Assembly (NCBI RefSeq): GCF_013371465.1
Contig: NZ_JABWDU010000002.1
Span: 785,666-849,665, forward strand
Length of the DNA stretch: 64,000 bases
Direction of reading: 5' to 3'
Origin: Ensifer oleiphilus
Lineage (GTDB): Bacteria > Pseudomonadota > Alphaproteobacteria > Rhizobiales > Rhizobiaceae
Part shown: positions 1 through 64,000 of the stretch, in pieces
Layout: each line of letters starts with the position of its first letter
Position numbering within the stretch: position 1 is the stretch's first letter
Notes under the pieces: generated by a model
The model's database searches: none
What the model saw: only the letters and a program-made list of their open reading frames with translations
Told to the model about the DNA's origin: nothing
Position numbers and translations under genes: made by a program

Positions 1-317
1 GCGCGCGCGTCGAGCCAGAGCCAGCCCTTGCCGATCGGCTCACCCGCCTTGTCGATCATCCAGGTGCCATCGCCCTGGCCGGTCACCGCAATGGCGGCAA
101 CGCGGCCCGGGAGGTTCTCGATCTTGGCCGACAGCTCCTTCAGGGTGGTGACCGTATCGGCCCAGGTGCGGTTGAGATCCTGGACGCTTCCGGTCCTGCC
201 GACGGCTTCATAGGAATTCGACACCGCGGCCATGGCAAGCTGCCGCCCGCCAAGGTCGAAGGCCACCGACTTGATGACCGACGTTCCCGCATCGATGCCG
301 ATGAGGATATCGCGCAT
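1..317 (-). CDS. FGGY-family sugar/polyol kinase, N-terminal part (cut by window edge)
   Basis: The first 105 residues of an FGGY carbohydrate kinase, which phosphorylates an imported sugar or polyol with ATP. The translation begins MRDILIGIDAGTSVIKSVAF, the phosphate-1 loop (DxGT) of the actin-like ATPase fold, and continues with a GQGDGTW motif and a WLWLDAR segment. The ATG overlaps the stop of the upstream ATPase gene (TGATG), so it is the last visible gene of the transporter operon. The GQGDGTW/WLWLDAR style recalls erythritol kinase (EryA), and EryD regulators are also SorC-type, so a polyol substrate is likely. That is inference: no eryB/eryC-like gene is visible and the C-terminal half lies outside the window. 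Confidence 0.85.
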   Translation of the reverse strand, partial: MRDILIGIDAGTSVIKSVAFDLGGRQLAMAAVSNSYEAVGRTGSVQDLNRTWADTVTTLKELSAKIENLPGRVAAIAVTGQGDGTWMIDKAGEPIGKGWLWLDAR

Positions 318-1441
318 CAGGCGAGCTCCACGCCATGGCTGATCGCCTTGCCGCTGTCACCGTCGAAAACGTGCAGGCTCGACGGGTCGAGCCGGATGCC
401 GATCGGCTGGCCGACGGCAAGCTCGGTGCGGTCGTGCTCGACCAGCACCATGGTACCGCCGGCAAAGTCGGCAGCGATATGGGTCTGGTCGCCCAGCCAC
501 TGGTTGACCGCCACCCGGCCGGAAACCCCGTCGGCGCTGCGGCGCACCGCGTATGGCCTTATCCCGAGCACCACCTTCTGCCGTTTCATCAGCGCGTCAC
601 GCACCGCATGGGAGAAATCCGATGCCGCATAGTCGAGCCTGACGCCATCCTTGAGGCCGAACGAGACCTTGTTCTCGGAACCGGCGATGCTTGCCTCGAA
701 CACGTTCATCGGCGGCTCGCCGACAAAGGTGCCGGTGAAGAGGTTGGCCGGGCGCTCCTTGATCTTCTGCGGCGTGTCGAACTGCTGCAGCACCCCGCCC
801 TCCATGACGGCGATGCGGTCGGCAAGCGCGTTCGCCTCCGTCTGGTCGTGGGTGACGAGGATCGCCGTCAGCCCGCGCTCCTTGATGTAGTGCTTGATGC
901 GGCCGCGCAGCACGGCGCGCAGCTGCGGCTCGAGCTGGCCCATCGGCTCGTCAAGCAGGTGCAGGCTGGCGTCGCGGATCAGGGCTCGGCCGAGCGAGGC
1001 GCGCTGCTGCTGGCCGCCGGAAATCGAGCTCGGATAGCGTCCGAGAATGTCTTCGATTTCCAAGAGCTTGGCGATACCGGCCACCTTGTCGTCGACGACA
1101 CTCTGCGACAGCTTCGACGCCTTGAGCGCAAAGGCGATGTTCTCGCGCACAGTCAGCGGCGGGTAGAGCGAATAGCCCTCGAAAGCCATGGCAACGTTGC
1201 GGCGCACCGGCGCGAGGGTCTGCACCTCGCGTCCGCCCAGCGAGATCGTGCCGCGCGACACCGCCTCGAAGCCGGCGATCATGCGCAATGTCGAGGTCTT
1301 GCCGCAACCGGACGAGCCGAGAAGCGCGATGATCTCGCCCTTTCCGACATCCATGTTGAGCTTCTTGACGGCGTGCACGCCGTAATCGACGGGGCCATAG
1401 AACTTGTCGACGTCCCGGATCAAAAGAGCGGTGTCGTTCAT
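317..1441 (-). CDS. sugar/polyol ABC transporter ATPase subunit (MalK/UgpC-like, subunit A)
   Basis: A 374-residue cytoplasmic ATPase with an N-terminal nucleotide-binding domain and a C-terminal TOBE/OB region, the usual MalK/UgpC size. Visible motifs are Walker A GSSGCGKT, signature ISGGQQQR, Walker B LHLLDEP and switch histidine VTHDQ. Two are unusual: the Q-loop glutamine is glutamate (MAFEGYSLYP) and the D-loop reads GQLE instead of SALD. The ATG at 1441 overlaps the preceding ATPase gene by 4 bases (ATGA), which fixes the start; a longer open frame to 1732 is overlap with that gene. It is expected to pair with the unlike ATPase at 1438-2556 as a heterodimer powering the two permeases upstream. 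Confidence 0.9.
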   Translation of the reverse strand: MNDTALLIRDVDKFYGPVDYGVHAVKKLNMDVGKGEIIALLGSSGCGKTSTLRMIAGFEAVSRGTISLGGREVQTLAPVRRNVAMAFEGYSLYPPLTVRENIAFALKASKLSQSVVDDKVAGIAKLLEIEDILGRYPSSISGGQQQRASLGRALIRDASLHLLDEPMGQLEPQLRAVLRGRIKHYIKERGLTAILVTHDQTEANALADRIAVMEGGVLQQFDTPQKIKERPANLFTGTFVGEPPMNVFEASIAGSENKVSFGLKDGVRLDYAASDFSHAVRDALMKRQKVVLGIRPYAVRRSADGVSGRVAVNQWLGDQTHIAADFAGGTMVLVEHDRTELAVGQPIGIRLDPSSLHVFDGDSGKAISHGVELA

Positions 1442-2556
1442 GCCGCTTCTCCATTGCGCTTGGATTCTCTGTCGACGCGCGGCAGAAGCCGGCCGCTCGC
1501 CTTGTCGAAGAGGAAGGCCTGGGCGCCGTTGACGGCGATATGGGCAGGCCCTGCCACCGGCCCCGGCGTTCCGGCCGGGCGCGAAACCAGGATTTCCCGG
1601 CCGCGCGCGGTCATCGCCAAAGTCACGGTCTTTTCGTTGAGAGGCGTTTCCGCCTCGACCGTCACGGGAATGGCACCCGGCGCCGATGCGTCGACAAAGA
1701 CGATGGTTTCCGGGCGAAGACCGAGAACACACGACTTGCCGGAGACATCGCCGTCATAGTCGGCAAGCCGCACCCGGACATTGGAAAGCTCGACGAAGAC
1801 GCCCTCACCGCCCTTTTGCGGCGTCACGTCGAGAAGATTGATCGTCGGATCGCCGAAGAGACGGGCAATCTCGATATCGGCGGGCGCGTTGTAGATCTGC
1901 TGCGGCGTGCCGATCTGGCGGATGCGGCCCTGCGACATCACGGCGATCCGGTCGCCGAGCGCCATGGCCTCCTTGTAGTCCTGGGTGACGTAGACGACGG
2001 TTGCGCCTTGCGCGGCCAACAGGCGCGGCAGTTCCAGCCGCATCTCGAAGCGCAGCTTGGCGTCGACATTGCGCAACGGGTCGTCAAGAAGCAGCAGCGG
2101 CGGCGAGCCGACGAGCGCGCGGGCAAGGGCCGTGCGCTGCTTCTGGCCGTTGGAGAGCGCCTTGGGGTGATGGCTCAGCACATGGTCGATCTTCAGGAGC
2201 TTGGCGACCTTCTGCACGCCCGCCGCAATCGCATCCTTCGACGACCGCGTCGCCGTCAGCGGGCTCGCGATATTGTCGAAGGCGCTCATATGCGGGAAGA
2301 GCGCGAAGTTCTGGAAGGCCATGCCGACACCGCGATGTTCGGCATCGACATCGGTCATGTCCTCGCCGCCGATTAGCACCCTGCCCTCGTCCGGCTCGAT
2401 GACGCCGGCGACGAGGCGCAGAAGCACCGTCTTGCCGGAACCGGACGGACCGAAGAGCACCAGGCGTTCGCCATCGGCGACGTCGAGCGACAGGTCGTCG
2501 AGAACCGTGTGGCTCTTGTAGCGCTTGACGATGTTTTTCAAGTGAAGCGTCGTCAT
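1438..2556 (-). CDS. sugar/polyol ABC transporter ATPase subunit, degenerate motifs (subunit B)
   Basis: A 372-residue MalK/UgpC-like ATPase with Walker A GPSGSGKT, an intact Q-loop (MAFQNFALFPHM) and a C-terminal TOBE region. Three catalytic positions differ from the family: the signature reads LSNGQKQR rather than LSGGQ, the catalytic glutamate after Walker B is aspartate (LLLLDDPL), and the switch histidine is glutamine (VYVTQDY). The codons are GAC and CAG when read directly on the minus strand. This subunit therefore probably forms a slow or non-hydrolysing site and works only with its partner at 317-1441. The gene starts 3 bases after the permease at 2560-3417 ends, within one operon. 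Confidence 0.9.
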   Translation of the reverse strand: MTTLHLKNIVKRYKSHTVLDDLSLDVADGERLVLFGPSGSGKTVLLRLVAGVIEPDEGRVLIGGEDMTDVDAEHRGVGMAFQNFALFPHMSAFDNIASPLTATRSSKDAIAAGVQKVAKLLKIDHVLSHHPKALSNGQKQRTALARALVGSPPLLLLDDPLRNVDAKLRFEMRLELPRLLAAQGATVVYVTQDYKEAMALGDRIAVMSQGRIRQIGTPQQIYNAPADIEIARLFGDPTINLLDVTPQKGGEGVFVELSNVRVRLADYDGDVSGKSCVLGLRPETIVFVDASAPGAIPVTVEAETPLNEKTVTLAMTARGREILVSRPAGTPGPVAGPAHIAVNGAQAFLFDKASGRLLPRVDRESKRNGEAA

Positions 2557-2559
2557 GTC

Positions 2560-3417
2560 TTACCCTTTCACCGCGCCAAGCGACAGGCCTTCGACCAGGT
2601 AGCGCTGAGCGTAGAGTGCGAGCGCCAGCGTCGGCGTGACCGAGAGAACGATGGCCGAGGCGATCTGCCCATATTGGATGCCTGAAGAAGTGATGAAGGC
2701 AAGAGCGCCCACGGTCACCGGCTGCTTGTCGGCGGACGCCAGCACCAGTGCAAAGACGAAATTGTTCCAGGCAAAGATGAAGGCGAGCAGGCCGGCGGCA
2801 GCGATCCCCGGACCGGCAAGCGGCAGGGCGATCTTGCGGAAGGTCGCAAACCAGGAATGGCCGGCGATGCGATAGGCATATTCGACGTCGGCCGAGATAT
2901 CCTCGAAGTAGCCGCGCACGATCCACAGGATGAGCGGCAGGCAGATGAGCTGGTAGACCCAGATCAGGCCGAAGTACGTGTTGGAGAGACCGAGCCACTG
3001 GAAATACTGGGTCAGCGGCAAGAGCACCAGGAGCGGCGGCGCAAAGCGGAAGGACAGAAGCGTGAACGCGATGTCCTCCGATCCCTTGAACTTGTGCCGG
3101 GCAAAGGCATAGGCCGCGGGAACACCGAGCACCAGCGCCACGGCAACAGAGGTCACCGACAGGAAGATCGAGTTGCCGAGGTTGCGCATGAAGGCGATGT
3201 CGAGGGTGCCGGCGGCTGTCTGCAGCTTGCCGGTGATCAACGCCGCATAGTTCGACAGCGTCGGCGAAAACACGATCGACGGCGGGATCGACAGGATCGT
3301 CTCGTTCGTCTGGAACGACATCAGGAAAATCCAGAAGATCGGGAACATGAAAAAGACCACGACGAGCGTCAGGGCGACAGCGCGCAGGATCCGTTCGAGG
3401 GGAGACGTGGTATCCAT
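2560..3417 (-). CDS. sugar/polyol ABC transporter permease (MalG-like)
   Basis: A 285-residue inner-membrane permease of the MalFG/BPD type 1 family, with about six hydrophobic segments. The first follows a short cytoplasmic N-terminus (residues about 12-32), and an EAA-type coupling loop lies near residues 188-210 (EYAYRIAGHSWFATF). The segment ending IFAWNNFVFALVL and the C-terminal RYLVEGLSLGAVKG are typical of MalG-like second permeases. It lies 10 bases downstream of the first permease (start 4351) and 3 bases upstream of an ATPase gene. It would form the translocation pore with the protein encoded at 3428-4351. The substrate cannot be read from the permease. Confidence 0.88.
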   Translation of the reverse strand: MDTTSPLERILRAVALTLVVVFFMFPIFWIFLMSFQTNETILSIPPSIVFSPTLSNYAALITGKLQTAAGTLDIAFMRNLGNSIFLSVTSVAVALVLGVPAAYAFARHKFKGSEDIAFTLLSFRFAPPLLVLLPLTQYFQWLGLSNTYFGLIWVYQLICLPLILWIVRGYFEDISADVEYAYRIAGHSWFATFRKIALPLAGPGIAAAGLLAFIFAWNNFVFALVLASADKQPVTVGALAFITSSGIQYGQIASAIVLSVTPTLALALYAQRYLVEGLSLGAVKG

Positions 3418-3427
3418 TGGAACCTCC

Positions 3428-4351
3428 TTACGCTTCGCCGCGAGCGCGTTCGCGCAGGCGCAGCCAGTTTTTGATGAAGACGTTGGAGAGCGTGTAGGTG
3501 ATCGCCCACAGGATGATCAGAAGCGCCGCCGAACGGCCGACATTGGTCGACTGGAAGAAGTTGAGATAGGCCTCGACCTGGAAGACGGTCAGCGTGTTGC
3601 CGGGTCCCCCCTGGGTCATCGCATAGATGATGTCGAACTGCTGGATGCTGTCGAGCAATCGGAACAGGGTCGCCGTCAGGATATAGGGCGTCAGCATCGG
3701 CAGGGTGATGCGGAAGAACACGAAGCTTCTCGGCACGCCGTCAAGCGCCGCCGCCTCGAACGGTTGGGTCGGCAGCGACCGGAGGCCGGCCAGAAGCAGG
3801 ATCATGATGAAGGGCGTGTAGACCCAGATATCAACCAGGACCACGGTCAGAAGTGCCGTATCCGGTGATGAGGCCCAGCGAAAATCATGCAGGCCGACGA
3901 GGCTTGCGAGGTAGCTCAGGATACCGAAGCTCGGATTGGTCATCAGCTTCCACATCAGCGCGGCCAGCGCCGGCGCGATCATCAGCGGCAGCAGCAGCAT
4001 GATCGAAATGAAGTTGTTGATGGTGGAGCGGCGCTGCAGGAGCAGAGCGATGCCGAGGCCGAGCAGCAGTTCCAGCGTCACGGTGATGCCGGCATAAAGC
4101 AGCGACACCTTCAGCGTGTTCCAGAAGGCCGGGTCGGTGACGAAGTTCAGGTAGTTTTCGCCCCAGTTGAACTGGCGCGCCCAGGGCTGGCTCAGCCGGT
4201 AGCGCTGGAACGAGTAGATAACCGCCGTGAAGAAGGGGATGAGAATGCCGATGCACACCAGAAGCGCCGGCAGGCTCAGCACATAGGGAAGCATCTTCCT
4301 GCTGATCCTGAAGCCTGACGCCGGTTTGCGGAGGGTTGCTGTTGAAGCCAT
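3428..4351 (-). CDS. sugar/polyol ABC transporter permease (MalF-like)
   Basis: A 307-residue inner-membrane permease of the MalF/UgpA kind. It has a first membrane segment at about residues 21-45 (LPYVLSLPALLVCIGILIPF), then a periplasmic loop and five further hydrophobic stretches. The coupling loop EAAALDGVPRSFVFF near residue 200 is the EAA motif that docks on the ATPase, and YAMTQGGPGNTLTV is the usual GGP turn before the last helices. It is the first permease of the operon, separated from the binding-protein gene by 195 bases carrying a strong hairpin. It is predicted to partner the permease at 2560-3417. Confidence 0.9.
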   Translation of the reverse strand: MASTATLRKPASGFRISRKMLPYVLSLPALLVCIGILIPFFTAVIYSFQRYRLSQPWARQFNWGENYLNFVTDPAFWNTLKVSLLYAGITVTLELLLGLGIALLLQRRSTINNFISIMLLLPLMIAPALAALMWKLMTNPSFGILSYLASLVGLHDFRWASSPDTALLTVVLVDIWVYTPFIMILLLAGLRSLPTQPFEAAALDGVPRSFVFFRITLPMLTPYILTATLFRLLDSIQQFDIIYAMTQGGPGNTLTVFQVEAYLNFFQSTNVGRSAALLIILWAITYTLSNVFIKNWLRLRERARGEA

Positions 4352-4469
4352 GTCGAGCTCCGTTCTCTAATTCTTGAAGAAAGCACGCGGCACGCGAGGC
4401 GTCTCGCGCCCGCGCCAGTCCATCGGCATCTCAGGTTGTTTTAACGGCTGTAAGCCGAACTTGCGGGAC

Positions 4470-4529
4470 GCCCGGCGCTCAAGTGCCTTTTTGCGTTCGC
4501 CTGAACGCGCGGCTCTCAAGTCGCCGGGC
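4470..4529 (-). promoter_or_regulatory. nested hairpin between binding-protein and permease genes
   Basis: Within the 195-base gap 4352-4546 there is an inverted repeat with 8-base perfect arms (GCCCGGCG at 4470-4477, CGCCGGGC at 4522-4529). It encloses a second perfect 6-base hairpin, GCGTTC/GAACGC at 4493-4508. It sits just after the binding-protein stop codon. Such structures often protect the 3' end of the binding-protein message or partly terminate transcription, giving more binding protein than permease. That role is inferred, and no long U-run follows. Confidence 0.5.
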
Positions 4530-4546
4530 ATCGCTTGGGAGGCCTA

Positions 4547-5992
4547 TCAGCCGAGACCAGCTTCCTTCAGCTGGCGATCGATGCTTTCGACGAGCTGGTC
4601 GAGACCTTCATCGACCGGCACCTGCTTGGCGACCATCTTCTGCAGCGTCGCCGCCCACTCGGTGGTGACGTCGAAGAACAGCGGCTGCGCGGTGAAGTGG
4701 ATCTTCGCGCCCGGTGCGGAAATATCGTGCATCTCCACATAGCCCGGATAGCTCTTGTTCAGCCGCTCGCGGAATATCTCGTCCTTCCAGACCGACGCGC
4801 GAACCGGGTTGACGAAGTCCATCTTGGTCGCGCCGAAGATGGCATGCTCGAGGCCGCTAGCCCATTGCAGGAAGTACCAGGTCGCGTCCTTGTCCTTGGC
4901 GAAATTGGACATGGCAAGCGACCAGATCCAGATGTTCGGCGTCGGCGCGGAGGCCGCAGGATTGGCGGCGAACGGCGCGTAGGCCAGCTTGCCGGCCATC
5001 TTATTGTCGCCGCCATTCATGAAGTAGCCGAGAATGTCGGCATCGTAGATCATCGCGGAGGCGCCGGCGCCGAGATCGGTGCCGACCTGATACCAGGTGT
5101 AGGTCGACCAGTCCTTCGGTCCACTTTCCTGGATCATTGATACCCATTTGGTGTGGAAGGCCTTGGATTCGGCCGTATTCATCGCCGCGGAAAGCTTGCC
5201 GTCCGCCGAGACGTTCAGGTCCTTCTGGCCGAAATTGGCGTAGCCCGACAGGAAGCCAGGATGGATCGTCGCCCAGGAGCGCGAACCACGCACGCCGATG
5301 CCGTAGACACCGCCGCCGACATCTTTGGTGAGCTTCGCCGCAGCAGCGGAAAGCTCGTCGAGGTTCTTCGGAACGGCGACGCCGGCCTTATCGAACATTT
5401 CCTGGTTGTAGGAGAGGTTGTTCTGCTCATAGCCCCACGGAATGCACCATTGCTTGGCGTCTTCCGACCCGAGCGCGCCGCCCGGCTGGCCGTTCCAGGC
5501 GCAGGAGTTCTTCACGCCCGGCAGGAAGTCGTCCCAGGCATATTGCGGATTGGTCTTGGTCGGATCCTTGATCCATTCGTTGAGATCGGTGATCCAGCCT
5601 GCGGGACCATAGGTCCAGGTCATGTAGGCGCCGGTCATGAAGGCGTCGTACTCGGCAGAGCCAGAGGACAGCGCTGCCGTCACCTTGTCGAAATAGACGT
5701 CTTCCGGGAACACGTCATAGGTGACTTCGATGCCGGTCAGATCCTTGAAGGCCTGAAGGTTGGCAATCATCGCATCGGCATAGGGATGCTTGTTCAAAAG
5801 CAGCTTCAGCGACTTTCCGGAATGCGCCTTCCAGTCGAAGTCGGCGGCGAGCGCCTGGGTCGATACCATGTTGAAGAGCGTACCGGCCGTGCCGGCGGCA
5901 AGGCCCGCAGCACCGAGACCCTTGAGCATGCCGCGACGATCTACCTCTCCGCGCAGAAACGCGCTGATGAGGTCTTTCTCCTTCTCGTACAT
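4547..5992 (-). CDS. sugar/polyol ABC transporter substrate-binding protein, Tat-exported
   Basis: A 481-residue periplasmic extracellular-solute-binding protein, family 1. The start at 5992 (MYEKEKDLISAF) is chosen because GGAGGAG precedes it at good spacing; an in-frame extension to 6082 has no comparable site. The N-terminus carries a twin-arginine signal (DRRGMLKGLGAAGLAAG) ending near TQALAADF, so export folded through Tat is likely. The mature part holds SBP-type segments such as VFPEDVYFDKVTAALSSGSA and a C-terminal lid region. It is the first transport gene after the SorC regulator and leads the permease-permease-ATPase-ATPase-kinase order seen in rhizobial polyol operons (for example mpt). 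The exact ligand is unknown. Confidence 0.9.
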   Translation of the reverse strand: MYEKEKDLISAFLRGEVDRRGMLKGLGAAGLAAGTAGTLFNMVSTQALAADFDWKAHSGKSLKLLLNKHPYADAMIANLQAFKDLTGIEVTYDVFPEDVYFDKVTAALSSGSAEYDAFMTGAYMTWTYGPAGWITDLNEWIKDPTKTNPQYAWDDFLPGVKNSCAWNGQPGGALGSEDAKQWCIPWGYEQNNLSYNQEMFDKAGVAVPKNLDELSAAAAKLTKDVGGGVYGIGVRGSRSWATIHPGFLSGYANFGQKDLNVSADGKLSAAMNTAESKAFHTKWVSMIQESGPKDWSTYTWYQVGTDLGAGASAMIYDADILGYFMNGGDNKMAGKLAYAPFAANPAASAPTPNIWIWSLAMSNFAKDKDATWYFLQWASGLEHAIFGATKMDFVNPVRASVWKDEIFRERLNKSYPGYVEMHDISAPGAKIHFTAQPLFFDVTTEWAATLQKMVAKQVPVDEGLDQLVESIDRQLKEAGLG

Positions 5993-6119
5993 AAGTCTTC
6001 TCCTCCGTTGCGGGTATGATTGCATCATGCGATCACCGGCTACCCGACCGGTATTCCTCCCCCAGAGGCTTGAGAGCGACACCTCCTCGCCCTCGCCTCT
6101 CGATCTCGTCAGACACTCC

Positions 6120-7088
6120 TCATTTGACGTCGGCGGCGAGCGCCCGGGCCGTCTTTTCGTCGGTGATGAGCCCGCTCAACAGGCCGCTGCCAAGCACGGC
6201 GCGAATCGCCGGCGTCTTGATCTTGCCGCCGGCAACCGCCACCGTGCGGCGGTCTCTCAGGTCGTCACGGCTCAAGGTGAAGGTGCGGTTCGACAGCGTT
6301 GTCTCGATCGGCCGGCCGTCATCGTCGAAGAAGTGGCCGAGCAACTCGCCCTTGCCGCCTCCCCTTTGAATTTCCTCGATCTCGCTCATCTCGATCATGC
6401 CGGTAGACACCAGCGACGCCTCACGCTCCGCCGTCCCGATGCCGACCATCAGCAGATCGGCGGTCTTGGCGAGATCAAAGACCTCGCGCACGCCGCGCTG
6501 GCTGAAGAGCACGTCACGGTCTTCGACCGTGTTGGCGAAGAACGGAACGGGCATGACATAGGCTTCAGCACCCGTTCGCTCGGCCAGCCGGTGGATCACG
6601 TCGTGCGGATTGGCCGAAAACTTGCGGGTGAGCCCGCCGAGCAGTGAGACGAACCGGGTGTTGTTGCTGGTCGTTCGCGGCAGATATTCGACGCACGCGG
6701 CAAGCGTGCGGCCGTGGCCAACACCGACGAGCGCGGTCTCGCCGCGCTCGATCTCGCGCTTCAGGAACTGCGCGCCCGATATGCCGAGCGCCTTCAGCGG
6801 CAGATCGTCCGCATCGAAATCCGGCACCACCTCGCAGTAGTCGAGACCATACCGCGCCGAGAGCTTCTGCTCCAGCTCGACGCATTCCGACACTTCGCCA
6901 TCGATATAGACCTTCACCAGGCCTTCCTGGTTGGCCTTCATGATCAGGCGGTGCGCTTTGAGCGACGTCAGCCCCAGCCGCTTGGCCACCTCCGCCTGGG
7001 TCAGGCCGCCCGCGTAGTGCAGCCAGGCCGCCCGCGTCGCCATGCTGGTTTCGTCGTCGCGAAGGTTTGCACCGCCGATGATCGCCAT
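6120..7088 (-). CDS. SorC/DeoR-family sugar-binding transcriptional regulator
   Basis: About 322 residues. An N-terminal helix-turn-helix (AWLHYAGGLTQAEVAKRLGL, then a recognition helix near SLKAHRLIMKAN) precedes the SorC sugar-phosphate-binding domain, seen in VGVGHGRTLAACVEYLP, LLGGLTRKF and VAGGKIKTPAIRAVL. SorC regulators sense a phosphorylated sugar or polyol, which fits the kinase at the operon end. The ATG at 7088 is preceded by GGTGG; a GTG at 7097 is an alternative adding three residues. The gene is 127 bases upstream of the binding protein on the same strand and probably controls it. Two repeated sites and a small palindrome lie just upstream of its start. Confidence 0.88.
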   Translation of the reverse strand: MAIIGGANLRDDETSMATRAAWLHYAGGLTQAEVAKRLGLTSLKAHRLIMKANQEGLVKVYIDGEVSECVELEQKLSARYGLDYCEVVPDFDADDLPLKALGISGAQFLKREIERGETALVGVGHGRTLAACVEYLPRTTSNNTRFVSLLGGLTRKFSANPHDVIHRLAERTGAEAYVMPVPFFANTVEDRDVLFSQRGVREVFDLAKTADLLMVGIGTAEREASLVSTGMIEMSEIEEIQRGGGKGELLGHFFDDDGRPIETTLSNRTFTLSRDDLRDRRTVAVAGGKIKTPAIRAVLGSGLLSGLITDEKTARALAADVK

Positions 7089-7097
7089 CGTTTCCAC

Positions 7098-7419
7098 CCG
7101 GATCTTTTATGCTGCAGCGCATGATAAATTTTGCACCGCATGATATTTTTATCTCGTTGATGAAAGAAATTTCATGTCGTGAAAAAAATGTCAAGCAAGA
7201 ACGTACGTGGTGTGATCACGGTTCGTGGATCAGCGGGAGTGATGGGGACCAAGGGTGGATTTGATGCGGGCGCCAGGGGCCAAGAGCCGATGCCAAATGT
7301 AGACGGGAACGGCAAAAAGCCGGACCGAAGGCTTGACCGCTTTGGTCGTCGGAGAAAACGGCACCAATCCGTATCGACGATAGGGATGCCGGTTAAACTG
7401 CTGCTACGAGCGGGCCGGC
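7098..7419. other. intergenic region between SorC and LuxR-type genes
   Basis: A 322-base stretch without a convincing gene. Its left part (7098-7190) is AT-rich compared with the surroundings. It carries the direct repeats at 7113-7149 and a palindrome TGAAA-GAAA-TTTCA at 7161-7174, suggesting the promoter and operator of the minus-strand SorC operon. The right part (7200-7419) follows the end of the minus-strand LuxR gene. An open frame on the plus strand there overlaps the LuxR coding region and has no recognisable protein features. Confidence 0.6.
7113..7149 (-). promoter_or_regulatory. putative SorC operator: two direct repeats 19 bases apart
   Basis: Two near-identical boxes lie just before the SorC start codon. 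TGCAGCGCATGATAAATT begins at 7113 and TGCACCGCATGATATTTT begins at 7132, an offset of 19 bases, or roughly two helical turns. Oligomeric SorC proteins often bind paired sites, so autoregulation of the regulator-transporter operon is a reasonable reading. The repeats are seen; the binding is inferred. Confidence 0.5.
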
Positions 7420-8223
7420 CTACTGGCCGAGATTGCGCAGATAGAGCGAGAGAAGCTGCGTCTGCGAGGAGATGCCGAGTTTGCGGTAGACGTTGCGGCG
7501 GTGAACCTTGACCGTGCCGGTGGAGATGCCGAGCTTCAGACCGATCGATTCCGACGAATGCCCCTGCAGCACCAGTTCGATGATCGCGGCTTCACGCTCC
7601 GTCAGATTGAGATGTTGCCAGACGCCGTCGGCCGGTGGATGTGTGGATTTCCGGCGGCTGCGACCCGTCTTAGCCAAAGCCGCATCGAACCGGCGGCCGA
7701 GATCGGCCCAATGGTGGCGCACCAGTGCGGAGACCAGCGGTTCGACCTTCTTCAACAGGGCGAATTCCGCAGGACTGAAAGACCCCGTCGCCTCGCGTCG
7801 CATCAGTGACAACACGACGGTGATCTCGTCGCTGATCGGCACGAAGAAGCCGACCTCTTCCGCCAGGCCCGTCTGCACGTAGTAAGTCCGATAGTATTCG
7901 CTGGAGAAAAAACGGTCCGGCGCCCGCTCGCGCATCCGCCAGACACCCGGCTTGCCCTCGCAGGCCGCATGGTAAAACGGGTCGAGCAGATAGGGGCCGG
8001 CCTGATAAAGGCTGACGAACAGCACGTGATCCCTGGCATTGAAGGTGCTGTAAAGGTCGATCGGCCGTTCCTTGCCGCGATAGGCGAACACCACCACGTA
8101 ATCGAAGGTCATCAGCGTCGACATCAATTGCCGATAGGCCGAGCCCACGGCCTCGTCGTCCATCACCGCCCCGTCGACCATGGGCGCCAGGACCTGAAAT
8201 AACCCCTCGAGATCGATGCCCAA
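7420..8223 (-). CDS. LuxR C-terminal-domain transcriptional regulator
   Basis: A 267-residue regulator. Residues about 1-175 form an unrecognised, probably ligand-binding, alpha/beta domain. Residues about 205-265 are a clear LuxR/GerE helix-turn-helix (LTEREAAIIELVLQGHSSES, then LGISTGTVKVHRRNVYRKLG). No receiver domain or acyl-homoserine-lactone motif is visible. The TTG at 8223 is preceded by GGGAGAG, which makes it a credible start; the next internal ATG would remove 14 residues. It is transcribed away from the PotABCD-like operon that starts at 8410, so that transporter and the following dehydrogenase are its most likely targets. Its inducer is unknown. Confidence 0.85.
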   Translation of the reverse strand: MGIDLEGLFQVLAPMVDGAVMDDEAVGSAYRQLMSTLMTFDYVVVFAYRGKERPIDLYSTFNARDHVLFVSLYQAGPYLLDPFYHAACEGKPGVWRMRERAPDRFFSSEYYRTYYVQTGLAEEVGFFVPISDEITVVLSLMRREATGSFSPAEFALLKKVEPLVSALVRHHWADLGRRFDAALAKTGRSRRKSTHPPADGVWQHLNLTEREAAIIELVLQGHSSESIGLKLGISTGTVKVHRRNVYRKLGISSQTQLLSLYLRNLGQ

Positions 8224-8252
8224 ACCGCTCTCCCGCCGATCCGGCCCTGTTT

Positions 8253-8312
8253 AGGGGTATACTCCTCCCACAAGCCATTCTGAGTTAAAATACCTCTCTC
8301 GGGGTATATACC
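8253..8312. promoter_or_regulatory. paired GGGGTATA boxes in the divergent LuxR/ABC promoter region
   Basis: The 186-base divergent region contains GGGGTATACTCC (from 8254) and GGGGTATATACC (from 8301), about 47 bases apart. Each is a near-palindrome centred on TATA, and an inverted ATACC half-site sits at 8290-8294. The spacing and symmetry fit operators for the divergently transcribed LuxR-type regulator. This is pattern evidence only. Confidence 0.45.
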
Positions 8313-8409
8313 GGCACCGGGCGCTTTGACTAGGCTGCTTGTCAATGACGGTGGAGCACCAGGGCATCAGCGCCTTGGCGGTATCCGACAACAACCGCAG
8401 GGAACAGAC

Positions 8410-9498
8410 GTGACATCCGCTTCGACGAACGACATCGAGTTCCGTTCGGTCGCCAAACGCTATGGCAGCGTGACCGCCGTTTCGGACATCAACTTCGCGG
8501 TGCCCAAGGGCGCCTTCATGGCGCTGCTCGGCCCTTCGGGCTGTGGCAAGACCACCTGCCTGCGCATGATCGGCGGCTTCGAACAGCCGAGCGAGGGCAC
8601 GGTCTATATCAGCGGTGAGGCGATGAACGGCGTTGCCGCCTACAGGCGCCCTGTTAACATGGTGTTCCAGCAGTATGCGCTGTTTCCCCATCTCGATGTC
8701 GAGCAGAACGTCTCCTACGGCTTAAGGCAGATGCGGCCGCGCATATCAGGCGCTGAGATTTCGCGCCGCGCCCAGGAAGCGCTGGAGATGGTGCGGCTTG
8801 GCGGCTTCGGCAAACGCCGGATCCACGAAATGTCCGGCGGCCAGCAGCAGCGCGTGGCGCTTGCCCGCGCCATCGTCAACAAGCCGAAGGTGCTGCTGCT
8901 CGACGAACCCTTGGCAGCGCTCGACAAGAAGCTGCGCACCGCCATGCAGATCGAGCTGCAGACGCTGCAACGAGACCTCGGCATCACCTTCGTGCTCGTC
9001 ACCCACGACCAGGAAGAAGCGCTGTCGATGAGCGACTTCGTCTGCGTCATGAATGCCGGCCGCATCGTCCAGGTGGGTCCGCCGCAGGACATTTACGACC
9101 GTCCGGCAAGCCTGTTCGTCGCCGATTTCGTTGGCAAGACCAACCGGATCGCTGCCACCGTCGACACCGGCGGCGCGTCGGTGGTGTTTGCCGATGGCAC
9201 GCGGGTTGCCGCTCCGGTTGCCACGACGCCGAGCGCAGGCGCCGCCATGGTCGCCCTGCGCCCCGAAGCGATCAGCCTGAAACGCAACGGCGCGGCTGGC
9301 ACCGCCGCCCTCTCGGGCATCGTCACCCATCGCATTTTCCTGGGATCGTCGGTCGAATATTCCGTCGATGTCGACGGCCTCGGCGACTTTCTCGTCACCG
9401 CCGACCGCAGGGCGCTCGGCGACGGCGATCTCGTCGAGCCCGGTGACAGGGTCGGCCTCGCCTTCGATCCCAACGCGCTCCACGTCTTTCCGGCCTGA
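8410..9498 (+). CDS. polyamine/quaternary-amine-type ABC transporter ATPase (PotA-like)
   Basis: A 362-residue PotA-family ATPase with Walker A GPSGCGKTT, Q-loop VFQQYALFPH, signature MSGGQQQR, Walker B VLLLDEPLAALD, switch VTHDQEEA and a C-terminal TOBE domain (VALRPEAISL). A GTG at 8410 is chosen as start because AGGGA lies eight bases upstream and the protein then begins just before the domain. An upstream in-frame ATG at 8326 would add 28 residues in promoter DNA. It is the first gene of an operon with binding protein, two permeases and an SDR. The Pot-type architecture transports spermidine, putrescine and other small amines or betaines; the real substrate is unknown. Confidence 0.88.
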   Translation: MTSASTNDIEFRSVAKRYGSVTAVSDINFAVPKGAFMALLGPSGCGKTTCLRMIGGFEQPSEGTVYISGEAMNGVAAYRRPVNMVFQQYALFPHLDVEQNVSYGLRQMRPRISGAEISRRAQEALEMVRLGGFGKRRIHEMSGGQQQRVALARAIVNKPKVLLLDEPLAALDKKLRTAMQIELQTLQRDLGITFVLVTHDQEEALSMSDFVCVMNAGRIVQVGPPQDIYDRPASLFVADFVGKTNRIAATVDTGGASVVFADGTRVAAPVATTPSAGAAMVALRPEAISLKRNGAAGTAALSGIVTHRIFLGSSVEYSVDVDGLGDFLVTADRRALGDGDLVEPGDRVGLAFDPNALHVFPA

Positions 9499-9550
9499 CT
9501 GGGCCACACCTGCTGATGCATGAACGTCAAACGATAAAGGGAACAGCGTC

Positions 9551-10711
9551 ATGACCAAATGGTACAGAGAAAATGCCCCGATTACCGCCGACAAGCTTGC
9601 CGACGAGCTGATGCGCCTGAAGCGCGGCTCGGTCAGCCGCCGCCACTTCCTCGGCGTGACCGGCCTTGGCCTTGCAACCGCGGTGCTGGCGCGCCAGCCC
9701 GGCCTGTTCAGCTCGACCGCCTTCGCGCAGGATCTCGGCACACAAATGTCGATCGCCACCTGGCCGAACTACCATGACCCCGCCACCTTCGAGGCGTTCC
9801 AGGCTGCAACCGGCGTTGCCGTCGAAGTCAACGTCTTCGGCTCCAACGAGGAGATGCTGGCCAAGCTCCAGGCCGGCGGCACCGGCTGGGACCTTTTCGT
9901 GCCCACCAACTACACCATCTCCACCTATGTGAAGCTCGGCCTGATCGACGAACTCGATCTTTCCAAGCTGCCGAACTACGACGCCGCGACCGAAACCGCG
10001 CGCTTCACCAACGAGGGCGTCGTCGACGGCAAGACCTATGCCGTGCCGAAGAACTGGGGCACCACCGGCATCGCGCTCAACTCGAGCAAGATCAAGACGC
10101 CCGTCACCAGCTGGAAGGACTTCTTCGAGGTCGCCATGACCGAGGCCGACGGCCGAGCCATGGTGCACGACTACCAGCTGACCACCATCGGCAACGCGCT
10201 GGTCTCGCTCGGCTATTCGTTCAATTCCACCAAGCCGGAAGAACTGGCCAAGGCCGAGGAACTCTTGATCAAGGTGAAGCCGCATCTCTACGCCATCAAC
10301 AGCGATTACCAGCCGTCGATGCGCGCCACCGACGCCTGGATGACCATGTGCTGGACCAATGACGGCGCCCAGCTCAATCGCGACATGCCGGAAATCCAGT
10401 TCGTGCTCGGCAAGGACGGCGGCGAGATCTGGTCGGACTTCTACGCGATCCCGAAGAGCGCCGCCAACAAGGCGGCCGGCTATGCGCTGCTCAACTACCT
10501 GATGAAGCCGGAAAACGCCGTCAAGGAGCACATCGCCAACGGCGCGCCCACCACCGACAGCCGTGTGCTGAAGCTGCTTCCGGCCGACGTCACCGGCAAC
10601 AAGATCGTCTATCCGGACGAAGCCTCCCTGACGCCGCTCGAATTCGGCGCCGCGGTGACGCTGACGGATCCGGGCCGGGCCGAACTGATGGCACGTTTCA
10701 AGTCGGCTTGA
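9551..10711 (+). CDS. PotD/PotF-like substrate-binding protein, Tat signal
   Basis: A 386-residue periplasmic binding protein of the PotD/PotF family. The N-terminus has a twin-arginine signal (SVSRRHFLGVTGLGLATAVL) with probable cleavage near STAFAQD. The mature part shows the PotD-type pattern: SIATWPNYHDPATFEAFQ, then GTGWDLFVPTNYTI, the hinge region YAVPKNWGTTGIALN and MTMCWTNDGAQL. Several aromatic residues near these segments could form the cage that holds a polyamine or trimethylammonium group. It lies between the ATPase and the permeases, separated from the latter by a RIME-like repeat, which may lower expression of the downstream permeases. Confidence 0.88.
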   Translation: MTKWYRENAPITADKLADELMRLKRGSVSRRHFLGVTGLGLATAVLARQPGLFSSTAFAQDLGTQMSIATWPNYHDPATFEAFQAATGVAVEVNVFGSNEEMLAKLQAGGTGWDLFVPTNYTISTYVKLGLIDELDLSKLPNYDAATETARFTNEGVVDGKTYAVPKNWGTTGIALNSSKIKTPVTSWKDFFEVAMTEADGRAMVHDYQLTTIGNALVSLGYSFNSTKPEELAKAEELLIKVKPHLYAINSDYQPSMRATDAWMTMCWTNDGAQLNRDMPEIQFVLGKDGGEIWSDFYAIPKSAANKAAGYALLNYLMKPENAVKEHIANGAPTTDSRVLKLLPADVTGNKIVYPDEASLTPLEFGAAVTLTDPGRAELMARFKSA

Positions 10712-10766
10712 GCTGGCATGGGGCTACCCACGCGGAGAGGGAACGCCCTCATCCACGTCGTGAGGC

Positions 10767-10936
10767 GCCCCTCATCCGCCCGCCGGCACCTTCTCCCCGT
10801 TCTGACGGGGAGAAGGGACAAACAGCAAGCTCCCGTTCCCATCTCCCGCCGGCCGGGCAAGGGGAAGCAAGGCCGGCGCCACACGTCCCTTCGCCCCGCA
10901 AGCGGGGAGAAGGTGGCCGGCAGGCCGGATGAGGGG
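10767..10936. repeat. RIME-like palindromic intergenic repeat
   Basis: The segment is bounded by GCCCCTCATCCGCC and its inverse GGCCGGATGAGGGG. Inside are CCTTCTCCCCG...CGGGGAGAAGG palindromes, here in two copies. The same words recur at 26131-26297, 49854-50000 and 60416-60597. They resemble the Rhizobium intergenic mosaic elements (RIME). The element sits inside the transporter operon between the binding-protein and permease genes. Confidence 0.8.
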
Positions 10937-10985
10937 CCTGCCTCGTCGCGCCGATGGGCAGACAAGACTGGTGAAATTCGAACGG

Positions 10986-11861
10986 ATGAACCTTATGCCT
11001 ATGGCAACGAACACGAAGAGAAACCTGGTGACGGCAGCGCTGGTGGCGCCGGCGGCGGCATGGCTGATGATCTTTCTCGTGCTGCCGTTCATCGCCATGC
11101 TGGTGTTCGCCTTCGGCGAGCGCGCGCCGGAAGGCGGCTATCAGGCGGCCTTTACCTTCGCCCAGTTTGCAAGACTTCCGACACGCGCGGCCGCCTTCTG
11201 GAACACGATGGTGCTGGCGCCGGTCGGTGCGCTCGTCTGCCTGCTTGTCGCCTACCCCGTCGCCTACTATCTCGCGGTCAAGTCCGATCCGCGCTACCGC
11301 CTGATCCTCGTGTCGCTGGTGGTCGTGCCCTTCTGGACGAGCCTGCTCGTGCGCACCTACGCCTGGATGTACATTCTCGGCTCGCGCGGCATTCCCAATC
11401 TGCTGTCGATGATCGGGCTTGAGGATGTGCGCCTGTTGAATACGCCCGGCGCCGTGCTGCTCGGCATCGTCTATGGCTACCTGCCGCTGATGATCATGCC
11501 GATCTATGTCAGCCTCGAAAAGCTCGATCGCCGACTGCTGGAAGCCTCGGCCGACCTCGGCGCAAGACCCGTGTCGACCTTCTTCGGCGTCACCCTGCCC
11601 CTGTCGCTGCCGGGCGTGATGACCGGCGTGGCGCTCGTCACCATCCTGCTGCTCGGCGAATACCTGATCCCGCAGCTTCTCGGCGGCGGCAAGGTCTTCT
11701 TCATCGGCAATGCGCTGGTCGATCTCTTCCTGCAATCGCGAAACTGGCCCTTCGGCTCGGCAATCGCCGTAACGCTGGTGGCCGTGGTCGTGGTGATCCT
11801 GATGGTGGCTATGCGCATCGCCTTCCGGGTCGCCGGCACAAGACAGGTGGATCTCGTCTGA
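10986..11861 (+). CDS. PotB-like ABC transporter permease
   Basis: A permease of about 291 residues with the PotB/PotH pattern. A first membrane helix (VAPAAAWLMIFLVLPFIAM) is followed by a periplasmic loop, then five further hydrophobic segments and the EAA coupling loop EASADLGARPVSTFFGV near residue 190. The start is uncertain: ATGs at 10986, 10995 and 11001 are all in frame and none has a strong ribosome site; the first is used here. An upstream extension would run into the RIME-like repeat. The stop overlaps the next gene's ATG (TGATG at 11859-11863). It forms the pore with the product of 11861-12679. Confidence 0.85.
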   Translation: MNLMPMATNTKRNLVTAALVAPAAAWLMIFLVLPFIAMLVFAFGERAPEGGYQAAFTFAQFARLPTRAAAFWNTMVLAPVGALVCLLVAYPVAYYLAVKSDPRYRLILVSLVVVPFWTSLLVRTYAWMYILGSRGIPNLLSMIGLEDVRLLNTPGAVLLGIVYGYLPLMIMPIYVSLEKLDRRLLEASADLGARPVSTFFGVTLPLSLPGVMTGVALVTILLLGEYLIPQLLGGGKVFFIGNALVDLFLQSRNWPFGSAIAVTLVAVVVVILMVAMRIAFRVAGTRQVDLV

Positions 11862-12679
11862 TGCGCACCTTCATCTCCTCGGTCTACATCTTCCTTTACG
11901 CGCCGATCGCACTCGTCGTCTTGTTCTCGTTCAATGCCGGACGCAGCGCCAGCGAGTTCACCGGGTTTTCGACCGCCTGGTACGGCAAGGCGCTCGGCAA
12001 TACCTTCCTGGTCTCGGCGCTGCAGAACAGCCTGATGATCGCCTTTACCAGCGCGACGCTCGCGGCAATCTTCGGCACCATGGCCGCACTCGGCATGGAG
12101 CGGCTGGCGCCGCGCAACCGCGCGATCTTCGATGCGCTCTTTGCAGCGGCCATCGTCGTTCCCGGCGTCGTCATCGGCATCGCCACGCTGGTGGCGCTCG
12201 TTGCCGTCTTTTCCTTCGTCAATCCGGCGCTGGCAACGATCTGGCCGGGTGACCAGCCGCCGCAGTTCGGGCTCGGCTATGGCTCGATCATTGCCGCCCA
12301 CGGCCTTTTCTCGATGGCGCTCGTCACCATGATCGTGAAAGCCCGCATCGCCAGCCTCGGACGCGATATCGTCGAGGCCTCAAGCGATCTCTATGCGACG
12401 CCGCTCACCACATTCCGGCTGATCGTGCTGCCGCAGATCCTGCCGTCGATCCTCGCCGGCTTCCTGCTCGCCTTCACTTTCTCCTTCGACGATTTCATCA
12501 TCGCCTTCTTCGTCGCCGGCTCGAAGACGACCTTGCCGATCTACGTCTTCGCCTCGATCCGCCGCGGCGTGACGCCCGAGATCAACGCGATCGCGACACT
12601 TGTGCTGGTCGCCTCGCTGCTCCTGATCCTGACCGCCCGCATCCTGATGCGGGATAAAAAACCGAAATCCGGGGAGTGA
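11861..12679 (+). CDS. PotC-like ABC transporter permease
   Basis: A 272-residue second permease of the PotC/PotI type. It begins MRTFISSVYIFLYAPIALVV, with a first helix ending in LFSFNAG, the usual YAPxxxLxxxSFN pattern. The EAA coupling loop EASSDLYATPLTTFRLIVLP is followed by FSFDDFIIAFFVAGSKTTLP, a diagnostic PotC segment. Translation is coupled to the first permease by the TGATG overlap, and four bases separate its stop from the SDR gene. With the ATPase at 8410 and the binding protein at 9551 it completes the importer. Confidence 0.88.
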   Translation: MRTFISSVYIFLYAPIALVVLFSFNAGRSASEFTGFSTAWYGKALGNTFLVSALQNSLMIAFTSATLAAIFGTMAALGMERLAPRNRAIFDALFAAAIVVPGVVIGIATLVALVAVFSFVNPALATIWPGDQPPQFGLGYGSIIAAHGLFSMALVTMIVKARIASLGRDIVEASSDLYATPLTTFRLIVLPQILPSILAGFLLAFTFSFDDFIIAFFVAGSKTTLPIYVFASIRRGVTPEINAIATLVLVASLLLILTARILMRDKKPKSGE

Positions 12680-12683
12680 ACAG

Positions 12684-13445
12684 ATGATCCTGAAAGACCG
12701 GGTCGCGATCGTGACCGGAGCGGGCTCCGGGATCGGAAAGGCGGGTGCTGCCATCATGGCACGCGAGGGCGCCCACGTCGTCATAATCGACCGCAGCGTC
12801 GAGGCGGGTAGCCTCACCGTCGACACCATTCGCGCCATGGGCGGCAAGGCCGAGGCTGTCACGCTCGACGTCACCGACGACGCGGCCCTTGCCGACGGCA
12901 TCGCCGACATCCTCTACCGCCACGGCCGCATCGATATCCTGCACAACCATGCCGGCGCGCAGGTTGCCGGCGATCTCGAAGGTGTCGAGATTTCCGGTTT
13001 CGACCGGTCCTGGAACCTCAACGTGCGCGCCCATTTCATGGCCGCCCGCCTGGTCATGCCGTCGATGAAGGCCGCCGGCCGCGGCGTCATCGTCAACACG
13101 TCATCGTCGTCGGGCGTGCTCTACGACCGCGAGATGATCGCCTACACCACGACCAAGCATGCCGTTATCGCCATGACCAAGCAGATGGCCGGCGACTACG
13201 CCCGCCACGGCATCCGCGTCAACGCGCTCTGCCCCGGCTGGGTCGATACCCCCTTCAACGACCCCTTCATCGCCCAGATGGGCGGCCGCGGCGCGATCGA
13301 AGCCTATATCCGCGAGAAGGTCCCGCTCGGCCGCTGGGCCAGCGTCGAGGAGATCGCCGAGTCGATCCTGTTTCTGGTGTCCGACCGCTCGTCCTACATG
13401 ACCGGTCAGATCCTGGTTGTGGATGGCGGCGAGACGGTGGTGTGA
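12684..13445 (+). CDS. short-chain dehydrogenase/reductase (SDR), NAD-type
   Basis: A 253-residue classical SDR. The cofactor loop TGAGSGIG is at residues 11-18 and Asp36 after the second strand favours NAD over NADP. The usual NNAG reads HNHAG (about 88-92), the serine block is NTSSSSG (138-144) and the catalytic pair is Tyr154/Lys158 (YTTTK). GRWASVEEIAESILFLVSD and TGQILVVDGG near the end are typical of the family. It starts 4 bases after the permease and is probably co-transcribed with the importer, so it may oxidise the imported compound or a product. It ends one base before the convergent urocanase-like gene. The substrate is not readable from sequence. Confidence 0.85.
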   Translation: MILKDRVAIVTGAGSGIGKAGAAIMAREGAHVVIIDRSVEAGSLTVDTIRAMGGKAEAVTLDVTDDAALADGIADILYRHGRIDILHNHAGAQVAGDLEGVEISGFDRSWNLNVRAHFMAARLVMPSMKAAGRGVIVNTSSSSGVLYDREMIAYTTTKHAVIAMTKQMAGDYARHGIRVNALCPGWVDTPFNDPFIAQMGGRGAIEAYIREKVPLGRWASVEEIAESILFLVSDRSSYMTGQILVVDGGETVV

Positions 13446-15107
13446 TCAGTCGAGCCTGAGATGCCCGATACCCTTGGCGGCGATCTCCTCGAAACTTTCG
13501 TCATAGCCCGCGTCCGCATAGCGGATAACACCGAGGGACGTATCGTTAGTGAGCGCATGATCCAGCCGCTCGTCGGCATCCGGCGTGCCGTCGGCAACCA
13601 CCGTCACGCCGCAACTCGTCATGTAGCCGGCATAACCTCCCCCGCCCGAATGGATGACGACGAGGTCGGCCATCGACGAGCAGAGCAGCATGGCATCGAG
13701 CAAGGGCCAGTCGGCGATGGCGTCCGATCCGTCCTTCATCCGCTCGGTCATGATGTTGGGATGGGCCATGGCGCCGGCATCGAGATGATCGCGCGAGAAG
13801 GCGACGGGTCCTTTCAGTTCGCCCGACGCCACCAACTCATTGACGCGCCGCGCCAGCGCCGTCCGCTCGCCATGGCCGAGCCAGGCGATACGCGCCGGCA
13901 ACCCTTCGAACGGGATGTGCTCGCGCGCAAGCCTGATCCAGTTGGTCACGATCCTGTTGTCCGGGAACATGTCGAGCAGCAGGTCGTCGATGCGGGCGAT
14001 GTCGCTCTCCTCGCCCGATAGTGCCATCCAGCGGAAAGGGCCGATGGCGCGGGCAAAAAGCGGGCGCAGATAGGCCTCGGTAAAGATCGGGATGTCGAAT
14101 GCGTTGGCGACGCCGCCGTCGCGCGCCTGCGTGCGGATCAGGTTGCCGTTGTCGAAGACTTCGGCGCCCTTTTTCTGGAAGTTGAGCATCGCAGTGACGT
14201 GCTCGACGATCGAGGCCCGGCTTGCGGCCATCAGTTGCCCTTGGCCGTCGTCGCGCAGGGATTTGACCTGATCGATCGTCATGCCCTTCGGCACGTAGCC
14301 ATAGACGAGATCGTGCGCCGAGGTCTGGTCGGTCACCACATCGGGCACGATGCCGCGTCTTGCGATCTCGGGATAGATCTCGGCGGCATTGCCGACGAGG
14401 CCTACGGAAAGCGCCCGCTTTTCCTTCACTGCCGCATCGATCATCGACAGTGCCGTGTCGAGATCCGGCGCGATCTCCTGGAGATAGCCGATGTCCCGGC
14501 GCTTCTTCGCCCGCTCCGCATCGATGTCGACACAGAGGATCGCAGCCCCTGCCATGCGGCCGGCAAGCGGCTGCGCCCCGCCCATGCCGCCGAGGCCCGC
14601 GGTCAGCACGAAGCGGCCTGAAAGATCGCCGCCGAACCGGCGCTCGGCGATGCGCATGAAGATCTCGTAGGTGCCCTGGATCACGCCCTGGCTGCCGATA
14701 TATTGCCAGGCGCCCGCCGTCAGCCCGCCCCAGCAGATCAGCCCCTTGCGCTGCAGCTCGTAGAAGACCTCGGCCTTTGCCCATTGCCCGACGATGTTGC
14801 AATTGGCCATGATCACCAGCGGCGCCTTGGCATGGGTCTTCAAGAGCCCCACCGGCTTGCCGGACTGGATGATCAGCGTCTGGTCCTCGTCCATCTCGGT
14901 GAGCGCCTTGACGATGGCGCGGTGCGCCGGCCAGTTGCGCGCCGCCTTGCCGAGGGCGGCATAGACGATGAGATTGTCCGGGTCTTCGCCGACGGAGAGC
15001 ACATTTTCGAGCAACCGCAGCAAGGCTTCCTGCCGCCACCCCTTGGCGCGCAGCTCCGGTCCGCCGGGGATCGGAAAATTCGGATGACGGGGGTTGGCCT
15101 TGGGCAT
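13446..15107 (-). CDS. urocanase-family hydratase lacking the signature cysteine (candidate thiourocanate hydratase)
   Basis: A 553-residue urocanase-family protein, normal in length, with the NAD-binding region GLGGMGGAQPLA and DQTSAHD. The start at 15107 follows GAGGAACGAGACG. Several active-site positions differ from canonical HutU: the signature FQGLPARICW reads FEGLPARIAW (Ala408 for the active-site Cys), LFCRGIGPFRW reads LFARAIGPFRW, HHGGGVG reads HSGGGGY, and HDPVHGY reads HDLVYGY. It lies downstream of a MIO-less lyase, a hydantoinase, a carbamoylase and a thiohydantoin-desulfurase-family gene. I infer it hydrates thiourocanate or a related product rather than urocanate. A plain urocanase annotation would be the default but fits the residues poorly. 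Confidence 0.8.
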   Translation of the reverse strand: MPKANPRHPNFPIPGGPELRAKGWRQEALLRLLENVLSVGEDPDNLIVYAALGKAARNWPAHRAIVKALTEMDEDQTLIIQSGKPVGLLKTHAKAPLVIMANCNIVGQWAKAEVFYELQRKGLICWGGLTAGAWQYIGSQGVIQGTYEIFMRIAERRFGGDLSGRFVLTAGLGGMGGAQPLAGRMAGAAILCVDIDAERAKKRRDIGYLQEIAPDLDTALSMIDAAVKEKRALSVGLVGNAAEIYPEIARRGIVPDVVTDQTSAHDLVYGYVPKGMTIDQVKSLRDDGQGQLMAASRASIVEHVTAMLNFQKKGAEVFDNGNLIRTQARDGGVANAFDIPIFTEAYLRPLFARAIGPFRWMALSGEESDIARIDDLLLDMFPDNRIVTNWIRLAREHIPFEGLPARIAWLGHGERTALARRVNELVASGELKGPVAFSRDHLDAGAMAHPNIMTERMKDGSDAIADWPLLDAMLLCSSMADLVVIHSGGGGYAGYMTSCGVTVVADGTPDADERLDHALTNDTSLGVIRYADAGYDESFEEIAAKGIGHLRLD

Positions 15108-15171
15108 CGTCTCGTTCCTCGTTGTTGTCTCTGCGGGCGTGCCCACTCATTCGTGGCACGGAAAAGGGCGG

Positions 15172-15290
15172 CCCCTCACCCTAGCCCTCTCCCCGCTGGC
15201 AGGGACGGCGCAATGCCTGCCACACGCACCGCGGATGGAAGCGGCCACGTCCCCTCTCCCCGCCTGCGGGGAGAGGGCTAGGGTGAGGGG
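15172..15290. repeat. RIME-like palindromic repeat
   Basis: The outer arms are CCCCTCACCCTAGCCCTCTC and its near-perfect inverse at 15265-15290, with an inner CTCCCCGCC...GGGGAG hairpin. The same arms recur at 36090-36129 and at the right ends of 26131-26297 and 60416-60597. It lies between the TfoX-N gene and the urocanase-like gene and may end or weaken the message between them. Confidence 0.75.
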
Positions 15291-15341
15291 CAATTCACCA
15301 CACACATCGGTAAGGGCCGATCAAACCCACCCGCCTCTCAT

Positions 15342-15671
15342 TCACTTCGGTGGCAGCGTCTCGACGAAGGCGAACGCCCCATCCAACAGCCGCTTGCGTA
15401 AGCGGTCGTCGCCATAGGCATTGGCGCCTGCCCGCACCCAACCATGCATCGCCCGACCGTTCATCACCATCAGCTCGATATCGGGCAGTGCCAGCGCCCA
15501 ACCGTCATTGCCTTTGCCGAGCCTGACCAGCAGCGATCCTTCGCGCGAACCCAGGAGCAGATTGCCATGAAGCAGAAACGCCCAGCCCCCGAACATCGCC
15601 TTTTCCGAGAGCCCGGCGCGATCGCCGAGCTCCTCCCGGATCAACTCTTCCAGCCCCGCATCGCGCGCCAT
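15342..15671 (-). CDS. TfoX N-terminal-domain protein
   Basis: A 109-residue protein made only of a TfoX N-terminal domain, recognised from EKAMFGGWAFLLHGNLLLGS followed by LLVRLGKGNDGWALALP and a C-terminal helix with GRAMHGWVRAG. Stand-alone TfoX-N proteins are common in rhizobia and their biochemical role is not known; this is not the full competence regulator TfoX/Sxy. The gene follows the DUF917 gene by 15 bases on the same strand, so it is probably part of the same transcript. It is then separated from the urocanase-like gene by a palindromic repeat. Any link to the catabolic pathway is unproven. Confidence 0.8.
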   Translation of the reverse strand: MARDAGLEELIREELGDRAGLSEKAMFGGWAFLLHGNLLLGSREGSLLVRLGKGNDGWALALPDIELMVMNGRAMHGWVRAGANAYGDDRLRKRLLDGAFAFVETLPPK

Positions 15672-15686
15672 GATCGTCTCCCGTGA

Positions 15687-16781
15687 TTACCGTCCAGCAA
15701 GCGCGTAGCGCGCAAGCTCGATGCCCATCGCTTTCTCCACCGAAGGGTAAACGCTCGGGTCGAGCACACTGGAGGCAAGCGGAATTACCGTCTTCGGCAC
15801 ATGCAGCACGAAGATCGTCATGCCCACCTGCAATTGCCCGACGCTCAAGGGTTCGCCCTCCGGCGACAGCGTGGTGATGACGTCGGGGAAGGTCGCAAGC
15901 CTCTCGCCTTCCGCAGAGTCAACCGCCATGTATTCGTTCATCACGTGCAATACGGTTGAGTCAGATCCCTTCCCCAACGTCACGGTGCCAATGTCGAAGG
16001 CTTCCTTGGTGTAGACCACCGACTTGTCGGTAATCACCCCTTCGGCAAGCAGCGCGCCATTGGTCGTCTTGACCATCGCATCGATTATGGCGCTGCCACC
16101 CTTTGCCTCGGCCGCGATGATCGCCTCGCCGAGCGCCAGCGCCAACGAGATACCGCCGAGCGCCGCATTGTCCCTGACATAGGAGGCCCGCACCGGATTG
16201 CGGCAGGAGGCGATGAAGCCGCCGGACATGTCCGACGCCGTGCGCAGGATCGGCGAGACCTTGGCTGTGGCACCACGCACCACCAACTCGATATAGCGGT
16301 TCTCGTCGCGGTTTCCGCCGACGGCCGTCTGGATCATCGGTTCGGGCGAGCCGGCAAGGCCGATCGAGCCCATGTCGCCGGTCGGATGCGCCCGGATGTC
16401 GCCGACGGCATCGACCACCTTGGTGCCGAGGATCGCCGACGGCAGCCAGCCGTTCAGCGTCGAGGACTTGCCGTTCTGGCCGATGATCAGCCCGGAAAGC
16501 TTTTCGCCCAGCGCCTCCTGCAGAAGCTGCACCGCCTTGACATAGTCGACGCCGCGCATTTCCCAGGGGGTGGTCGAGGCGGGCGCGCCGATAGCAGCCG
16601 CCGTCGCCACCCAGTCGTTCGCGTCCAGTTCGTCGATCGATACCAGCTCCGGCTTGCCGATCGAGACGGCGGCATAGCCGAGCATGCGGCCGTGGTCGGC
16701 CCAGCCGCCACCGCCCGCGGCATAGACGGAGCCGCCCTTGACCGCTGCCTCGACATCCGTTTCCTTGAGTATCCGGCCCAT
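15687..16781 (-). CDS. DUF917 / S-methylthiohydantoin desulfurase-family protein
   Basis: A 364-residue protein of the DUF917 family, now described in Pfam as S-methyl-thiohydantoin desulfurase N and C domains. The recognisable opening is VKGGSVYAAGGGGWADHGRM; later marks are GDMGSIGLAGSPEPM and the C-terminal half with VITDKSVVYTKEAFDIGTV. Family knowledge says such enzymes remove the C2 sulfur substituent of a thiohydantoin ring to give a hydantoin. It sits one base downstream of the M20 carbamoylase and near a hydantoinase, so the set could convert a thiohydantoin-propionate to N-carbamoyl-glutamate and then glutamate. The family match is good; the reaction here is inferred from the neighbours. 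Confidence 0.82.
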   Translation of the reverse strand: MGRILKETDVEAAVKGGSVYAAGGGGWADHGRMLGYAAVSIGKPELVSIDELDANDWVATAAAIGAPASTTPWEMRGVDYVKAVQLLQEALGEKLSGLIIGQNGKSSTLNGWLPSAILGTKVVDAVGDIRAHPTGDMGSIGLAGSPEPMIQTAVGGNRDENRYIELVVRGATAKVSPILRTASDMSGGFIASCRNPVRASYVRDNAALGGISLALALGEAIIAAEAKGGSAIIDAMVKTTNGALLAEGVITDKSVVYTKEAFDIGTVTLGKGSDSTVLHVMNEYMAVDSAEGERLATFPDVITTLSPEGEPLSVGQLQVGMTIFVLHVPKTVIPLASSVLDPSVYPSVEKAMGIELARYALAGR

Positions 16782-16782
16782 C

Positions 16783-18054
16783 TTATCCCTTCTCCTGCAA
16801 GCGTTTGTCGAGCCTCTTCACCGCTTCGAAGAGAACGGCAGCCCCGAGCGCAATGTCGTCATTTTCCGCCCATTCTTCCGGCGCATGCGAGCGCCCGCCG
16901 AGGCACGGGATGAAGATCATCGCCGAGCGGGTGATGCGCCCCATCCAGGCGGTGTCGTGGCCGGCACCGGACGCCATGCGCCGGTGCCTGGCGCCGATCC
17001 CGTCGCAGCTTTCTTCCAGTGCCAACAGCAGAAGCGGGTCGCCGGGCGTTGGGGGATTGTCGGAAATCACATTGGCAGGCGCGATCGTCACGCCGGCGGC
17101 TTCGGCGATGTCAAGGCAAAGCGGTCGAAGCTCGGCGAGGAACCGCTCCATCTGTGACCGCAACTCGGCGCGGGCGTCGATGAGCAGGCGCACCTTCGAG
17201 GGAACGACATTGGCCGCATTCGGTTCGATCGAGAACTCGCCAACCGTCGCCGTGAAATGCCCCTCGCCCCTGGAAAATTCCGTCGCGAGCCGTTCGATCG
17301 CGAGCACCAGCCGCGAGGCTGCGACAAGCGCGTCGCGGCGGTGGCCCATCGGCGTCGTGCCGGCATGATCCGCCTGGCCCTCGACGACGATCTCGATGCG
17401 GGTGATACCGGAAATGGCGGTGACGACGCCAATGTCCAGTCGCCCCGTCTCCAGCACCGGCCCCTGCTCGATATGCAGTTCCAGAAACGCCTTGATGTCG
17501 GAGCGCTTCAGTGCTGAAAGCCGTGACGGATCGCCGCCGACTTCGACGATGCCCTGCCGCAGGCTCAATTCGCCCTGCACCCGGCTCAGCCAGCCATCCG
17601 GCAGGATGCCGGCCATGCCGCGGCTGCCGACGCAGGAAACGCCGAAGATCGACACTTCCTCCGCCAGGAAGTCGACGATCTCCAGATCATGGTCGAGTTC
17701 GATGCCGGCATCCGAAAGCGCACGCGCCACCTCGAGGGCCGCTGCGACACCGGCAATGCCGTCGAAGCGGCCGCCCTCCGGCACCGTGTCGGAATGCGAG
17801 CCCAGCATCAGCGTGCCCAGCGCCGATTTTCGCCCCTTGCGCCGGCCGATGAGATTGCCGGCGGCATCGATCCGTGTCTCCAGGCCGGCCGCGCGGAAGC
17901 GGCGATCGAGGAACGCTCGGCCCTCCAGGAACAGAGGCGTGAAGGCGCGCCTCGTATAGGGCCGATCCGGCTCGGTGATACCCGCAAGCCCGTTGACGAT
18001 GCCGGCGATCCGGCCCGCATCTACGGGCAAATTGGTCTTGACGCTGGTGCTCAT
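16783..18054 (-). CDS. M20-family Zn amidohydrolase (N-carbamoyl-L-amino-acid hydrolase type)
   Basis: A 423-residue member of the allantoate amidohydrolase/N-carbamoyl-amino-acid hydrolase group. The di-zinc ligands are visible in order: LGSHSDTVPEGGRFDG (His, Asp), AEEVSIFG (Glu pair), LHIEQGPVLE (His) and, in the C-terminal part, SGAGHDTAWM (His). The lid domain occupies about residues 215-330 (GQADHAGTTPMGHRRDA). Its start overlaps the preceding amidohydrolase gene by 4 bases and the DUF917 gene follows after one base, so translation is coupled. In this setting it probably hydrolyses N-carbamoyl-L-glutamate to glutamate, CO2 and ammonia. Allantoate is an alternative, but no other purine genes are nearby. 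Confidence 0.85.
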   Translation of the reverse strand: MSTSVKTNLPVDAGRIAGIVNGLAGITEPDRPYTRRAFTPLFLEGRAFLDRRFRAAGLETRIDAAGNLIGRRKGRKSALGTLMLGSHSDTVPEGGRFDGIAGVAAALEVARALSDAGIELDHDLEIVDFLAEEVSIFGVSCVGSRGMAGILPDGWLSRVQGELSLRQGIVEVGGDPSRLSALKRSDIKAFLELHIEQGPVLETGRLDIGVVTAISGITRIEIVVEGQADHAGTTPMGHRRDALVAASRLVLAIERLATEFSRGEGHFTATVGEFSIEPNAANVVPSKVRLLIDARAELRSQMERFLAELRPLCLDIAEAAGVTIAPANVISDNPPTPGDPLLLLALEESCDGIGARHRRMASGAGHDTAWMGRITRSAMIFIPCLGGRSHAPEEWAENDDIALGAAVLFEAVKRLDKRLQEKG

Positions 18055-19430
18055 CGGGCCTCCTGCAGGGCCAGGGTCTGAAGCGGGCGAACGAATGCGC
18101 CGGTGCCGGGCTTGGCAACGACAGTCCGTCCGTCAAACGCAAGCGCACCCCGCAGATAGGTGGCAGACACCCGCCAGGGCAGCCGGATTCCGTTATAGGG
18201 CGACCAGTCGACGACATTGTTGCCGCTAGTCGCCGCATCGTAAGTGTAGGGCTCCGGCGTCATGACGATGATGTCAGCATCCTTGCCGACTTCGAGCGCA
18301 CCCTTGCAATGGTCGAGCCGGAAATGCCGTGCCGGGTTCAGCGTCATCAGCTCGGCCGCCCGCGTCAAAGGGATGCCGCGCTCCAGCGCGCCCTTGATGA
18401 AGAGCGGCACCATCACTTCGAGGCCCGGCACGCCGGAGGCGTTGGCGAGCATATCCGGGTTGGTCTTGCGATCCTCCGACCAGCTGACGTGATCGGTCGA
18501 AACCATCGTCACCGTGCCGTCGGCCACATGCCGCCAGAGCTTTTCCACCTCGGCGCGCGGCCGGATCGGCGGGTTGATCTTGGCCTTGCCGCCGAGCTGG
18601 CGCACGTCGTTCTCCTCGTCCAGCGTCAGGTAGTGAATGCAGCACTCGATCGTCGCCGCGTGGCCCTGGGCGCGGTAGGCGGCGGCGATCTCGTAGCCGC
18701 GGCCGAGCGAGCAGTGCACCACATGCGCCGGGCATCCGGTCACAGCGCCAGTCTCGTAGATCTGGTTGGTCGCCAGCAGCTCCGTCAGCGGCGGGCGGGA
18801 CAGGCCGTGGGCGCGATAGTCGGCAATGCCCGAAGCCTTGACCCTTTCGATCGCGGCGCGCACCGCCTCGTCATCCTCGTTGTGAACGCCTGCGGCCAGT
18901 CCCGTCGGCGCGATCGCGCGAAAGCAATCCTCGAGCAGGGCTGCAGGAATACGCGGAAAGCGCTTGGGATCGGTGCCGAAGGTGGAGAACTTGAAGGCTG
19001 CGACGCCGGCCTCGACCATTTCGAGGATGCGGGCCGGTCCCTCCTCGGGATCGACGGTGCCGTAGAGTGCGAAGTCGACGCGCGCCTGCGGGCTCGCATG
19101 CTCCACCTTGTAGGCAACCGCCTCGGCCGAGCAGACCAGATTGCCCTCGTCATAGGGCATGTCGACGATCGTGGTCACGCCACCGGCCGCAGCCGACCGC
19201 GTCGACCAGACGAAATCCTCCTGGTTTTTCTGCGACAGCGAATGCACCTGCGCATCGACGGCGCCGGGCAGGATCATCGCGGTTCCGAGATCGTGGCGTT
19301 CACGGGCTGCGGGTGCGGCCCCCTGCCCGACATGCACGACCTTGCCGTCGCGCACCGCCACATGCCCGCCCTCGACGATCCGGTGCGGAAGGACAACGGT
19401 GCCTTTCAGGACAAGATCGAAATCGGACAT
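18051..19430 (-). CDS. dihydropyrimidinase/hydantoinase-like cyclic amidohydrolase
   Basis: A 459-residue amidohydrolase-superfamily protein near the usual hydantoinase length. The N-terminal beta-sandwich strand is FDLVLKGTVVLPHRIVEGG. Metal-site positions are the carbamylated lysine (AAFKFSTFG), histidines in GVHNEDD and HVVHCSLG, and the catalytic aspartate in VSTDHVSW. The normally invariant HxH of strand 1 (DxHxH) reads DAQVH, so the first histidine is glutamine (CAG). That may change the metal centre. The gene follows the MIO-less lyase and overlaps the M20 carbamoylase. I infer it opens a hydantoin ring such as hydantoin-5-propionate; allantoinase or dihydroorotase activity is less likely given the context. 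Confidence 0.82.
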   Translation of the reverse strand: MSDFDLVLKGTVVLPHRIVEGGHVAVRDGKVVHVGQGAAPAARERHDLGTAMILPGAVDAQVHSLSQKNQEDFVWSTRSAAAGGVTTIVDMPYDEGNLVCSAEAVAYKVEHASPQARVDFALYGTVDPEEGPARILEMVEAGVAAFKFSTFGTDPKRFPRIPAALLEDCFRAIAPTGLAAGVHNEDDEAVRAAIERVKASGIADYRAHGLSRPPLTELLATNQIYETGAVTGCPAHVVHCSLGRGYEIAAAYRAQGHAATIECCIHYLTLDEENDVRQLGGKAKINPPIRPRAEVEKLWRHVADGTVTMVSTDHVSWSEDRKTNPDMLANASGVPGLEVMVPLFIKGALERGIPLTRAAELMTLNPARHFRLDHCKGALEVGKDADIIVMTPEPYTYDAATSGNNVVDWSPYNGIRLPWRVSATYLRGALAFDGRTVVAKPGTGAFVRPLQTLALQEAR

Positions 19431-19472
19431 CGTGCTCTCCCCTCGGATCAGGCTTGCTGGATCAGCCTTGCA

Positions 19473-21011
19473 TCACTTACCCAGCGCAAAGAAGTCGTCG
19501 AACTCCGGCATCGGCGCCATTGAAACGAAGGTGCGCAAGAGGTCATGGCAGGTAAAGGCCTGCTGCAGCGCCTCGATCTCCTTCGAAAGCGGCCGGTCCT
19601 TGATGTACATCGGGCTGATCGAGCGGGTGCGCTCATGCGCAAGCTTGACGATCCCCTGCGGCGCGTCGCCGACGAGGTCGATCGCCTGCGACGAAAGGAT
19701 CGCCTCGATCGCCGCCAGCTGCCGGAGGTCCCGCACCTGCGTTTCCATGCGCTCGACGATCAAGGGCAGGAAGGTCGCCTCCTCCTCCAGCCCGCCGGCA
19801 ACGACGATCGACTGGGCTGAAAGCGGCACGGCCATCGACTGCACGCGCATGTAAAGTTCGACCGCAAGCTTCATCAGTGGGCCAAGACCAGTCGCGACTT
19901 CGCCCGGTGCCACCAGGTTGACCGGAAGATTGCGGCGTCCGCCGTTCGACAGAAGGATGCAGCGGTTGAGCACGTTGCGCGCCACATGCGAAAAGGCGAT
20001 CTGCGCCGTCTCGACATAGAGGGTCGTGGTCAAGGGCAACGATGCGCCCGACGCATGCACCTGGCCGCCGAGCACCACCGGATTGTCGTCGGAGAGATAG
20101 GTCGCCTCGACCAGCCGGCCGGCCCCCACCAGCAGAGTATCGACGACAGCGCCGAACACCTGGGCGGTCATGCGCAGGCTCAAGGGATCGTGGATCGCCG
20201 TCGGCAAGGGCCAGTCGGCAACGCCGGACTGGCCGTAGAGCCAGGAGCCGACCAGCGCCTCGCCGCGCGTCGACAGCGTTGCGGCCACCCGCCACGGATC
20301 GGCCGAGGCGCCGAGCGCCTGCGACGACATCACGCCCGTGACCAGCAGCACGCGGATGGCCGCTGCGGCCTCGCGCAGCACGTCGGCCGCCGCAGAATAG
20401 GCGATCGCGTTGACGCTGAGGGCGGCCAGCGCATCGCGTGGCCGCATCACCAGGGGGGAAAGTCCGGCATCGGCCAGTGCCGTTTCGGCCGGCACCAGCC
20501 GGCCGCGATGATAGGCTTCGCCGACCCCGGTCAGGACGGCGGCGATCTGCCCCATCAGCCCGATGTCGGCGCAGCCCATCGAGCCATGGCGGCGCACCGC
20601 CGGAATGATGTCGTGTTCGATCAGCGCGAGAAAGGCCGTGATCAGCTCGGGACTGCATCCCGTGTGCCCGCGCATCGCGGTGTTGCAGCGAATGGCGATT
20701 GCCTTGCGCACGATCGGCACCGTGAAGAACTCGCCGGTGCCGAAATGATGGGCGCGCACCAGAGACGTGTTGAACTCGGCCAGATCGTCGGCCGTCCAGA
20801 GCCGGTCCTTCATCGATCCGACGCCGGTGTTGGAGCCGTAAACCGGCAGGCCGAGCGCGACGCGATCGGCAATCACCTTGTGGGCAGCCGCAACCCGCTC
20901 CATGCCGCCCTCGTCCGCGACCGGCCGCGCAACACCCGAGCCGATTTCCTCGAGCGTCGCGAAGTCGAGCGGTTTCCCGCACAGAACGATGGACTTGACC
21001 TGTTGCAGCAT
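19473..21011 (-). CDS. HAL/PAL-family lyase without MIO triad (candidate ergothionase-type betaine lyase)
   Basis: A 512-residue protein of the aromatic amino acid lyase fold. The catalytic tyrosine loop YGSNTGVG is intact (Tyr58), and the later GGRRNLPVNLV and GLEEEATFLPLIVERM segments match the family layout. Where histidine ammonia-lyase has GSVGASGDL, whose Ala-Ser-Gly cyclises into the MIO cofactor, this protein has GSMGCADIGL (Cys147-Ala148-Asp149), so MIO cannot form. Ergothionase, a relative that eliminates trimethylamine from ergothioneine, uses acid/base catalysis; a trimethylammonium leaving group would not need MIO. It is the first gene of the minus-strand cluster, 42 bases before the hydantoinase. 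The substrate is probably ergothioneine or a related histidine betaine. Confidence 0.82.
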   Translation of the reverse strand: MLQQVKSIVLCGKPLDFATLEEIGSGVARPVADEGGMERVAAAHKVIADRVALGLPVYGSNTGVGSMKDRLWTADDLAEFNTSLVRAHHFGTGEFFTVPIVRKAIAIRCNTAMRGHTGCSPELITAFLALIEHDIIPAVRRHGSMGCADIGLMGQIAAVLTGVGEAYHRGRLVPAETALADAGLSPLVMRPRDALAALSVNAIAYSAAADVLREAAAAIRVLLVTGVMSSQALGASADPWRVAATLSTRGEALVGSWLYGQSGVADWPLPTAIHDPLSLRMTAQVFGAVVDTLLVGAGRLVEATYLSDDNPVVLGGQVHASGASLPLTTTLYVETAQIAFSHVARNVLNRCILLSNGGRRNLPVNLVAPGEVATGLGPLMKLAVELYMRVQSMAVPLSAQSIVVAGGLEEEATFLPLIVERMETQVRDLRQLAAIEAILSSQAIDLVGDAPQGIVKLAHERTRSISPMYIKDRPLSKEIEALQQAFTCHDLLRTFVSMAPMPEFDDFFALGK

Positions 21012-21220
21012 GCCGAAAATACCCTACCGCGCGGTGCGCCTCGACGCCGAAACGATGCGTGGATGCAAAGACTTGATGCGATCCGCTCCTTTGGACGAGG
21101 GATTGCCTTTCAGCATGCTATGCGGTTTGCCCGTTCGCGTGATATATCCCAAATCCTGAACGGGAGATGCCAAAGGTTGAACGCCAATGTGACGACCATG
21201 GCAGCGGGAGGATTTGCGCC
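21012..21220. promoter_or_regulatory. divergent promoter region of the lyase cluster and LysR gene
   Basis: A 209-base region from which the minus-strand catabolic cluster (from 21011) and the plus-strand LysR gene (from 21221) diverge. An AT-rich patch GATATATCC at 21141-21149 is the best -10-like element. I see no LysR T-N11-A dyad that I would trust. Divergence itself supports control of the cluster by the LysR protein. Confidence 0.5.
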
Positions 21221-22417
21221 ATGGATATCGCCACGATCCTGCTCGTCGAGGCCGTGATGAATGAAGGCGGCATTCGGCGCGCTGCCACCTCTCGCGGTCG
21301 CGCGCCATCGAGCGTCAGCGCCGCCGTTCGCCGCTTCGAGCAGGCCGTTTCGATACCGCTTTTCCGCCGCGATGGCGGCCTCATGGCCCTGACCCTGGAG
21401 GCCCGCGCGCGTCAGGCCGATGTGGCCGAGGCTGCTACCACCATCCGCGCGGTGCTCGCCAAAAGCAGCGGGGAACCGACGACCGCCATTCCGGCCGTCG
21501 GCCTTGTCGCGCTCGATCGGTTCGTACGGATCGCGCACGCCGGCAGCATCCGAGCCGCTGCCCGCACTCTCGGCCTCGGTCAACCGCAACTGACGCGGCA
21601 GATCGCCGACCTCGAACGCCATCTGCAATGCCTGATGTTCGAGCGGTCGCATGGCGGGATCGCCTGCACGCCGATTGCTCTTGAGATCCTCCCCGAGATC
21701 GAGCGCCTGCTCGACACCTGGGCCCGGCTGACCCGCGCGTCTGCCGACCGATTCCGCCGCGACGTTACCACCTGGCGGCTCGGCGCCGTCATGCCGCTCG
21801 GGCCGGAAAGCGAGATTGCCCGCATGCTGGCGGCATTGACGGCCACCTGGCACCGCTCCCGTCCCAGGCAATCCCTGTTCATTTCCAGCACCACTGCTGA
21901 TGAGCTTCTGGCCGGTCTCAAGAGCCGGCGCTTCGATGCAGCCCTCCTCGATATCGCCGGCATCCCGCCTGATTTGGACGGCCGGCTCGTGACCGAAACG
22001 CCGCTGGTACTTGCCGGCCCGGCACCGGCATTATCGGAGATGGGCGGCGATATCCCGCGGCTGCTCGCCACCTGCCCCATCGCCGTGCCGAGCGCCCGCA
22101 GCGGCCTTCGTCGCGAGGTCACCCGCTTTCTCGAAGACACGCTCAGCGATGCCGAGCGCCGCCGGGTGACGCTGGTCGAAGTCGATTCCATCCCCGTCAT
22201 CATCAACCTCGTCAGCCATCACGGCTATCTCTCAGTGCTGCCGGAAACGTCGCTGTCGCGCATCCATCGCCCCCCGGCGATGATCCGGCTGGGAGCCCAG
22301 TACCGCCAGTCGCTGACGCTGATCTGGCCGCGCGGCGCCTTTTCCAGCGAGGTTGGCGACCTGATGATCGGCATGATGAAGACGGGCCCGCAAGCGACGA
22401 CAACCATGCCGGCGTGA
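21221..22417 (+). CDS. LysR-type regulator with two tandem HTH domains
   Basis: A 398-residue regulator, about 95 residues longer than a usual LysR. Two successive LysR-type winged helices are visible. Residues about 3-60 (ILLVEAVMNEGGIRRAATSR, then PSSVSAAVRRFEQAVSIPLF) form the first. Residues about 92-150 (ALDRFVRIAHAGSIRAAART, then QPQLTRQIADLERHL and MFERSHGG) form the second. The effector domain follows to the end. The ATG at 21221 has GGGAGGA nine bases upstream. It is divergent from the lyase cluster and is its likely regulator. The effector could be the substrate or thiourocanate, which is inference. Confidence 0.85.
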   Translation: MDIATILLVEAVMNEGGIRRAATSRGRAPSSVSAAVRRFEQAVSIPLFRRDGGLMALTLEARARQADVAEAATTIRAVLAKSSGEPTTAIPAVGLVALDRFVRIAHAGSIRAAARTLGLGQPQLTRQIADLERHLQCLMFERSHGGIACTPIALEILPEIERLLDTWARLTRASADRFRRDVTTWRLGAVMPLGPESEIARMLAALTATWHRSRPRQSLFISSTTADELLAGLKSRRFDAALLDIAGIPPDLDGRLVTETPLVLAGPAPALSEMGGDIPRLLATCPIAVPSARSGLRREVTRFLEDTLSDAERRRVTLVEVDSIPVIINLVSHHGYLSVLPETSLSRIHRPPAMIRLGAQYRQSLTLIWPRGAFSSEVGDLMIGMMKTGPQATTTMPA

Positions 22418-22549
22418 TTACGACCAGCGGAATCACTTCGTCACGATCTGCCGCCACCCCATGAAACGACTCGGCAATATCGCGCTGCTGAACCAAGCCG
22501 TGAGCTTGCTGAATCCGAGTCTCAGGATCCGCACTTGCCTGCGAGCAAT

Positions 22550-23587
22550 TCAGGCTTGGCCATTCGATTTCGCCTTGCCGATCGCTCCATCCGTCGAGCG
22601 TGTACGATCCTCGGCACCATGGCCAAGCTTCAGCCGGCGACGCGTCTCGCTCGGGCTTTCGCGGTAGTGCGCGCGGTAACTGCGCGAGAAGGACGATGAC
22701 GAGTTGAAACCGGAGATCGCGGCGATATCGGCAAACTCCATGCGCGTCTCGATCACCTTGCGCCGGGCCGCGTTGAGCCGCAGCGCCAGGTAATGTTCAT
22801 GCGGCCCCACCCCCATCGTATCGCGAAACAGGTCCTGCAGATGGCGGACGCTGACGCCGATGCGGCGGGCGAGGCGCGCGAGCGTCAACGGCGCTTCCAC
22901 CGTTTCCTCCATCAGCTTGACGGCGGCGCCGACGCGGGGGTCGAGGATGCGCATGTTGCCGATCGCCGGCATCTGCAGGAGATCGCCGCGGGTGCGCTCT
23001 TGCTCGTAGATGAACAGCCGGGACACTTCGAGCGCCAGCGAATAGCCGTGCGCCCGGCGGATCAGTTCCAGCATCAGGTCGAGCGTCGGCAGCGATCCAC
23101 CTGTCGTGATGCGCTTGCCATCGATGACGAAGCGTTCGCGCACCATGGTCACCTGCGGATAGCTGGCGGTGAAATCCTCGAAATCCTCCCAGTGGGTGGT
23201 GGCCCTGGACGTATCGAGCAGGCTGGTTTCGGCCAGCAGCCAGGAGCCGGATTCGATGCCCGCCATCAGCTCGCGGTGCCGCGCCGTCTGCGACAGCATC
23301 ATCTTCAATTGCGAGGTGGCGCTGCGCTGCCAGTTGTAGCTTGAGAGAATGAACAGCGGCGCCGTCTCGCGTTGCGGCCGGAAGGCGCCGGAGACGGGAA
23401 TAGGAATGCCGCTTTTTGTCTCGATCGGCTCGCCGTCAGGGCTGTAGATCGTCCAGTCATAGAGCGGCCTCCCGGCGATGCGGTTGGCGGCGCGCATCGG
23501 CTCGATAACCGAGGCAACCAGGATCAGATTCGTCTCCGGCAGCACCAGGATATCGACGTGCTGCACCTGCGAAACGTTCTGATCCAT
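22550..23587 (-). CDS. cdhR: GATase1-like AraC regulator (CdhR/GbdR type)
   Basis: About 345 residues. Residues about 10-185 form a DJ-1/PfpI-like domain (VDILVLPETNLILVASVIEP, then GIESGSWLLAETSLLD), and residues about 225-320 are an AraC double helix-turn-helix (LTLARLARRIGVSVRHLQDL and FADIAAISGFNSSSSFSRSY). This domain pair is typical of CdhR and GbdR, which respond to carnitine and to glycine betaine/dimethylglycine. It is divergent from the carnitine genes at 23696 onward, as cdhR is from cdhCAB in Pseudomonas, so a carnitine-responsive activator is the best call. The ATG at 23587 is used; a TTG two codons upstream is possible. The start-to-start gap to the BKACE gene is 108 bases. Confidence 0.82.
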   Translation of the reverse strand: MDQNVSQVQHVDILVLPETNLILVASVIEPMRAANRIAGRPLYDWTIYSPDGEPIETKSGIPIPVSGAFRPQRETAPLFILSSYNWQRSATSQLKMMLSQTARHRELMAGIESGSWLLAETSLLDTSRATTHWEDFEDFTASYPQVTMVRERFVIDGKRITTGGSLPTLDLMLELIRRAHGYSLALEVSRLFIYEQERTRGDLLQMPAIGNMRILDPRVGAAVKLMEETVEAPLTLARLARRIGVSVRHLQDLFRDTMGVGPHEHYLALRLNAARRKVIETRMEFADIAAISGFNSSSSFSRSYRAHYRESPSETRRRLKLGHGAEDRTRSTDGAIGKAKSNGQA

Positions 23588-23695
23588 CTGCAAACTTCTC
23601 CACCCCGTTGCCGATAATGTACAATCTGGAACCGATTATGAAAAGCAGCGCCGTCGTTCTTGGCTCGTAATGGCCTCAATAAAAGGGAGACAGCA
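23588..23695. promoter_or_regulatory. divergent promoter region, AraC regulator / carnitine genes
   Basis: The 108 bases between the two divergent starts include a comparatively AT-rich core (CCGATAATGTACAATC at 23611-23626). The plus-strand ribosome site AAAAGGGAGA lies at 23681-23690. No known CdhR consensus could be matched by eye. Confidence 0.4.
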
Positions 23696-24598
23696 ATGCC
23701 GCTCAGCATGAACCGCGAGGTATTCATCACCTGTGCCGTCACCGGCTCAGGAGACACCGTTTCAAAGTCCAGCCATGTTCCGATCACGCCGAAACAGATC
23801 GCCGAAGCGGCGGTCGAGGCGGCCAAGGCAGGCGCTGCCGTGATCCACTGCCATGTTCGCGATCCGGAGACCGGAGCCCCCTCCCGCAGGCTTGACCTCT
23901 ACCGCGAAGTCACCGACCGCATCCGCTCCGCCGATATCGACATCGTCTTGAACCTGACGGCCGGCATGGGCGGAGACCTGGTGTTCGGCAATGTCGAGAG
24001 CCCCTTGCCCGTCAACGAGAAATTCACCGACATGGCCGGCGCCACCGAGCGTGTCGCCCATGTGGCCGAATGTCTGCCGGAGATCTGCACGCTCGACTGC
24101 GGCACCATGAACTTCTCGCTCGGCGACTACGTCATGACCAACACGCCGTCGATGCTGCGCGAAATGGCGCGACAGATGACGGCGCTCGGTGTGCGCCCGG
24201 AGATCGAGGCCTTCGACACCGGCCATCTCTGGTTCGCAAAGCAGCTCGCCGAGGAAGGCCTGATCGAGGATCCGGTGCTGATCCAGCTCTGCATGGGAAT
24301 CCCATGGGGCGCGCCCGACGATCTCAACACCTTCATGGCCATGGTCAACAACGTGCCTGCCAACTGGACCTTCTCGGCCTTCTCCATCGGCCGCAATGCG
24401 CTCGCCTATCCGGCAGCAGCAGTCCTTGCCGGCGGCAACGTTCGCGTCGGCCTCGAAGACAACCTCTACATCGGCAAGGGCCAGCTCGCGACCAACGGCG
24501 CGCTCGTCGAAAAGGCGGTCGGCGTCATCGAGGGCATGGGCGCCAAGATCATCGGGCCGGATGAGGTCCGCAAGAAACTGAAGCTGACAAAGCGCTGA
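23696..24598 (+). CDS. cdhC: beta-keto acid cleavage enzyme (BKACE), dehydrocarnitine:acetyl-CoA type
   Basis: A 300-residue BKACE (DUF849) TIM-barrel protein. The zinc-binding HxH lies in IHCHVRDPETG near residue 52; TCAVTGSGDT near the start and AFDTGHLWFAKQL are further family marks. BKACE enzymes use zinc and acetyl-CoA to cleave a beta-keto acid. In the carnitine route they turn 3-dehydrocarnitine plus acetyl-CoA into betainyl-CoA and acetoacetate. The ATG at 23696 follows AAAAGGGAGA. It is immediately followed by the carnitine dehydrogenase-thioesterase gene and divergent from a CdhR-like regulator, which makes the carnitine assignment stronger than for most BKACEs. Confidence 0.88.
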   Translation: MPLSMNREVFITCAVTGSGDTVSKSSHVPITPKQIAEAAVEAAKAGAAVIHCHVRDPETGAPSRRLDLYREVTDRIRSADIDIVLNLTAGMGGDLVFGNVESPLPVNEKFTDMAGATERVAHVAECLPEICTLDCGTMNFSLGDYVMTNTPSMLREMARQMTALGVRPEIEAFDTGHLWFAKQLAEEGLIEDPVLIQLCMGIPWGAPDDLNTFMAMVNNVPANWTFSAFSIGRNALAYPAAAVLAGGNVRVGLEDNLYIGKGQLATNGALVEKAVGVIEGMGAKIIGPDEVRKKLKLTKR

Positions 24599-24609
24599 GC
24601 GGGGATATC

Positions 24610-26100
24610 ATGAGCCAGATCAAGAATGCAGCCTGCGTCGGCGGCGGTGTTATCGGCGGCGCCTGGGTGGCACGCTTCGCGCTTGCCGGCATCGACGTAA
24701 AAATCTTCGATCCGCATCCGGAAGCCGAGCGCATCATCGGCGAAGTCATGGCCAATGCCGAGCGCGCCTATGCCATGCTGACCATGGCGCCACTGCCGCC
24801 CAAGGGAAAACTCATCTTCTGCAAAAGCATCGAGGAAACCGTCAAGGACGCTGATTGGATTCAGGAAAGCGTGCCCGAGCGGCTGGAGCTGAAGCGCGGT
24901 GTCATCACCCAGATCGACGCGGCGGCACGGCCCGACGCGCTGATTGGCTCGTCGACTTCGGGCCTGCTACCGTCCGATCTGCAGGCCGAGATGAAGCATC
25001 CCGAACGCATGTTCGTGGCGCATCCCTATAACCCTGTCTACCTTCTGCCGCTGGTCGAACTCGTCGGCGGCAAGAAGACCTCGAAGACGACGATCGAGCG
25101 CGCCATGCTCGGCGTCGAGCAGATCGGCATGAAGGGCGTCGTCATCGCCAAGGAGATCGAGGCCTTCGTCGGCGACCGCCTGCTCGAAGCGCTCTGGCGC
25201 GAGGCGCTGTGGCTGATCCAGGACGACATCTGCGATACCGAGACGCTCGACAACGTCATGCGCTATTCCTTCGGCATGCGCTGGGCGCAGATGGGCCTGT
25301 TCGAGACCTACCGCATCGCCGGCGGCGAAGCCGGCATGCGCCACTTCCTCGCCCAGTTCGGCCCGTGCCTCAAATGGCCGTGGACCAAGTTTACCGACGT
25401 GGTCGATCTCGACGATGCGCTGGTGGAAAAGATCGGCGCCCAGTCGGATGCGCAGGCCGCTGGCCGCTCGATCCGCGAGCTTGAGCGCATCCGCGACGAA
25501 AACCTGGTCGGCATCATGCACGCGCTGAAATCGGGCAATGGCGGCGAAGGCTGGGGCGCTGGCAAGCTGCTCGCCGATTTCGAGGCCAAGCTCTGGGCCA
25601 ATGCCAAGAAGCCTGAAGCGGACCTGGGCGACGTCAAGCCGCTGCACATTCTCGACACCAAGGTCAGCGCTGCCTGGGTCGATTATAACGGCCACATGAC
25701 CGAGCATCGTTACCTCCAGGTGTTCGGGGATACTTCCGACGGCCTGTTGCGCCTGATCGGCGTCGACCTCGAATACGTCCGCGACGGCCACAGCTACTAT
25801 ACGGTCGAGACCCATATCCGCAATCTCGGCGAGGCCAAGCTCGGCGATGCGCTCTATTCGACCTGCCAGCTCCTGTCCTCGGACGAAAAGCGCCTGCATC
25901 TGTTCTCGACGATCTACAATGCCGCGACGAAGGAAGCGGTCGCCACCGCCGAGCAGATGATGCTGCACGTCGACAGCAAGGCCGGCAAGTCGGTCGCAGC
26001 ACCTGCCAAGGTGCTCGACAAGCTGAAGGCGATCACCGAGGCGCATGCAGGTCTGCCGACGCCCGAAGGCGCCGGACGGTTCGTCGGCCAGAAGCGCTGA
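24610..26100 (+). CDS. lcdH: L-carnitine 3-dehydrogenase fused to betainyl-CoA thioesterase
   Basis: A 496-residue fusion. Residues 1-320 are a 3-hydroxyacyl-CoA-dehydrogenase-like unit: the NAD loop CVGGGVIGGAW at about 9-19, GSSTSGLLPSDLQ, HPYNPVYLLPLVELVGG and the C-terminal helical part with RWAQMGLFETYRIAGGEAGM. Residues about 335-470 are a hot-dog thioesterase (AAWVDYNGHMTEHRYLQVF). The dehydrogenase oxidises carnitine to 3-dehydrocarnitine, and the thioesterase releases glycine betaine from betainyl-CoA after BKACE action. The same fusion is known in Sinorhizobium meliloti carnitine metabolism, whereas Pseudomonas has separate cdhA and cdhB. It starts 11 bases after the BKACE stop. Confidence 0.9.
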   Translation: MSQIKNAACVGGGVIGGAWVARFALAGIDVKIFDPHPEAERIIGEVMANAERAYAMLTMAPLPPKGKLIFCKSIEETVKDADWIQESVPERLELKRGVITQIDAAARPDALIGSSTSGLLPSDLQAEMKHPERMFVAHPYNPVYLLPLVELVGGKKTSKTTIERAMLGVEQIGMKGVVIAKEIEAFVGDRLLEALWREALWLIQDDICDTETLDNVMRYSFGMRWAQMGLFETYRIAGGEAGMRHFLAQFGPCLKWPWTKFTDVVDLDDALVEKIGAQSDAQAAGRSIRELERIRDENLVGIMHALKSGNGGEGWGAGKLLADFEAKLWANAKKPEADLGDVKPLHILDTKVSAAWVDYNGHMTEHRYLQVFGDTSDGLLRLIGVDLEYVRDGHSYYTVETHIRNLGEAKLGDALYSTCQLLSSDEKRLHLFSTIYNAATKEAVATAEQMMLHVDSKAGKSVAAPAKVLDKLKAITEAHAGLPTPEGAGRFVGQKR

Positions 26101-26130
26101 CTGCGCCAAAGCGGGCAATGTCGGGCGACG

Positions 26131-26297
26131 GCCCCTCATCCCGCTGCCGCGACCTTCTCCCCGTAGACGGGGAGAAGGGATCTGCCGCAACCGCTCGTTC
26201 CTTCAAAGGTCGCAGCGGTTCTTGATGGCCGAGACGGTGCGATACTCGAGAGGCATCCCCTCTCCCCGCCTGCGGGGAGAGGGTTAGGGTGAGGGGC
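26131..26297. repeat. RIME-like palindromic repeat
   Basis: It starts GCCCCTCATCCCGCTGCC, contains CCTTCTCCCCG...CGGGGAGAAGG, and ends with a second palindrome CCCCTCTCCCC...GGGTTAGGGTGAGGGG. It is a composite of both palindrome types found in this window. It separates the two carnitine degradation genes from the acyl-CoA dehydrogenase gene on the same strand. Confidence 0.8.
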
Positions 26298-26367
26298 AGG
26301 ACAGGCATGCCAGCGGCCGATGGGGAGATCGGCCACCGGCACGCAGACAGAACGCGAGGGAGAACAC

Positions 26368-27528
26368 ATGAATTTTGCACTGACCGAAGAACAGCAGATG
26401 ATCGTCGACACGGTCAGGAGCTTTGTCGAAACCGAAATCTATCCGCATGAAGACGAGGTCGAGCGCACCGGCGTGGTACCCCGCGAACTCGGCCAGGACA
26501 TTGCCCGCAAGTGCAAGGCGCTTGGATTCTTCGGCTGCAATTTCCCCGAAGAAGTCGGCGGCGCCGGTTTGGATCACACGTCCTTCACGCTGGTCGAGCG
26601 CGAGCTTGGCCGCGGCTCGATGGGCCTCACCGTTTTCTTCGGCCGTCCTTCGGGCATCCTGATGGCCTGCAACGACGAGCAGCGGGAAAAATACCTGCTG
26701 CCGGCCGTCAAGGGCGAAAAGTTCGACGCACTCGCCATGACCGAGCCGGATGCCGGCTCCGACGTGCGCGGCATGAAGTGTTTTGCCCGTCAGGACGGCG
26801 ACGACTGGATCGTCAACGGCACCAAGCATTTCATCAGTCATGCCGACATCGCCGACTTCGTCATCGTCTTCATCGCCACCGGCGAAGAGGACACGCCGCG
26901 CGGGCCGAAAAAGAAGATCACCTGTTTCCTCGTCGATCGCGGCACGCCCGGCTTCGAGATCCGCAAGGGCTACAATTCGGTCTCGCATCGCGGATACAAC
27001 AACTGCGTCCTGACCTTCGACGATTGCCGCCTGCCCTCCGCCCAGATCCTCGGCGAGGTGCACAAGGGCTTCGACGTCGCCAACGACTGGCTGTTTGCAA
27101 CCCGGCTGACGGTGGCGGCGACCTCGGTCGGCCGCGCCCGCCGAGCCTTCGACTATGCGCTGAACTATGCCGCCGAGCGCAAGCAGTTCGGCAAGCCGAT
27201 CGGCGCCAACCAGGGCGTCTCCTTCAAGCTCGCCGACATGATCACCGAGATCGACGCCGCCGACCTCCTGACGCTGTCGGCTGCCTGGCGCCTTGACAAC
27301 GGCCTGCCCTCCAACCGCGAAATCGCGTCCGCCAAGGTCTTCGCCACCGAAATGCTCGCCCGCGTCACGGACGAGGCGATCCAGATCTTTGGCGGCATGG
27401 GCCTGATGGACGACCTGCCGCTCGCCCGCTTCTGGCGCGACGCCCGCGTCGAGCGCATCTGGGACGGTACCTCCGAAATCCAGCGCCACATCATCAGCCG
27501 CGACCTGCTCCGGCCGCTGGGAGCGTGA
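26368..27528 (+). CDS. acyl-CoA dehydrogenase, probable gamma-butyrobetainyl-CoA dehydrogenase
   Basis: A 386-residue acyl-CoA dehydrogenase of normal length. Family marks are ALAMTEPDAGSDVRG, the FAD/substrate loop VNGTKHFISHADIADFVIV, RKQFGKPIGANQGVSFKLAD and QIFGGMGLMDDLPLARFWRD. At the usual Glu-Gly-Thr position of MCAD-type enzymes it reads WDGTSEIQR, with aspartate in place of the catalytic glutamate, so the base may be this Asp or lie elsewhere. Together with the CoA ligase and CaiD downstream it would oxidise gamma-butyrobetainyl-CoA to crotonobetainyl-CoA. That gene content matches the characterised S. meliloti route from gamma-butyrobetaine to carnitine. The ATG at 26368 follows GAGGGAGA. 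Confidence 0.85.
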   Translation: MNFALTEEQQMIVDTVRSFVETEIYPHEDEVERTGVVPRELGQDIARKCKALGFFGCNFPEEVGGAGLDHTSFTLVERELGRGSMGLTVFFGRPSGILMACNDEQREKYLLPAVKGEKFDALAMTEPDAGSDVRGMKCFARQDGDDWIVNGTKHFISHADIADFVIVFIATGEEDTPRGPKKKITCFLVDRGTPGFEIRKGYNSVSHRGYNNCVLTFDDCRLPSAQILGEVHKGFDVANDWLFATRLTVAATSVGRARRAFDYALNYAAERKQFGKPIGANQGVSFKLADMITEIDAADLLTLSAAWRLDNGLPSNREIASAKVFATEMLARVTDEAIQIFGGMGLMDDLPLARFWRDARVERIWDGTSEIQRHIISRDLLRPLGA

Positions 27529-27555
27529 CGGGATGACAACGGTTTTCGCTCCCCC

Positions 27556-27710
27556 CCTCATTCCCGTGCTCGTCACAGGAATCCAGCAGCGGCACGTCCG
27601 TGCCGCGCATGACCAGAACACGACCGGCATTGGCGCCGGGAAAAAGAAAGCTCCTATCGGCTTGCCGACGCAAGCTGGTTGGATTCCTGTGACAAGCACA
27701 GGAATGAGGG
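27556..27710. repeat. long inverted repeat, rhizobial-type intergenic element
   Basis: The arms are CATTCCCGTGCTCGTCACAG on the left (27559 onward) and the inverse CTGTGACAAGCACAGGAATG on the right (ending 27706), about 100 bases apart. Each arm is itself a small palindrome (CTGTG...CACAG). A related single arm occurs at 58971-59000. It fills the gap between the acyl-CoA dehydrogenase and CoA ligase genes. Confidence 0.7.
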
Positions 27711-27723
27711 AGTGCACGTCCGC

Positions 27724-29793
27724 ATGACCCACACACCCCGCTCCCTCGACCGCCTGATCCGACCGAAATCCATCGCCGTCTTCGGCGGCAAGGAGGCGCG
27801 GCGGGTCATCGAACAATGCGACAAGATGGGCTTTGCCGGCGACATCTGGCCGGTGCATCCACGGGAGGACCAGATCCTCGGCCGCAAGTGCTACCGCTCG
27901 GTCGCCGATCTTCCTGGTGCCCCTGACGCCTCCTTTGTTGGCGTCAACCGGCAGCTGACGATCGAGATCATATCGGCCCTTTCGGCGCGCGGTGCCGGCG
28001 GTGCCGTCTGTTACGCCTCCGGCTTCCGCGAGGCGGCAAGCGAACTCGACGACGGCAACGACATGCAGGAGGCGCTGGTCGCGGCTGCCGGCGACATGCC
28101 GATCGTCGGCCCCAACTGCTACGGCTTCATCAACATGCTCGATGGCGCCCTGCTCTGGCCCGACCAGCACGGCATGCAGCGCGTCGACAGGGGCGTTGCC
28201 GTGCTGACGCAATCCTCCAACATCGCCTGCAACATCTCGATGCAGACACGCGGCCTGCCGCTCGCCTACCTCATGACCGCCGGCAACCAGGCGCAGACAG
28301 GCCTTTCCGACATCGCCTGCGCCGTGCTCGAAGACCCGCGCGTCACCGCCGTCGGCCTGCATATCGAGGGCTTCGACAGCATTGCTGCACTCGAGCGGCT
28401 GGCAACCCGCGCCCGCGAGCTCGGCAAACCGGTAGTGACACTGAAGGTCGGCAAGTCGGAGGCAGCCCAGCTTGCTACGGTCTCTCACACCGCCTCGCTT
28501 GCCGGCAATGATCGGGTATCCTCGGCGCTGCTTGCCCGCCTCGGCATCGGTCGTGTCGATACGCTGCCGGCGCTGCTGGAAACGTTGAAGCTGCTGCATG
28601 TCGCCGGCCCGCTCGAAAGCAACGAAATCTCCTCGATGAGTTGTTCGGGCGGCGAGGCCTCGTTGATGGCCGACGCCGGCGTGCGCCACCGCGTGAACTA
28701 TCGGGCGCTGCTTGACGAGCAGCGCCGTCCCTTGAAGGAAGCGCTGGGCGAGATGGTGACAATCGCCAATCCGCTCGACTACCACACCTTCGTCTGGGGC
28801 AACCGCGAGAAGCAGATGACAGCGTTTAGCGCCATGATGAAGGGCGGCTATGCACTCAACCTCATTGTGCTCGACTTTCCCCGTCAGGACCGCTGCGACG
28901 CGGCCGACTGGGTGACGACCTGCGACGCAGTGATCGACGCGGCGAAGGCGACCGGCGCGCGCGCCGGGATCGTTGCCAGCCTCGGAGAAAACATGCCGGA
29001 GCAGACGGCGCTGTCGTTGATGGCGGCGGGCGTCATCCCCTTTTTCGGCATCGACGAAGCACTTGCGGCGGTCGAGACCGCAGCCGGAATCGGCGCGGCC
29101 TGGGCGAAGCCTGCGCCGCCGAAGCTCCTCAATGGCGGCGTTTCCGGCGGTGGCGGAGCGTCGATCACGCTCAGCGAGCATGACGCCAAGACGGAGCTTT
29201 CCGCCTCGGGCTTGAGGATCCCGCCGGGCAAGACCGCAACGACGCCGCAAGACGCTGCCAATGCCGCCGAGAGCCTCGGCTTTCCTGTCGTTCTCAAGGG
29301 TCTGGGCGTTGCCCACAAGACCGAGGCCGGCGCGGTCAAGCTCAATCTGGCAAGCCGCGAAGAGGTGCTTGCGGCAGCGGAAGCGATGGCTTCGGTGGCA
29401 TCGGGATATCTCGTCGAGAAGATGGTGGCAACGCCGGTGGCCGAACTGATCATCGGCGCCATGCGCGACCCGGTCGCAGGCCCGGTGTTGACCATCGGTG
29501 CAGGCGGCATCCTGGTGGAACTGCTCGATGATTCCGCCATCCTGACACTGCCGACGACGCCGGAGCTGATCCACGAGGCCATCGACGGCCTGAAGATCCG
29601 CAAGCTTCTCGACGGCTATCGCGGCGGACCGAAGGGCGATTTCGCAGCCCTTGCCGAGGCTGTCGCCGCTGCGGCATCCTATGTCGTTTCAAACGCTTCA
29701 ATGCTCGAAGAACTCGATATCAATCCTTTAATGGTGTTACCGGAAGGCCATGGAGCCATCGCCGCCGACGCCCTGATCCGCCGGAGGAACTGA
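27724..29793 (+). CDS. acyl-CoA synthetase (NDP-forming type), probable betaine CoA ligase
   Basis: A 689-residue protein of the acetate-CoA ligase (ADP-forming) superfamily with both subunits fused. Residues about 1-130 are a CoA-binding Rossmann domain (RPKSIAVFGGKEARRVIEQC), then come succinyl-CoA-ligase-like domains with the likely phosphohistidine in VSHTASLAGNDR, and a C-terminal ATP-grasp (GFPVVLKGLGVAHKTEAGAV, ending ELDINPLMVLPEG). It would activate gamma-butyrobetaine, crotonobetaine or carnitine to the CoA thioester. E. coli CaiC uses an AMP-forming fold, so the chemistry here differs while the step is the same. The ATG at 27724 is used; GTG codons slightly upstream are possible. 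The CaiD gene starts 4 bases after its stop. Confidence 0.85.
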   Translation: MTHTPRSLDRLIRPKSIAVFGGKEARRVIEQCDKMGFAGDIWPVHPREDQILGRKCYRSVADLPGAPDASFVGVNRQLTIEIISALSARGAGGAVCYASGFREAASELDDGNDMQEALVAAAGDMPIVGPNCYGFINMLDGALLWPDQHGMQRVDRGVAVLTQSSNIACNISMQTRGLPLAYLMTAGNQAQTGLSDIACAVLEDPRVTAVGLHIEGFDSIAALERLATRARELGKPVVTLKVGKSEAAQLATVSHTASLAGNDRVSSALLARLGIGRVDTLPALLETLKLLHVAGPLESNEISSMSCSGGEASLMADAGVRHRVNYRALLDEQRRPLKEALGEMVTIANPLDYHTFVWGNREKQMTAFSAMMKGGYALNLIVLDFPRQDRCDAADWVTTCDAVIDAAKATGARAGIVASLGENMPEQTALSLMAAGVIPFFGIDEALAAVETAAGIGAAWAKPAPPKLLNGGVSGGGGASITLSEHDAKTELSASGLRIPPGKTATTPQDAANAAESLGFPVVLKGLGVAHKTEAGAVKLNLASREEVLAAAEAMASVASGYLVEKMVATPVAELIIGAMRDPVAGPVLTIGAGGILVELLDDSAILTLPTTPELIHEAIDGLKIRKLLDGYRGGPKGDFAALAEAVAAAASYVVSNASMLEELDINPLMVLPEGHGAIAADALIRRRN

Positions 29794-29797
29794 CGCC

Positions 29798-30580
29798 ATG
29801 ACCGGACCGATCCTGACCCGCCGCGAAGGCGGCATTCTCGAAGTGACGATCGACCGGCCGAAGGCGAACGCCATCGACCTGAAGACCAGCCGGGTGATGG
29901 GCGAAATCTTCGCCGGCTTCCGCGACGATGACAGCCTGCGCGTCGCCATCATCACGGGTGCCGGCGAGAAATTCTTCTGTCCGGGATGGGACCTGAAGGC
30001 GGCCGCCGCCGGCGATGCGGTCGACGGCGATTACGGCATCGGCGGCTTCGGTGGCCTGCAGGAACTGCGCGACCTCAACAAACCGGTCATTGCCGCCGTC
30101 AACGGCATCTGCTGCGGTGGCGGCCTCGAAATCGCGCTGTCGACTGACCTGATCCTGGCGGCCGAGCACGCGACCTTCGCGCTGCCGGAAATCCGCTCGG
30201 GCACCGTTGCCGACGCCGCCTCGATCAAGCTGCCGAAGCGCATCCCCTACCACATCGCCATGGACATGCTCCTGACCGGCCGCTGGCTCGACGTCGTCGA
30301 GGCCAACCGCTGGGGCTTCGTCAACGAGATCCTGCCCGCCGACAAGCTGATGGCGCGCGCCTGGGAACTGGCGCGGCTGCTCGAAAGCGGCCCGCCGCTG
30401 GTCTACGCCGCAATCAAGGAAGTGGTGCGCGCCGCCGAGGGCGAGACCTTCCAGACGACCATGAACAAGATCACCCGCCGGCAGTTCAAGACCGTCGACA
30501 TTCTCTATTCGAGCGAGGACCAGCTGGAGGGCGCAAAGGCTTTTGCCGAAAAGCGAGACCCGGTCTGGAAGGGGCGCTGA
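29798..30580 (+). CDS. caiD: carnitinyl-CoA dehydratase (crotonobetainyl-CoA hydratase)
   Basis: A 260-residue crotonase-family protein with strong resemblance to E. coli CaiD. It shares ILEVTIDRPKANAIDLKTS near the start, GAGEKFFCPGWDLKAAA, VNGICCGGGLEIAL in the oxyanion-hole region and the diagnostic end AFAEKRDPVWKGR. Family knowledge: CaiD reversibly hydrates crotonobetainyl-CoA to L-carnitinyl-CoA. As the last gene of the carnitine block it completes the conversion of gamma-butyrobetaine to carnitine, which the BKACE and dehydrogenase-thioesterase then degrade. It starts 4 bases after the CoA ligase, so the two are co-translated. Confidence 0.92.
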   Translation: MTGPILTRREGGILEVTIDRPKANAIDLKTSRVMGEIFAGFRDDDSLRVAIITGAGEKFFCPGWDLKAAAAGDAVDGDYGIGGFGGLQELRDLNKPVIAAVNGICCGGGLEIALSTDLILAAEHATFALPEIRSGTVADAASIKLPKRIPYHIAMDMLLTGRWLDVVEANRWGFVNEILPADKLMARAWELARLLESGPPLVYAAIKEVVRAAEGETFQTTMNKITRRQFKTVDILYSSEDQLEGAKAFAEKRDPVWKGR

Positions 30581-30917
30581 GACGCTGCCAGAGGCGGCGC
30601 AGGACTGAAAAACGTGCCGGTGATTCGGCGAAACCACGTCACGGAACGCGCAGGGATATTCGCGCGCAGCCGAAGGCTATCCATAAATCAGCCTTATGGA
30701 AATAAATGATAATTTAGGACGTTACAAGGTTCATCCAAGCGATTAGGCTTATCGATCTGAAGCCAAAAGCGTCCGCCCGGGAAAGGAGACTACAGGCAAT
30801 CGAAGATGAAAAATGGCCCGAACGGCCGATCCGAAAGCCATCCGCAAGGTGGCGGTACGCAGCAATCTCTACCAACCACAACGAACGGCGAATGCCGACA
30901 AAGAAGGGAACAGGGGA
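30581..30917. promoter_or_regulatory. intergenic region before the peptide-type ABC operon
   Basis: A 337-base stretch without a credible gene. The part at 30680-30725 is clearly AT-rich for this window (for example GGAAATAAATGATAATTTAG) and is the likely promoter of the binding-protein gene at 30918, which has GGGAACAGGGGA just before its ATG. I see no strong hairpin that would act as a terminator after caiD. Confidence 0.45.
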
Positions 30918-32507
30918 ATGAGCGATTACAAGGATTACCTCACACGACAGGTCATGCTCGGCAAGATGAACCGGCGTGAATTTCTCGGACGCGCGGCTGC
31001 AGCCGGCATCCTCGCATCGACCGCCGGCACGCTGTTTGCCACGAGCGCAGAGGCCCAGGAGCCCAAGCGCGGCGGCCATCTGAAGCTTGGCCTCGAAGGC
31101 GCTGCCGCAACGGACAGCAAGGACCCGGCCAAGGCACTCTCGCAATTCATGTTCGTCGTCGGCCGCAACTGGGGCGACATGCTGGTCGAAAGCCATCCGA
31201 CATCAGGCGCGCCGGTGCCAGCCCTCGCCGAATCCTGGGAACCATCGGCAGACGCCTCGACCTGGACCTTCGCGATCCGCAAGGGCGTGAAGTTCCACGA
31301 CGGCAAGGAACTGACGATCGACGACGTTATCAAGACGCTGCAGCGACACACCGACGAAAAATCGGAGTCCGGCGCGCTCGGCGTGATGAAGTCGATCAAG
31401 GAAATCAAGGCGGACGGCGACAAGCTGGTCTTGACCCTGACGGAAGGCAATGCCGACCTGCCGCTGCTCCTGACCGACTACCACCTGATCATCCAGCCGA
31501 ACGGCGGTCTCGACGCCCCAGACGCCATGATCGGCACCGGCCCCTACAAGGTCGCGAGTTTTGAGCCCGGCGTGCGCGCCACTTTCGAGCGCAACGCCGA
31601 CGACTGGCGCACCGATCGCGGCTTCGTCGATTCGGTCGAACTGATCGCCATGAACGACGCCACGGCCCGCATCGCGGCCCTGTCCTCCGGTCAGGTCCAC
31701 TTCATCAACCGCGTCGACCCGAAAACCGTCAACCTCCTGAAGAAGGCGCCCACCGTCGAGATCCTGAACACGTCAGGCCGCGGCCACTACGTCTTCATCA
31801 TGCATTGCAACACCGCGCCGTTCGACAACAACGACCTGCGCATGGCGCTGAAGTACTCGATGGACCGCGAAACCATGGTTGAGCGCATCCTTGGCGGCTA
31901 CGGCAAGGTCGGCAACGACTTCCCGATCAACGATACCTACGCCCTCTTCCCCGAAGGCATCGAGCAGCGCGCCTACGACCCCGACAAGGCCGCCTTCCAC
32001 TACAAGAAGTCCGGCCACAGCGGCCCGGTGCTGTTGCGCACCTCCGACGTCGCCTTCCCGGGTGCGGTCGACGCGGCCGTTCTCTACCAGGAGAGCGCCA
32101 AGAAGGCCGGCATCGAGATCGAGGTCAAGCGCGAACCGGGCGACGGCTACTGGACCAACGTCTGGAACGTCCAGCCCTTCTCCACCTCCTACTGGGGCGG
32201 TCGTCCGACCCAGGACCAGATGTATTCGACGGCTTATCTGTCGACCGCCGACTGGAACGACACCCGCTTCCTCAGGCCCGACTTCGACAAGATCCTGCTC
32301 GAGGCACGCGCCGAGCTGGACGAGGCCAAGCGTAAGGACATGTACCGCACCATGGCCACGATGGTCCGTGACGAAGGCGGCCTGATCCTGCCGATGTTCA
32401 ACGACTTCGTGAACGCCTCCACCAAGCAGGTGAAGGGCTTCGTCCACGATATCGGCAACGACATGTCGAACGGCTACGTCGCCACCCGCGTCTGGCTCGA
32501 CGCCTGA
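30918..32507 (+). CDS. peptide/nickel-type ABC transporter substrate-binding protein 1, Tat signal
   Basis: A 529-residue SBP family 5 (DppA/OppA) periplasmic protein. A twin-arginine signal MNRREFLGRAAAAGILASTA ends near SAEAQEP. The mature protein has the family sequence LAESWEPSADASTWTFAIRK GVKFHDG and the later EGIEQRAYDPDKAAFHYKKS segment. The ATG at 30918 lies after AGGGGA; an earlier open frame from 30813 lacks signal-peptide logic. It is followed by overlapping permease genes. A second gene at 37490-39079 encodes a protein of identical length and closely similar sequence. The ligand may be a peptide or, from the neighbouring carnitine genes, another amine; neither is shown by the sequence. 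Confidence 0.88.
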   Translation: MSDYKDYLTRQVMLGKMNRREFLGRAAAAGILASTAGTLFATSAEAQEPKRGGHLKLGLEGAAATDSKDPAKALSQFMFVVGRNWGDMLVESHPTSGAPVPALAESWEPSADASTWTFAIRKGVKFHDGKELTIDDVIKTLQRHTDEKSESGALGVMKSIKEIKADGDKLVLTLTEGNADLPLLLTDYHLIIQPNGGLDAPDAMIGTGPYKVASFEPGVRATFERNADDWRTDRGFVDSVELIAMNDATARIAALSSGQVHFINRVDPKTVNLLKKAPTVEILNTSGRGHYVFIMHCNTAPFDNNDLRMALKYSMDRETMVERILGGYGKVGNDFPINDTYALFPEGIEQRAYDPDKAAFHYKKSGHSGPVLLRTSDVAFPGAVDAAVLYQESAKKAGIEIEVKREPGDGYWTNVWNVQPFSTSYWGGRPTQDQMYSTAYLSTADWNDTRFLRPDFDKILLEARAELDEAKRKDMYRTMATMVRDEGGLILPMFNDFVNASTKQVKGFVHDIGNDMSNGYVATRVWLDA

Positions 32508-33622
32508 TGATGGAAAGCGGACCGATGACTGGTCCGGTTCCGACGGATGGGACCGCGGATGGAGCACATCCGCGGTCTGCCGATCTTTCCGGTGTACCAG
32601 CAAAACCCAACCCCGCCGAAGCCAAGGGCGAAATCGATGGTACCTTCTGGCGGCGCTTCACGTTTCGCCGTCCGCTCGCGGCGCTGATCCTTCAGCGCCT
32701 CGGCTTGAGCGTCGGCCTGCTTTTCGCCGTGTCGCTGATGATATCAGGCGGCATCGAGGCGCTGCCCGGCGACTTCGCCACCACCTATCTCGGTCAGTCG
32801 GCAACGCCGCAAGCGGTCGAAAACATCCGCAAGGACCTCGGCCTCGACAAGCCCTGGAGCGAGCGGTATCTCTCCTGGCTCGGTGGCGCCGTGCAAGGTG
32901 ATTTCGGCACCTCCTGGGCCAGCAAGAATTCTGTCGGCGAACAGATCGGCAAGCGTCTCGGCAATTCGCTGTTTCTCGCCTTCTTCGCCGCGATCGTTTC
33001 CGTGCCGCTTGCGGTCGGCTTGGGCATGCTCGCCGTGCAGTTTCGCAACCGCCTGCCCGACAAGATCATCAACGTCGTCTCGCTTGCGGCCATCTCGCTG
33101 CCCGAGTTCTTCGTCGGTTACCTCCTGATCATGTTCTTCGCCGTCAAATTCGGCGTCGCCACCTTCCCGGCGACGGTCTATGACAGCATGAGCTTGACGG
33201 AGCGTCTCTCGGCGATCGCCCTCCCCGTCGCAACCCTCGTGCTCGTCGTTCTCGCGCACATGATGCGCATGACGAGAGCTGCGATCCTCAACGTCATGTC
33301 GTCGGCCTATGTCGAGACGGCCGAACTCAAGGGTCTCGGCATGTTCCGCATCATCGCCCGCCACGCTGCGCCCAATGCCGTGGCGCCGGTCATCAACGTC
33401 ATCGCCCTCAACCTTGCCTATCTCGTCGTCGGCGTCGTCGTGGTCGAGGTGGTGTTCGTTTATCCCGGCATGGGGCAATACATGGTGGATGCGGTGACCG
33501 TGCGCGACATGCCGGTGGTTCAGGCCTGCGGCCTGATCTTTGCCGCCTTCTACATCTTCCTCAACATGGCGGCCGACATCATCGCCATTCTCGCCAACCC
33601 GAGACTGAGGCATCCGCGATGA
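32507..33622 (+). CDS. DppB-like ABC transporter permease
   Basis: A 371-residue permease of the DppB/OppB family. It has an unusual N-terminal cytoplasmic extension of about 60 residues rich in Pro, Gly and Asp before the first membrane helix (LILQRLGLSVGLLFAVSLM). Family marks are LGLDKPWSERYLSWLGGAVQGDFG in the periplasmic part, RMTRAAILNVMSSAYVETAE with the coupling loop ELKGLG, and VVVVEVVFVYPGMGQYMVDA near the end. The ATG overlaps the binding-protein stop (TGATG), and the next permease overlaps its own stop by 4 bases. An internal start is possible if the extension is not translated. Confidence 0.87.
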   Translation: MMESGPMTGPVPTDGTADGAHPRSADLSGVPAKPNPAEAKGEIDGTFWRRFTFRRPLAALILQRLGLSVGLLFAVSLMISGGIEALPGDFATTYLGQSATPQAVENIRKDLGLDKPWSERYLSWLGGAVQGDFGTSWASKNSVGEQIGKRLGNSLFLAFFAAIVSVPLAVGLGMLAVQFRNRLPDKIINVVSLAAISLPEFFVGYLLIMFFAVKFGVATFPATVYDSMSLTERLSAIALPVATLVLVVLAHMMRMTRAAILNVMSSAYVETAELKGLGMFRIIARHAAPNAVAPVINVIALNLAYLVVGVVVVEVVFVYPGMGQYMVDAVTVRDMPVVQACGLIFAAFYIFLNMAADIIAILANPRLRHPR

Positions 33623-34446
33623 ACCTGAGATCCATCCCCTTGAGCGCCTGGATCGGCATTGCCGGCATAACGATCGCGATCTTCTGTGCGCTGTTTGCGC
33701 CGGTTATCGCCCCCTTCGGCGAACGTGACGTCGTCGGCGACGTCTGGCTTCCCGCCGGTGGCGACTTCCTGCTCGGCACCGACAATCTCGGTCGCGACCT
33801 GCTGTCGCGCCTGATCTATGGCGCCCGCACCACCATCTTCGTGGCGCTGGCGGCAACCGTGCTCTCGTTCTCGCTGGGCATGATCCTGTCATTCGCCGCA
33901 GCCGTCATGGGCGGCTTCGTCGACCAGTTCTTCTCTCGTTTCAACGATCTGATGATGGCGATCCCGACCTTGATCTTCGCCCTCGTCGTGCTGGCGGTGT
34001 TGCCGCAGCATCTGTGGATCCTGATCCTGGTCATGGCCGTGCTTGACAGTACCCGCGTCTTCCGCATCGGCCGTGCCGTGGCGCTCGACGTCGCGGTCAT
34101 GGAGTTCGTCGAGGCGGCACGGCTACGCGGCGAAGGGAGCACATGGATCATCTTCCGCGAGATCCTGCCCAACACGCTGTCGCCGCTCTTGGCCGAGTTC
34201 GGCCTGCGCTTTGCCTTTTCCATCCTGTTTCTCTCCACCCTCTCCTTCCTCGGCCTCGGCATCCAGCCGCCGGCCGCCGACTGGGGCGGCATGGTCAAGG
34301 ACAACAAGGACGGCATCATCTTCGGCATCTCGGCCGCCCTCATCCCGGGTGCGGCGATCGCGACGCTGGCGATCTGCGTCAATCTCGTGGTCGACTGGCT
34401 GATGAAGAGAACCTCCAGCCTCAAGGGAGGACGCGGCGATGCCTGA
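33619..34446 (+). CDS. DppC-like ABC transporter permease
   Basis: A 275-residue DppC/OppC permease. Features are the first helix near residues 10-30, the periplasmic motif FLLGTDNLGRDLLSRLIYGA (normally GTDxxGRDxLSR), the coupling segment EFVEAARLRGEGSTWIIFRE and the closing SFLGLGIQPPAADWGGMV, all diagnostic of the second Dpp permease. It overlaps the DppB-like gene by 4 bases (ATGA) and the ATPase gene by 8. Together these form the pore for the substrate delivered by the binding proteins at 30918 and perhaps 37490. Confidence 0.9.
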   Translation: MNLRSIPLSAWIGIAGITIAIFCALFAPVIAPFGERDVVGDVWLPAGGDFLLGTDNLGRDLLSRLIYGARTTIFVALAATVLSFSLGMILSFAAAVMGGFVDQFFSRFNDLMMAIPTLIFALVVLAVLPQHLWILILVMAVLDSTRVFRIGRAVALDVAVMEFVEAARLRGEGSTWIIFREILPNTLSPLLAEFGLRFAFSILFLSTLSFLGLGIQPPAADWGGMVKDNKDGIIFGISAALIPGAAIATLAICVNLVVDWLMKRTSSLKGGRGDA

Positions 34447-36070
34447 GATGCTTTCCGTCAAGAACCTGAAGATCGAAGCGACCAGCTACCCTCCGGGCGA
34501 ACCGCCGAAGACCGTGACGCTGGTCGAAGGCGTCTCCTTCACCGTGCAGAAGGGCAAGGTGCTGGGCCTTATCGGCGAATCCGGCGCCGGCAAGTCGACG
34601 ATTGGTCTGTCGGCCCTGGCTTACGGGCGTGGCGGCGTGCGCATCACCGGCGGCGAGGTCCTGCTCGATGGCAAGGATATCCTGACGCTCGACAAGACCG
34701 GCATCCGCTCGATCCGCGGTGCCCGCGTCTGCTACGTCGCGCAATCGGCCGCCGCCGCCTTCAATCCGGCCCATAGGCTCGGCGATCAGGTGATCGAGGC
34801 GTCGCTGCGCCACGGCATCATGAGCCGCGATGAGGCGAAGAAACGCGCACTCTACCTCTTCCGCGTGCTCGGCCTGCCGAACCCGGAAACCTTCGGCGAG
34901 CGTTATCCTCACCAGGTCTCGGGCGGCCAGCTGCAGAGGGCGATGACCGCCATGGCGCTCTGCCCCAACCCGGAACTGATCGTCTTCGACGAACCGACGA
35001 CGGCGCTCGACGTGACGACACAGATCGACGTGCTTGCCGCCATCAAGCACGCGATCGAGGAAACGCACACCGCGGCGCTCTACATCACCCACGATCTCGC
35101 GGTGGTCGCGCAGATCTCCGACGACATCATGGTGCTGCGCCACGGCAAGACGGTGGAGTACGGCACGACCCAGCAGATCATCGAGGCACCAAGGGAAGAT
35201 TACACCCGCGCCCTTGTCAGTGTGCGCCAGACCAAGCGCGACGAGGCGCCGGATCAGACCGGCACGCAGCTAAAGATCGAGCATGTCAGTGCCGGTTACG
35301 CCAATGGCTTCAAGGTTCTGCACGATGTGTCGATGCACCTGCCAAAGGGCCAGACGCTGGCGATCGTCGGCGAAAGCGGGTCGGGCAAGTCGACGCTGGC
35401 GCGTGTCATCACCGGCCTGCTACCGCCGACAGAGGGGCGTATCACCTTCGAAAGCAAGGAACTGCCGCGCGCCTTGAAGGGCCGCAGCAATGACGAGCTG
35501 CGCCGGATCCAGATGATCTACCAGATGGCCGATACCGCGATGAACCCGCGCCAGACGGTGCGCGACATCGTCGGCCGACCGCTGTCCTTCTACTTCGGCA
35601 TGCACGGCGCCAAGAAGACGGCGCGGGTCAAGGAACTGCTCGACCAGATCGAGATGGGAACGAAGTTCCTCGATCGCTATCCCGCCGAACTTTCCGGTGG
35701 CCAGAAGCAGCGGGTCGCCATTGCGCGCGCGCTTGCCGCAGAACCGGAGCTGATCCTTTGCGACGAACCGACCTCGGCGCTCGACCCGCTGGTGGCCGAA
35801 GGCATCCTGAATCTGCTTCTGAAGCTGCAGGAGGAAACCGCTGTTTCCTATGTCTTTATCACCCACGACATCGCCATCGTCCGGGCCATCGCCGACAGCG
35901 TCGCCGTCATGCACCGCGGCAAGCTCGTGCGGTTCGGGCCAAAGTCCAAGGTACTGTCGCCACCCTTCGACGACTATACCGACCTCTTGCTGAAATCCGT
36001 CCCTGAGATGGAAATCGGCTGGCTAGAGCGGGTGTTGAAGACGCGGCGGATGGAAAGCGCGGGCAATTGA
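34439..36070 (+). CDS. DppD-DppF fused ABC transporter ATPase
   Basis: A 543-residue protein with two complete nucleotide-binding domains, as in fused DppD-DppF/YliA-type ATPases. Domain 1 has Walker [10 protein letters not shown] (about residue 45), signature VSGGQLQR, Walker [13 protein letters not shown] and ITHDLAVV. Domain 2, from about residue 280, has [29 protein letters not shown] and THDIAIV. It powers the permeases at 32507-34446. The gene overlaps the DppC-like gene by 8 bases and ends shortly before a palindromic repeat that probably marks the operon end. Confidence 0.9.
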
Positions 36071-36089
36071 CGGTCAGCGACAACAGAGA

Positions 36090-36129
36090 CCCCTCTCCCC
36101 GCCTGCGGGGAGAGGGCTAGGGTGAGGGG
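36090..36129. repeat. short RIME-like palindrome, possible terminator
   Basis: CCCCTCTCCCCGCCTGCGGG followed by GAGAGGGCTAGGGTGAGGGG forms a stable hairpin (CCCTCTCCCCGC/GCGGGGAGAGGG). It is one arm of the RIME-like element seen elsewhere. It lies between the convergent ATPase gene and the PAAR-like gene, where it could end both transcripts. Confidence 0.65.
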
Positions 36130-36153
36130 CGACTGGTCAACAGGAGCTGGCAG

Positions 36154-36495
36154 TCACTTCACCTTGCACTCGACATCGCCGAGCCGCTGCGCGGCCTTTC
36201 CTTCGAAGGTCACCGACGATTCCGCCTTGGCTATGCAGTCTCCAGTAGCACCACTGCCGGAACGAAAATGCACCACCGGCTGTCCCTCGATCGTGATGCT
36301 CGGCACCACCTCGTAAAGCTCCGGCGGGCAGTTGACGACGTCAGACAGCCGGAGCGCCGGCTGGCCGCCGATCATGACGCTGGTGGAGCCAGAAAGCGCG
36401 CAAGCCGGGATCGGCGGACGCGCATCGTCGGCCGCAGACGGCAGGGCCGATAACGGGAACAGAAGTCCCGTCATGGCGACAACAGCAGATTTCAT
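36154..36495 (-). CDS. small exported PAAR-motif protein
   Basis: A 113-residue protein with a Sec-type signal (MKSAVVAMTGLLFPLSALPS, cleavage near SAADDA). Its mature part looks like a PAAR-repeat domain: VMIGGQPALRLSDVV, later SITIEGQPVVHF, then CIAKAESSVTFEGKAAQRLG. PAAR proteins normally sharpen the tip of type VI secretion spikes and are not exported by Sec, so a stand-alone version with a signal peptide is unusual. No other type VI gene is in the window. The ATG at 36495 is chosen because the signal peptide starts there. It is convergent with the ATPase gene at 34439-36070. Confidence 0.7.
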   Translation of the reverse strand: MKSAVVAMTGLLFPLSALPSAADDARPPIPACALSGSTSVMIGGQPALRLSDVVNCPPELYEVVPSITIEGQPVVHFRSGSGATGDCIAKAESSVTFEGKAAQRLGDVECKVK

Positions 36496-36566
36496 CGGCT
36501 TCCCCTTCAACGATGCGGCCACGTGCATAAGGCGCAATCTAGAGCGGCAACGCGAAAGCCGCCACC

Positions 36567-37361
36567 TCAATAGTCGGTCGGCACCGTCAGCACGTCGGCA
36601 TCGGGCGTTTCGAGAAAACTTCGCACCGTCGCCGGCAACTGCCGCGACCCGGCGGCCACAACCCCGCAGCGCGACAGCATCTGCCGCAGATCCGGCTCCT
36701 GGCCGAGCGTGCGCCAGATCATGCGCGAGGCATAGGGCAGGTTCTCCTTGCGCCAGGAAACGCCCATGGTGGTGCCGCGCAGATAGACGCGCTGGTGCAC
36801 CTCGAACGGCATCAGGATCGTCTGCGACAGCATCGGCTGGCGCCCGACGCTGCGCTCGGCGATGAAGATGCGGTTGCGCCAGAAGGTGACGAGGCCGACA
36901 TATTTGGAGAACTGCTGGATTTCGTTGGCGGCATCGCGAATGCGCTCGATCGATTTCACCCGGATCGAGCCGCTCTCTTCATGAATACGCGCGCAGGAGC
37001 AGACGACACGGCCCGGCCAGGACGGCGACAGATGATAGGTCTGATAGTAGCCGATATGACGACGAAGCCCGGCGAGATCGCCGGGAAAGCCCTCAAGCAG
37101 CAGCCCTGCTTCAGAGCGGTCGCGGTCGGGCCTGACCATGCGGGCTTCGAACAGTTTCGGCGACAGCGAGAAATCCTGCGCCTGCAGCCCGAAAAAGCCG
37201 GCGATGCGGGCGACATTGTGCGCTGAAGGCCGCGCCTCGCCGCTGATGTAGCGGTTGAACTGCTGGCGATTGATGCCGATTTCGCGGCAGATCTGCGAGA
37301 TCGATCGCCGCGTCGCGCAGGCAAAACGAAGATTGGCGGCGAACAGGTCGGCGTCGTGCAC
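36567..37361 (-). CDS. XRE-family helix-turn-helix transcriptional regulator
   Basis: A 264-residue regulator. Residues about 8-62 are a Cro/XRE helix-turn-helix (SISQICREIGINRQQFNRYI, then PSAHNVARIAGFFGLQ). Residues about 85-264 are an unrecognised domain with alternating strands and no known motif, possibly a ligand sensor. The start is a GTG at 37361, since no ATG is available near it. It is divergent from the second peptide-type binding-protein gene (start 37490) with 128 bases between, so control of that gene and perhaps of the main transporter is likely. Confidence 0.8.
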   Translation of the reverse strand: MHDADLFAANLRFACATRRSISQICREIGINRQQFNRYISGEARPSAHNVARIAGFFGLQAQDFSLSPKLFEARMVRPDRDRSEAGLLLEGFPGDLAGLRRHIGYYQTYHLSPSWPGRVVCSCARIHEESGSIRVKSIERIRDAANEIQQFSKYVGLVTFWRNRIFIAERSVGRQPMLSQTILMPFEVHQRVYLRGTTMGVSWRKENLPYASRMIWRTLGQEPDLRQMLSRCGVVAAGSRQLPATVRSFLETPDADVLTVPTDY

Positions 37362-37489
37362 AAGCGGCTCCCAGTGATCCGGAGCAGGTAGCGTAAAGTC
37401 GCATAAACCAGCGTCAAGTCGCGAAATTGTGCGACCTGCTGCAGCCGTTAGGTTTTCCCTTGAAACAACACAGAAGAGGGAACCTGCAT

Positions 37490-39079
37490 ATGAGCGATTT
37501 CACCAAGCGCCCCGACGGCCTTCTCGTACCGGCCGGCATCAACCGCCGTGGCTTTCTGGCGGGAACGGCAGCCCTCGGTTTGGCGGCAGGCTTTGCCGGT
37601 ACGATGCTGGCTGGCGACGCGCGCGCCGAGGAACCCAAGCGCGGCGGCCACCTGAAGCTCGGCCTCAAGGGCGGCGCCACCACCGACACGCTCGATCCCG
37701 CCGGCTATAGCGGTTCGGTCTCCTTCGTCATCGGCCATCTCTGGGGCGACACGCTGGTCGAATCCGATCCGAAGACCGGCGCCCCAATGCCGGCACTCGC
37801 CGAATCCTGGGAGCCCTCGGCGGACGCGTCGCAATGGACCTTCAAGATCCGCAGCGACGTCAGCTTCCACGACGGCAGCAAGATGACCATCGCCGATGTC
37901 ATCGCCACGCTGAAGCGGCACTCGGACGAAGGCTCGAAGTCGGGCGCGCTCGGCTTGATGCGCTCGATCAAGACGATCGAGGAAAAGGCCGGCGCGCTGG
38001 TGCTGACGCTGACCGAAGGCAATGCCGACCTGCCGCTCCTCTTGACCGATTATCACCTCATCATCCAGCCGCGCGGTGGCGTCGACAACCCCGCCTCGCC
38101 CATCGGCACCGGTCCCTACAAGCTTGCAAGCTATGAAGCCGGCCTGCGCTCGACCTTCGAGAAGAACGCCAATGACTGGCGCCAGGATCGTGGCTTCGTC
38201 GACAGCGTCGAAATCATCGTGATGAACGACACGACCGCCCGCATTGCGGCGCTCTCCTCCGGCCAGGTGCACTTCATCAATAATATCGATCCGAAGACGG
38301 TGCCGCTCTTGAAGCGCGCGCCGCACGTCGAAATCCTGCGCACCGCCGGCAAGGGCTTCTACAGCTTCCTGATGCACTGCGACACCGCCCCCTTCGACAA
38401 CAACAACCTCCGGCTTGCGCTGAAGTATGCGATCGACCGTCAGGCGATCCTCGACCGGGTCGTCGGCGGCTTCGGCACGCTCGGCAACGACTACCCCGTC
38501 AACGAGAACTATGCGCTGGCGCCCGAAGGCATCGAGCAGCGCGCCTACGACCCCGACAAGGCCGCCTTCCACTTCAAGAAGTCGGGCCATGACCGGCCGA
38601 TCCTCTTGCGCACCTCGGATGCCGCCTTCCCCGGCGCCATCGATGCCGCGGTCCTGTTCCAGGAAAGCGCCAAGAAGGCCGGCATCGAGCTCGAGGTTCG
38701 CCGCGAGCCGGAGGACGGCTACTGGACCAATGTCTGGAACGTCCAGCCCTTCTGCGCCTCCTACTGGGGCGGCCGCCCAACGCAGGATTCGCGCTACTCC
38801 ACATCCTACCTCTCGAGCGCCGAGTGGAACGACACCCGCTTCAAGCGCGAAGACTTCGACAAGCTCCTGCTCCAAGCCCGCTCGGAACTCGACGATGCCA
38901 AGCGCAAGGAGATGTACAAGACGATGGCGATGACGGTGCGCGACGAAGGCGGGCTGATCCTGCCCGTTTTCAACGACTACGTGAACGCCGCCTCGGCATC
39001 GCTGAAGGGTTTTGTGCACGACATCGGCAACGACCTTTCGAACGGCTATGTCGCCAGCCGCGTTTGGCTCGATAGCTAA
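37490..39079 (+). CDS. peptide/nickel-type ABC transporter substrate-binding protein 2, Tat signal
   Basis: A 529-residue SBP family 5 protein and a close paralogue of the protein at 30918-32507. Shared stretches include EPKRGGHLKLGL, EGNADLPLLLTDYHLIIQP and EGIEQRAYDPDKAAFH. The twin-arginine signal is INRRGFLAGTAALGLAAGFA. The ATG at 37490 follows AGAGGGA. No permease or ATPase follows it, so it probably uses the transporter at 32507-36070 as a second receptor with altered ligand range. It is divergent from the XRE regulator and followed by a strong hairpin and a CocE-like hydrolase gene. Confidence 0.88.
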   Translation: MSDFTKRPDGLLVPAGINRRGFLAGTAALGLAAGFAGTMLAGDARAEEPKRGGHLKLGLKGGATTDTLDPAGYSGSVSFVIGHLWGDTLVESDPKTGAPMPALAESWEPSADASQWTFKIRSDVSFHDGSKMTIADVIATLKRHSDEGSKSGALGLMRSIKTIEEKAGALVLTLTEGNADLPLLLTDYHLIIQPRGGVDNPASPIGTGPYKLASYEAGLRSTFEKNANDWRQDRGFVDSVEIIVMNDTTARIAALSSGQVHFINNIDPKTVPLLKRAPHVEILRTAGKGFYSFLMHCDTAPFDNNNLRLALKYAIDRQAILDRVVGGFGTLGNDYPVNENYALAPEGIEQRAYDPDKAAFHFKKSGHDRPILLRTSDAAFPGAIDAAVLFQESAKKAGIELEVRREPEDGYWTNVWNVQPFCASYWGGRPTQDSRYSTSYLSSAEWNDTRFKREDFDKLLLQARSELDDAKRKEMYKTMAMTVRDEGGLILPVFNDYVNAASASLKGFVHDIGNDLSNGYVASRVWLDS

Positions 39080-39107
39080 GAGCACTGCCGGCAAGAATGT
39101 AGAGCGA

Positions 39108-39148
39108 GCATTTCCAGCAAACGCCTGAAGCGGTTTTGCTGGAAATGC
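39108..39148 (+). terminator. hairpin after second binding-protein gene
   Basis: A perfect 14-base inverted repeat, GCATTTCCAGCAAA at 39108-39121 and TTTGCTGGAAATGC at 39135-39148, with a 13-base loop. It lies 29 bases past the stop codon. It could stop transcription or stabilise the message of the binding-protein gene and reduce read-through into the hydrolase gene. There is no clear T-run, so the terminator call is moderate. Confidence 0.55.
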
Positions 39149-39181
39149 GTCGAGACAAAGAGAGTGAGCGGAACAAGCGAT

Positions 39182-41176
39182 ATGTCAGACCGTGACTTCA
39201 CCCTGATCGAGAACGAATGGATCCGATTGAAGGACGGCACCCGCCTTGCCGCCCGGATCTGGATGCCCGCCGGCACGGAGGCCGACCCGGTTCCGGCCGT
39301 GCTCGAATACCTGCCCTATCGCAAGCGCGGCGGCACCAGTCTACGCGATGAATCGACCTATCCGGTCTTTGCCGCCGCCGGCATTGCCGGCGTGCGCGTC
39401 GACATCAGAGGCTCGGGCGAAAGCGACGGCGTCATCGATGGCGAATACACGCCGCGCGAACTTGCCGACGGCTGCGAGATCATCGAATGGATCGCCGCCC
39501 AGCCCTGGTCGAACGGCAAGGTCGGCATGATGGGCATCTCCTGGGGCGGCTTCAACTGCCTGCAGGTCGCAGCCCTCAAGCCGCCGGCGCTCAAAGCCGT
39601 GATCTCCATCGCCTCCACCGTCGACCGCTACAACGACGACATCCACTACAAGAACGGCTGCCATCTCTCGGCGCAACTCTCCTGGGCAGCGACGATGCTC
39701 GCCTACCAGTCGCGTTCGCCAGATCCGGCCATCGTCGGTGACCGCTGGAAGGAGATGTGGCTGGAGCGCCTGAAAAACGAGCCCTATTTCATGGAGGAGT
39801 GGCTGGAGCACCAGCGCCGCGACGCCTTCTGGCAGCACGGCTCGATCTCAGACGATTTCGACAGCTTCGAGACGCCGGCGCTCGTCATCGCCGGCTGGGC
39901 CGACGGTTATCGCAACACGCCGCTCAAAGCCGTCGAGGGCCTCGGCACGAAGGCCAAGGCGATGATCGGCCCCTGGGTGCACAAATATCCGCATTTCGCC
40001 TGGCCGAAGCCACGCGCCGATTTCCACGGCGAGGCGATCCGCTGGTGGAACCGCTTTCTGCGCGACGAGAACAACGGCGCCGAGGGCGGGCCGCAGGTAC
40101 GGGCCTATATCCTCGACGGTCCGCGCCCGGCCCTCCGGCGCGACAGCGACCCCGGCCGCTGGGTCGCCAAGGATGTCTGGCAGAAACCGGAGATGCAGGT
40201 TCTCGGCGTCACGCTCGACGGCAGGCTCGCCGCCGACACCAAGGACAAGGGCATCGGCGAGGTCTTCCTGAAATCGCCGCTCGATACCGGTACGGCATCC
40301 GGCGAATACTTCACCCTGAAACCCGATGCCGAAATGGCCGGCGACCAGCGCATCGACGATGCCGGCGCGCTGACCTTCGAGACCCGGCCGCTGCTGGAAG
40401 CGGAAGACTATCTCGGCCAGGCAAGCCTCTCGGTCGACGTCACCTGCGCCGCAGACACCGCCAACCTCGTCGCCCGCATCGTCGACGTGCACCCGGATGG
40501 CACGTCCACCCGCATTGCCTTCGGCGTGCTCAACCTGGCGCACCGCGACGGCAATGCCGAACCGCGAGCGATGGAAAAAGGTCGGCGGACCCGGATCACC
40601 CTGGTGCTCGACGCCTGCGGCTACCGCGTGCGTGCCGGTCACCGCATCCGGCTGTCGCTGTCGACCTCATATTGGCCGATGATCCTGCCGCCCCCGAGCG
40701 ATCCCGGCCTCACCATCGACACGTCCACCCTGGCGTTGTCTCTCCCGCTGCTCGGCCAGCACAACGAGGTCGTGGTGCCGGAGCCGGAAAACCCCGATCC
40801 GCTGCCGAAATACATCGAGCATACGGCCGGCAGCACCAGCCGCACCGTCGAGCGCGACATGACCAACGGCGTCACGCGCTACCTGATCTACGAGGATGGC
40901 GGCCTGAGCGAGCACCCCGATACCGGTCTTTCGACGCAGGACATCCGCGACGAGACCTGGTCGATCGCCCGCGACGATCCGCATTCGATGGTCGGGACCT
41001 CCACATGGACCTGCATCGCCAGGCGCGACGGCTGGTCTGTGCGCACCGTCTCAACCTCGGTGCTCACCTGCGACGCCAACGACTGGATCACCGAAGCCAA
41101 GATTGTCGCCTATGAGAACGACGCTCCGATCTTCGAAAAGACCTTTGCCAAGCGGGTCGCACGCGACCTGATGTAA
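39182..41176 (+). CDS. CocE/NonD-family (S15) hydrolase
   Basis: A 664-residue alpha/beta hydrolase of the X-Pro dipeptidyl-peptidase (S15)/cocaine esterase family. The N-terminal catalytic part shows LEYLPYRKR, VDIRGSGESDG and the nucleophile elbow MMGISWGGFN; acid and base are likely in IAGWADGYRN and GPWVHKYPHFAWP. The C-terminal jelly-roll domain (LSVDVTCAADTANLVARIVD) is the usual third domain. No signal peptide is seen, so it is cytoplasmic. It follows the binding-protein gene and could cleave an imported peptide, amide or ester. The ATG at 39182 is used; a GTG at 39164 is possible. Confidence 0.85.
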   Translation: MSDRDFTLIENEWIRLKDGTRLAARIWMPAGTEADPVPAVLEYLPYRKRGGTSLRDESTYPVFAAAGIAGVRVDIRGSGESDGVIDGEYTPRELADGCEIIEWIAAQPWSNGKVGMMGISWGGFNCLQVAALKPPALKAVISIASTVDRYNDDIHYKNGCHLSAQLSWAATMLAYQSRSPDPAIVGDRWKEMWLERLKNEPYFMEEWLEHQRRDAFWQHGSISDDFDSFETPALVIAGWADGYRNTPLKAVEGLGTKAKAMIGPWVHKYPHFAWPKPRADFHGEAIRWWNRFLRDENNGAEGGPQVRAYILDGPRPALRRDSDPGRWVAKDVWQKPEMQVLGVTLDGRLAADTKDKGIGEVFLKSPLDTGTASGEYFTLKPDAEMAGDQRIDDAGALTFETRPLLEAEDYLGQASLSVDVTCAADTANLVARIVDVHPDGTSTRIAFGVLNLAHRDGNAEPRAMEKGRRTRITLVLDACGYRVRAGHRIRLSLSTSYWPMILPPPSDPGLTIDTSTLALSLPLLGQHNEVVVPEPENPDPLPKYIEHTAGSTSRTVERDMTNGVTRYLIYEDGGLSEHPDTGLSTQDIRDETWSIARDDPHSMVGTSTWTCIARRDGWSVRTVSTSVLTCDANDWITEAKIVAYENDAPIFEKTFAKRVARDLM

Positions 41177-41205
41177 GCGCATCTTGACTTAGCGCGGACA
41201 TGATT

Positions 41206-41238
41206 GTACCAATCGGTAAACATTTTACTGATAGGTAC
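41206..41238. promoter_or_regulatory. TetR-type operator over the HPP promoter
   Basis: A 33-base near-perfect palindrome. The left half is GTACCAATCGGTAAA (41206-41220), then CAT, then TTTACTGATAGGTAC (41224-41238); the halves match at 13 of 15 positions. A TTGACT at 41184-41189 is a possible -35 box. It ends 4 bases before the HPP start codon. The TetR gene overlapping the end of the HPP gene is the obvious ligand, which implies autorepression of the two-gene operon. Confidence 0.7.
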
Positions 41239-41242
41239 AGTC

Positions 41243-41737
41243 ATGCGCCATTTTTTCAGTCGTCACCAACCTCCCATCCATATCGGCCGTGGCCTGATCG
41301 CCGGCATCGGCGGTCTTGTCGCCATTGCCGCCGTCGGCGCGCTCACCAACATCGTCGGCGAACCCCTGCTGATGGCGCCGTTCGGGGCCAGCTGCGTGCT
41401 GATCTTCTCGGTCGCCGGCAGTCCGCTCTCCCAGCCCGCCAATGTCGTCGGCGGGCATTTCGTCGCGACGCTGGTCGGCCTGATCATGCGCGCGGTTTTC
41501 CCCAATGAGTGGTGGGCGGTCGGCATCGCCGTCGGCGCTGCGATCGCGCTGATGGCAGCGCTGCGCATCACCCATCCGCCGGCCGGCGCCAATCCGCTGG
41601 TGGTCTTCGCCGGCGATCCAGGCTTCGACTTCCTGCTCTTCCCGGTATTGACCGGTTCGCTGATATTGGTCGCCGTCGGTACGCTGTTTCATCGTTTCGG
41701 CAAGGTCGAATATCCGCTTCAAAGGAAGCCCGCATGA
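41243..41737 (+). CDS. HPP-family membrane protein
   Basis: A 164-residue inner-membrane protein of the HPP family. Four hydrophobic segments are visible (ending for example in ALTNIVGEPLLMAPFGASCV and FLLFPVLTGSLILVAVGTLF), together with the family motif ITHPPAGANPLVVF. Some HPP proteins have been linked to nitrite or other small-molecule transport; the substrate here is unknown. The ATG at 41243 is preferred over an upstream start because it lies just past the operator. Its stop overlaps the TetR start (ATGA), so the two form an operon controlled by the palindrome upstream. Confidence 0.82.
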   Translation: MRHFFSRHQPPIHIGRGLIAGIGGLVAIAAVGALTNIVGEPLLMAPFGASCVLIFSVAGSPLSQPANVVGGHFVATLVGLIMRAVFPNEWWAVGIAVGAAIALMAALRITHPPAGANPLVVFAGDPGFDFLLFPVLTGSLILVAVGTLFHRFGKVEYPLQRKPA

Positions 41738-42300
41738 GCCGCGTCGTCGCCGAGCGCCCGGACGTCATCGCCACGCTTGCCGAGGTCTTTCGCGAGCATG
41801 GCTATGACGGCGCGAGCCTCAGCCTGATCACCGAGAAGACCGGGCTCGGCAAGGGCAGCCTCTATCACTTCTTTCCCGGCGGGAAGGAAGAGATGGCCGA
41901 GGCGGTGCTGGGCGACATCGCCTCATGGTTCCAGACCAATATCTTCGAGCCCCTGCGCAACGGCGAAACACCGGCAACCGCAATCGACGACATGTTTGCC
42001 GCTGTCGACAGCTACTTTCGCCAGGGACGCCGCCTCTGCCTGATGGGCGTCATCGCCGCCAGCGGCGCCCATGATCGTTTCTCGGTCGACCTCAACCGCT
42101 ATTTCGCCGATTGGCGGACGGCTCTTGCCGAGGCGCTCGGCCGCAGGGGTATCCCGGAGAGCGAGCGACAGGCGCTGGCGGAAGAGGTGATCGGCGGCAT
42201 CCAGGGCGCGCTCATTCTCGCCCGCAGCCTCGGTGAGGCCGAAGCGTTCGGTCGCGTGCTTACCCGCCTCAAGGCGCGCTGCCACTCGTCGCAAACCTGA
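41734..42300 (+). CDS. TetR-family transcriptional repressor
   Basis: A 188-residue TetR regulator. The helix-turn-helix is at residues about 9-52 (VIATLAEVFREHGYDGASLS, then EKTGLGKGSLYHFFPGGKEE), followed by an all-helical ligand and dimer domain. The Cys in RRLCLMG at about residue 102 is followed by a GVIAAS helix, common in the YxaF/LmrA-like subgroup. It is translationally coupled to the HPP gene and probably binds the 33-base palindrome at 41206-41238. Its inducer is not readable. Confidence 0.87.
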   Translation: MSRVVAERPDVIATLAEVFREHGYDGASLSLITEKTGLGKGSLYHFFPGGKEEMAEAVLGDIASWFQTNIFEPLRNGETPATAIDDMFAAVDSYFRQGRRLCLMGVIAASGAHDRFSVDLNRYFADWRTALAEALGRRGIPESERQALAEEVIGGIQGALILARSLGEAEAFGRVLTRLKARCHSSQT

Positions 42301-42433
42301 CAAAAATCAGATCGCAATCCGCTGCCGCCTTGACAATTCCCTGCGCACCCAGTTATTAACCGTTAAGTTAAATAACTTTCGGGTTAAAGAACGGCCGCGC
42401 CTTGCGACAGCGCGGGCTGCGGGAGGAAACCTC

Positions 42434-42901
42434 ATGGCAATGACCAGTGAAAACGCATCGCGCGAACACAGACTGAGCCTCGAAATCACCAGGATCTTCG
42501 ACGCGCCGCGCAGCCTGGTGTTCAAGGTCTGGTCGACCCCGGAACATGCGTTGCGCTGGTGGGGGCCACGGGATTTCAGCCCGCATTCCATAAAGATGGA
42601 TTTCCGGCCCGGCGGCGCCTGGCGCGCCTGCATCCGCTCGCCTGAAGGGCGCGATTACTGGATGGGCGGCGTCTATCGCGAAGTGATCGAGCCGGAAAAG
42701 CTCATCTTCACCTTCGCCTGGGACGAGGAAGGAAAGCCGGGAGCCGATACGCTGATCACCGTGTCCTTCGTCGATGTCGGCGGCAAGACCCGCCTGACCT
42801 TCCACCAGACCCCGTTCGACAGCGTCGACGAGCGCGACTCGCACCAGGAAGGGTGGGGCGAGTGCCTCGAAAGGCTGCAGGAGTATCTTCCCGATGTCTG
42901 A
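42434..42901 (+). CDS. SRPBCC/AHSA1-family protein
   Basis: A 155-residue START-like (AHSA1/ATPase-activator homology) protein. Typical marks are ITRIFDAPRSLVFKVWSTPE, RWWGPRDFSP, FRPGGAWRACIRSPEG and the closing GWGECLERLQEYL. Such proteins bind a hydrophobic small molecule in a deep pocket and are often encoded next to regulators or exporters; the exact role is unknown. The ATG at 42434 follows GGGAGGAAAC. The next gene, an MFS exporter, overlaps its end by 8 bases, so the two may serve the same compound. It is separated by 133 bases from the TetR gene. Confidence 0.85.
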   Translation: MAMTSENASREHRLSLEITRIFDAPRSLVFKVWSTPEHALRWWGPRDFSPHSIKMDFRPGGAWRACIRSPEGRDYWMGGVYREVIEPEKLIFTFAWDEEGKPGADTLITVSFVDVGGKTRLTFHQTPFDSVDERDSHQEGWGECLERLQEYLPDV

Positions 42902-44489
42902 GACACCCGACACCATACACACGGCACCAGGCCCGAAGGCCACCCGGCGGGAATGGATCGGCCTTGCCGTCCTCGCCCTGCCCTGCATGCTCTATTCGAT
43001 GGACCTGACGGTCCTGAACCTCGCGGTCCCCCAGCTGACAGAACAGCTGAAACCCACAGCCTCCCAGCTTTTGTGGATCGTCGATATCTACGGCTTCATG
43101 GTGGCGGGCTCGCTGATTACCATGGGCACACTCGGCGACCGCATCGGCCGGCGCCGGTTGCTGATGATCGGGTCGATCGCCTTCGGCATCGCCTCGGTGC
43201 TCGCCGCCTTCGCCTGGAGCGCAGAAACGCTGATCCTGGCGCGCGCCATTCTCGGCGTCGCCGCCGCCACGCTCGCCCCCTCGACGCTGTCGCTGATCCG
43301 CAACATGTTTCTCGACGACAAGCAGCGCACGCTCGCCATCGGCATCTGGATCGCCAGCTTCTCCGCCGGCGGCGCCATCGGCCCCGTCGTCGGCGGGCTG
43401 ATGCTGTCGCAGTTCTGGTGGGGCTCGGTATTCCTGCTGGCCGTGCCCGTGATGATCCTGCTTCTGATCCTCGGCCCCATGCTGCTGCCGGAATTCCGCG
43501 ACCCCGATGCCGGCCGGCTCGATTTCGTCAGCGCCGGCCAGTCGCTCATCGCCGTGCTCTCGGTAATCTATGGCATGAAGCGCATCGCCGAGGACGGGCT
43601 CGACGTCAACGCCGTGTTCTTCATCCTGCTCGGGCTGACTGTTGCCCTCCTCTTTGCAAGGCGCCAGAGCCGGCTTGCCGACCCGCTGATTGATCTTGCC
43701 CTGTTCAGGACCCCCACCTTCAGCGCGGCACTCGGCGTCAACATCCTCGGGCTTTTCGTCGGCTTCGGCGCCTTCCTGTTCGTGGCACAGTATCTGCAGC
43801 TCGTGCTTGGCCTGTCGCCGTTCGTCGCCGGCCTCTGGTCGGTGCCGACAGGGGTTGCCATGGTGCTCGGCTCGATCCTTGTTCCCTCGCTTGCCGCCCG
43901 CTATGCCGCCTCCAACCTGATTGCGGCCGGCTTCGTCCTGACTGCCATCGGCTTTGCCATCTGTACCCAGGTCGAAACGACCAGCAGCCCGCTGCTTGTC
44001 ACGACAGGCCTCGTGGTGCTCTGCCTCGGCTTTGCCCCGGTCGGTACGCTGACGACGGACCTGATCGTCGGTTCCGCCCCGCCGGAACGCGCCGGCGCCG
44101 CTTCGGCGATCTCGGAGACCAGCTTCGAATTCGGCGGAGCGCTTGGCATCGCCGTGCTTGGCAGCATGCTAACGGCAGCCTATCGCAGCCGCATGGACGC
44201 GGTGGTGGTCACCGGCCTTCCCGAAGAGACCGTCGCGGCCGCACGCCAGACGCTGGGCGGTGCCGTCGCTATCGCCGAAGAGCTTCCGGGTGAGCAGTCC
44301 GAACGGCTGCTCTCTGCCGCCCGCGACGTCTTCACGAACTCCTTCGCCTTCACCGCATCGATCTGCGTCGCCCTGTCGCTGTTGACGGCACTGCTCGCCT
44401 TCCTGCTTCTGCGCAAGGCGACCGGCGACGGCGCCGACAACGATCCAGTCATCGCAGACGAGGCGGAAGCTTCCGCCAAGGCAGGATAA
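42894..44489 (+). CDS. DHA2-type MFS drug exporter (14 helices)
   Basis: A 531-residue major-facilitator protein of the DHA2/QacA-SmvA group with about 14 hydrophobic segments. Early marks are DLTVLNLAVPQLTEQLKPTA and IVDIYGFMVAGSLITMGTLG, then GDRIGRRRLLMIGS, the motif A of the family, and RAILGVAAATLAPSTLSLIR, its antiporter motif C region. It likely exports a toxic cation or drug in exchange for protons. It overlaps the SRPBCC gene by 8 bases and is followed by a GC-rich hairpin that may terminate the message. Confidence 0.88.
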   Translation: MSETPDTIHTAPGPKATRREWIGLAVLALPCMLYSMDLTVLNLAVPQLTEQLKPTASQLLWIVDIYGFMVAGSLITMGTLGDRIGRRRLLMIGSIAFGIASVLAAFAWSAETLILARAILGVAAATLAPSTLSLIRNMFLDDKQRTLAIGIWIASFSAGGAIGPVVGGLMLSQFWWGSVFLLAVPVMILLLILGPMLLPEFRDPDAGRLDFVSAGQSLIAVLSVIYGMKRIAEDGLDVNAVFFILLGLTVALLFARRQSRLADPLIDLALFRTPTFSAALGVNILGLFVGFGAFLFVAQYLQLVLGLSPFVAGLWSVPTGVAMVLGSILVPSLAARYAASNLIAAGFVLTAIGFAICTQVETTSSPLLVTTGLVVLCLGFAPVGTLTTDLIVGSAPPERAGAASAISETSFEFGGALGIAVLGSMLTAAYRSRMDAVVVTGLPEETVAAARQTLGGAVAIAEELPGEQSERLLSAARDVFTNSFAFTASICVALSLLTALLAFLLLRKATGDGADNDPVIADEAEASAKAG

Positions 44490-44495
44490 CGAGCA

Positions 44496-44514
44496 GCGCC
44501 CGCGTCGCGGGCGC
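44496..44514 (+). terminator. GC-rich hairpin after MFS gene
   Basis: GCGCCCGC-GTC-GCGGGCGC, an 8-base perfect stem with a 3-base loop, lies 6 bases after the MFS stop codon. There is no long T-run after it, so it may act with Rho or only as a 3' protector. Confidence 0.5.
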
Positions 44515-44556
44515 CATCACATCAATCGCATTTTCGTCCACCCGGCAGCGTGTTCC

Positions 44557-44576
44557 CCCCGGTCAAGAGACCGGGG
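44557..44576 (+). promoter_or_regulatory. small hairpin in the leader of the GFA gene
   Basis: CCCCGGTC-AAGA-GACCGGGG forms a perfect 8-base stem with a 4-base loop, 36 bases before the GFA start codon. It may be a leader structure or the end of a short upstream transcript; nothing more can be said. Confidence 0.35.
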
Positions 44577-44612
44577 ACAGGCAACGTCTGCCCAACGACA
44601 GGAGCCCATCCG

Positions 44613-45032
44613 ATGAAAAAGCTCTATCGCGGCAGTTGCCACTGCGGCGCCGTCAAGTTCGAATGCCAGCTCGACTTTGCCGAGGGCATCCGCCGCTGCA
44701 ATTGCAGCTTCTGCGCCAAGACGCGCATGCAGAAATCCTTCGCGCTGCGCGACGAGTTCACCATCATCAGTGGCAAGGAGGCATTGACGAGTTATCGAGC
44801 GGTGCCTTCGAACTGGCGGGAGGGCGACGTCGATCACTACTTCTGCAGCCGCTGCGGCGTCCGGCCGTTTTCGCGCGGCTATCTCGAGGATTTCCTCGGC
44901 CATTTCTATGCCGTCAACGTCGCCTCCCTCGATGGCGTCGGCGACGAAGAACTGGGCACGGCCCCCATCATCTACGAGAACGGCCGTCACGACGACTACG
45001 AAAATCCGCCGTCAGACATCCGCTTCATGTGA
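44613..45032 (+). CDS. GFA family (glutathione-dependent formaldehyde-activating/CENP-V) protein
   Basis: A 139-residue zinc protein of the GFA fold. The zinc ligands are visible: GSCHCGAVKFE near the N-terminus, CNCSFCAKT at about residue 30, and YFCSRCGVRPFSRG near residue 80. The named founding member binds S-hydroxymethylglutathione; most family members have no tested function. The ATG at 44613 is chosen because ACAGGAG precedes it. It is a single gene, convergent with the ACT-domain gene at 45089-45490. Confidence 0.85.
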   Translation: MKKLYRGSCHCGAVKFECQLDFAEGIRRCNCSFCAKTRMQKSFALRDEFTIISGKEALTSYRAVPSNWREGDVDHYFCSRCGVRPFSRGYLEDFLGHFYAVNVASLDGVGDEELGTAPIIYENGRHDDYENPPSDIRFM

Positions 45033-45088
45033 TCGCCGCCGCCAGAAAAGCCGGAACGCGGATCTCCGTCGGGAACGGCGCAAACAGC

Positions 45089-45490
45089 TCAGGCGGGGCT
45101 CAGTGCCCGCAGTGCCTCAAGCGCACGCTCGGCGTCCGCCTCCGGCACGAAGATGTGGTCGTGATAATAGGCAGCGACAACATTGGCGCTGATGCCCTCC
45201 CGCGTCAGCGCCGTCGCCACCGCCGCCGTCAGCCCGACGGCTTCAAGCGCCGAATGCACGTTGAGCGTGATGCGCCGAAGAAGCGGCCCATAGGAAAGGC
45301 CGGCGGCATCGGCGGCCGGTTGCTCCAGGATCAGCGTAACCCCTTCGTCCTCGCGATAGGTCGCAAGCGGCTCAAGTGTCATGTAACGCTGCGCCTCGTC
45401 ATGGGGCACGGTGCAATAGACGTAAGTCTGCGGAAACAAAACCGGCGCCATCGTCGCCAGCAGCTTCGCAAGATCCGTTTCCCCGGCCAT
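45089..45490 (-). CDS. ACT-domain protein
   Basis: A 133-residue protein with two ACT-like halves: residues about 5-60 (LLATMAPVLFPQTYVYCTVP, with EDEGVTLILEQ) and about 70-130 (RRITLNVHSALEAVGLTAAV, then GISANVVAAYYHDHIFVP). Similar small proteins are widespread in Proteobacteria and may sense amino acids; no enzyme domain is attached. Two adjacent ATGs exist; 45490 has the better spacing to GGGAGGG. It is convergent with the GFA gene, and its promoter side faces the MsrA gene (start 45669) divergently. Confidence 0.78.
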   Translation of the reverse strand: MAGETDLAKLLATMAPVLFPQTYVYCTVPHDEAQRYMTLEPLATYREDEGVTLILEQPAADAAGLSYGPLLRRITLNVHSALEAVGLTAAVATALTREGISANVVAAYYHDHIFVPEADAERALEALRALSPA

Positions 45491-45668
45491 CATCCCTCCC
45501 CGCAATGTCTCGCGATCCTCGTTGCGAGGGACCGCCGTGTCCTCGTGACTGTGGTAGCGGATCGTCACATTGCCGTGAAGCACGCTCTTGCGATTTGCTT
45601 TCGAATGGTCTCGCGAAAAACATGGGCGCAACACGGCCGCCGCCCGACCGCGGCAGAGGAACCCACCG

Positions 45669-46406
45669 ATGTCTACAAAACCCTCTAGTCAGCCACGCAC
45701 TGCGAAGACCGGCCGACGCTTACAGTGGATTGCCCGCACATTCGCACTCGGCGCCACGCTTTCCGGCGCCTCGATGGCAAGGGCCGCCGAACCGGCTGTC
45801 TCCATTCCACCGCCGTCGTTGGACGAGAAGGCGGCCAGCCGTCCGGAGACGGCGGTGTTTGCCGGCGGCTGCTTCTGGGGTGTCCAGGGTGTGTTCCAGC
45901 ATGTGAAGGGCGTGAGCAATGCCGTCTCCGGCTATGCCGGCGGCCGCCGCGACACAGCGTCCTACGAAGCCGTCAGCAATGGCGATACCGGCCACGCGGA
46001 ATCGGTGGAAGTGACCTACGACCCGAGCAAGGTCAGCTACGGCAAGCTGCTGCAGATCTTCTTTTCCGTCGGACACAACCCGACGCAACTGAACTACCAG
46101 GGGCCCGATCGCGGCACGCAGTATCGCTCGGCCCTGTTCGTCACGACGCCGGAGCAGAAGAAGATCGCCGAGGCCTATATCGCCGAACTCGGCAAATCCG
46201 GCGTCTTCCCGGCCGAGATTGTCACCGAGATCGCGCCGCTGAAAGGCTTCTATGTAGCCGAGGCCTACCACCAGGATTTCCTGACGCGCAACCCGACCTA
46301 CCCTTACATCGTCCACAACGACATGCCGAAGATCGAGAGCCTGCGCAAACTGTTCCCGCAGAGCTTCCGCGCCAATCCGGTGCTGGTGTTCAAGGCGAAG
46401 AGCTAG
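45669..46406 (+). CDS. msrA: exported peptide-methionine (S)-S-oxide reductase, single-cysteine type
   Basis: A 245-residue MsrA. The catalytic motif GGCFWGVQ (Cys68) is followed by GYAGG, TGHAESVEV, GHNPTQLNYQGPDRGTQYRS and AYHQDFL, all classical. The N-terminus carries a basic region and hydrophobic stretch (RRLQWIARTFALGATLSGAS, cleavage near ARAAEP), so it probably repairs oxidised methionine in the periplasm. The whole protein has only one cysteine, so no resolving cysteine is available and an external reductant would be needed. No MsrB domain is fused. The ATG at 45669 is used because the signal peptide begins there. Confidence 0.9.
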   Translation: MSTKPSSQPRTAKTGRRLQWIARTFALGATLSGASMARAAEPAVSIPPPSLDEKAASRPETAVFAGGCFWGVQGVFQHVKGVSNAVSGYAGGRRDTASYEAVSNGDTGHAESVEVTYDPSKVSYGKLLQIFFSVGHNPTQLNYQGPDRGTQYRSALFVTTPEQKKIAEAYIAELGKSGVFPAEIVTEIAPLKGFYVAEAYHQDFLTRNPTYPYIVHNDMPKIESLRKLFPQSFRANPVLVFKAKS

Positions 46407-46469
46407 CGCGACCCAAAAGGGCCAGGCTGCACTGAAGCCGGATTTGCGTTGCGATCAGGACCGAAAGGT

Positions 46470-47393
46470 TCAGCCGGTTCCGACAAGAACGGCAATGCCG
46501 TCCGCCAGACGGCGAAAACCTTCGCGCGCCCCCTCGCTCATGTGCCGGGCCCTGAGCCAGGCATGGATCATCTGCGGCTCTTCGCGAAAGGTGACGTTGA
46601 CACCCGCCATCGCGAGCCGGGCCGCGTAGATGCGGGCGTCATCCCGTAACGGATCGAAGAAGGCGCCAGTGATGTAGGTCGGCGGCAGACCCGAAAGATC
46701 CTTCTCCGCGAGCGGCGCCGCAAACGAATTATCGGCCGGCGCCTGCAGTATGTCCCGGTAGTACTTCGTATCGGCGGTCGTCAGCCCCGGCGCTTCGGAC
46801 ATCTCGATATAGGAGCCGGAAACGAGATCGCCGCCAAGACCGGGATAGATCAATGCCTGCCCGACGATACCGGGCAGTCCGTTGGCCCGCGCCTTGAGCA
46901 CGATGCCCGCAGTCAGATTTCCGCCGGCGCTGTCGCCGGCAACGACAACGGGACGGCCATCCGCGAGCAGAGCCTGAAGCACCGCGTAACAATCCTCGAA
47001 GGCAGCCGGCCATACATGTTCCGGTGCGAGGCGGTAATCGACGCTGACGAGTTCGGCCTTCGCGAAATCGGCAAGCTCGGCGCAGATGGCATCATGGCTG
47101 TCGAGCGAACCGACGACGAAACCGCCGCCATGAATGTAATAGATTCGAGTTTCGGTGGAGATGGTCGCCGGCCGATAGCGCCGGATCGGGATGCGGCCCT
47201 CGACAAGTGCGTCCTCGCGCATCAGCCCTTCAGGCGACGGCGCATCGAACTCGGCGCAGAGCGCATCGTACCATTTGCGCTGCTGTTCGATCGACGCATC
47301 CACCGCATCGGCGGGATAGAAGGCCTCGCATCGCCAGTGAAAGGCGAGGATGCCTTCCTCTATCGGCATCGGTTTCAATACGGCCTGATCCAA
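46470..47393 (-). CDS. alpha/beta hydrolase of the hormone-sensitive-lipase family (esterase)
   Basis: A 307-residue cytoplasmic esterase/lipase. The oxyanion motif is YYIHGGGFVVGS, the nucleophile elbow GDSAGGNLTAG, the acid probably the Asp in GAFFDPLRDDA and the base His in QMIHAWL, in the normal order and spacing. No signal peptide is present. It is divergent from the LysR gene at 47554-48462, with 160 bases between, so that regulator may control it as well as the polyamine transporter. The substrate is unknown; short acyl esters are usual for the family. Confidence 0.87.
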   Translation of the reverse strand: MDQAVLKPMPIEEGILAFHWRCEAFYPADAVDASIEQQRKWYDALCAEFDAPSPEGLMREDALVEGRIPIRRYRPATISTETRIYYIHGGGFVVGSLDSHDAICAELADFAKAELVSVDYRLAPEHVWPAAFEDCYAVLQALLADGRPVVVAGDSAGGNLTAGIVLKARANGLPGIVGQALIYPGLGGDLVSGSYIEMSEAPGLTTADTKYYRDILQAPADNSFAAPLAEKDLSGLPPTYITGAFFDPLRDDARIYAARLAMAGVNVTFREEPQMIHAWLRARHMSEGAREGFRRLADGIAVLVGTG

Positions 47394-47553
47394 AATCCGC
47401 CTCCCTGAACTGTCTGGCGGAAGACTAGCATTGGTCGGCTCGGCTTCTGTCCGAAAACCGACATCGGTACGAAAATCCCGCCGCAGTTGCCTTGTCGGGG
47501 ACGATCTCTCGACCGCGCTTGCATGCGCGCCTTCACAACGATTAACTCACGCC

Positions 47554-48462
47554 ATGGCATTCACCTTCAGACAGTTGCAGTATTTCGTCGCCGTCGCCGA
47601 GCAGGGCTCGATCACGCGTGCGGCGCAGAGCCTCTCGATCTCGCAATCCTCGATCACCGAGGCGATCAAGGAGCTTGAGGGCGATCTCGGCGTCGAGTTG
47701 TTCGACCGGCATCCACGCGGCCTTTCGATCACCCATAACGGCCACCAGTTTCTGCGGCATGCGACAAAAATCCTCTCCGACGTTTCGGACGCAAGACGAA
47801 GCTTTTCCGACAACCGCGAGGAGACCGGCGGCAAGCTCAATCTCGGCGTCACTTCGCTGGTGGCCGGCTACGTGCTGTCGGACCTGCTCGCCCGCTATCG
47901 CCGCGCCTGCCCCGGCGTCGATGTCAGCGCCATCGAGGACAACGGCTCCTACCTCGAACATCTCTTGATCGGCGGCGAACTCGACGTCGCCGTCATGGTC
48001 ATCTCCAACCTGCGCGACCGCATGGCGCTGCAGGCGGAGATTCTCGAAACCTCGCCCTATCGCCTCTGGCTGCCGATCGGCCATCCTCTCGTCAGCGCCG
48101 ACATCATCTCGATCAGTGATATCGCCAAGGAGCCGCTGATCATGCTGACGGTCGACGAAATCGAGGAGAACACCGGCAAGCTGCTGTCGGCACTCGGCGC
48201 CCGGCCTCATGTCGCCTTCCGCACCCGCTCGGTCGAAGCGGTGCGCAGCCTGGTGGCGACAGGTGCAGGCATCGCCCTTCTGCCCGATCTCGTCTATCGC
48301 CCCTGGTCGCTTGAAGGCGACCGCATCGAAAGCCGCGACGTCTCCGGCGCGCTCCCCGTCGTGCAGGTCGGCATGGTCTGGCGCAAGGGCTCCAGCCTGC
48401 CGCAATCGGCACGCGATTTCGTCGGTATCGCCGAAGCGCTGCGCAGCGCCCGTCCACGCTAG
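47554..48462 (+). CDS. LysR-type transcriptional regulator
   Basis: A 302-residue LysR regulator. The winged helix-turn-helix is at residues 1-60 (FTFRQLQYFVAVAEQGSITR, then SQSSITEAIKELEGDLGVEL, FDRHPRGL), followed by the two-lobed effector domain (KLNLGVTSLVAGYVLSDLLA). The ATG at 47554 is the natural start; the upstream open frame is promoter DNA. It lies upstream of the putrescine-type transporter on the same strand and divergent from an esterase. A T-N11-A dyad before the transporter (48548-48564) supports control of that operon. Confidence 0.87.
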   Translation: MAFTFRQLQYFVAVAEQGSITRAAQSLSISQSSITEAIKELEGDLGVELFDRHPRGLSITHNGHQFLRHATKILSDVSDARRSFSDNREETGGKLNLGVTSLVAGYVLSDLLARYRRACPGVDVSAIEDNGSYLEHLLIGGELDVAVMVISNLRDRMALQAEILETSPYRLWLPIGHPLVSADIISISDIAKEPLIMLTVDEIEENTGKLLSALGARPHVAFRTRSVEAVRSLVATGAGIALLPDLVYRPWSLEGDRIESRDVSGALPVVQVGMVWRKGSSLPQSARDFVGIAEALRSARPR

Positions 48463-48547
48463 AAATCCGATACGGCTCCAAAAATCGAAGAAAATCATCG
48501 GGCTATGGCACCGCCGATGAAGGCGTTCGCGCCCGCTCGCCCATTGA

Positions 48548-48564
48548 TATCGGAAAAACCGATA
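48548..48564 (+). promoter_or_regulatory. candidate LysR box upstream of the putrescine transporter
   Basis: TATCGGAAAAACCGATA, a perfect 6-base dyad with a 5-base spacer, contains TCGGAAAAACCGA, which satisfies the T-N11-A rule for LysR operators. It is 85 bases past the LysR stop and about 100 bases before the binding-protein start. Confidence 0.55.
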
Positions 48565-48665
48565 GCGACATTCTGATTAATGAATTTGCGAATGCGGAGA
48601 AATCAAGGCACGCTTCAACCTGGGAACGAAGCCGTAAAATGCGGCTCAAAACTGGGAGAATTCAG

Positions 48666-49826
48666 ATGAAGCAGATCCTGAAATCCTGCACCGCGCTGAC
48701 GCTGTCGCTCGGCCTCGTGGCACCGGCCTTGGCGCAGGAGCCACTGAAGGAACTGGGCAAGGGCGAAGGCGAACTGTCGATCGTCGCCTGGGCCGGCTAC
48801 ATCGAGCGCGGCGAGACCGACAAGAACTACGACTGGGTCACCGATTTCGAGAAGCAGACCGGCTGCAAGGTCTCGGTCAAGACGGCCGCCACCTCCGACG
48901 AAATGGTGGCGCTGATGAACGAAGGCGGCTTCGACCTCGTCACCGCCTCGGGCGACGCCTCGATGCGGCTCGTGGCCGGCAAGCGCGTTCAGCCGATCAA
49001 TACCGATCTCATCCCCAGCTGGAAGACCATCGACGAGCGCATGCAGAATGCGCCCTGGTACACGGTCAACGGCGTTCACTACGGCACGCCCTATGTCTGG
49101 GGCCCGAACGTGCTGATGTACAACAAGGACGCCTTCAAGGGCGAAGCGCCGAAGAGCTGGAACGTGGTCTTCGAGGAAATGACCCTGCCCGACGGCAAGT
49201 CCAACAAGGGTCGCGTCCAGGCCTATGACGGCCCGATCCACGTGGCGGATGCTGCCAACTACCTGATGAAGCACAAGCCCGACCTTGGCATCAAGGACCC
49301 CTACGAACTCAACGAAGACCAATACAAGGCGGCGCTCGATCTGCTGCGCACCCAGCGCACGCTCGTCGGTCGCTACTGGCACGACGCCATGATCCAGATC
49401 GACGACTTCAAGAACGAAGGCGTCGTCGCTTCTGGCTCCTGGCCGTTCCAGGTCAACCTGATGGAAGCCGAAAAGCTGCCGATCGCCTCGACCATTCCGG
49501 AAGAAGGTGTGACCGGATGGGCCGACACCACCATGCTGCACGCCGAAAGCGCCCATCCGAACTGCGCCTATATGTGGATGGAGCACTCGCTGTCGCCGAA
49601 GGTCCAGGGCGATGTCTCCGCCTGGTTCGGCGCCAACCCCTCGGTCGGTGCCGCCTGCAAGGGCAACGAGCTTCTGACCGACGCTGGCTGCAAGACCAAC
49701 GGCTACGAGGACTTCGACAAGGTCAAGTTCTGGAAGACGCCGGTAACGAAGTGCGCAAGCCAGGGCGAATGCGTGCCCTACCACCGCTGGGTCTCCGACT
49801 ATATCGGCGTCATTGGCGGCCGCTGA
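48666..49826 (+). CDS. putrescine/spermidine-type ABC transporter substrate-binding protein
   Basis: A 386-residue PotD/PotF-family periplasmic protein with a Sec signal (ILKSCTALTLSLGLVAPALA, cleavage before QEP). The family marks are LSIVAWAGYIERG, KQTGCKVSVKTAATSDEMVA, GGFDLVTASGDASMRLV, GTPYVWGPNVLMYN and VASGSWPFQVNLM. Two cysteine pairs near the C-terminus (AACKG, AGCKTNG, KCASQGECVP) may form disulfides. The ATG at 48666 follows GGGAGA. With the ATPase, permeases and PatD downstream, putrescine or a related diamine is the likely substrate. Confidence 0.88.
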   Translation: MKQILKSCTALTLSLGLVAPALAQEPLKELGKGEGELSIVAWAGYIERGETDKNYDWVTDFEKQTGCKVSVKTAATSDEMVALMNEGGFDLVTASGDASMRLVAGKRVQPINTDLIPSWKTIDERMQNAPWYTVNGVHYGTPYVWGPNVLMYNKDAFKGEAPKSWNVVFEEMTLPDGKSNKGRVQAYDGPIHVADAANYLMKHKPDLGIKDPYELNEDQYKAALDLLRTQRTLVGRYWHDAMIQIDDFKNEGVVASGSWPFQVNLMEAEKLPIASTIPEEGVTGWADTTMLHAESAHPNCAYMWMEHSLSPKVQGDVSAWFGANPSVGAACKGNELLTDAGCKTNGYEDFDKVKFWKTPVTKCASQGECVPYHRWVSDYIGVIGGR

Positions 49827-49853
49827 GCCGCCGCGACCATATCGCAAGCATTA

Positions 49854-50000
49854 GCCCCTCACCCTGACCCTCTCCCCGCTCGCGGGGAGAGGGAACGCCC
49901 CCGGCAAACCCGCAGGGCGTGACCTTGAGGCAAGGCGCCCGCCACGTGTCTCCTTCGCCCCGCCTGCGGGGAGAAGGTGCCCGGCAGGGCGGATGAGGGG
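49854..50000. repeat. RIME-like palindromic repeat
   Basis: It begins CCCCTCACCCTGACCCTCTC with CTCCCCGC...GCGGGGAGAG, and ends CCTTCGCCCCGCCTGCGGGG plus GGCGGATGAGGGG. It has both palindrome types, as at 26131-26297. It lies between the binding-protein gene and the ATPase gene within one operon. Confidence 0.8.
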
Positions 50001-50084
50001 CACTTCCCCTCACCGTGGGGATGAGGGGCACTTCCCCTCACCGTGGGGATGAGGGGCACTTCCCCTCACCGCGGGGATGAGGGG
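49993..50084. repeat. 28-base tandem repeat, three copies plus part of a fourth
   Basis: The unit starts ATGAGGGGCACTTCCCCTCA and continues CCGTGGGG, 28 bases in all, at 49993, 50021 and 50049; a partial copy begins at 50077. The third unit has GCGGGG in place of GTGGGG. Each unit contains the inverted pair GAGGGG/CCCCTC. It appears to have grown out of the end of the RIME-like element and stops about 23 bases before the ATPase start codon. Confidence 0.85.
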
Positions 50085-50106
50085 CCAAACTTTCCGGAGT
50101 ATTCTT

Positions 50107-51102
50107 ATGACCGCCGTTCTTTTCGACAATGTTTCCCGCCACTTCGGCGCCGTTCGCGCAGTCGATGGTGTGAACCTCGAAATTGCCGAGGGCGAATTCT
50201 TCGCTATGCTCGGCCCCTCAGGCTCGGGCAAGACCACCTGCCTGCGCCTGATGGCCGGCTTCGAGCAGCCGACCGGCGGCCATATCGAAATCTTCGGCGA
50301 GACGGCAGAGGGCGTGCCGCCCTATCGTCGCAGCGTCAACACCGTGTTTCAGGACTATGCCCTCTTCCCGCATCTCTCGATCCTCGACAACGTCGCCTAT
50401 GGCCTGATGGTCAAGGGCGTCGGCCGTGAGGAGCGTCGCAAGGCGGCCGAGGATGCGCTCGCCATGGTCAAGCTGCCGAGCTATGGCAGCCGCCGCCCCG
50501 GCCAGCTCTCCGGCGGGCAGCGCCAGCGGGTGGCGCTCGCCCGCGCGCTCGTCAACAAGCCGAAGGTGCTACTGCTCGACGAGCCGCTCGGCGCGCTCGA
50601 CCTCAAGCTGCGCGAGCAGATGCAGGAGGAACTGAAGAGCCTGCAGAAATCGCTCGGCATCACCTTCGTCTTCGTCACCCACGACCAGGGCGAAGCGCTG
50701 TCGATGGCCGACCGCATCGCCGTCTTCAACGATGGCCGCATCCAGCAGCTCGGCAGCCCGGAGGAAGTCTACAAGCAGCCGAAGACCCGCTTCGTCGCCG
50801 ATTTCGTCGGCTCGTCAAACGTGCTGCCGGCAAAGCTGTGCCAGAAGCTCGGAGTCAGATCCACCTACGCCAGCCTTCGCCCCGAGGCGATCGCGCTGTC
50901 GGCACCGGGCGAAGGCGCGCTCAGCCTAAATGGCACAGTCTCGGCCCATAGTTTCCTTGGCGCCGTCAACCGCGTCGTCGTCGATGTCGACGGCGCGCGC
51001 ATTGCGGTCGCAAGCCCCGCCTCGCTTGTCGTGCCCACGGTCGGCAGCCCCGTCACCATCAGCTTTGCGGCGCACGAGTTGCACCCGATGGAGGACGCAT
51101 GA
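50107..51102 (+). CDS. putrescine/spermidine-type ABC transporter ATPase (PotA/PotG-like)
   Basis: A 331-residue PotA-family ATPase. Motifs in order are Walker A GPSGSGKTT, Q-loop VFQDYALFPH, signature LSGGQRQR, Walker B VLLLDEPLGALD and VTHDQGEA, then a short TOBE domain (YASLRPEAIAL). The ATG at 50107 follows CCGGAG. The gene is separated from the binding protein by repeats but overlaps the first permease gene by 4 bases. It energises the importer formed with 51099-52854. Confidence 0.9.
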   Translation: MTAVLFDNVSRHFGAVRAVDGVNLEIAEGEFFAMLGPSGSGKTTCLRLMAGFEQPTGGHIEIFGETAEGVPPYRRSVNTVFQDYALFPHLSILDNVAYGLMVKGVGREERRKAAEDALAMVKLPSYGSRRPGQLSGGQRQRVALARALVNKPKVLLLDEPLGALDLKLREQMQEELKSLQKSLGITFVFVTHDQGEALSMADRIAVFNDGRIQQLGSPEEVYKQPKTRFVADFVGSSNVLPAKLCQKLGVRSTYASLRPEAIALSAPGEGALSLNGTVSAHSFLGAVNRVVVDVDGARIAVASPASLVVPTVGSPVTISFAAHELHPMEDA

Positions 51103-52049
51103 CAACCGTCGCTGAAAATTTCGTTCTGCCGGAACGTCGTGGTGCGGCCGGGCGGCTGTCGGACTTCTTCTGGAAGCACCCGCATGTGTTGCTCACGGTC
51201 ATGTTGGCGCCGCCGCTCCTGTGGCTCGGCGTCGTCTATATCGGCTCGCTCTTTGCGCTGCTGCTGCAGAGCTTCTTCTCGATCGACGACTTCTCCGGCC
51301 TGATCAATTACGAGTTCACCTTCGCCACCTACCGCCAGCTGCTGAGCGAAACCAATCTCGACATCATCCTGCGCACGGTATCGATGGCGGCCGTCGTGAC
51401 GGTCGCCTCGGCACTTATCGCCTTCCCGATCGCCTATTACGCGGCGCGTTACGCGCAGGGAAAATGGAAGGTGCTGTTCTACCTCGGCATCATGCTGCCG
51501 CTCTGGTCGAGCTATCTCGTCAAGATCTATGCCTGGAAGCTGATCCTCGCAAAGGAAGGCATCGTCACCTGGTTCCTGGCCAAGGTGCATCTGCAGTGGT
51601 TGCTCGATGCCTGGCTCTCGCTTCCCGTCGTCGGCGGCAACTCGCTCTCGGTCAGCTACACCGGCACCTTCATCGTCTTCGTCTATGTCTGGCTGCCCTT
51701 CATGATCCTGCCGATCCAGGCGGCACTCGAGCGCGTGCCGGGAAACCTGATCGAGGCGTCCTCCGATCTCGGCGGCACACCGGCCCAGACCTTCCGCTAC
51801 GTGCTGTTTCCCCTGGCGCTTCCGGGCATCGTTGCCGGCTCGATCTTCACGTTTTCGCTGACGCTTGGCGATTACATCATTCCGCAGATCATCGGCTCTT
51901 CCCGGCTGTTCATCGGCCAGGCGGTCTATGCCCAGCAGGGCACGGCCGGCAACATCCCGCTGGCCGCCGCCTTTACCGTCGTGCCGATCGTCATCATGGG
52001 CGCCTATCTCTATATGGCCAAACGCATGGGAGCCTTCGATGCGCTCTGA
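51099..52049 (+). CDS. putrescine/spermidine-type ABC transporter permease (PotB/PotH-like)
   Basis: A 316-residue permease. The first membrane helix is preceded by an N-terminal cytoplasmic part of about 30 residues. [16 protein letters not shown]-type loops follow, and the EAA coupling loop reads [20 protein letters not shown] near residue 220; [20 protein letters not shown] is a characteristic PotB/PotH segment. It starts by overlapping the ATPase stop (ATGA) and overlaps the second permease by 11 bases. Confidence 0.88.
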
Positions 52050-52854
52050 CCGACTCAACCGCTCGCCCCTCGGCTTGAAGATCGCCGCTGCCGCCGGCCT
52101 TGCCTTCATGCATGTGCCGATCCTGCTGATCTTCCTCTATGCCTTCACCACGGAGGAAAAGAGCTACCAGTTCCCGCCGCCGGGGCTGACGACGCAATGG
52201 TTCGCCGTTGCCTGGAACAGGCCGGATGTCTGGGCGGCGCTGACGCTGTCGGTCAAGGTCGCCTCGATCGCGACCGCCGTCGCCCTGGTGCTCGGCACGC
52301 TCTGTGCCGCCGCCGTCAGCCAGACACGGTTCTTCGGCCGCGAGACGATCTCGCTCCTCGTCATCCTGCCGATCGCGCTGCCCGGCATCATCACCGGCAT
52401 CGCGCTGCGCTCGGCCTTTTCGATTGCCGAATTCCCGTTTTCGTTCTGGACGATCGTGCTCGGCCACGCGACCTTCTGCATCGTCGTCGTTTACAACAAT
52501 GCGGTCGCGCGCTTCCGCCGCATCTCCGGCTCGCTGATCGAGGCCTCGATGGATCTCGGCGCCGATGGTTTCCAGACCTTTCGCTACATCATCCTGCCGA
52601 ACATCGGCACGGCGCTTCTGGCCGGCGGCATGCTCGCCTTCGCGCTGTCCTTCGACGAGGTGATCGTCACCACCTTTACCGCCGGCCAGCAGTCGACGCT
52701 GCCGATCTGGATGCTCGAAGAGCTCATCCGTCCGCGCCAGCGACCGGTGACCAACGTGGTCGCCATGATCGTCGTGCTGGTCACCTTCCTGCCGATCCTC
52801 GGCGCCTACTACCTGACCCGCGACGGCGACCAGATCGCCGGCGGCGGCAAATGA
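52039..52854 (+). CDS. putrescine/spermidine-type ABC transporter permease (PotC/PotI-like)
   Basis: A 271-residue second permease with a PotC/PotI layout: [19 protein letters not shown] at the first helix, the coupling loop [20 protein letters not shown], and [20 protein letters not shown] near the end. The ATG at 52039 lies inside the end of the PotB-like gene (11-base overlap), which gives translational coupling. The PatD gene follows 25 bases after its stop with its own ribosome site (AAGGGAGAA). Confidence 0.88.
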
Positions 52855-52879
52855 ACAAGACTTTCAAGGGAGAACAGAC

Positions 52880-54307
52880 ATGGACACCCAGCTTTTGATC
52901 GGATCGCGCTTCGAGGCCGGAACCGAAGCCGAAGAGCTTATCCTCAACCCGCGCACCGGCGCAAAGATCATCGACCTGGCCGAAGCCTCGCACATGCAGG
53001 TCGAGTTGGCTGTCGACGCGGCGGAGCGCGCCTTCGTCTCCTGGTCGATGACGACGCCCGGTGAGCGCTCCGGCTACCTGCTGAAGATCGCCGACGCGAT
53101 CGAGAAGAATGCCGACGATTTTGCCGCGCTTGAAGCGCTCAACTGCGGCAAGCCGATCAATGCCGTGAAGAACGACGAATTGCCGGCGATCGTCGACTGC
53201 TGGCGCTTTTTTGCCGGCGCCATCCGCAACCTGCATGCGCCGACGGCAGGCGAATATCTGCCGGGACACACGTCCATGGTCCGCCGCGATCCGGTCGGCA
53301 TCGTCGGCTCGATCGCGCCCTGGAACTATCCGCTGATGATGATGGCATGGAAGCTGGCGCCGGCGATTGCCGGCGGCAACACGGTCGTCTTCAAGCCGTC
53401 CGAGCAGACGCCGCTGACGGCGCTGAAGCTCGCCCGCCTGCTCGCCGACATCCTGCCGGAAGGCGTCGTCAACGTCGTCACCGGCCGCGGCGAGACCGTC
53501 GGCAACGCGCTGATCAACCACCCCAAGATCGCGATGGTCTCGATCACCGGCGACGTCGCCACCGGCAAGAAGGTGCTGACGGCCGCCGCCAAGACGGTGA
53601 AGCGCACGCATCTGGAGCTCGGCGGCAAGGCGCCGGTCATCGTCTATGACGATGCCGACCTCGAAGCGGTCGTCAACGGCATCCGCACCTTCGGCTACTA
53701 CAATGCCGGCCAGGACTGCACCGCCGCTTGCCGCATCTATGCCGAGGCCGGCATCTACGAAAAGCTCGTCGCCGACCTGAGCTCGGCTGTTTCGACCATC
53801 CGCTACAATCTTGCCGACGACACAGAAAACGAGATCGGCCCGCTGATTTCCCGCCGCCAGCGCGACCGCGTCGCGAGCTTCGTCGAGCGCGCGGCCGACC
53901 AGAAGCACATCGAGATCACCACCGGCGGCAGCGCCGGCAGCGCCGACGGATTCTTCTTCCAGCCGACGGTGATCGCCGGCGCGACGCAGGAAGACGAGAT
54001 CGTTCGGCGCGAAGTGTTCGGCCCGGTCGTCTCCGTCACCCGCTTCACCGGCAAGGACGATGCCGTCGCCTGGGCCAACGACAGCGACTACGGCCTCGCC
54101 TCGTCGGTCTGGACCAAGGACATCTCCAAGGCGATGAACGCTGCGTCACGCCTGCAATACGGCTGCACCTGGATCAACACCCACTTCATGCTGACCAACG
54201 AGATGCCGCATGGCGGCGTCAAGCAGTCTGGCTACGGCAAGGACATGTCCGTCTATGCGCTGGAGGACTACACTGCGGTCCGCCACATCATGATCAACCA
54301 CGGCTAA
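52880..54307 (+). CDS. patD: gamma-aminobutyraldehyde dehydrogenase
   Basis: A 475-residue aldehyde dehydrogenase closely resembling E. coli PatD (YdcW). Shared stretches include [53 protein letters not shown] (catalytic Cys) and [15 protein letters not shown]; the general base Glu is in LELGGKAPV. It oxidises gamma-aminobutyraldehyde, the product of putrescine transamination or oxidation, to GABA with NAD. Its place right after a polyamine importer fits putrescine use. Betaine-aldehyde dehydrogenase is the nearest alternative, but the PatD-type stretches argue against it. No putrescine aminotransferase is visible in the window. Confidence 0.9.
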
Positions 54308-54379
54308 GCCTTCAGGCGTAGCGCGGCCTTTTCGGGCAGCGCCGCGCCTCTCGGGCCACGGCAAATGGGAGGAAATACC

Positions 54380-54874
54380 ATGTTGTACCGCCGCCAACTG
54401 CTCGTTGCCGCAGGCGCTCTGGGTCTGAGCGCCGTTCTCCAGGTGCCCTCAGGTTTCGCCGCCGATGCGGCGCCTGATGTCGTCAAGGCCTATGTCGCCG
54501 CCTGGAACGCCCATGATGCGGGCAAGGCCGCATCCTACTTCGCCGACGACGTCACTTACTACGACGCCTCCGTCGGCAAGCCCGTGACCGGCAAGGAGGC
54601 CGCCAAGACCGGTGTCATCGACAATTTCCTCAATGCGGCGCCCGATGCCGCCTGGACCATGAAGGGCGATCCCATCGCCAGCGGCGACAAGGTCTCCTTC
54701 GAATGGGAGTTTTCCGGCACCAATTCGGGCGCCTGGGCCGATGGCACGGCCGCAACCGGCAAGGCCTTCAAGTTCACCGGTGCCTCGGTGTTCACCGTCA
54801 AGGACGGCAAGATCGCCGCACAGAACGACTACTACGATGCGCTCGGCTTCTACAAACAGCTCGGCCTGCTGTAG
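54380..54874 (+). CDS. exported SnoaL/NTF2-like protein
   Basis: A 164-residue protein with an N-terminal signal (MLYRRQLLVAAGALGLSAVL, cleavage near SGFAADAA) and one SnoaL-like NTF2-fold domain. The domain shows VVKAYVAAWNAHDAGKAASY, FADDVTYYDAS and a closing strand FTVKDGKIAAQNDYYDALGF. Such domains bind small hydrophobic or carboxylate ligands; the role here is unknown. The ATG at 54380 follows GGGAGGAAA. It lies 72 bases after patD on the same strand and could be the last gene of that operon or independent. Confidence 0.8.
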   Translation: MLYRRQLLVAAGALGLSAVLQVPSGFAADAAPDVVKAYVAAWNAHDAGKAASYFADDVTYYDASVGKPVTGKEAAKTGVIDNFLNAAPDAAWTMKGDPIASGDKVSFEWEFSGTNSGAWADGTAATGKAFKFTGASVFTVKDGKIAAQNDYYDALGFYKQLGLL

Positions 54875-55152
54875 CCGGCCGTCCAGCCTGCGATACCGCC
54901 CTTCCCGTAGCCGCAAGACCGCGCTTGCGGCTAACCTTGCGCCCGCCCGCGAACAGAAACATGCGGACAAAACGCATAAAATAGCTTGCACGACGAAGAA
55001 ACATGAGTAACACGATCACCTTATAAGTTTCTGACCCTTGCTCAGAAGGTGTGTCGCATGCTTGCAAGAAGGATCGCTGCTTCAGCCGGGCTTCCGGCTG
55101 TGTCTCGCCCGCACCGTGCGAGCGATAGCGCATCTCTTCTGGATGCCCGCTC
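54875..55152. promoter_or_regulatory. intergenic region before fhuF
   Basis: A 278-base stretch without a convincing gene. Its middle (54960-55030) is AT-rich and probably holds the promoter of the iron genes. An inverted repeat TTCTGA-CCCTTGC-TCAGAA lies at 55029-55047, about 105 bases before the fhuF start; it could be an operator, though it does not match the Irr or RirA consensus as I know it. Confidence 0.4.
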
Positions 55153-55905
55153 ATGACGGCCGCCGCAGAAGCGATGATGGACACGGGCGGCGCCAAGATT
55201 TTGTCTGCTGCCTTTTCCGGCACGCACGCCTGGTGCAACGAGAAGATGATGCTGTCGGACGATCTTTCCGACGGCATGGCGCTGCCGGAGTTCTTCGCCT
55301 CCGGCGCCTTCGACCGGGCGCTCGACACCTATGCCGAAAAATCAGGGGGCACCGATCGCCGCGCGGTCGCCTCCATGTGGTCGCTCTACTATTTCTCGGC
55401 GCTCACCATTCCCTATCTCGTTGCCCGCGTGCTCGACCATCAGGTGTTACCGGTCTCCTTCGACCGCATGAAAGTGGCGCTATCCGACGATGGCCTGCCC
55501 CGCGCCTTTGGCGTTGCCGATGCCGGCGACTGGCAGGCGGGCGACAATGACGACGTCTTTGCCACCCTGGCACCGCTGATGGGCGAGCACCTTCGCGAGG
55601 TCGTCGGTTATCTCAAATCGACCGGCGGCATCGCGCCGAAACTCGCGTGGAACAACGCGCTCGTCTATATTGACTATGCCCTGCGCGCCGCCGGCGTCGA
55701 ACCGCTTCATGCCCAGGCCGAAGCGCTGATCGGCAGCAAGTTGCTGCCCGACGGTTCGCCCAACCCCTTCTTCGATTGCCTGCGCCACGAGGAAGAGGAC
55801 GGAGCACGCGTGTGCCGGCGCAAGATCTGCTGCCTGCGTTACCTGCTCCCGGGCGTTCGCAGCTGCGGCAGCCTTTGCGCCCTTCCCAGCCAACGGAATC
55901 AGTAG
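55153..55905 (+). CDS. fhuF: siderophore-iron reductase FhuF family
   Basis: A 250-residue FhuF-like protein. The diagnostic C-terminal [2Fe-2S] motif is present: ICCLRYLLPG then SCGSLC, giving CC-x10-C-x2-C. The upstream part has the family segment WNNALVYIDYALRAAG. FhuF-type proteins reduce ferric hydroxamate siderophores to release iron in the cytoplasm. The start at 55153 has a weak ribosome site, so a start a few codons downstream is possible. The iron-siderophore binding-protein gene begins 1 base after its stop, which points to one operon for iron uptake. Confidence 0.85.
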   Translation: MTAAAEAMMDTGGAKILSAAFSGTHAWCNEKMMLSDDLSDGMALPEFFASGAFDRALDTYAEKSGGTDRRAVASMWSLYYFSALTIPYLVARVLDHQVLPVSFDRMKVALSDDGLPRAFGVADAGDWQAGDNDDVFATLAPLMGEHLREVVGYLKSTGGIAPKLAWNNALVYIDYALRAAGVEPLHAQAEALIGSKLLPDGSPNPFFDCLRHEEEDGARVCRRKICCLRYLLPGVRSCGSLCALPSQRNQ

Positions 55906-55906
55906 C

Positions 55907-57052
55907 TTGCTTCAACTTGGTTTGCGGTCCGCCATCCGGATCATACTGACCCTCCTCATCACCCTTCCGCTTTTTGCCATCGCCGCCCGGGCCGAGGGCA
56001 AATGGCCGATGACAGTGAAGGATGCGGCCGGGCGCGAGGTGACGATCTCAGCGCCGCCAAAGGCGATCCTGCTCGGCAGCGGCTTCAATCTCGTCGCCCT
56101 GTCGCTCATTCACCCGGATCCCATCAGCCTGCTTGCGGGCTGGTCCGGCGACATGAAGGGGGCCAACCCCGAAATCTACGAGAGCTTCCGTCGGAAATTC
56201 CCCGCGATAGCCGACGTGCCGCTGATCGATGACGGCACGCTACCGGGCCTGTCCTACGAAACACTGCTGACGCTGAAGGCCGACCTCGCGATCCTTGCCA
56301 ACTGGCAGGCCGACAACGAGCCGGGCCAGCGCGCCATCGACTATCTCGCGAGCATCGGCGTGCCCGTCATCGTCGTGGATTTCAACAGCGATCCCCTGAA
56401 AGACACGCCCGACATGATGCGGCTTCTCGGGCGGATCCTGGAACGCGACGAACAGGCGGAAGCTTTCGCGCGGTTCTACGAGGACAAGCTGGCGTTGATC
56501 CGCTCTCGTGTCGCCGCCAAGCCCGAGCCACGTCCAACCGTGCTGATGGATGCCTTCCCGAAGCCCGACCAGTGCTGTTGGGCCTATGGCGTCGGCGGGC
56601 TCGGCGAATTCCTGACGGTCGCCGGTGGCCGCAACATCGCCGAAGGCGCGCTGCCACGCGCCGGCGGCACGGTCAGTGCCGAACCCGTCATTGCGGCAAA
56701 CCCCGACGTCTATATCGCCACGTCCTCTCCCGGTGGTGTGTATAGCGGCTTTTCCATCGGTCCCGGCGTTGCGGGGGATGACGCCCAGCAGACACTGGCG
56801 GCTGCGGTCAAGGCGCCGGTCCTCTCCGGTATCGCGGCAGTGGAGAACGGCCGCGTGCATGGCATCTGGAACTTCTTCAACGCCATCCCGCTCAACATAG
56901 TCGCTGCCGAAGCCTTCGCCCATTGGCTGCGGCCTGACATCTTTGCCGATCTCGCCCCCGAAAAGACCCTCGCCGAAATCAACGAGCGTTTCGCCGCCGT
57001 GCCCTTCGAGGGCACCTACACGGTCAGCCTCACCGCCGATACGCAGCGCTAG
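55907..57052 (+). CDS. iron-siderophore ABC transporter substrate-binding protein (FhuD/BtuF-like)
   Basis: A 381-residue periplasmic binding protein of the helical-backbone (FecB/FhuD) class. A signal sequence (IRIILTLLITLPLFAIAARA) is cleaved near ARAEGK. The domain starts with MTVKDAAGREVTISAPPKAI, continues with TLKADLAILANWQ, and ends with VAAEAFAHWLRPDIFADLAP. The start is a TTG at 55907, immediately after the fhuF stop and preceded by GGAA; no ATG is available before the signal. No permease or ATPase gene follows, so it must use a transporter encoded elsewhere. Confidence 0.85.
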   Translation: MLQLGLRSAIRIILTLLITLPLFAIAARAEGKWPMTVKDAAGREVTISAPPKAILLGSGFNLVALSLIHPDPISLLAGWSGDMKGANPEIYESFRRKFPAIADVPLIDDGTLPGLSYETLLTLKADLAILANWQADNEPGQRAIDYLASIGVPVIVVDFNSDPLKDTPDMMRLLGRILERDEQAEAFARFYEDKLALIRSRVAAKPEPRPTVLMDAFPKPDQCCWAYGVGGLGEFLTVAGGRNIAEGALPRAGGTVSAEPVIAANPDVYIATSSPGGVYSGFSIGPGVAGDDAQQTLAAAVKAPVLSGIAAVENGRVHGIWNFFNAIPLNIVAAEAFAHWLRPDIFADLAPEKTLAEINERFAAVPFEGTYTVSLTADTQR

Positions 57053-57173
57053 TAGGTCCTCGAAACCCACCACATTTGCAATTGGCGCAAAGGGTTGGCG
57101 AAAACACCCGCCGCTCGAACCAGCAAATGCCGAAGGCGTGACTTTCGAGCGCGCGAGGCGATGTTGCCACCCG

Positions 57174-57204
57174 CTCCTCACCCTATATAAGGGTTGGTGA
57201 GGAG
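57174..57204 (+). promoter_or_regulatory. hairpin that overlaps the ribosome site of the next gene
   Basis: CTCCTCACC at 57174-57182 pairs perfectly with GGTGAGGAG at 57196-57204; the inner CCTATATAAGG can extend it. The right arm covers the first part of the GGAGGAG ribosome site at 57201-57207, eight bases before the ATG at 57212. The fold would hide the site, so translation of the membrane protein may be conditional. Confidence 0.5.
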
Positions 57205-57211
57205 GAGCTTC

Positions 57212-57733
57212 ATGCTTTGGTTGATAGCGTTGGTTGGCGTGGCGATCGTGTATCTGGCGGCGCGTTTCAGCCGCTTTCGCCGGTGGGCCGAGCCCATCCT
57301 GTCGGTCGCAGTGGCAATCGCCCTGCTCTCCGCTTTCATCGTCTGGATCAGCGATCGCGGCGAGCGCAAGGCTCCGACACCCGAGCCGGTGGCGACAGAT
57401 CCCGCTGTTCCGGCAGCAAAGAACATCAGTCTCGGCGATGTGACATTCGAGCAAAGCCAGCCGGAGCGAAGTTTTCGCCTGCGCGGCACGGTCACCAACA
57501 ACGGCGCCACACCGCTTGAATATTTCCGGCTGTCCGTGACGCTCGAAGACTGCCCTCAAGACACCTGCGCGAAGATAGGCGACGACACAGCGCTTGTGCT
57601 GTCCCGCGTGCCCGCCGGACAGGCGAGGCCGTTTGAAACCTTCCTCACCTTCCCGAGCCGCGAAGGCGAGAGCCTGACGACGCCGAAATGGACCTACCAG
57701 GTGCTGGAAGTCCGCGGCGCCGCCAGCAAATAA
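57212..57733 (+). CDS. membrane-anchored protein of unknown function
   Basis: I do not recognise a named family with certainty. The 173-residue protein has two membrane segments (residues about 2-20, MLWLIALVGVAIVYLAA, and about 30-52), then a linker rich in Pro and Ala. A C-terminal extracytoplasmic beta domain (about 75-170) begins ISLGDVTFEQSQPERSFRLR and contains GTVTNNGATPLEYFRLSVTL, the look of FxLyD/DUF3426-like immunoglobulin-type domains. One cysteine pair (CPQDTC) may form a disulfide. The ATG at 57212 has a strong ribosome site covered by a hairpin. It stands alone between iron genes and a convergent hydrolase gene. Confidence 0.7.
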   Translation: MLWLIALVGVAIVYLAARFSRFRRWAEPILSVAVAIALLSAFIVWISDRGERKAPTPEPVATDPAVPAAKNISLGDVTFEQSQPERSFRLRGTVTNNGATPLEYFRLSVTLEDCPQDTCAKIGDDTALVLSRVPAGQARPFETFLTFPSREGESLTTPKWTYQVLEVRGAASK

Positions 57734-57757
57734 CGCCCGGCGCGCGTTGCGGTCCCT

Positions 57758-58342
57758 TCAAGCCGCCGATGCCGGCCGTAACGCCGAGACGATCTCGGCT
57801 GTCGTCGTCACCTCTGCGAACTCCGCCCGCAACGTCGCGACATGCGCCCGATGGATATCCGGAGCCGCAATCGTGCCGCCCGCGCCATCCGGCTGGTCGA
57901 AACAATCGCAGGCATCCTCCACCAGGATCACCCGATAACCGAGATTGGCGCCGACCCGCACCGACGTCGAGACGCACATATCCGTCGAAATGCCGAAGAG
58001 CACGATCGTATCGACGCCAAGCCGGCGCAGGCGCAGGTCGAGATCCGTGCCGATGAAGGCGGCATTGACGCTCTTGCTGACAAGCGGCTCGTCGCCTTCA
58101 GGCGCAAAACCCGGACGCGGCGCATTGCCTGGCGCGCCGCGAGCAAGCGTAGAGCCCGGCGCGACGCTGTCGTGACGCACATGGATGATCGGCCGGCGGC
58201 CGGCGCGCCAGGCGGCGAGCAAAGCACGGCCGTTGTCGTCAACATCGGCGTTCCAGCGCGGCGGCCAGGGGGCGGCGTCGAACGCCTGCTGCATGTCGAT
58301 CGGGATCAGGACGGCATTGTCGGGAAGTCGCTGTTTGGTCAT
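57758..58342 (-). CDS. isochorismatase-family cysteine hydrolase
   Basis: A 194-residue cysteine hydrolase of the isochorismatase superfamily. The catalytic triad is visible as Asp16 (VLIPIDMQQAF), Lys90 (LVSKSVNAAF) and Cys123 (GISTDMCVSTS), in the normal order. Family members hydrolyse amides such as nicotinamide, carbamates or biuret, or the ether of isochorismate; no sequence feature decides the substrate. It is divergent from the Lrp-family gene that starts at 58457, which probably regulates it. Confidence 0.87.
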   Translation of the reverse strand: MTKQRLPDNAVLIPIDMQQAFDAAPWPPRWNADVDDNGRALLAAWRAGRRPIIHVRHDSVAPGSTLARGAPGNAPRPGFAPEGDEPLVSKSVNAAFIGTDLDLRLRRLGVDTIVLFGISTDMCVSTSVRVGANLGYRVILVEDACDCFDQPDGAGGTIAAPDIHRAHVATLRAEFAEVTTTAEIVSALRPASAA

Positions 58343-58456
58343 GGCTAACGCTCCTTGGTTGCCTCAGGAAGCTAGCCGCTCTATCGTCCGGTTTCATTGG
58401 ACATCATGACGTTGAACCGGACGATCTTCCGGCTTAACGACTTCGAGGGCGACACA

Positions 58457-58900
58457 TTGACAGAAATGGATGAGAAGGACCGACTGCTGGTCGCCGCGCT
58501 TCGCCAGGATTCACGCCAGAGCCTGGTAGCGCTTGCGCGCCATGCCGGCCTGTCGCGCAGTGCTGCCCATGAACGCCTGCGCCGGCTCGAAACGAAGGGC
58601 GTGATCGCCGGCTACACCATCCGCTTGGGGATCGAGGACAAGACGCCGGTGGTGCGCGCGTTGATCGCCATATCCTTCCAGCCGGGCAAGAACTGCGACC
58701 ACATCGTGCCGCATCTGGCCGGCATGCCGCCTGTCGTCAGTTGCTGGTCGCTCGCTGGCGAGACGGATCTGATGCTCTTGATCGAATGCGCCTCGAATGG
58801 CGACCTCGACACCATCCGCCGCCAGATCTCGCTGATATCGGGCGTCGCCACGGTGCAGACCCATGTGGCTCTGCGCACCCATTTCGACCGGCGGGACTGA
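58457..58900 (+). CDS. Lrp/AsnC-family transcriptional regulator
   Basis: A 147-residue Lrp/AsnC protein. The N-terminal helix-turn-helix (MDEKDRLLVAALRQDSRQSL, then LSRSAAHERLRRLETKGVI) is followed by the RAM effector domain (VVRALIAISFQPG, then CWSLAGETDLMLLIECASNG). A TTG at 58457 (LTEMDEKDR) is chosen because GAGGG lies seven bases upstream; an ATG at 58466 or a longer form from 58397 is possible. It is divergent from the isochorismatase-family gene and is its probable regulator. Amino acids are the common effectors of this family. Confidence 0.83.
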   Translation: MTEMDEKDRLLVAALRQDSRQSLVALARHAGLSRSAAHERLRRLETKGVIAGYTIRLGIEDKTPVVRALIAISFQPGKNCDHIVPHLAGMPPVVSCWSLAGETDLMLLIECASNGDLDTIRRQISLISGVATVQTHVALRTHFDRRD

Positions 58901-58970
58901 TAGCGCAACGGCGCTCCCCGACGGCGCGCTTCGTTCCGGCGCCATTGCCACCGCTGAGCCATAGATACTT

Positions 58971-59000
58971 GCATTCCTGTGCTCGTCACAGAAATCCAGC
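58971..59000. repeat. single arm of the inverted-repeat element seen at 27556-27710
   Basis: GCATTCCTGTGCTCGTCACA followed by GAAATCCAGC is nearly the same as the left arm at 27558-27587. It lies in the convergent gap between the Lrp and Rieske genes (58901-59059). Its palindromic CTGTGCTCGTCACAG-type core could act as a bidirectional transcript end. Confidence 0.6.
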
Positions 59001-59059
59001 GACGGCGCGTCCACGCCGTCAGCTATGGGCTTCGCCAAGCCGCAGTGTTCGCAGGTCTC

Positions 59060-60343
59060 TCACAGCGCGGCAGCGGCAACGCTCGCACCCTGCGGAGCTG
59101 CCGACGAAACAATGGTCGGCCGGCTGATCTCGTCGAGATACCAGTTAATGTAGCGCAGTTCGTTCTGCTCCATCGGCGCGATCGGCCCGGGTACGAAATA
59201 GTGCGAGCGCACGCCGCGGGAGGTGTGCTCGATGATCGCCTTGTCCTCGTCCGTCGTCACCGTCCAAAGCCAGATGAGCTTTTCGAGATCGTAGTCCCGC
59301 CCCTCCTCGGCCTTGCCGTCGACGAGCCAGATCAGCTCCATCTCGCAGGTGCCTGCCGTCTTCGGGATGAAGCGGTAGATCATGCCGTGATCGGGGTAGC
59401 AGACGAGGAATGTGGTGCCACCGAGATGGATGGAGGTGACGCCGCCGTCGAAATCGCTGAAACGGCCCATCAGGGTGCTGAGCGGCTGGCCGTCCTTGCT
59501 GCCGGTCTTGACGCCGTCATAGAGCGCGTAGCGGAAGGCATGCACCGTTTCCTTGCCGCCTGCCGAGGACTGCCAGTGGTCGCCGGAGCCGACCTCGATG
59601 CCGAGCGCGCAGGTGCGCGCCTCCATCTTCGCATTCAGCTCCTCGATCATGTGCAGCGGCTGTTCGAGCGCGTGCGTCTCGGAATACTCCGGGTGCGCCG
59701 GGCCGCAATGGTAGCACTCGACATAGTTCTCGACCGCGAGCTTCCAGTTGGCATCGACGGGGTAGGACTGCCGGTGCGCGACCTTGGCCTCCGCCCAGCC
59801 ATATTGGCCGCAGGTGGCATGCAGGAGATTCTCGACCTCGGTGAAATCAAGCGGCTCATCGGCAAAGGAGATGAAGATCAGCCCCTCCACGACACGCACA
59901 TGCAGCTTCTTCAGCCCGTGGTCCTCGCGCTTGAAATCCTTCGGCATCAGTCGCGCTGCCTTCAGTGCGCCGTCATTGCCATAGGTCCAGGCGTGATAGG
60001 GACAGACGAAGGCGCGGGCATTGCCCTTGTCCTTGGTGCAGACCTCGGCGCCGCGGTGACGGCAGACGTTCAGCATCGCATGGATCGCGCCGGTGGCAGT
60101 GCGGGTCACGATCACCTGCTCGGAGGCCATGCGGAAGACTTCGAAGTCATTGGGGTTCGGGATCACGCTTTCATGCGCGACGCAGTGCCAGTGGCGACGA
60201 AACACCCGGTCGAGATCGCGCTCGTAGATATCCTCGTCGTGGTAGAAGGCGCGGACGAGCCCATGGCCCGGCCGATGCGCAGCGACCAGCTGATCGATGC
60301 GGTCGCCCGCGACGGTGGTATTGGAAAGGTCCGATGCGAACAT
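59060..60343 (-). CDS. Rieske non-haem iron oxygenase, alpha subunit (GbcA/stachydrine-demethylase-like)
   Basis: A 427-residue ring-hydroxylating-oxygenase alpha subunit. The Rieske [2Fe-2S] ligands are CRHRG and CPYHAW (C-x-H...C-x2-H, residues about 94-116). The mononuclear iron site is ENYVECYHCGPAHPEYSE. The ENYxECYHC form is common in betaine demethylases such as GbcA and Stc2, which remove a methyl group from glycine betaine or proline betaine. It needs a ferredoxin reductase partner, not seen here. The ATG at 60343 follows GGGAG. It lies downstream of two FAD/GcvT dehydrogenases that could act on the demethylated product. Confidence 0.85.
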   Translation of the reverse strand: MFASDLSNTTVAGDRIDQLVAAHRPGHGLVRAFYHDEDIYERDLDRVFRRHWHCVAHESVIPNPNDFEVFRMASEQVIVTRTATGAIHAMLNVCRHRGAEVCTKDKGNARAFVCPYHAWTYGNDGALKAARLMPKDFKREDHGLKKLHVRVVEGLIFISFADEPLDFTEVENLLHATCGQYGWAEAKVAHRQSYPVDANWKLAVENYVECYHCGPAHPEYSETHALEQPLHMIEELNAKMEARTCALGIEVGSGDHWQSSAGGKETVHAFRYALYDGVKTGSKDGQPLSTLMGRFSDFDGGVTSIHLGGTTFLVCYPDHGMIYRFIPKTAGTCEMELIWLVDGKAEEGRDYDLEKLIWLWTVTTDEDKAIIEHTSRGVRSHYFVPGPIAPMEQNELRYINWYLDEISRPTIVSSAAPQGASVAAAAL

Positions 60344-60415
60344 GGGCCTGAACTCCCGAAAGGTGGACCGGAAGAACCGCGTTCCGGCGCGCGTATTTTC
60401 GTTGTGCCTCGAAAG

Positions 60416-60597
60416 GCCCCTCATCCGCCTGCCGGCACCTTCTCCCTGCAGGCGGGGCGAAGGGACATCGCAGCACCCACTCGTTCCCCAAATCCATTTG
60501 CGACTCCGCCATTTCGACGACTGCCATCGTATGGCAAGCGTGCCGCATTCTCGTCCCCTCGCCCCGCCTGCGGGGAGAGGGTTAGGGTGAGGGGCAA
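60416..60597. repeat. RIME-like palindromic repeat
   Basis: It starts GGCCCCTCATCCGCCTGCCG with CCTTCTCCCTGC...GCGGGGCGAAGG, and ends with CCCCGCCTGCGGGG plus GAGGGTTAGGGTGAGGGG. It is built like 26131-26297. It separates the Rieske gene from the upstream FAD/GcvT gene within a probable operon. Confidence 0.8.
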
Positions 60598-60611
60598 CTC
60601 CAAGCGCGAGT

Positions 60612-63059
60612 TCACATCCGCACCCGCTCCGCCCGCGGATCGTACATCGCCTTCAGCGATGCCTCGGCTTTCACCCGGGTGCCGGCGATCTCGATCTCGA
60701 AGCTCGAACCGAGCACGTCGGCATCGCTTTCGCCCTCCGACGGCACGTAACCGAGGCCGATGGCGCCGCCGAGGTGGTGGCCGTAATTGCCTGAGGTGAT
60801 CGTGCCGACGATCTTGCCGTCGCGCACGATCGCCTCGTTGTGGAAGAGCAAAGGTTCCGGATCGGAGAGGCGAAACTGCACCAGCCGCCGCGAAAGCCCG
60901 CGATTGTGTTTGGCAAGCACCGCCTCGCGGCCGATGAAATCGCCCTTGTCGGGCTTGACCGCAAAGCCAAGCCCGGCTTCGAGCACGTGGTCCTCGTCGG
61001 TGATATCGTGGCCGAAATGGCGGAAGGCCTTTTCGATGCGGCAGCTGTCGAGCGTGTGGATGCCGCAAAGCTTCAGCCCGAGATCCTGTCCCGCCTCCTC
61101 CAGCGCCTCGAACACATGCGCCGTCTGATCGGTCGAGACATAAAGCTCCCAGCCGAGTTCGCCGACATAGGTGACGCGGTGCGCGCGGGCGAGCCCCATG
61201 CCGATCTCGATCTCTCGCGCCGTCCCGAAGGGGTGCGCCGCATTCGAAAAATCGTTCGGGCTCACCTTCTGCATCAGGTCGCGCGCCTTCGGCCCCATGA
61301 CGCAGAGCACGCTTTCCCCGGCGCCGACATCGGTGATGACGACGAATTCGTCACGCACATGCTTGCGCAGCCAGGCAAGGTCGCGTTGAAGCGTGGCACC
61401 CGGCACCACCAGCAGGAACGCGGTCTCCGAAAGGCGTGTGACCGTCAGGTCGCTTTCGATGCCGCCGCGGCCGTTGAGCATCTGGGTGTAGACGATGCGG
61501 CCGGCCTCGACATTCATCTCGTTGGCGCAGAGGCGCTGCAGGAAGGAAAGCGCATCGCGCCCCTCCACCCGGATCTTGCCGAAGGAGGTCATGTCGAACA
61601 GGCCGACGCCATTGCGCACGGCCAGGTGCTCGGCCTTCTGGTTTTCGAACCAGTTCTGCCGCTTCCAGGAATAGCGGTATTCGCGCTCCTGGCCTTCCTT
61701 CGCAAACCAGTTGGCCCGCTCCCAACCCGCGACCTCTCCGAACACGGCGCCGCGCGCTTTCAGATGTTCGTGCAGCGGCGAACGGCGCACGCCGCGGGCC
61801 GTCGCCATCTGGCGATAGGGGAAATGGTCGGCATAGAGCAGCCCCAGCGTCTCGGAGACCCTATCCTTGAGGTAGGCGCGGTTCTTCTGGAATGGCTGCG
61901 CCCGACGGATATCGACCTCCCAGAGATCGAACGGCGGCTCGCCGTCGTTCATCCACTCAGCCAGCGCCATGCCCGCCCCGCCCGACGAAACGATGCCGAT
62001 CGAGTTGTAGCCGGCAGCAACCCAGTAGCCTTTCACCTCCGGCGCCTCGCCGAGATAGTAGCGGTCGTCGGGCGTAAAGCTTTCCGGCCCGTTGAAGAAG
62101 GTATGGATGCCCGCCGTCTCCAGCATCGGCATGCGATTGACCGCCATTTCGAGGATCGGCGAGAAATGATCGAAATCGTCGGGCAACTGGTCGAAGCAAA
62201 AATCCTCGCGGATGCCGTCCATGCCCCAGGGCTTGGCCTTGAGCTCGAAGGCGCCGACCAGCATCTTGCCGGCATCCTCCTTGTAGTAGGTGCATTCGTC
62301 CGGCACGCGCAGCACCGGCAGACGCGTAAGGCCGGGGATCGCCTCGGTGACGATGTAGAAATGCTCGCAGGCATGCAGCGGCACGGTGACGCCGGATTGC
62401 CGCGCGAACTCGCGACCCCACATGCCCGCGCAGTTGACGACGTTGTCGGTCTCGATCGTGTAGGTCTCGCCGTTCTGCTCGCAGGTGACGCCGGTTACCC
62501 GGCCGTCCTTCTTCAGCACGGCCGTCACCTTGACGCCCTCGATGATCGTCGCGCCATTCTGGCGCGCGCCCTTGGCGAGCGCCATGGCGATGTTGGCCGG
62601 GTCGCACTGGCCGTCGAGCGGCAGGTGCACCGCCGCCTTCACGTCCGAGGTGTTGAGATGCGGATACATCGCCTTCACCTCATCCGGCGTGATCTCACGC
62701 ACATCGACGTTGAAGGCGCGTGCCAATGAGGCCTGGCGATAGATCTCTTCCTTTCGCTCCTCCGTCAGTGCCACGGTGATCGAGCCGTTCTGGCGCATGC
62801 CGGTGGAAATGCCGGTCTCGGCCTCGAGCTTGACGTAGAGGTCGGCCGAGTATTTCGCCAGCCGCGTCATGTTCTGCGAGGCGCGCAGCTGGCCGATCAG
62901 GCCGGCCGCATGCCACGTGGTGCCCGAGGTCAGCTGCTTTCTCTCAAGCAGCACCACGTCGGTCCAGCCGAGCTTGGCGAGATGATAGGCGACGGAACAG
63001 CCGGAGACGCCGCCGCCGATGATGACGGCCCGGGCTTTCGAGGGAATGGGCTTCGTCAT
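60612..63059 (-). CDS. FAD-dependent dimethylglycine/sarcosine dehydrogenase-like protein with GcvT domain
   Basis: An 815-residue protein of the DMGDH/sarcosine dehydrogenase group. Residues about 1-380 are an FAD-binding DAO domain: dinucleotide loop IIGGGVSGCSVAYHLAKLG, then SGTTWHAAGLIGQ, whose histidine is the expected covalent FAD attachment site. A FAO_M-type linker follows, and residues about 430-815 are GcvT-like (GVGLFDMTSFGKIRVEGRDA, GELGWELYVSTDQ) with a C-terminal barrel. Such enzymes oxidatively remove N-methyl groups and pass formaldehyde to tetrahydrofolate. It overlaps the upstream paralogue by 4 bases (ATGA). With the Rieske oxygenase downstream, stepwise demethylation of glycine betaine is the natural reading. 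Confidence 0.87.
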   Translation of the reverse strand: MTKPIPSKARAVIIGGGVSGCSVAYHLAKLGWTDVVLLERKQLTSGTTWHAAGLIGQLRASQNMTRLAKYSADLYVKLEAETGISTGMRQNGSITVALTEERKEEIYRQASLARAFNVDVREITPDEVKAMYPHLNTSDVKAAVHLPLDGQCDPANIAMALAKGARQNGATIIEGVKVTAVLKKDGRVTGVTCEQNGETYTIETDNVVNCAGMWGREFARQSGVTVPLHACEHFYIVTEAIPGLTRLPVLRVPDECTYYKEDAGKMLVGAFELKAKPWGMDGIREDFCFDQLPDDFDHFSPILEMAVNRMPMLETAGIHTFFNGPESFTPDDRYYLGEAPEVKGYWVAAGYNSIGIVSSGGAGMALAEWMNDGEPPFDLWEVDIRRAQPFQKNRAYLKDRVSETLGLLYADHFPYRQMATARGVRRSPLHEHLKARGAVFGEVAGWERANWFAKEGQEREYRYSWKRQNWFENQKAEHLAVRNGVGLFDMTSFGKIRVEGRDALSFLQRLCANEMNVEAGRIVYTQMLNGRGGIESDLTVTRLSETAFLLVVPGATLQRDLAWLRKHVRDEFVVITDVGAGESVLCVMGPKARDLMQKVSPNDFSNAAHPFGTAREIEIGMGLARAHRVTYVGELGWELYVSTDQTAHVFEALEEAGQDLGLKLCGIHTLDSCRIEKAFRHFGHDITDEDHVLEAGLGFAVKPDKGDFIGREAVLAKHNRGLSRRLVQFRLSDPEPLLFHNEAIVRDGKIVGTITSGNYGHHLGGAIGLGYVPSEGESDADVLGSSFEIEIAGTRVKAEASLKAMYDPRAERVRM

Positions 63060-64000
63060 GCGCGCAGTCTTTCATTGGAGGGATCCCAGAGTGGCTGGTC
63101 GGCCTCGACCGTCGCCTTGAAGCGATCGCCGAAGATCTCGACCTCGATCTCGTTGCCGGGCACTGCGAGATCGGCCCTGAGCATGCCGAGCGCGATCGAC
63201 TTGCCGACGCGGTAGCCCCAATTGCCCGAGGTGGTCTCGCCGACCACCTGGCCATCCGACCAGAGCGTCGACATATACGGCGCGTCGCAGCCGTCGGCGG
63301 CGACCGTCAAGGTGACGAAGCGTTTGCTGACGCCTTGCTGCTTCTCTCGCTCCAGCGCCGCCTTGCCCTTGAAGCCGGGCTTTGCCCAATCGACGAAGCG
63401 CTCGAGCCCACCTTGCAGGATGGTGTAGTCGGTCGACAGGTCACCCTTCCAGGCGCGGTAGCCCTTCTCTATACGCAGGCTGTCGAGCGCCTCCATGCCG
63501 AAGGGTTTGAGACCATGTTTCTGACCGGCGGCCCAGACGGCATCGAAGATCGCAGCGGTATCGTCGACCTTGGTGTGGATCTCCCAGCCGAGTTCACCGG
63601 CAAAGGAGACGCGCACCAGTTGGCAATAGCGCCCGGCAATCTGCGCCGTCTGGTGGGTGAGCCAACCCTTGGCGAGGTCCGCATCGCTGACCTCGGTCAG
63701 GATATCGCGCGATCTTGGGCCTGTCAGGATCTGGCAGCTGAACTGCGTGGTGACGTCGTCGAGCGTGAAGGCGGCACCTGTGGGCAGATGTTTTTGCAGC
63801 CACTCGAGATCGTGCCACTGCGCCGTTGCCGCCGTGATCAGGAAGAAGAAATCCTCGTCCAGCATCATGACCGACATTTCGGTGACAATGCGGCCCTTGT
63901 CGTCGGAGAAATAGGCAAGGCCGATGCGACCCGGCTTCGGCACGCGGCCGGTGATCAGCCCCGACAGCCATTCGCTCGCGCCCTTGCCCTTGACCCGGAA
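63056..64000 (-). CDS. dimethylglycine dehydrogenase-like protein, C-terminal GcvT part (cut by window edge)
   Basis: The last 314 residues or so of a second protein of the same family; the open frame continues off the right edge with no start in view. Visible are the GcvT folate-binding region (VSFAGELGWEIHTKVDDTAA, then FGMEALDSLRIEKGYRAWKG) and the C-terminal barrel (TTSGNWGYRVGKSIALGMLR). The FAD domain would lie outside the window. Its stop overlaps the ATG of the 815-residue protein (ATGA), so the two paralogues are co-translated, possibly acting on successive methyl groups. Confidence 0.85.
   Translation of the reverse strand, partial: FRVKGKGASEWLSGLITGRVPKPGRIGLAYFSDDKGRIVTEMSVMMLDEDFFFLITAATAQWHDLEWLQKHLPTGAAFTLDDVTTQFSCQILTGPRSRDILTEVSDADLAKGWLTHQTAQIAGRYCQLVRVSFAGELGWEIHTKVDDTAAIFDAVWAAGQKHGLKPFGMEALDSLRIEKGYRAWKGDLSTDYTILQGGLERFVDWAKPGFKGKAALEREKQQGVSKRFVTLTVAADGCDAPYMSTLWSDGQVVGETTSGNWGYRVGKSIALGMLRADLAVPGNEIEVEIFGDRFKATVEADQPLWDPSNERLRA

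Follow-up and report, generated by a model that had tools for sequence, protein, structure and literature searches.

A probable ergothioneine degradation operon with a distant MIO-less lyase and a tandem-HTH LysR-type regulator in Ensifer oleiphilus

A five-step bacterial catabolism of the fungal antioxidant ergothioneine was reportedly worked out by Beliaeva, Leisinger and Seebeck (ACS Chem. Biol. 2021), the original enzymes including those of a Paenibacillus. The cluster analyzed here, in a window of 64,000 nucleotides from the soil bacterium Ensifer oleiphilus, encodes the same five enzyme classes, and four of its enzymes pass the NCBIfam models of that pathway; unlike the described system, it is alphaproteobacterial and has a distant lyase and a LysR-type regulator with tandem HTH domains. 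It is thus a fresh example of an already known pathway, in which the first enzyme is a distant version easily mistaken for a histidine enzyme. According to the available part of PMC7653990, fungi and actinobacteria produce ergothioneine, which plants and animals acquire from soil and food. A 2026 BLAST survey (PMC13405746, available in part) found ergothionase confined to a few genera and warned that divergent homologues went uncounted; the lyases described here are such a divergent group. Judged by titles and the start of abstracts, none of the listed literature matches dealt with an operon for ergothioneine degradation in Alphaproteobacteria or with the regulator of one, an absence that weighs little, as subscription journals were mostly uncovered.

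An earlier note on this DNA, made from the letters alone, had proposed a compact one-strand cluster of five enzyme classes with a divergent, unusual LysR gene at its head. All five enzyme ORFs were found in place on the minus strand (13446 to 21011), together with the divergent LysR ORF on the plus strand, and their Pfam content was Urocanase (three domains), S-Me-THD N and C, Peptidase_M20, Amidohydro_1, Lyase_aromatic and a LysR protein with two HTH_1 stretches. That gene list held for the five enzymes and LysR; it had overlooked a sixth, small TfoX_N-domain ORF (15342 to 15671, minus strand; PF04993, 31.8 bits, cut-off 30.1) between desulfurase and hydratase, and two gene starts are better set further inside their ORFs. 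The hydratase ORF is open from a GTG at 15146, with the ATG at 15107 as the likelier start; the LysR ORF is open from an ATG at 21167, but start context favors the ATG at 21221, and many relatives align from residue 19. The genes of ErtD and ErtE overlap by 4 bases at the ErtE start. The TfoX_N ORF turned up in 33 of 56 loci related to this one and is probably a passenger.

Families were called with NCBIfam 20.0 models at their own cut-offs, and four of the five enzymes exceeded the equivalog cut-offs for the ergothioneine route, the lyase being the exception. The hydratase (13446 to 15107, minus strand) scored 1062.1 bits with the thiourocanate model NF058530 (cut-off 930), and its best PDB match was 7ned (820.5 bits). 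The desulfurase, of the DUF917/S-Me-THD fold (15687 to 16781, minus strand), scored 599.7 bits with NF058529 (cut-off 440); ErtE, an N-carbamoyl-L-glutamate amidohydrolase of the M20 family (16783 to 18054, minus strand), 601.3 bits with NF058540 (cut-off 520); and ErtD, the hydantoin-5-propionate amidohydrolase (18051 to 19430, minus strand), 792.3 bits with NF058538 (cut-off 600). With the likeness of the lyase to ergothionase in sequence, fold and common columns, these matches bear out the ergothioneine route put forward in the earlier note, and we consider it very probable that the cluster is a catabolic operon leading from ergothioneine to glutamate.

Two other readings of the same folds were weighed. 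The first is a pathway for histidine, hydantoin, allantoin or pyrimidines that has diverged, and here the folds are shared; the hydratase also passed hutU (TIGR01228, 695.9 bits, cut-off 375), ErtE passed the broad hydantoinase/carbamoylase model TIGR01879 (331.2, cut-off 204) and scored higher with the unspecific Zn-dependent hydrolase model NF009531 (685.7, cut-off 486) than with NF058540, and the record annotations read hutH and urocanate hydratase. The hydratase, however, scored higher with the thiourocanate model than with hutU, and the altered active site that had been noticed earlier was borne out, since HSGGGGYAGYMTS stands where the nine urocanases compared have HHGGGVG(M/I)G(F/Y)S and at 48 columns 12 hydratase-type proteins all carry one residue that those 9 urocanases do not have. 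Two outcomes had been named beforehand as refuting the ergothioneine route: production of urocanate and ammonia from histidine by the lyase, or a place in another pathway, such as that of allantoin or pyrimidine breakdown, for the closest characterized homologues of most members. At the level of sequence, the allantoinase (278.2) and dihydropyrimidinase (207.3) scores of ErtD and the hutH score of the lyase (TIGR01225, 192.6, cut-off 539.15) all lay below the cut-offs of their models; an ordinary hutH and urocanase are present elsewhere in the genome, on another contig, and the lyase lacks the MIO triad. The sequences thus bring the diverged pathway close to refutation, and we give it hardly any credence. 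S-methyl-ergothioneine, which the earlier note had kept as an alternative substrate and from which the DUF917 enzyme would release methanethiol, is served by a route that uses the same hydratase and DUF917 folds (NF058531, NF058532), but both S-methyl models fell far short of their cut-offs (hydratase, 745.3 of 880; desulfurase, 282.7 of 450), which leaves this substrate very improbable. That automatic annotation would mislabel the cluster as histidine utilization proved true of relatives in PLSDB, which are named hutH or aromatic amino acid ammonia-lyase, urocanate hydratase and DUF917 family protein, and untrue of NCBIfam 20.0, in which the thiourocanate model outscores hutU and every enzyme but the lyase receives a name.

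The lyase (19473 to 21011, minus strand) has GSMGC-ADIGLM at the site where MIO lyases of the same alignment show GSVGASGDLAPL, and the Ala-Ser-Gly triad is therefore absent, as expected of the MIO-less histidine-lyase homologue first proposed; it has a MIO-less HAL fold. Its best match, by both sequence and fold, was the Treponema denticola ergothionase (PDB 6s7j), with which it shares eight columns, including Lys381 and Ser199, that differ in four MIO lyases, the columns having been picked on the same 8 and 4 sequences on which they are counted. In sequences added later, 7 of the 8 were kept in a Burkholderia arboris lyase and 4 of the 8 in a lyase of genome G1061. The two enzymes nevertheless differ: identity is 26%, the former MIO alanine is Cys in the lyase and Glu in 6s7j, position 324 is Ser where 6s7j retains Phe and position 411 Glu where it retains His, and the alphaproteobacterial lyases and 6s7j stand on separate branches of a tree in which other MIO-less lyases cluster with HALs. 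Because the tree is unrooted and has long branches, it does not establish a single origin. No NCBIfam model, and no curated ergothionase model among them, was passed by the lyase. We predict from these sequence features that it is an ergothionase (ergothioneine trimethylamine-lyase) of an alphaproteobacterial subfamily that releases trimethylamine from ergothioneine. The L104 lyase of the organism's own genome was considered as a second ergothionase and rejected, as it is without the Lys and Ser columns and retains the HAL Asn-Gly-Thr.

The T. denticola ergothionase also takes the sulfonic acid of ergothioneine, and a pathway for ergothioneine sulfonate, the oxidized form of ergothioneine, has reportedly been published by Yan et al. 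(ACS Catal. 2022). Both count for the sulfonate as the natural substrate here; the lyase and hydratase homologues of the cluster would then process the sulfonate, with sulfite set free instead of sulfide. The available part of PMC13405746 cites Yan et al. for an ergothionase of Agrobacterium radiobacter, which belongs to the same family, Rhizobiaceae. The models passed by the hydratase and the desulfurase are named for thiourocanate and thiohydantoin, which speaks weakly against the sulfonate, and we regard it as an unlikely substrate.

The analysis itself shows which genes are present, how they score against the families, how far they are conserved and that the repeat exists; each reaction of the ergothioneine route is assigned from the families named. 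The lyase would eliminate trimethylamine from ergothioneine with no need of a MIO group, giving thiourocanate, to which the hydratase, of urocanase fold, would add water to yield thiohydantoin-5-propionate. The DUF917 desulfurase would then remove sulfide to leave hydantoin-5-propionate, ErtD would open the ring to give N-carbamoyl-L-glutamate, and ErtE would convert this to L-glutamate, CO2 and ammonia. The cell could in this way draw nitrogen, carbon and sulfur from ergothioneine produced by fungi and other bacteria.

With the lyase as query, 56 related loci were found. The five enzymes were collinear and on a single strand in 54 of them, the same order and strand arguing that the grouping is not due to chance; of the two exceptions, L055 stops short of the hydratase, and L085 showed no ErtD over 60% of its length. 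Complete gene sets with a divergent lyase occur not only in Rhizobiaceae but also in several further families of its class. Beyond the nearest relatives, lyase identity falls to 34 to 55% (versus about 57 to 90% for the other four enzymes), and the substrate of the lyase could therefore vary. This lyase was missing from 5 of 36 genomes with the hydratase, and two of the lyase-less clusters have TRAP transporter genes nearby, which hints at scavenging of thiourocanate. Paracoccus aminophilus is one of the bacteria with a lyase-less cluster.

The LysR-type regulator (21221 to 22417, plus strand) carries two N-terminal HTH_1 domains (two PF00126 stretches), a feature that adds to its earlier description as unusual and that recurs in 62 of 65 LysR rows (duplicates included). 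Upstream of the lyase lies a predicted operator, CGTTCAACCTTTGGCATCTCCCGTTCAGGATTTGGGATATA (21143 to 21183, minus strand), a direct repeat with a period of 21 bp whose copies (21144 to 21161 and 21165 to 21182) are the only sites in the window at ≤2 mismatches. Of 52 related intergenic regions, 51 contain TTGGGATAT, and the consensus of these regions holds a repeat as well. Near-perfect copies of the core numbered 14 in 36 genomes, just upstream of a lyase (13 copies) or ErtD (1 copy), and the core occurs upstream of lyases in other families too. The tandem-HTH LysR may read this repeat and switch the operon; the single transcript, its inducer and LysR binding at this site are likewise deduced. 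No paper on a tandem-HTH LysR was seen by title or start of abstract among the matches listed, in which subscription journals were poorly covered.

In relatives, an OpuAC-type betaine importer sits inside the operon. Its binding protein in genome G855 matched the structures of EgtUC, from the bacterial ergothioneine importer EgtU (PMC9732360, available in part), at about 92 to 98 bits but is much closer to glycine-betaine binding proteins and OsmF (361 to 504 bits). In the genome of the window the OsmF-type protein lies outside the operon, as an 81% identical copy on another contig. Tentatively, and with rather less than even confidence, we suggest that the conserved unit is a thiourocanate operon (ErtD-ErtE-desulfurase-hydratase) instead of an ergothioneine operon, with the tandem-HTH LysR on the two-turn (21 bp) direct repeat sensing thiourocanate or a later product, and that the lyase, evolving fast and separable from this unit, forms a front end together with the betaine (OpuAC/OsmF) importer to which it is coupled. 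Lyase-less clusters near TRAP or other transporter genes would import thiourocanate leaked by ergothioneine degraders, a cross-feeding in soil and sea that can now be tested, and the two-HTH LysR proteins would form a distinct operator-reading class. Together, the signature columns, the operator and the importer family should allow a better count of ergothioneine degradation capacity.

Carnitine genes at 22550 to 26100 belong to another betaine pathway and were kept as neighbors, not as part of the system; a GbdR-like AraC regulator, BKACE and carnitine 3-dehydrogenase adjoin the cluster in 54, 54 and 53 of the 56 loci, respectively. On the other side, a Pot-like ABC importer with an SDR (8326 to 13445) was rejected as an established member, being convergent and polyamine-type by its NCBIfam and PDB matches, and no operator copy precedes it in a search of the window at ≤2 mismatches; it may nonetheless act as the importer. 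Within the limited flanks available, 14 of the 56 related loci carry the binding protein of this importer and 29 the SDR.

The enzyme genes of the Ert cluster are all encoded on the minus strand, with the lyase (19473-21011) as the first gene reading from the right, followed by ErtD (18051-19430), ErtE (16783-18054), the DUF917 protein (desulfurase; 15687-16781), a small TfoX_N ORF (15342-15671) and the urocanase homologue (hydratase; 13446-15146, likely ATG start at 15107). Between the TfoX ORF and the hydratase, a GC-rich, inverted-repeat-like stretch (15170-15300, by eye) resembles a dispersed intergenic repeat. The LysR gene is on the plus strand (ORF from 21167, likely start 21221), leaving 209 bases between this start and that of the lyase. 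Proteins were scored against NCBIfam 20.0 models with their cut-offs. The hydratase exceeded the cut-off of the thiourocanate hydratase model (1062.1; cut-off, 930), as did the DUF917 protein for thiohydantoin desulfurase (599.7; 440), ErtD for hydantoin-5-propionate amidohydrolase (792.3; 600) and ErtE for N-carbamyl-L-glutamate amidohydrolase (601.3; 520). The S-methyl variant models stayed under cut-off for both the hydratase (745.3; 880) and the DUF917 protein (282.7; 450). The hydratase likewise passed the hutU model (695.9; 375), and ErtE scored higher on an unspecific Zn-dependent hydrolase model (685.7; 486). No NCBIfam 20.0 model was passed by the lyase (hutH, 192.6 versus 539.15). 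The best solved relative of the hydratase was 7ned (820.5 bits), named urocanate hydratase in its record, which we take to be a characterised thiourocanate hydratase. In an alignment, 48 columns separated 12 hydratase-type proteins, in which they were identical, from 9 urocanases, in which they differed. The 12 were the own protein, 7ned and ten chosen among the comparison loci, including L118 and L119, which carry no model score.

The ergothioneine degradation pathway is reportedly already known from work of Beliaeva in 2021. A literature search found no account of lyases of the window type (MIO-less, predicted ergothionases) as a group in Alphaproteobacteria, nor of a tandem-HTH LysR regulator or its operator. 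We rate the cluster as a member of a known pathway. Adjoining the cluster (22550-30580) are carnitine catabolic genes, encoding a GbdR-like regulator, BKACE and carnitine 3-dehydrogenase, then acyl-CoA genes; among 56 relatives, the first three were neighbours in 54, 54 and 53, respectively. Two trimethylammonium pathways are encoded side by side.

Hydratases over cut-off were found in 5 of 385, 6 of 398 and 32 of 396 genomes of the class, phylum and order samples (own genome included in each), together 36 distinct genomes. A window-type lyase (E about 1e-76 or better) was found in 31 of these 36, at most 12 kb from the hydratase in 29 and on another contig in two (G940 and G1038). The window lyase was 97-99% identical to those in several Ensifer and Sinorhizobium records. 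Among 56 loci from Rhizobiaceae genera or Rhizobiales, fetched with the lyase as query and so biased towards its carriers, all five enzymes were in order in 54 and LysR was present in 55. The window-type lyase was missing from five hydratase genomes: G1061 has another MIO-less lyase near its cluster, G927 has one with a different signature on another contig, G086 has a MIO-bearing lyase adjoining desulfurase and hydratase, and in G646 (E 0.001) and G891 (E 1e-20) the sole lyase match carries the MIO triad.

The window LysR contains two HTH_1 stretches, as does the Paracoccus aminophilus regulator. Two HTH were present in 62 of 65 collected LysR rows (own protein and some loci counted twice), the exceptions being L085, which is a fragment, and the G040 protein, with one HTH and present as two copies. 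Upstream of the lyase, a direct repeat consists of GTTCAGGATTTGGGATAT and GTTCAACCTTTGGCATCT, spaced 21 bases. Intergenic regions were compared for own and 51 of the 56 loci, omitting L063, L064, L077, L085 and L087, where the lyase match does not start at the usual place. TTGGGATAT was present in 51 of these 52 regions (absent from L089), both repeat halves were visible in the consensus, and mean self-identity was 0.52 at shift 21 and 0.14 to 0.40 at other shifts from 8 to 29.

The core TGTTCNNNNTTTGGGATATC had 62 sites at up to two mismatches in the 36 hydratase genomes, against 7 for a reversed control pattern. Upstream of the lyase, at a distance of 60-179 bases, were all 10 perfect sites and all but one of the 4 one-mismatch sites, the exception lying before ErtD in G1061; of 48 two-mismatch sites, 7 were before the lyase and 41 elsewhere, some of which may be real. 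The predicted operator is thus well supported near the lyase, and we infer that LysR acts through it. A core site at up to two mismatches preceded the lyase in 20 of 31 lyase genomes; the other 11 had none, some with weaker copies. No such site was found anywhere in G891, G927 or G086; the single one in G646 was on another contig, and the best places in a 41-base scan of loci L119 and L122 were not in front of the operon. In the own genome, a pattern ending in A matched the lyase site at one mismatch and 15 sites at three mismatches, including five that are copies of a single sequence (control sites, 5).

Relatives from other families encode an ABC importer between lyase and ErtD. Its binding protein was OpuAC in all three examined (L179, L183 and L106), and both binding proteins tested passed the OsmF model. 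For the L179 protein, EgtUC structures were much weaker matches (about 92-98 bits) than OsmF (361) or glycine-betaine proteins (485-504 bits). The own genome encodes an 81% identical OsmF-type protein on another contig. In 18 genomes hand-picked from the 36, an OsmF-type protein (E 1e-20) was found in 12 of 13 with the window-type lyase (G662 being the exception); of the five lacking that lyase, G1061 had one and the other 4 had none (Fisher P = 0.002 on the hand-picked 13 and 4 genomes, ignoring kinship).

Plasmids pAMI4 (P. aminophilus) and pCSC3H3 (Thalassospira marina), the only parts of these two genomes covered, carry the set LysR-ErtD-ErtE-desulfurase-hydratase and no window-type lyase beside it. 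In pAMI4, TRAP transporter genes lie two genes beyond the set; in pCSC3H3, a UbiD-family gene and TRAP genes follow. A G646 stretch encodes LysR, then an ABC importer whose binding protein is SBP_bac_3, then ErtD, desulfurase and hydratase; ErtE was not in this stretch and the window-type lyase was nowhere in the genome (complete by its statistics). TRAP systems often carry organic acids, and thiourocanate is one. Such lyase-less clusters suggest the hypothesis of a core for thiourocanate degradation, to which lyase and betaine importer would be a separable front end. Loci L099, L119 and L122 carry Ert clusters without the window-type lyase in the stretch, two with TRAP genes near, and are possible thiourocanate scavengers.

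Other odd lyases were seen. In G086 (L098, 6814-12997), a MIO-bearing lyase adjoins a desulfurase and a hydratase that scores 963 bits, above the thiourocanate cut-off; this lyase could use a thiohistidine whose amino group is free. The own genome has a second odd lyase (L104; contig C29, 33096-34550), which lacks both the ergothionase lysine and the MIO triad (it reads GSVGY, a gap and LTHA) and whose gene is near one for an ABC ATPase. Further MIO-less HAL homologues with GSIGA-(A/G)DL (L170, L173 and L175; G611, contig C1, 24307-26703) keep the lysine and have Arg for the conserved His. In G1016 (L175) and G611, an OsmF-type protein and a lyase match (about 30%) are about 0.3 kb apart; these are perhaps lyases for other betaines. 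On a Microvirga ossetica plasmid (L120), desulfurase-ErtD-ErtE homologues occur with flavin reductase and racemase genes, with no hydratase beside them, perhaps representing a different thiohydantoin or hydantoin route.
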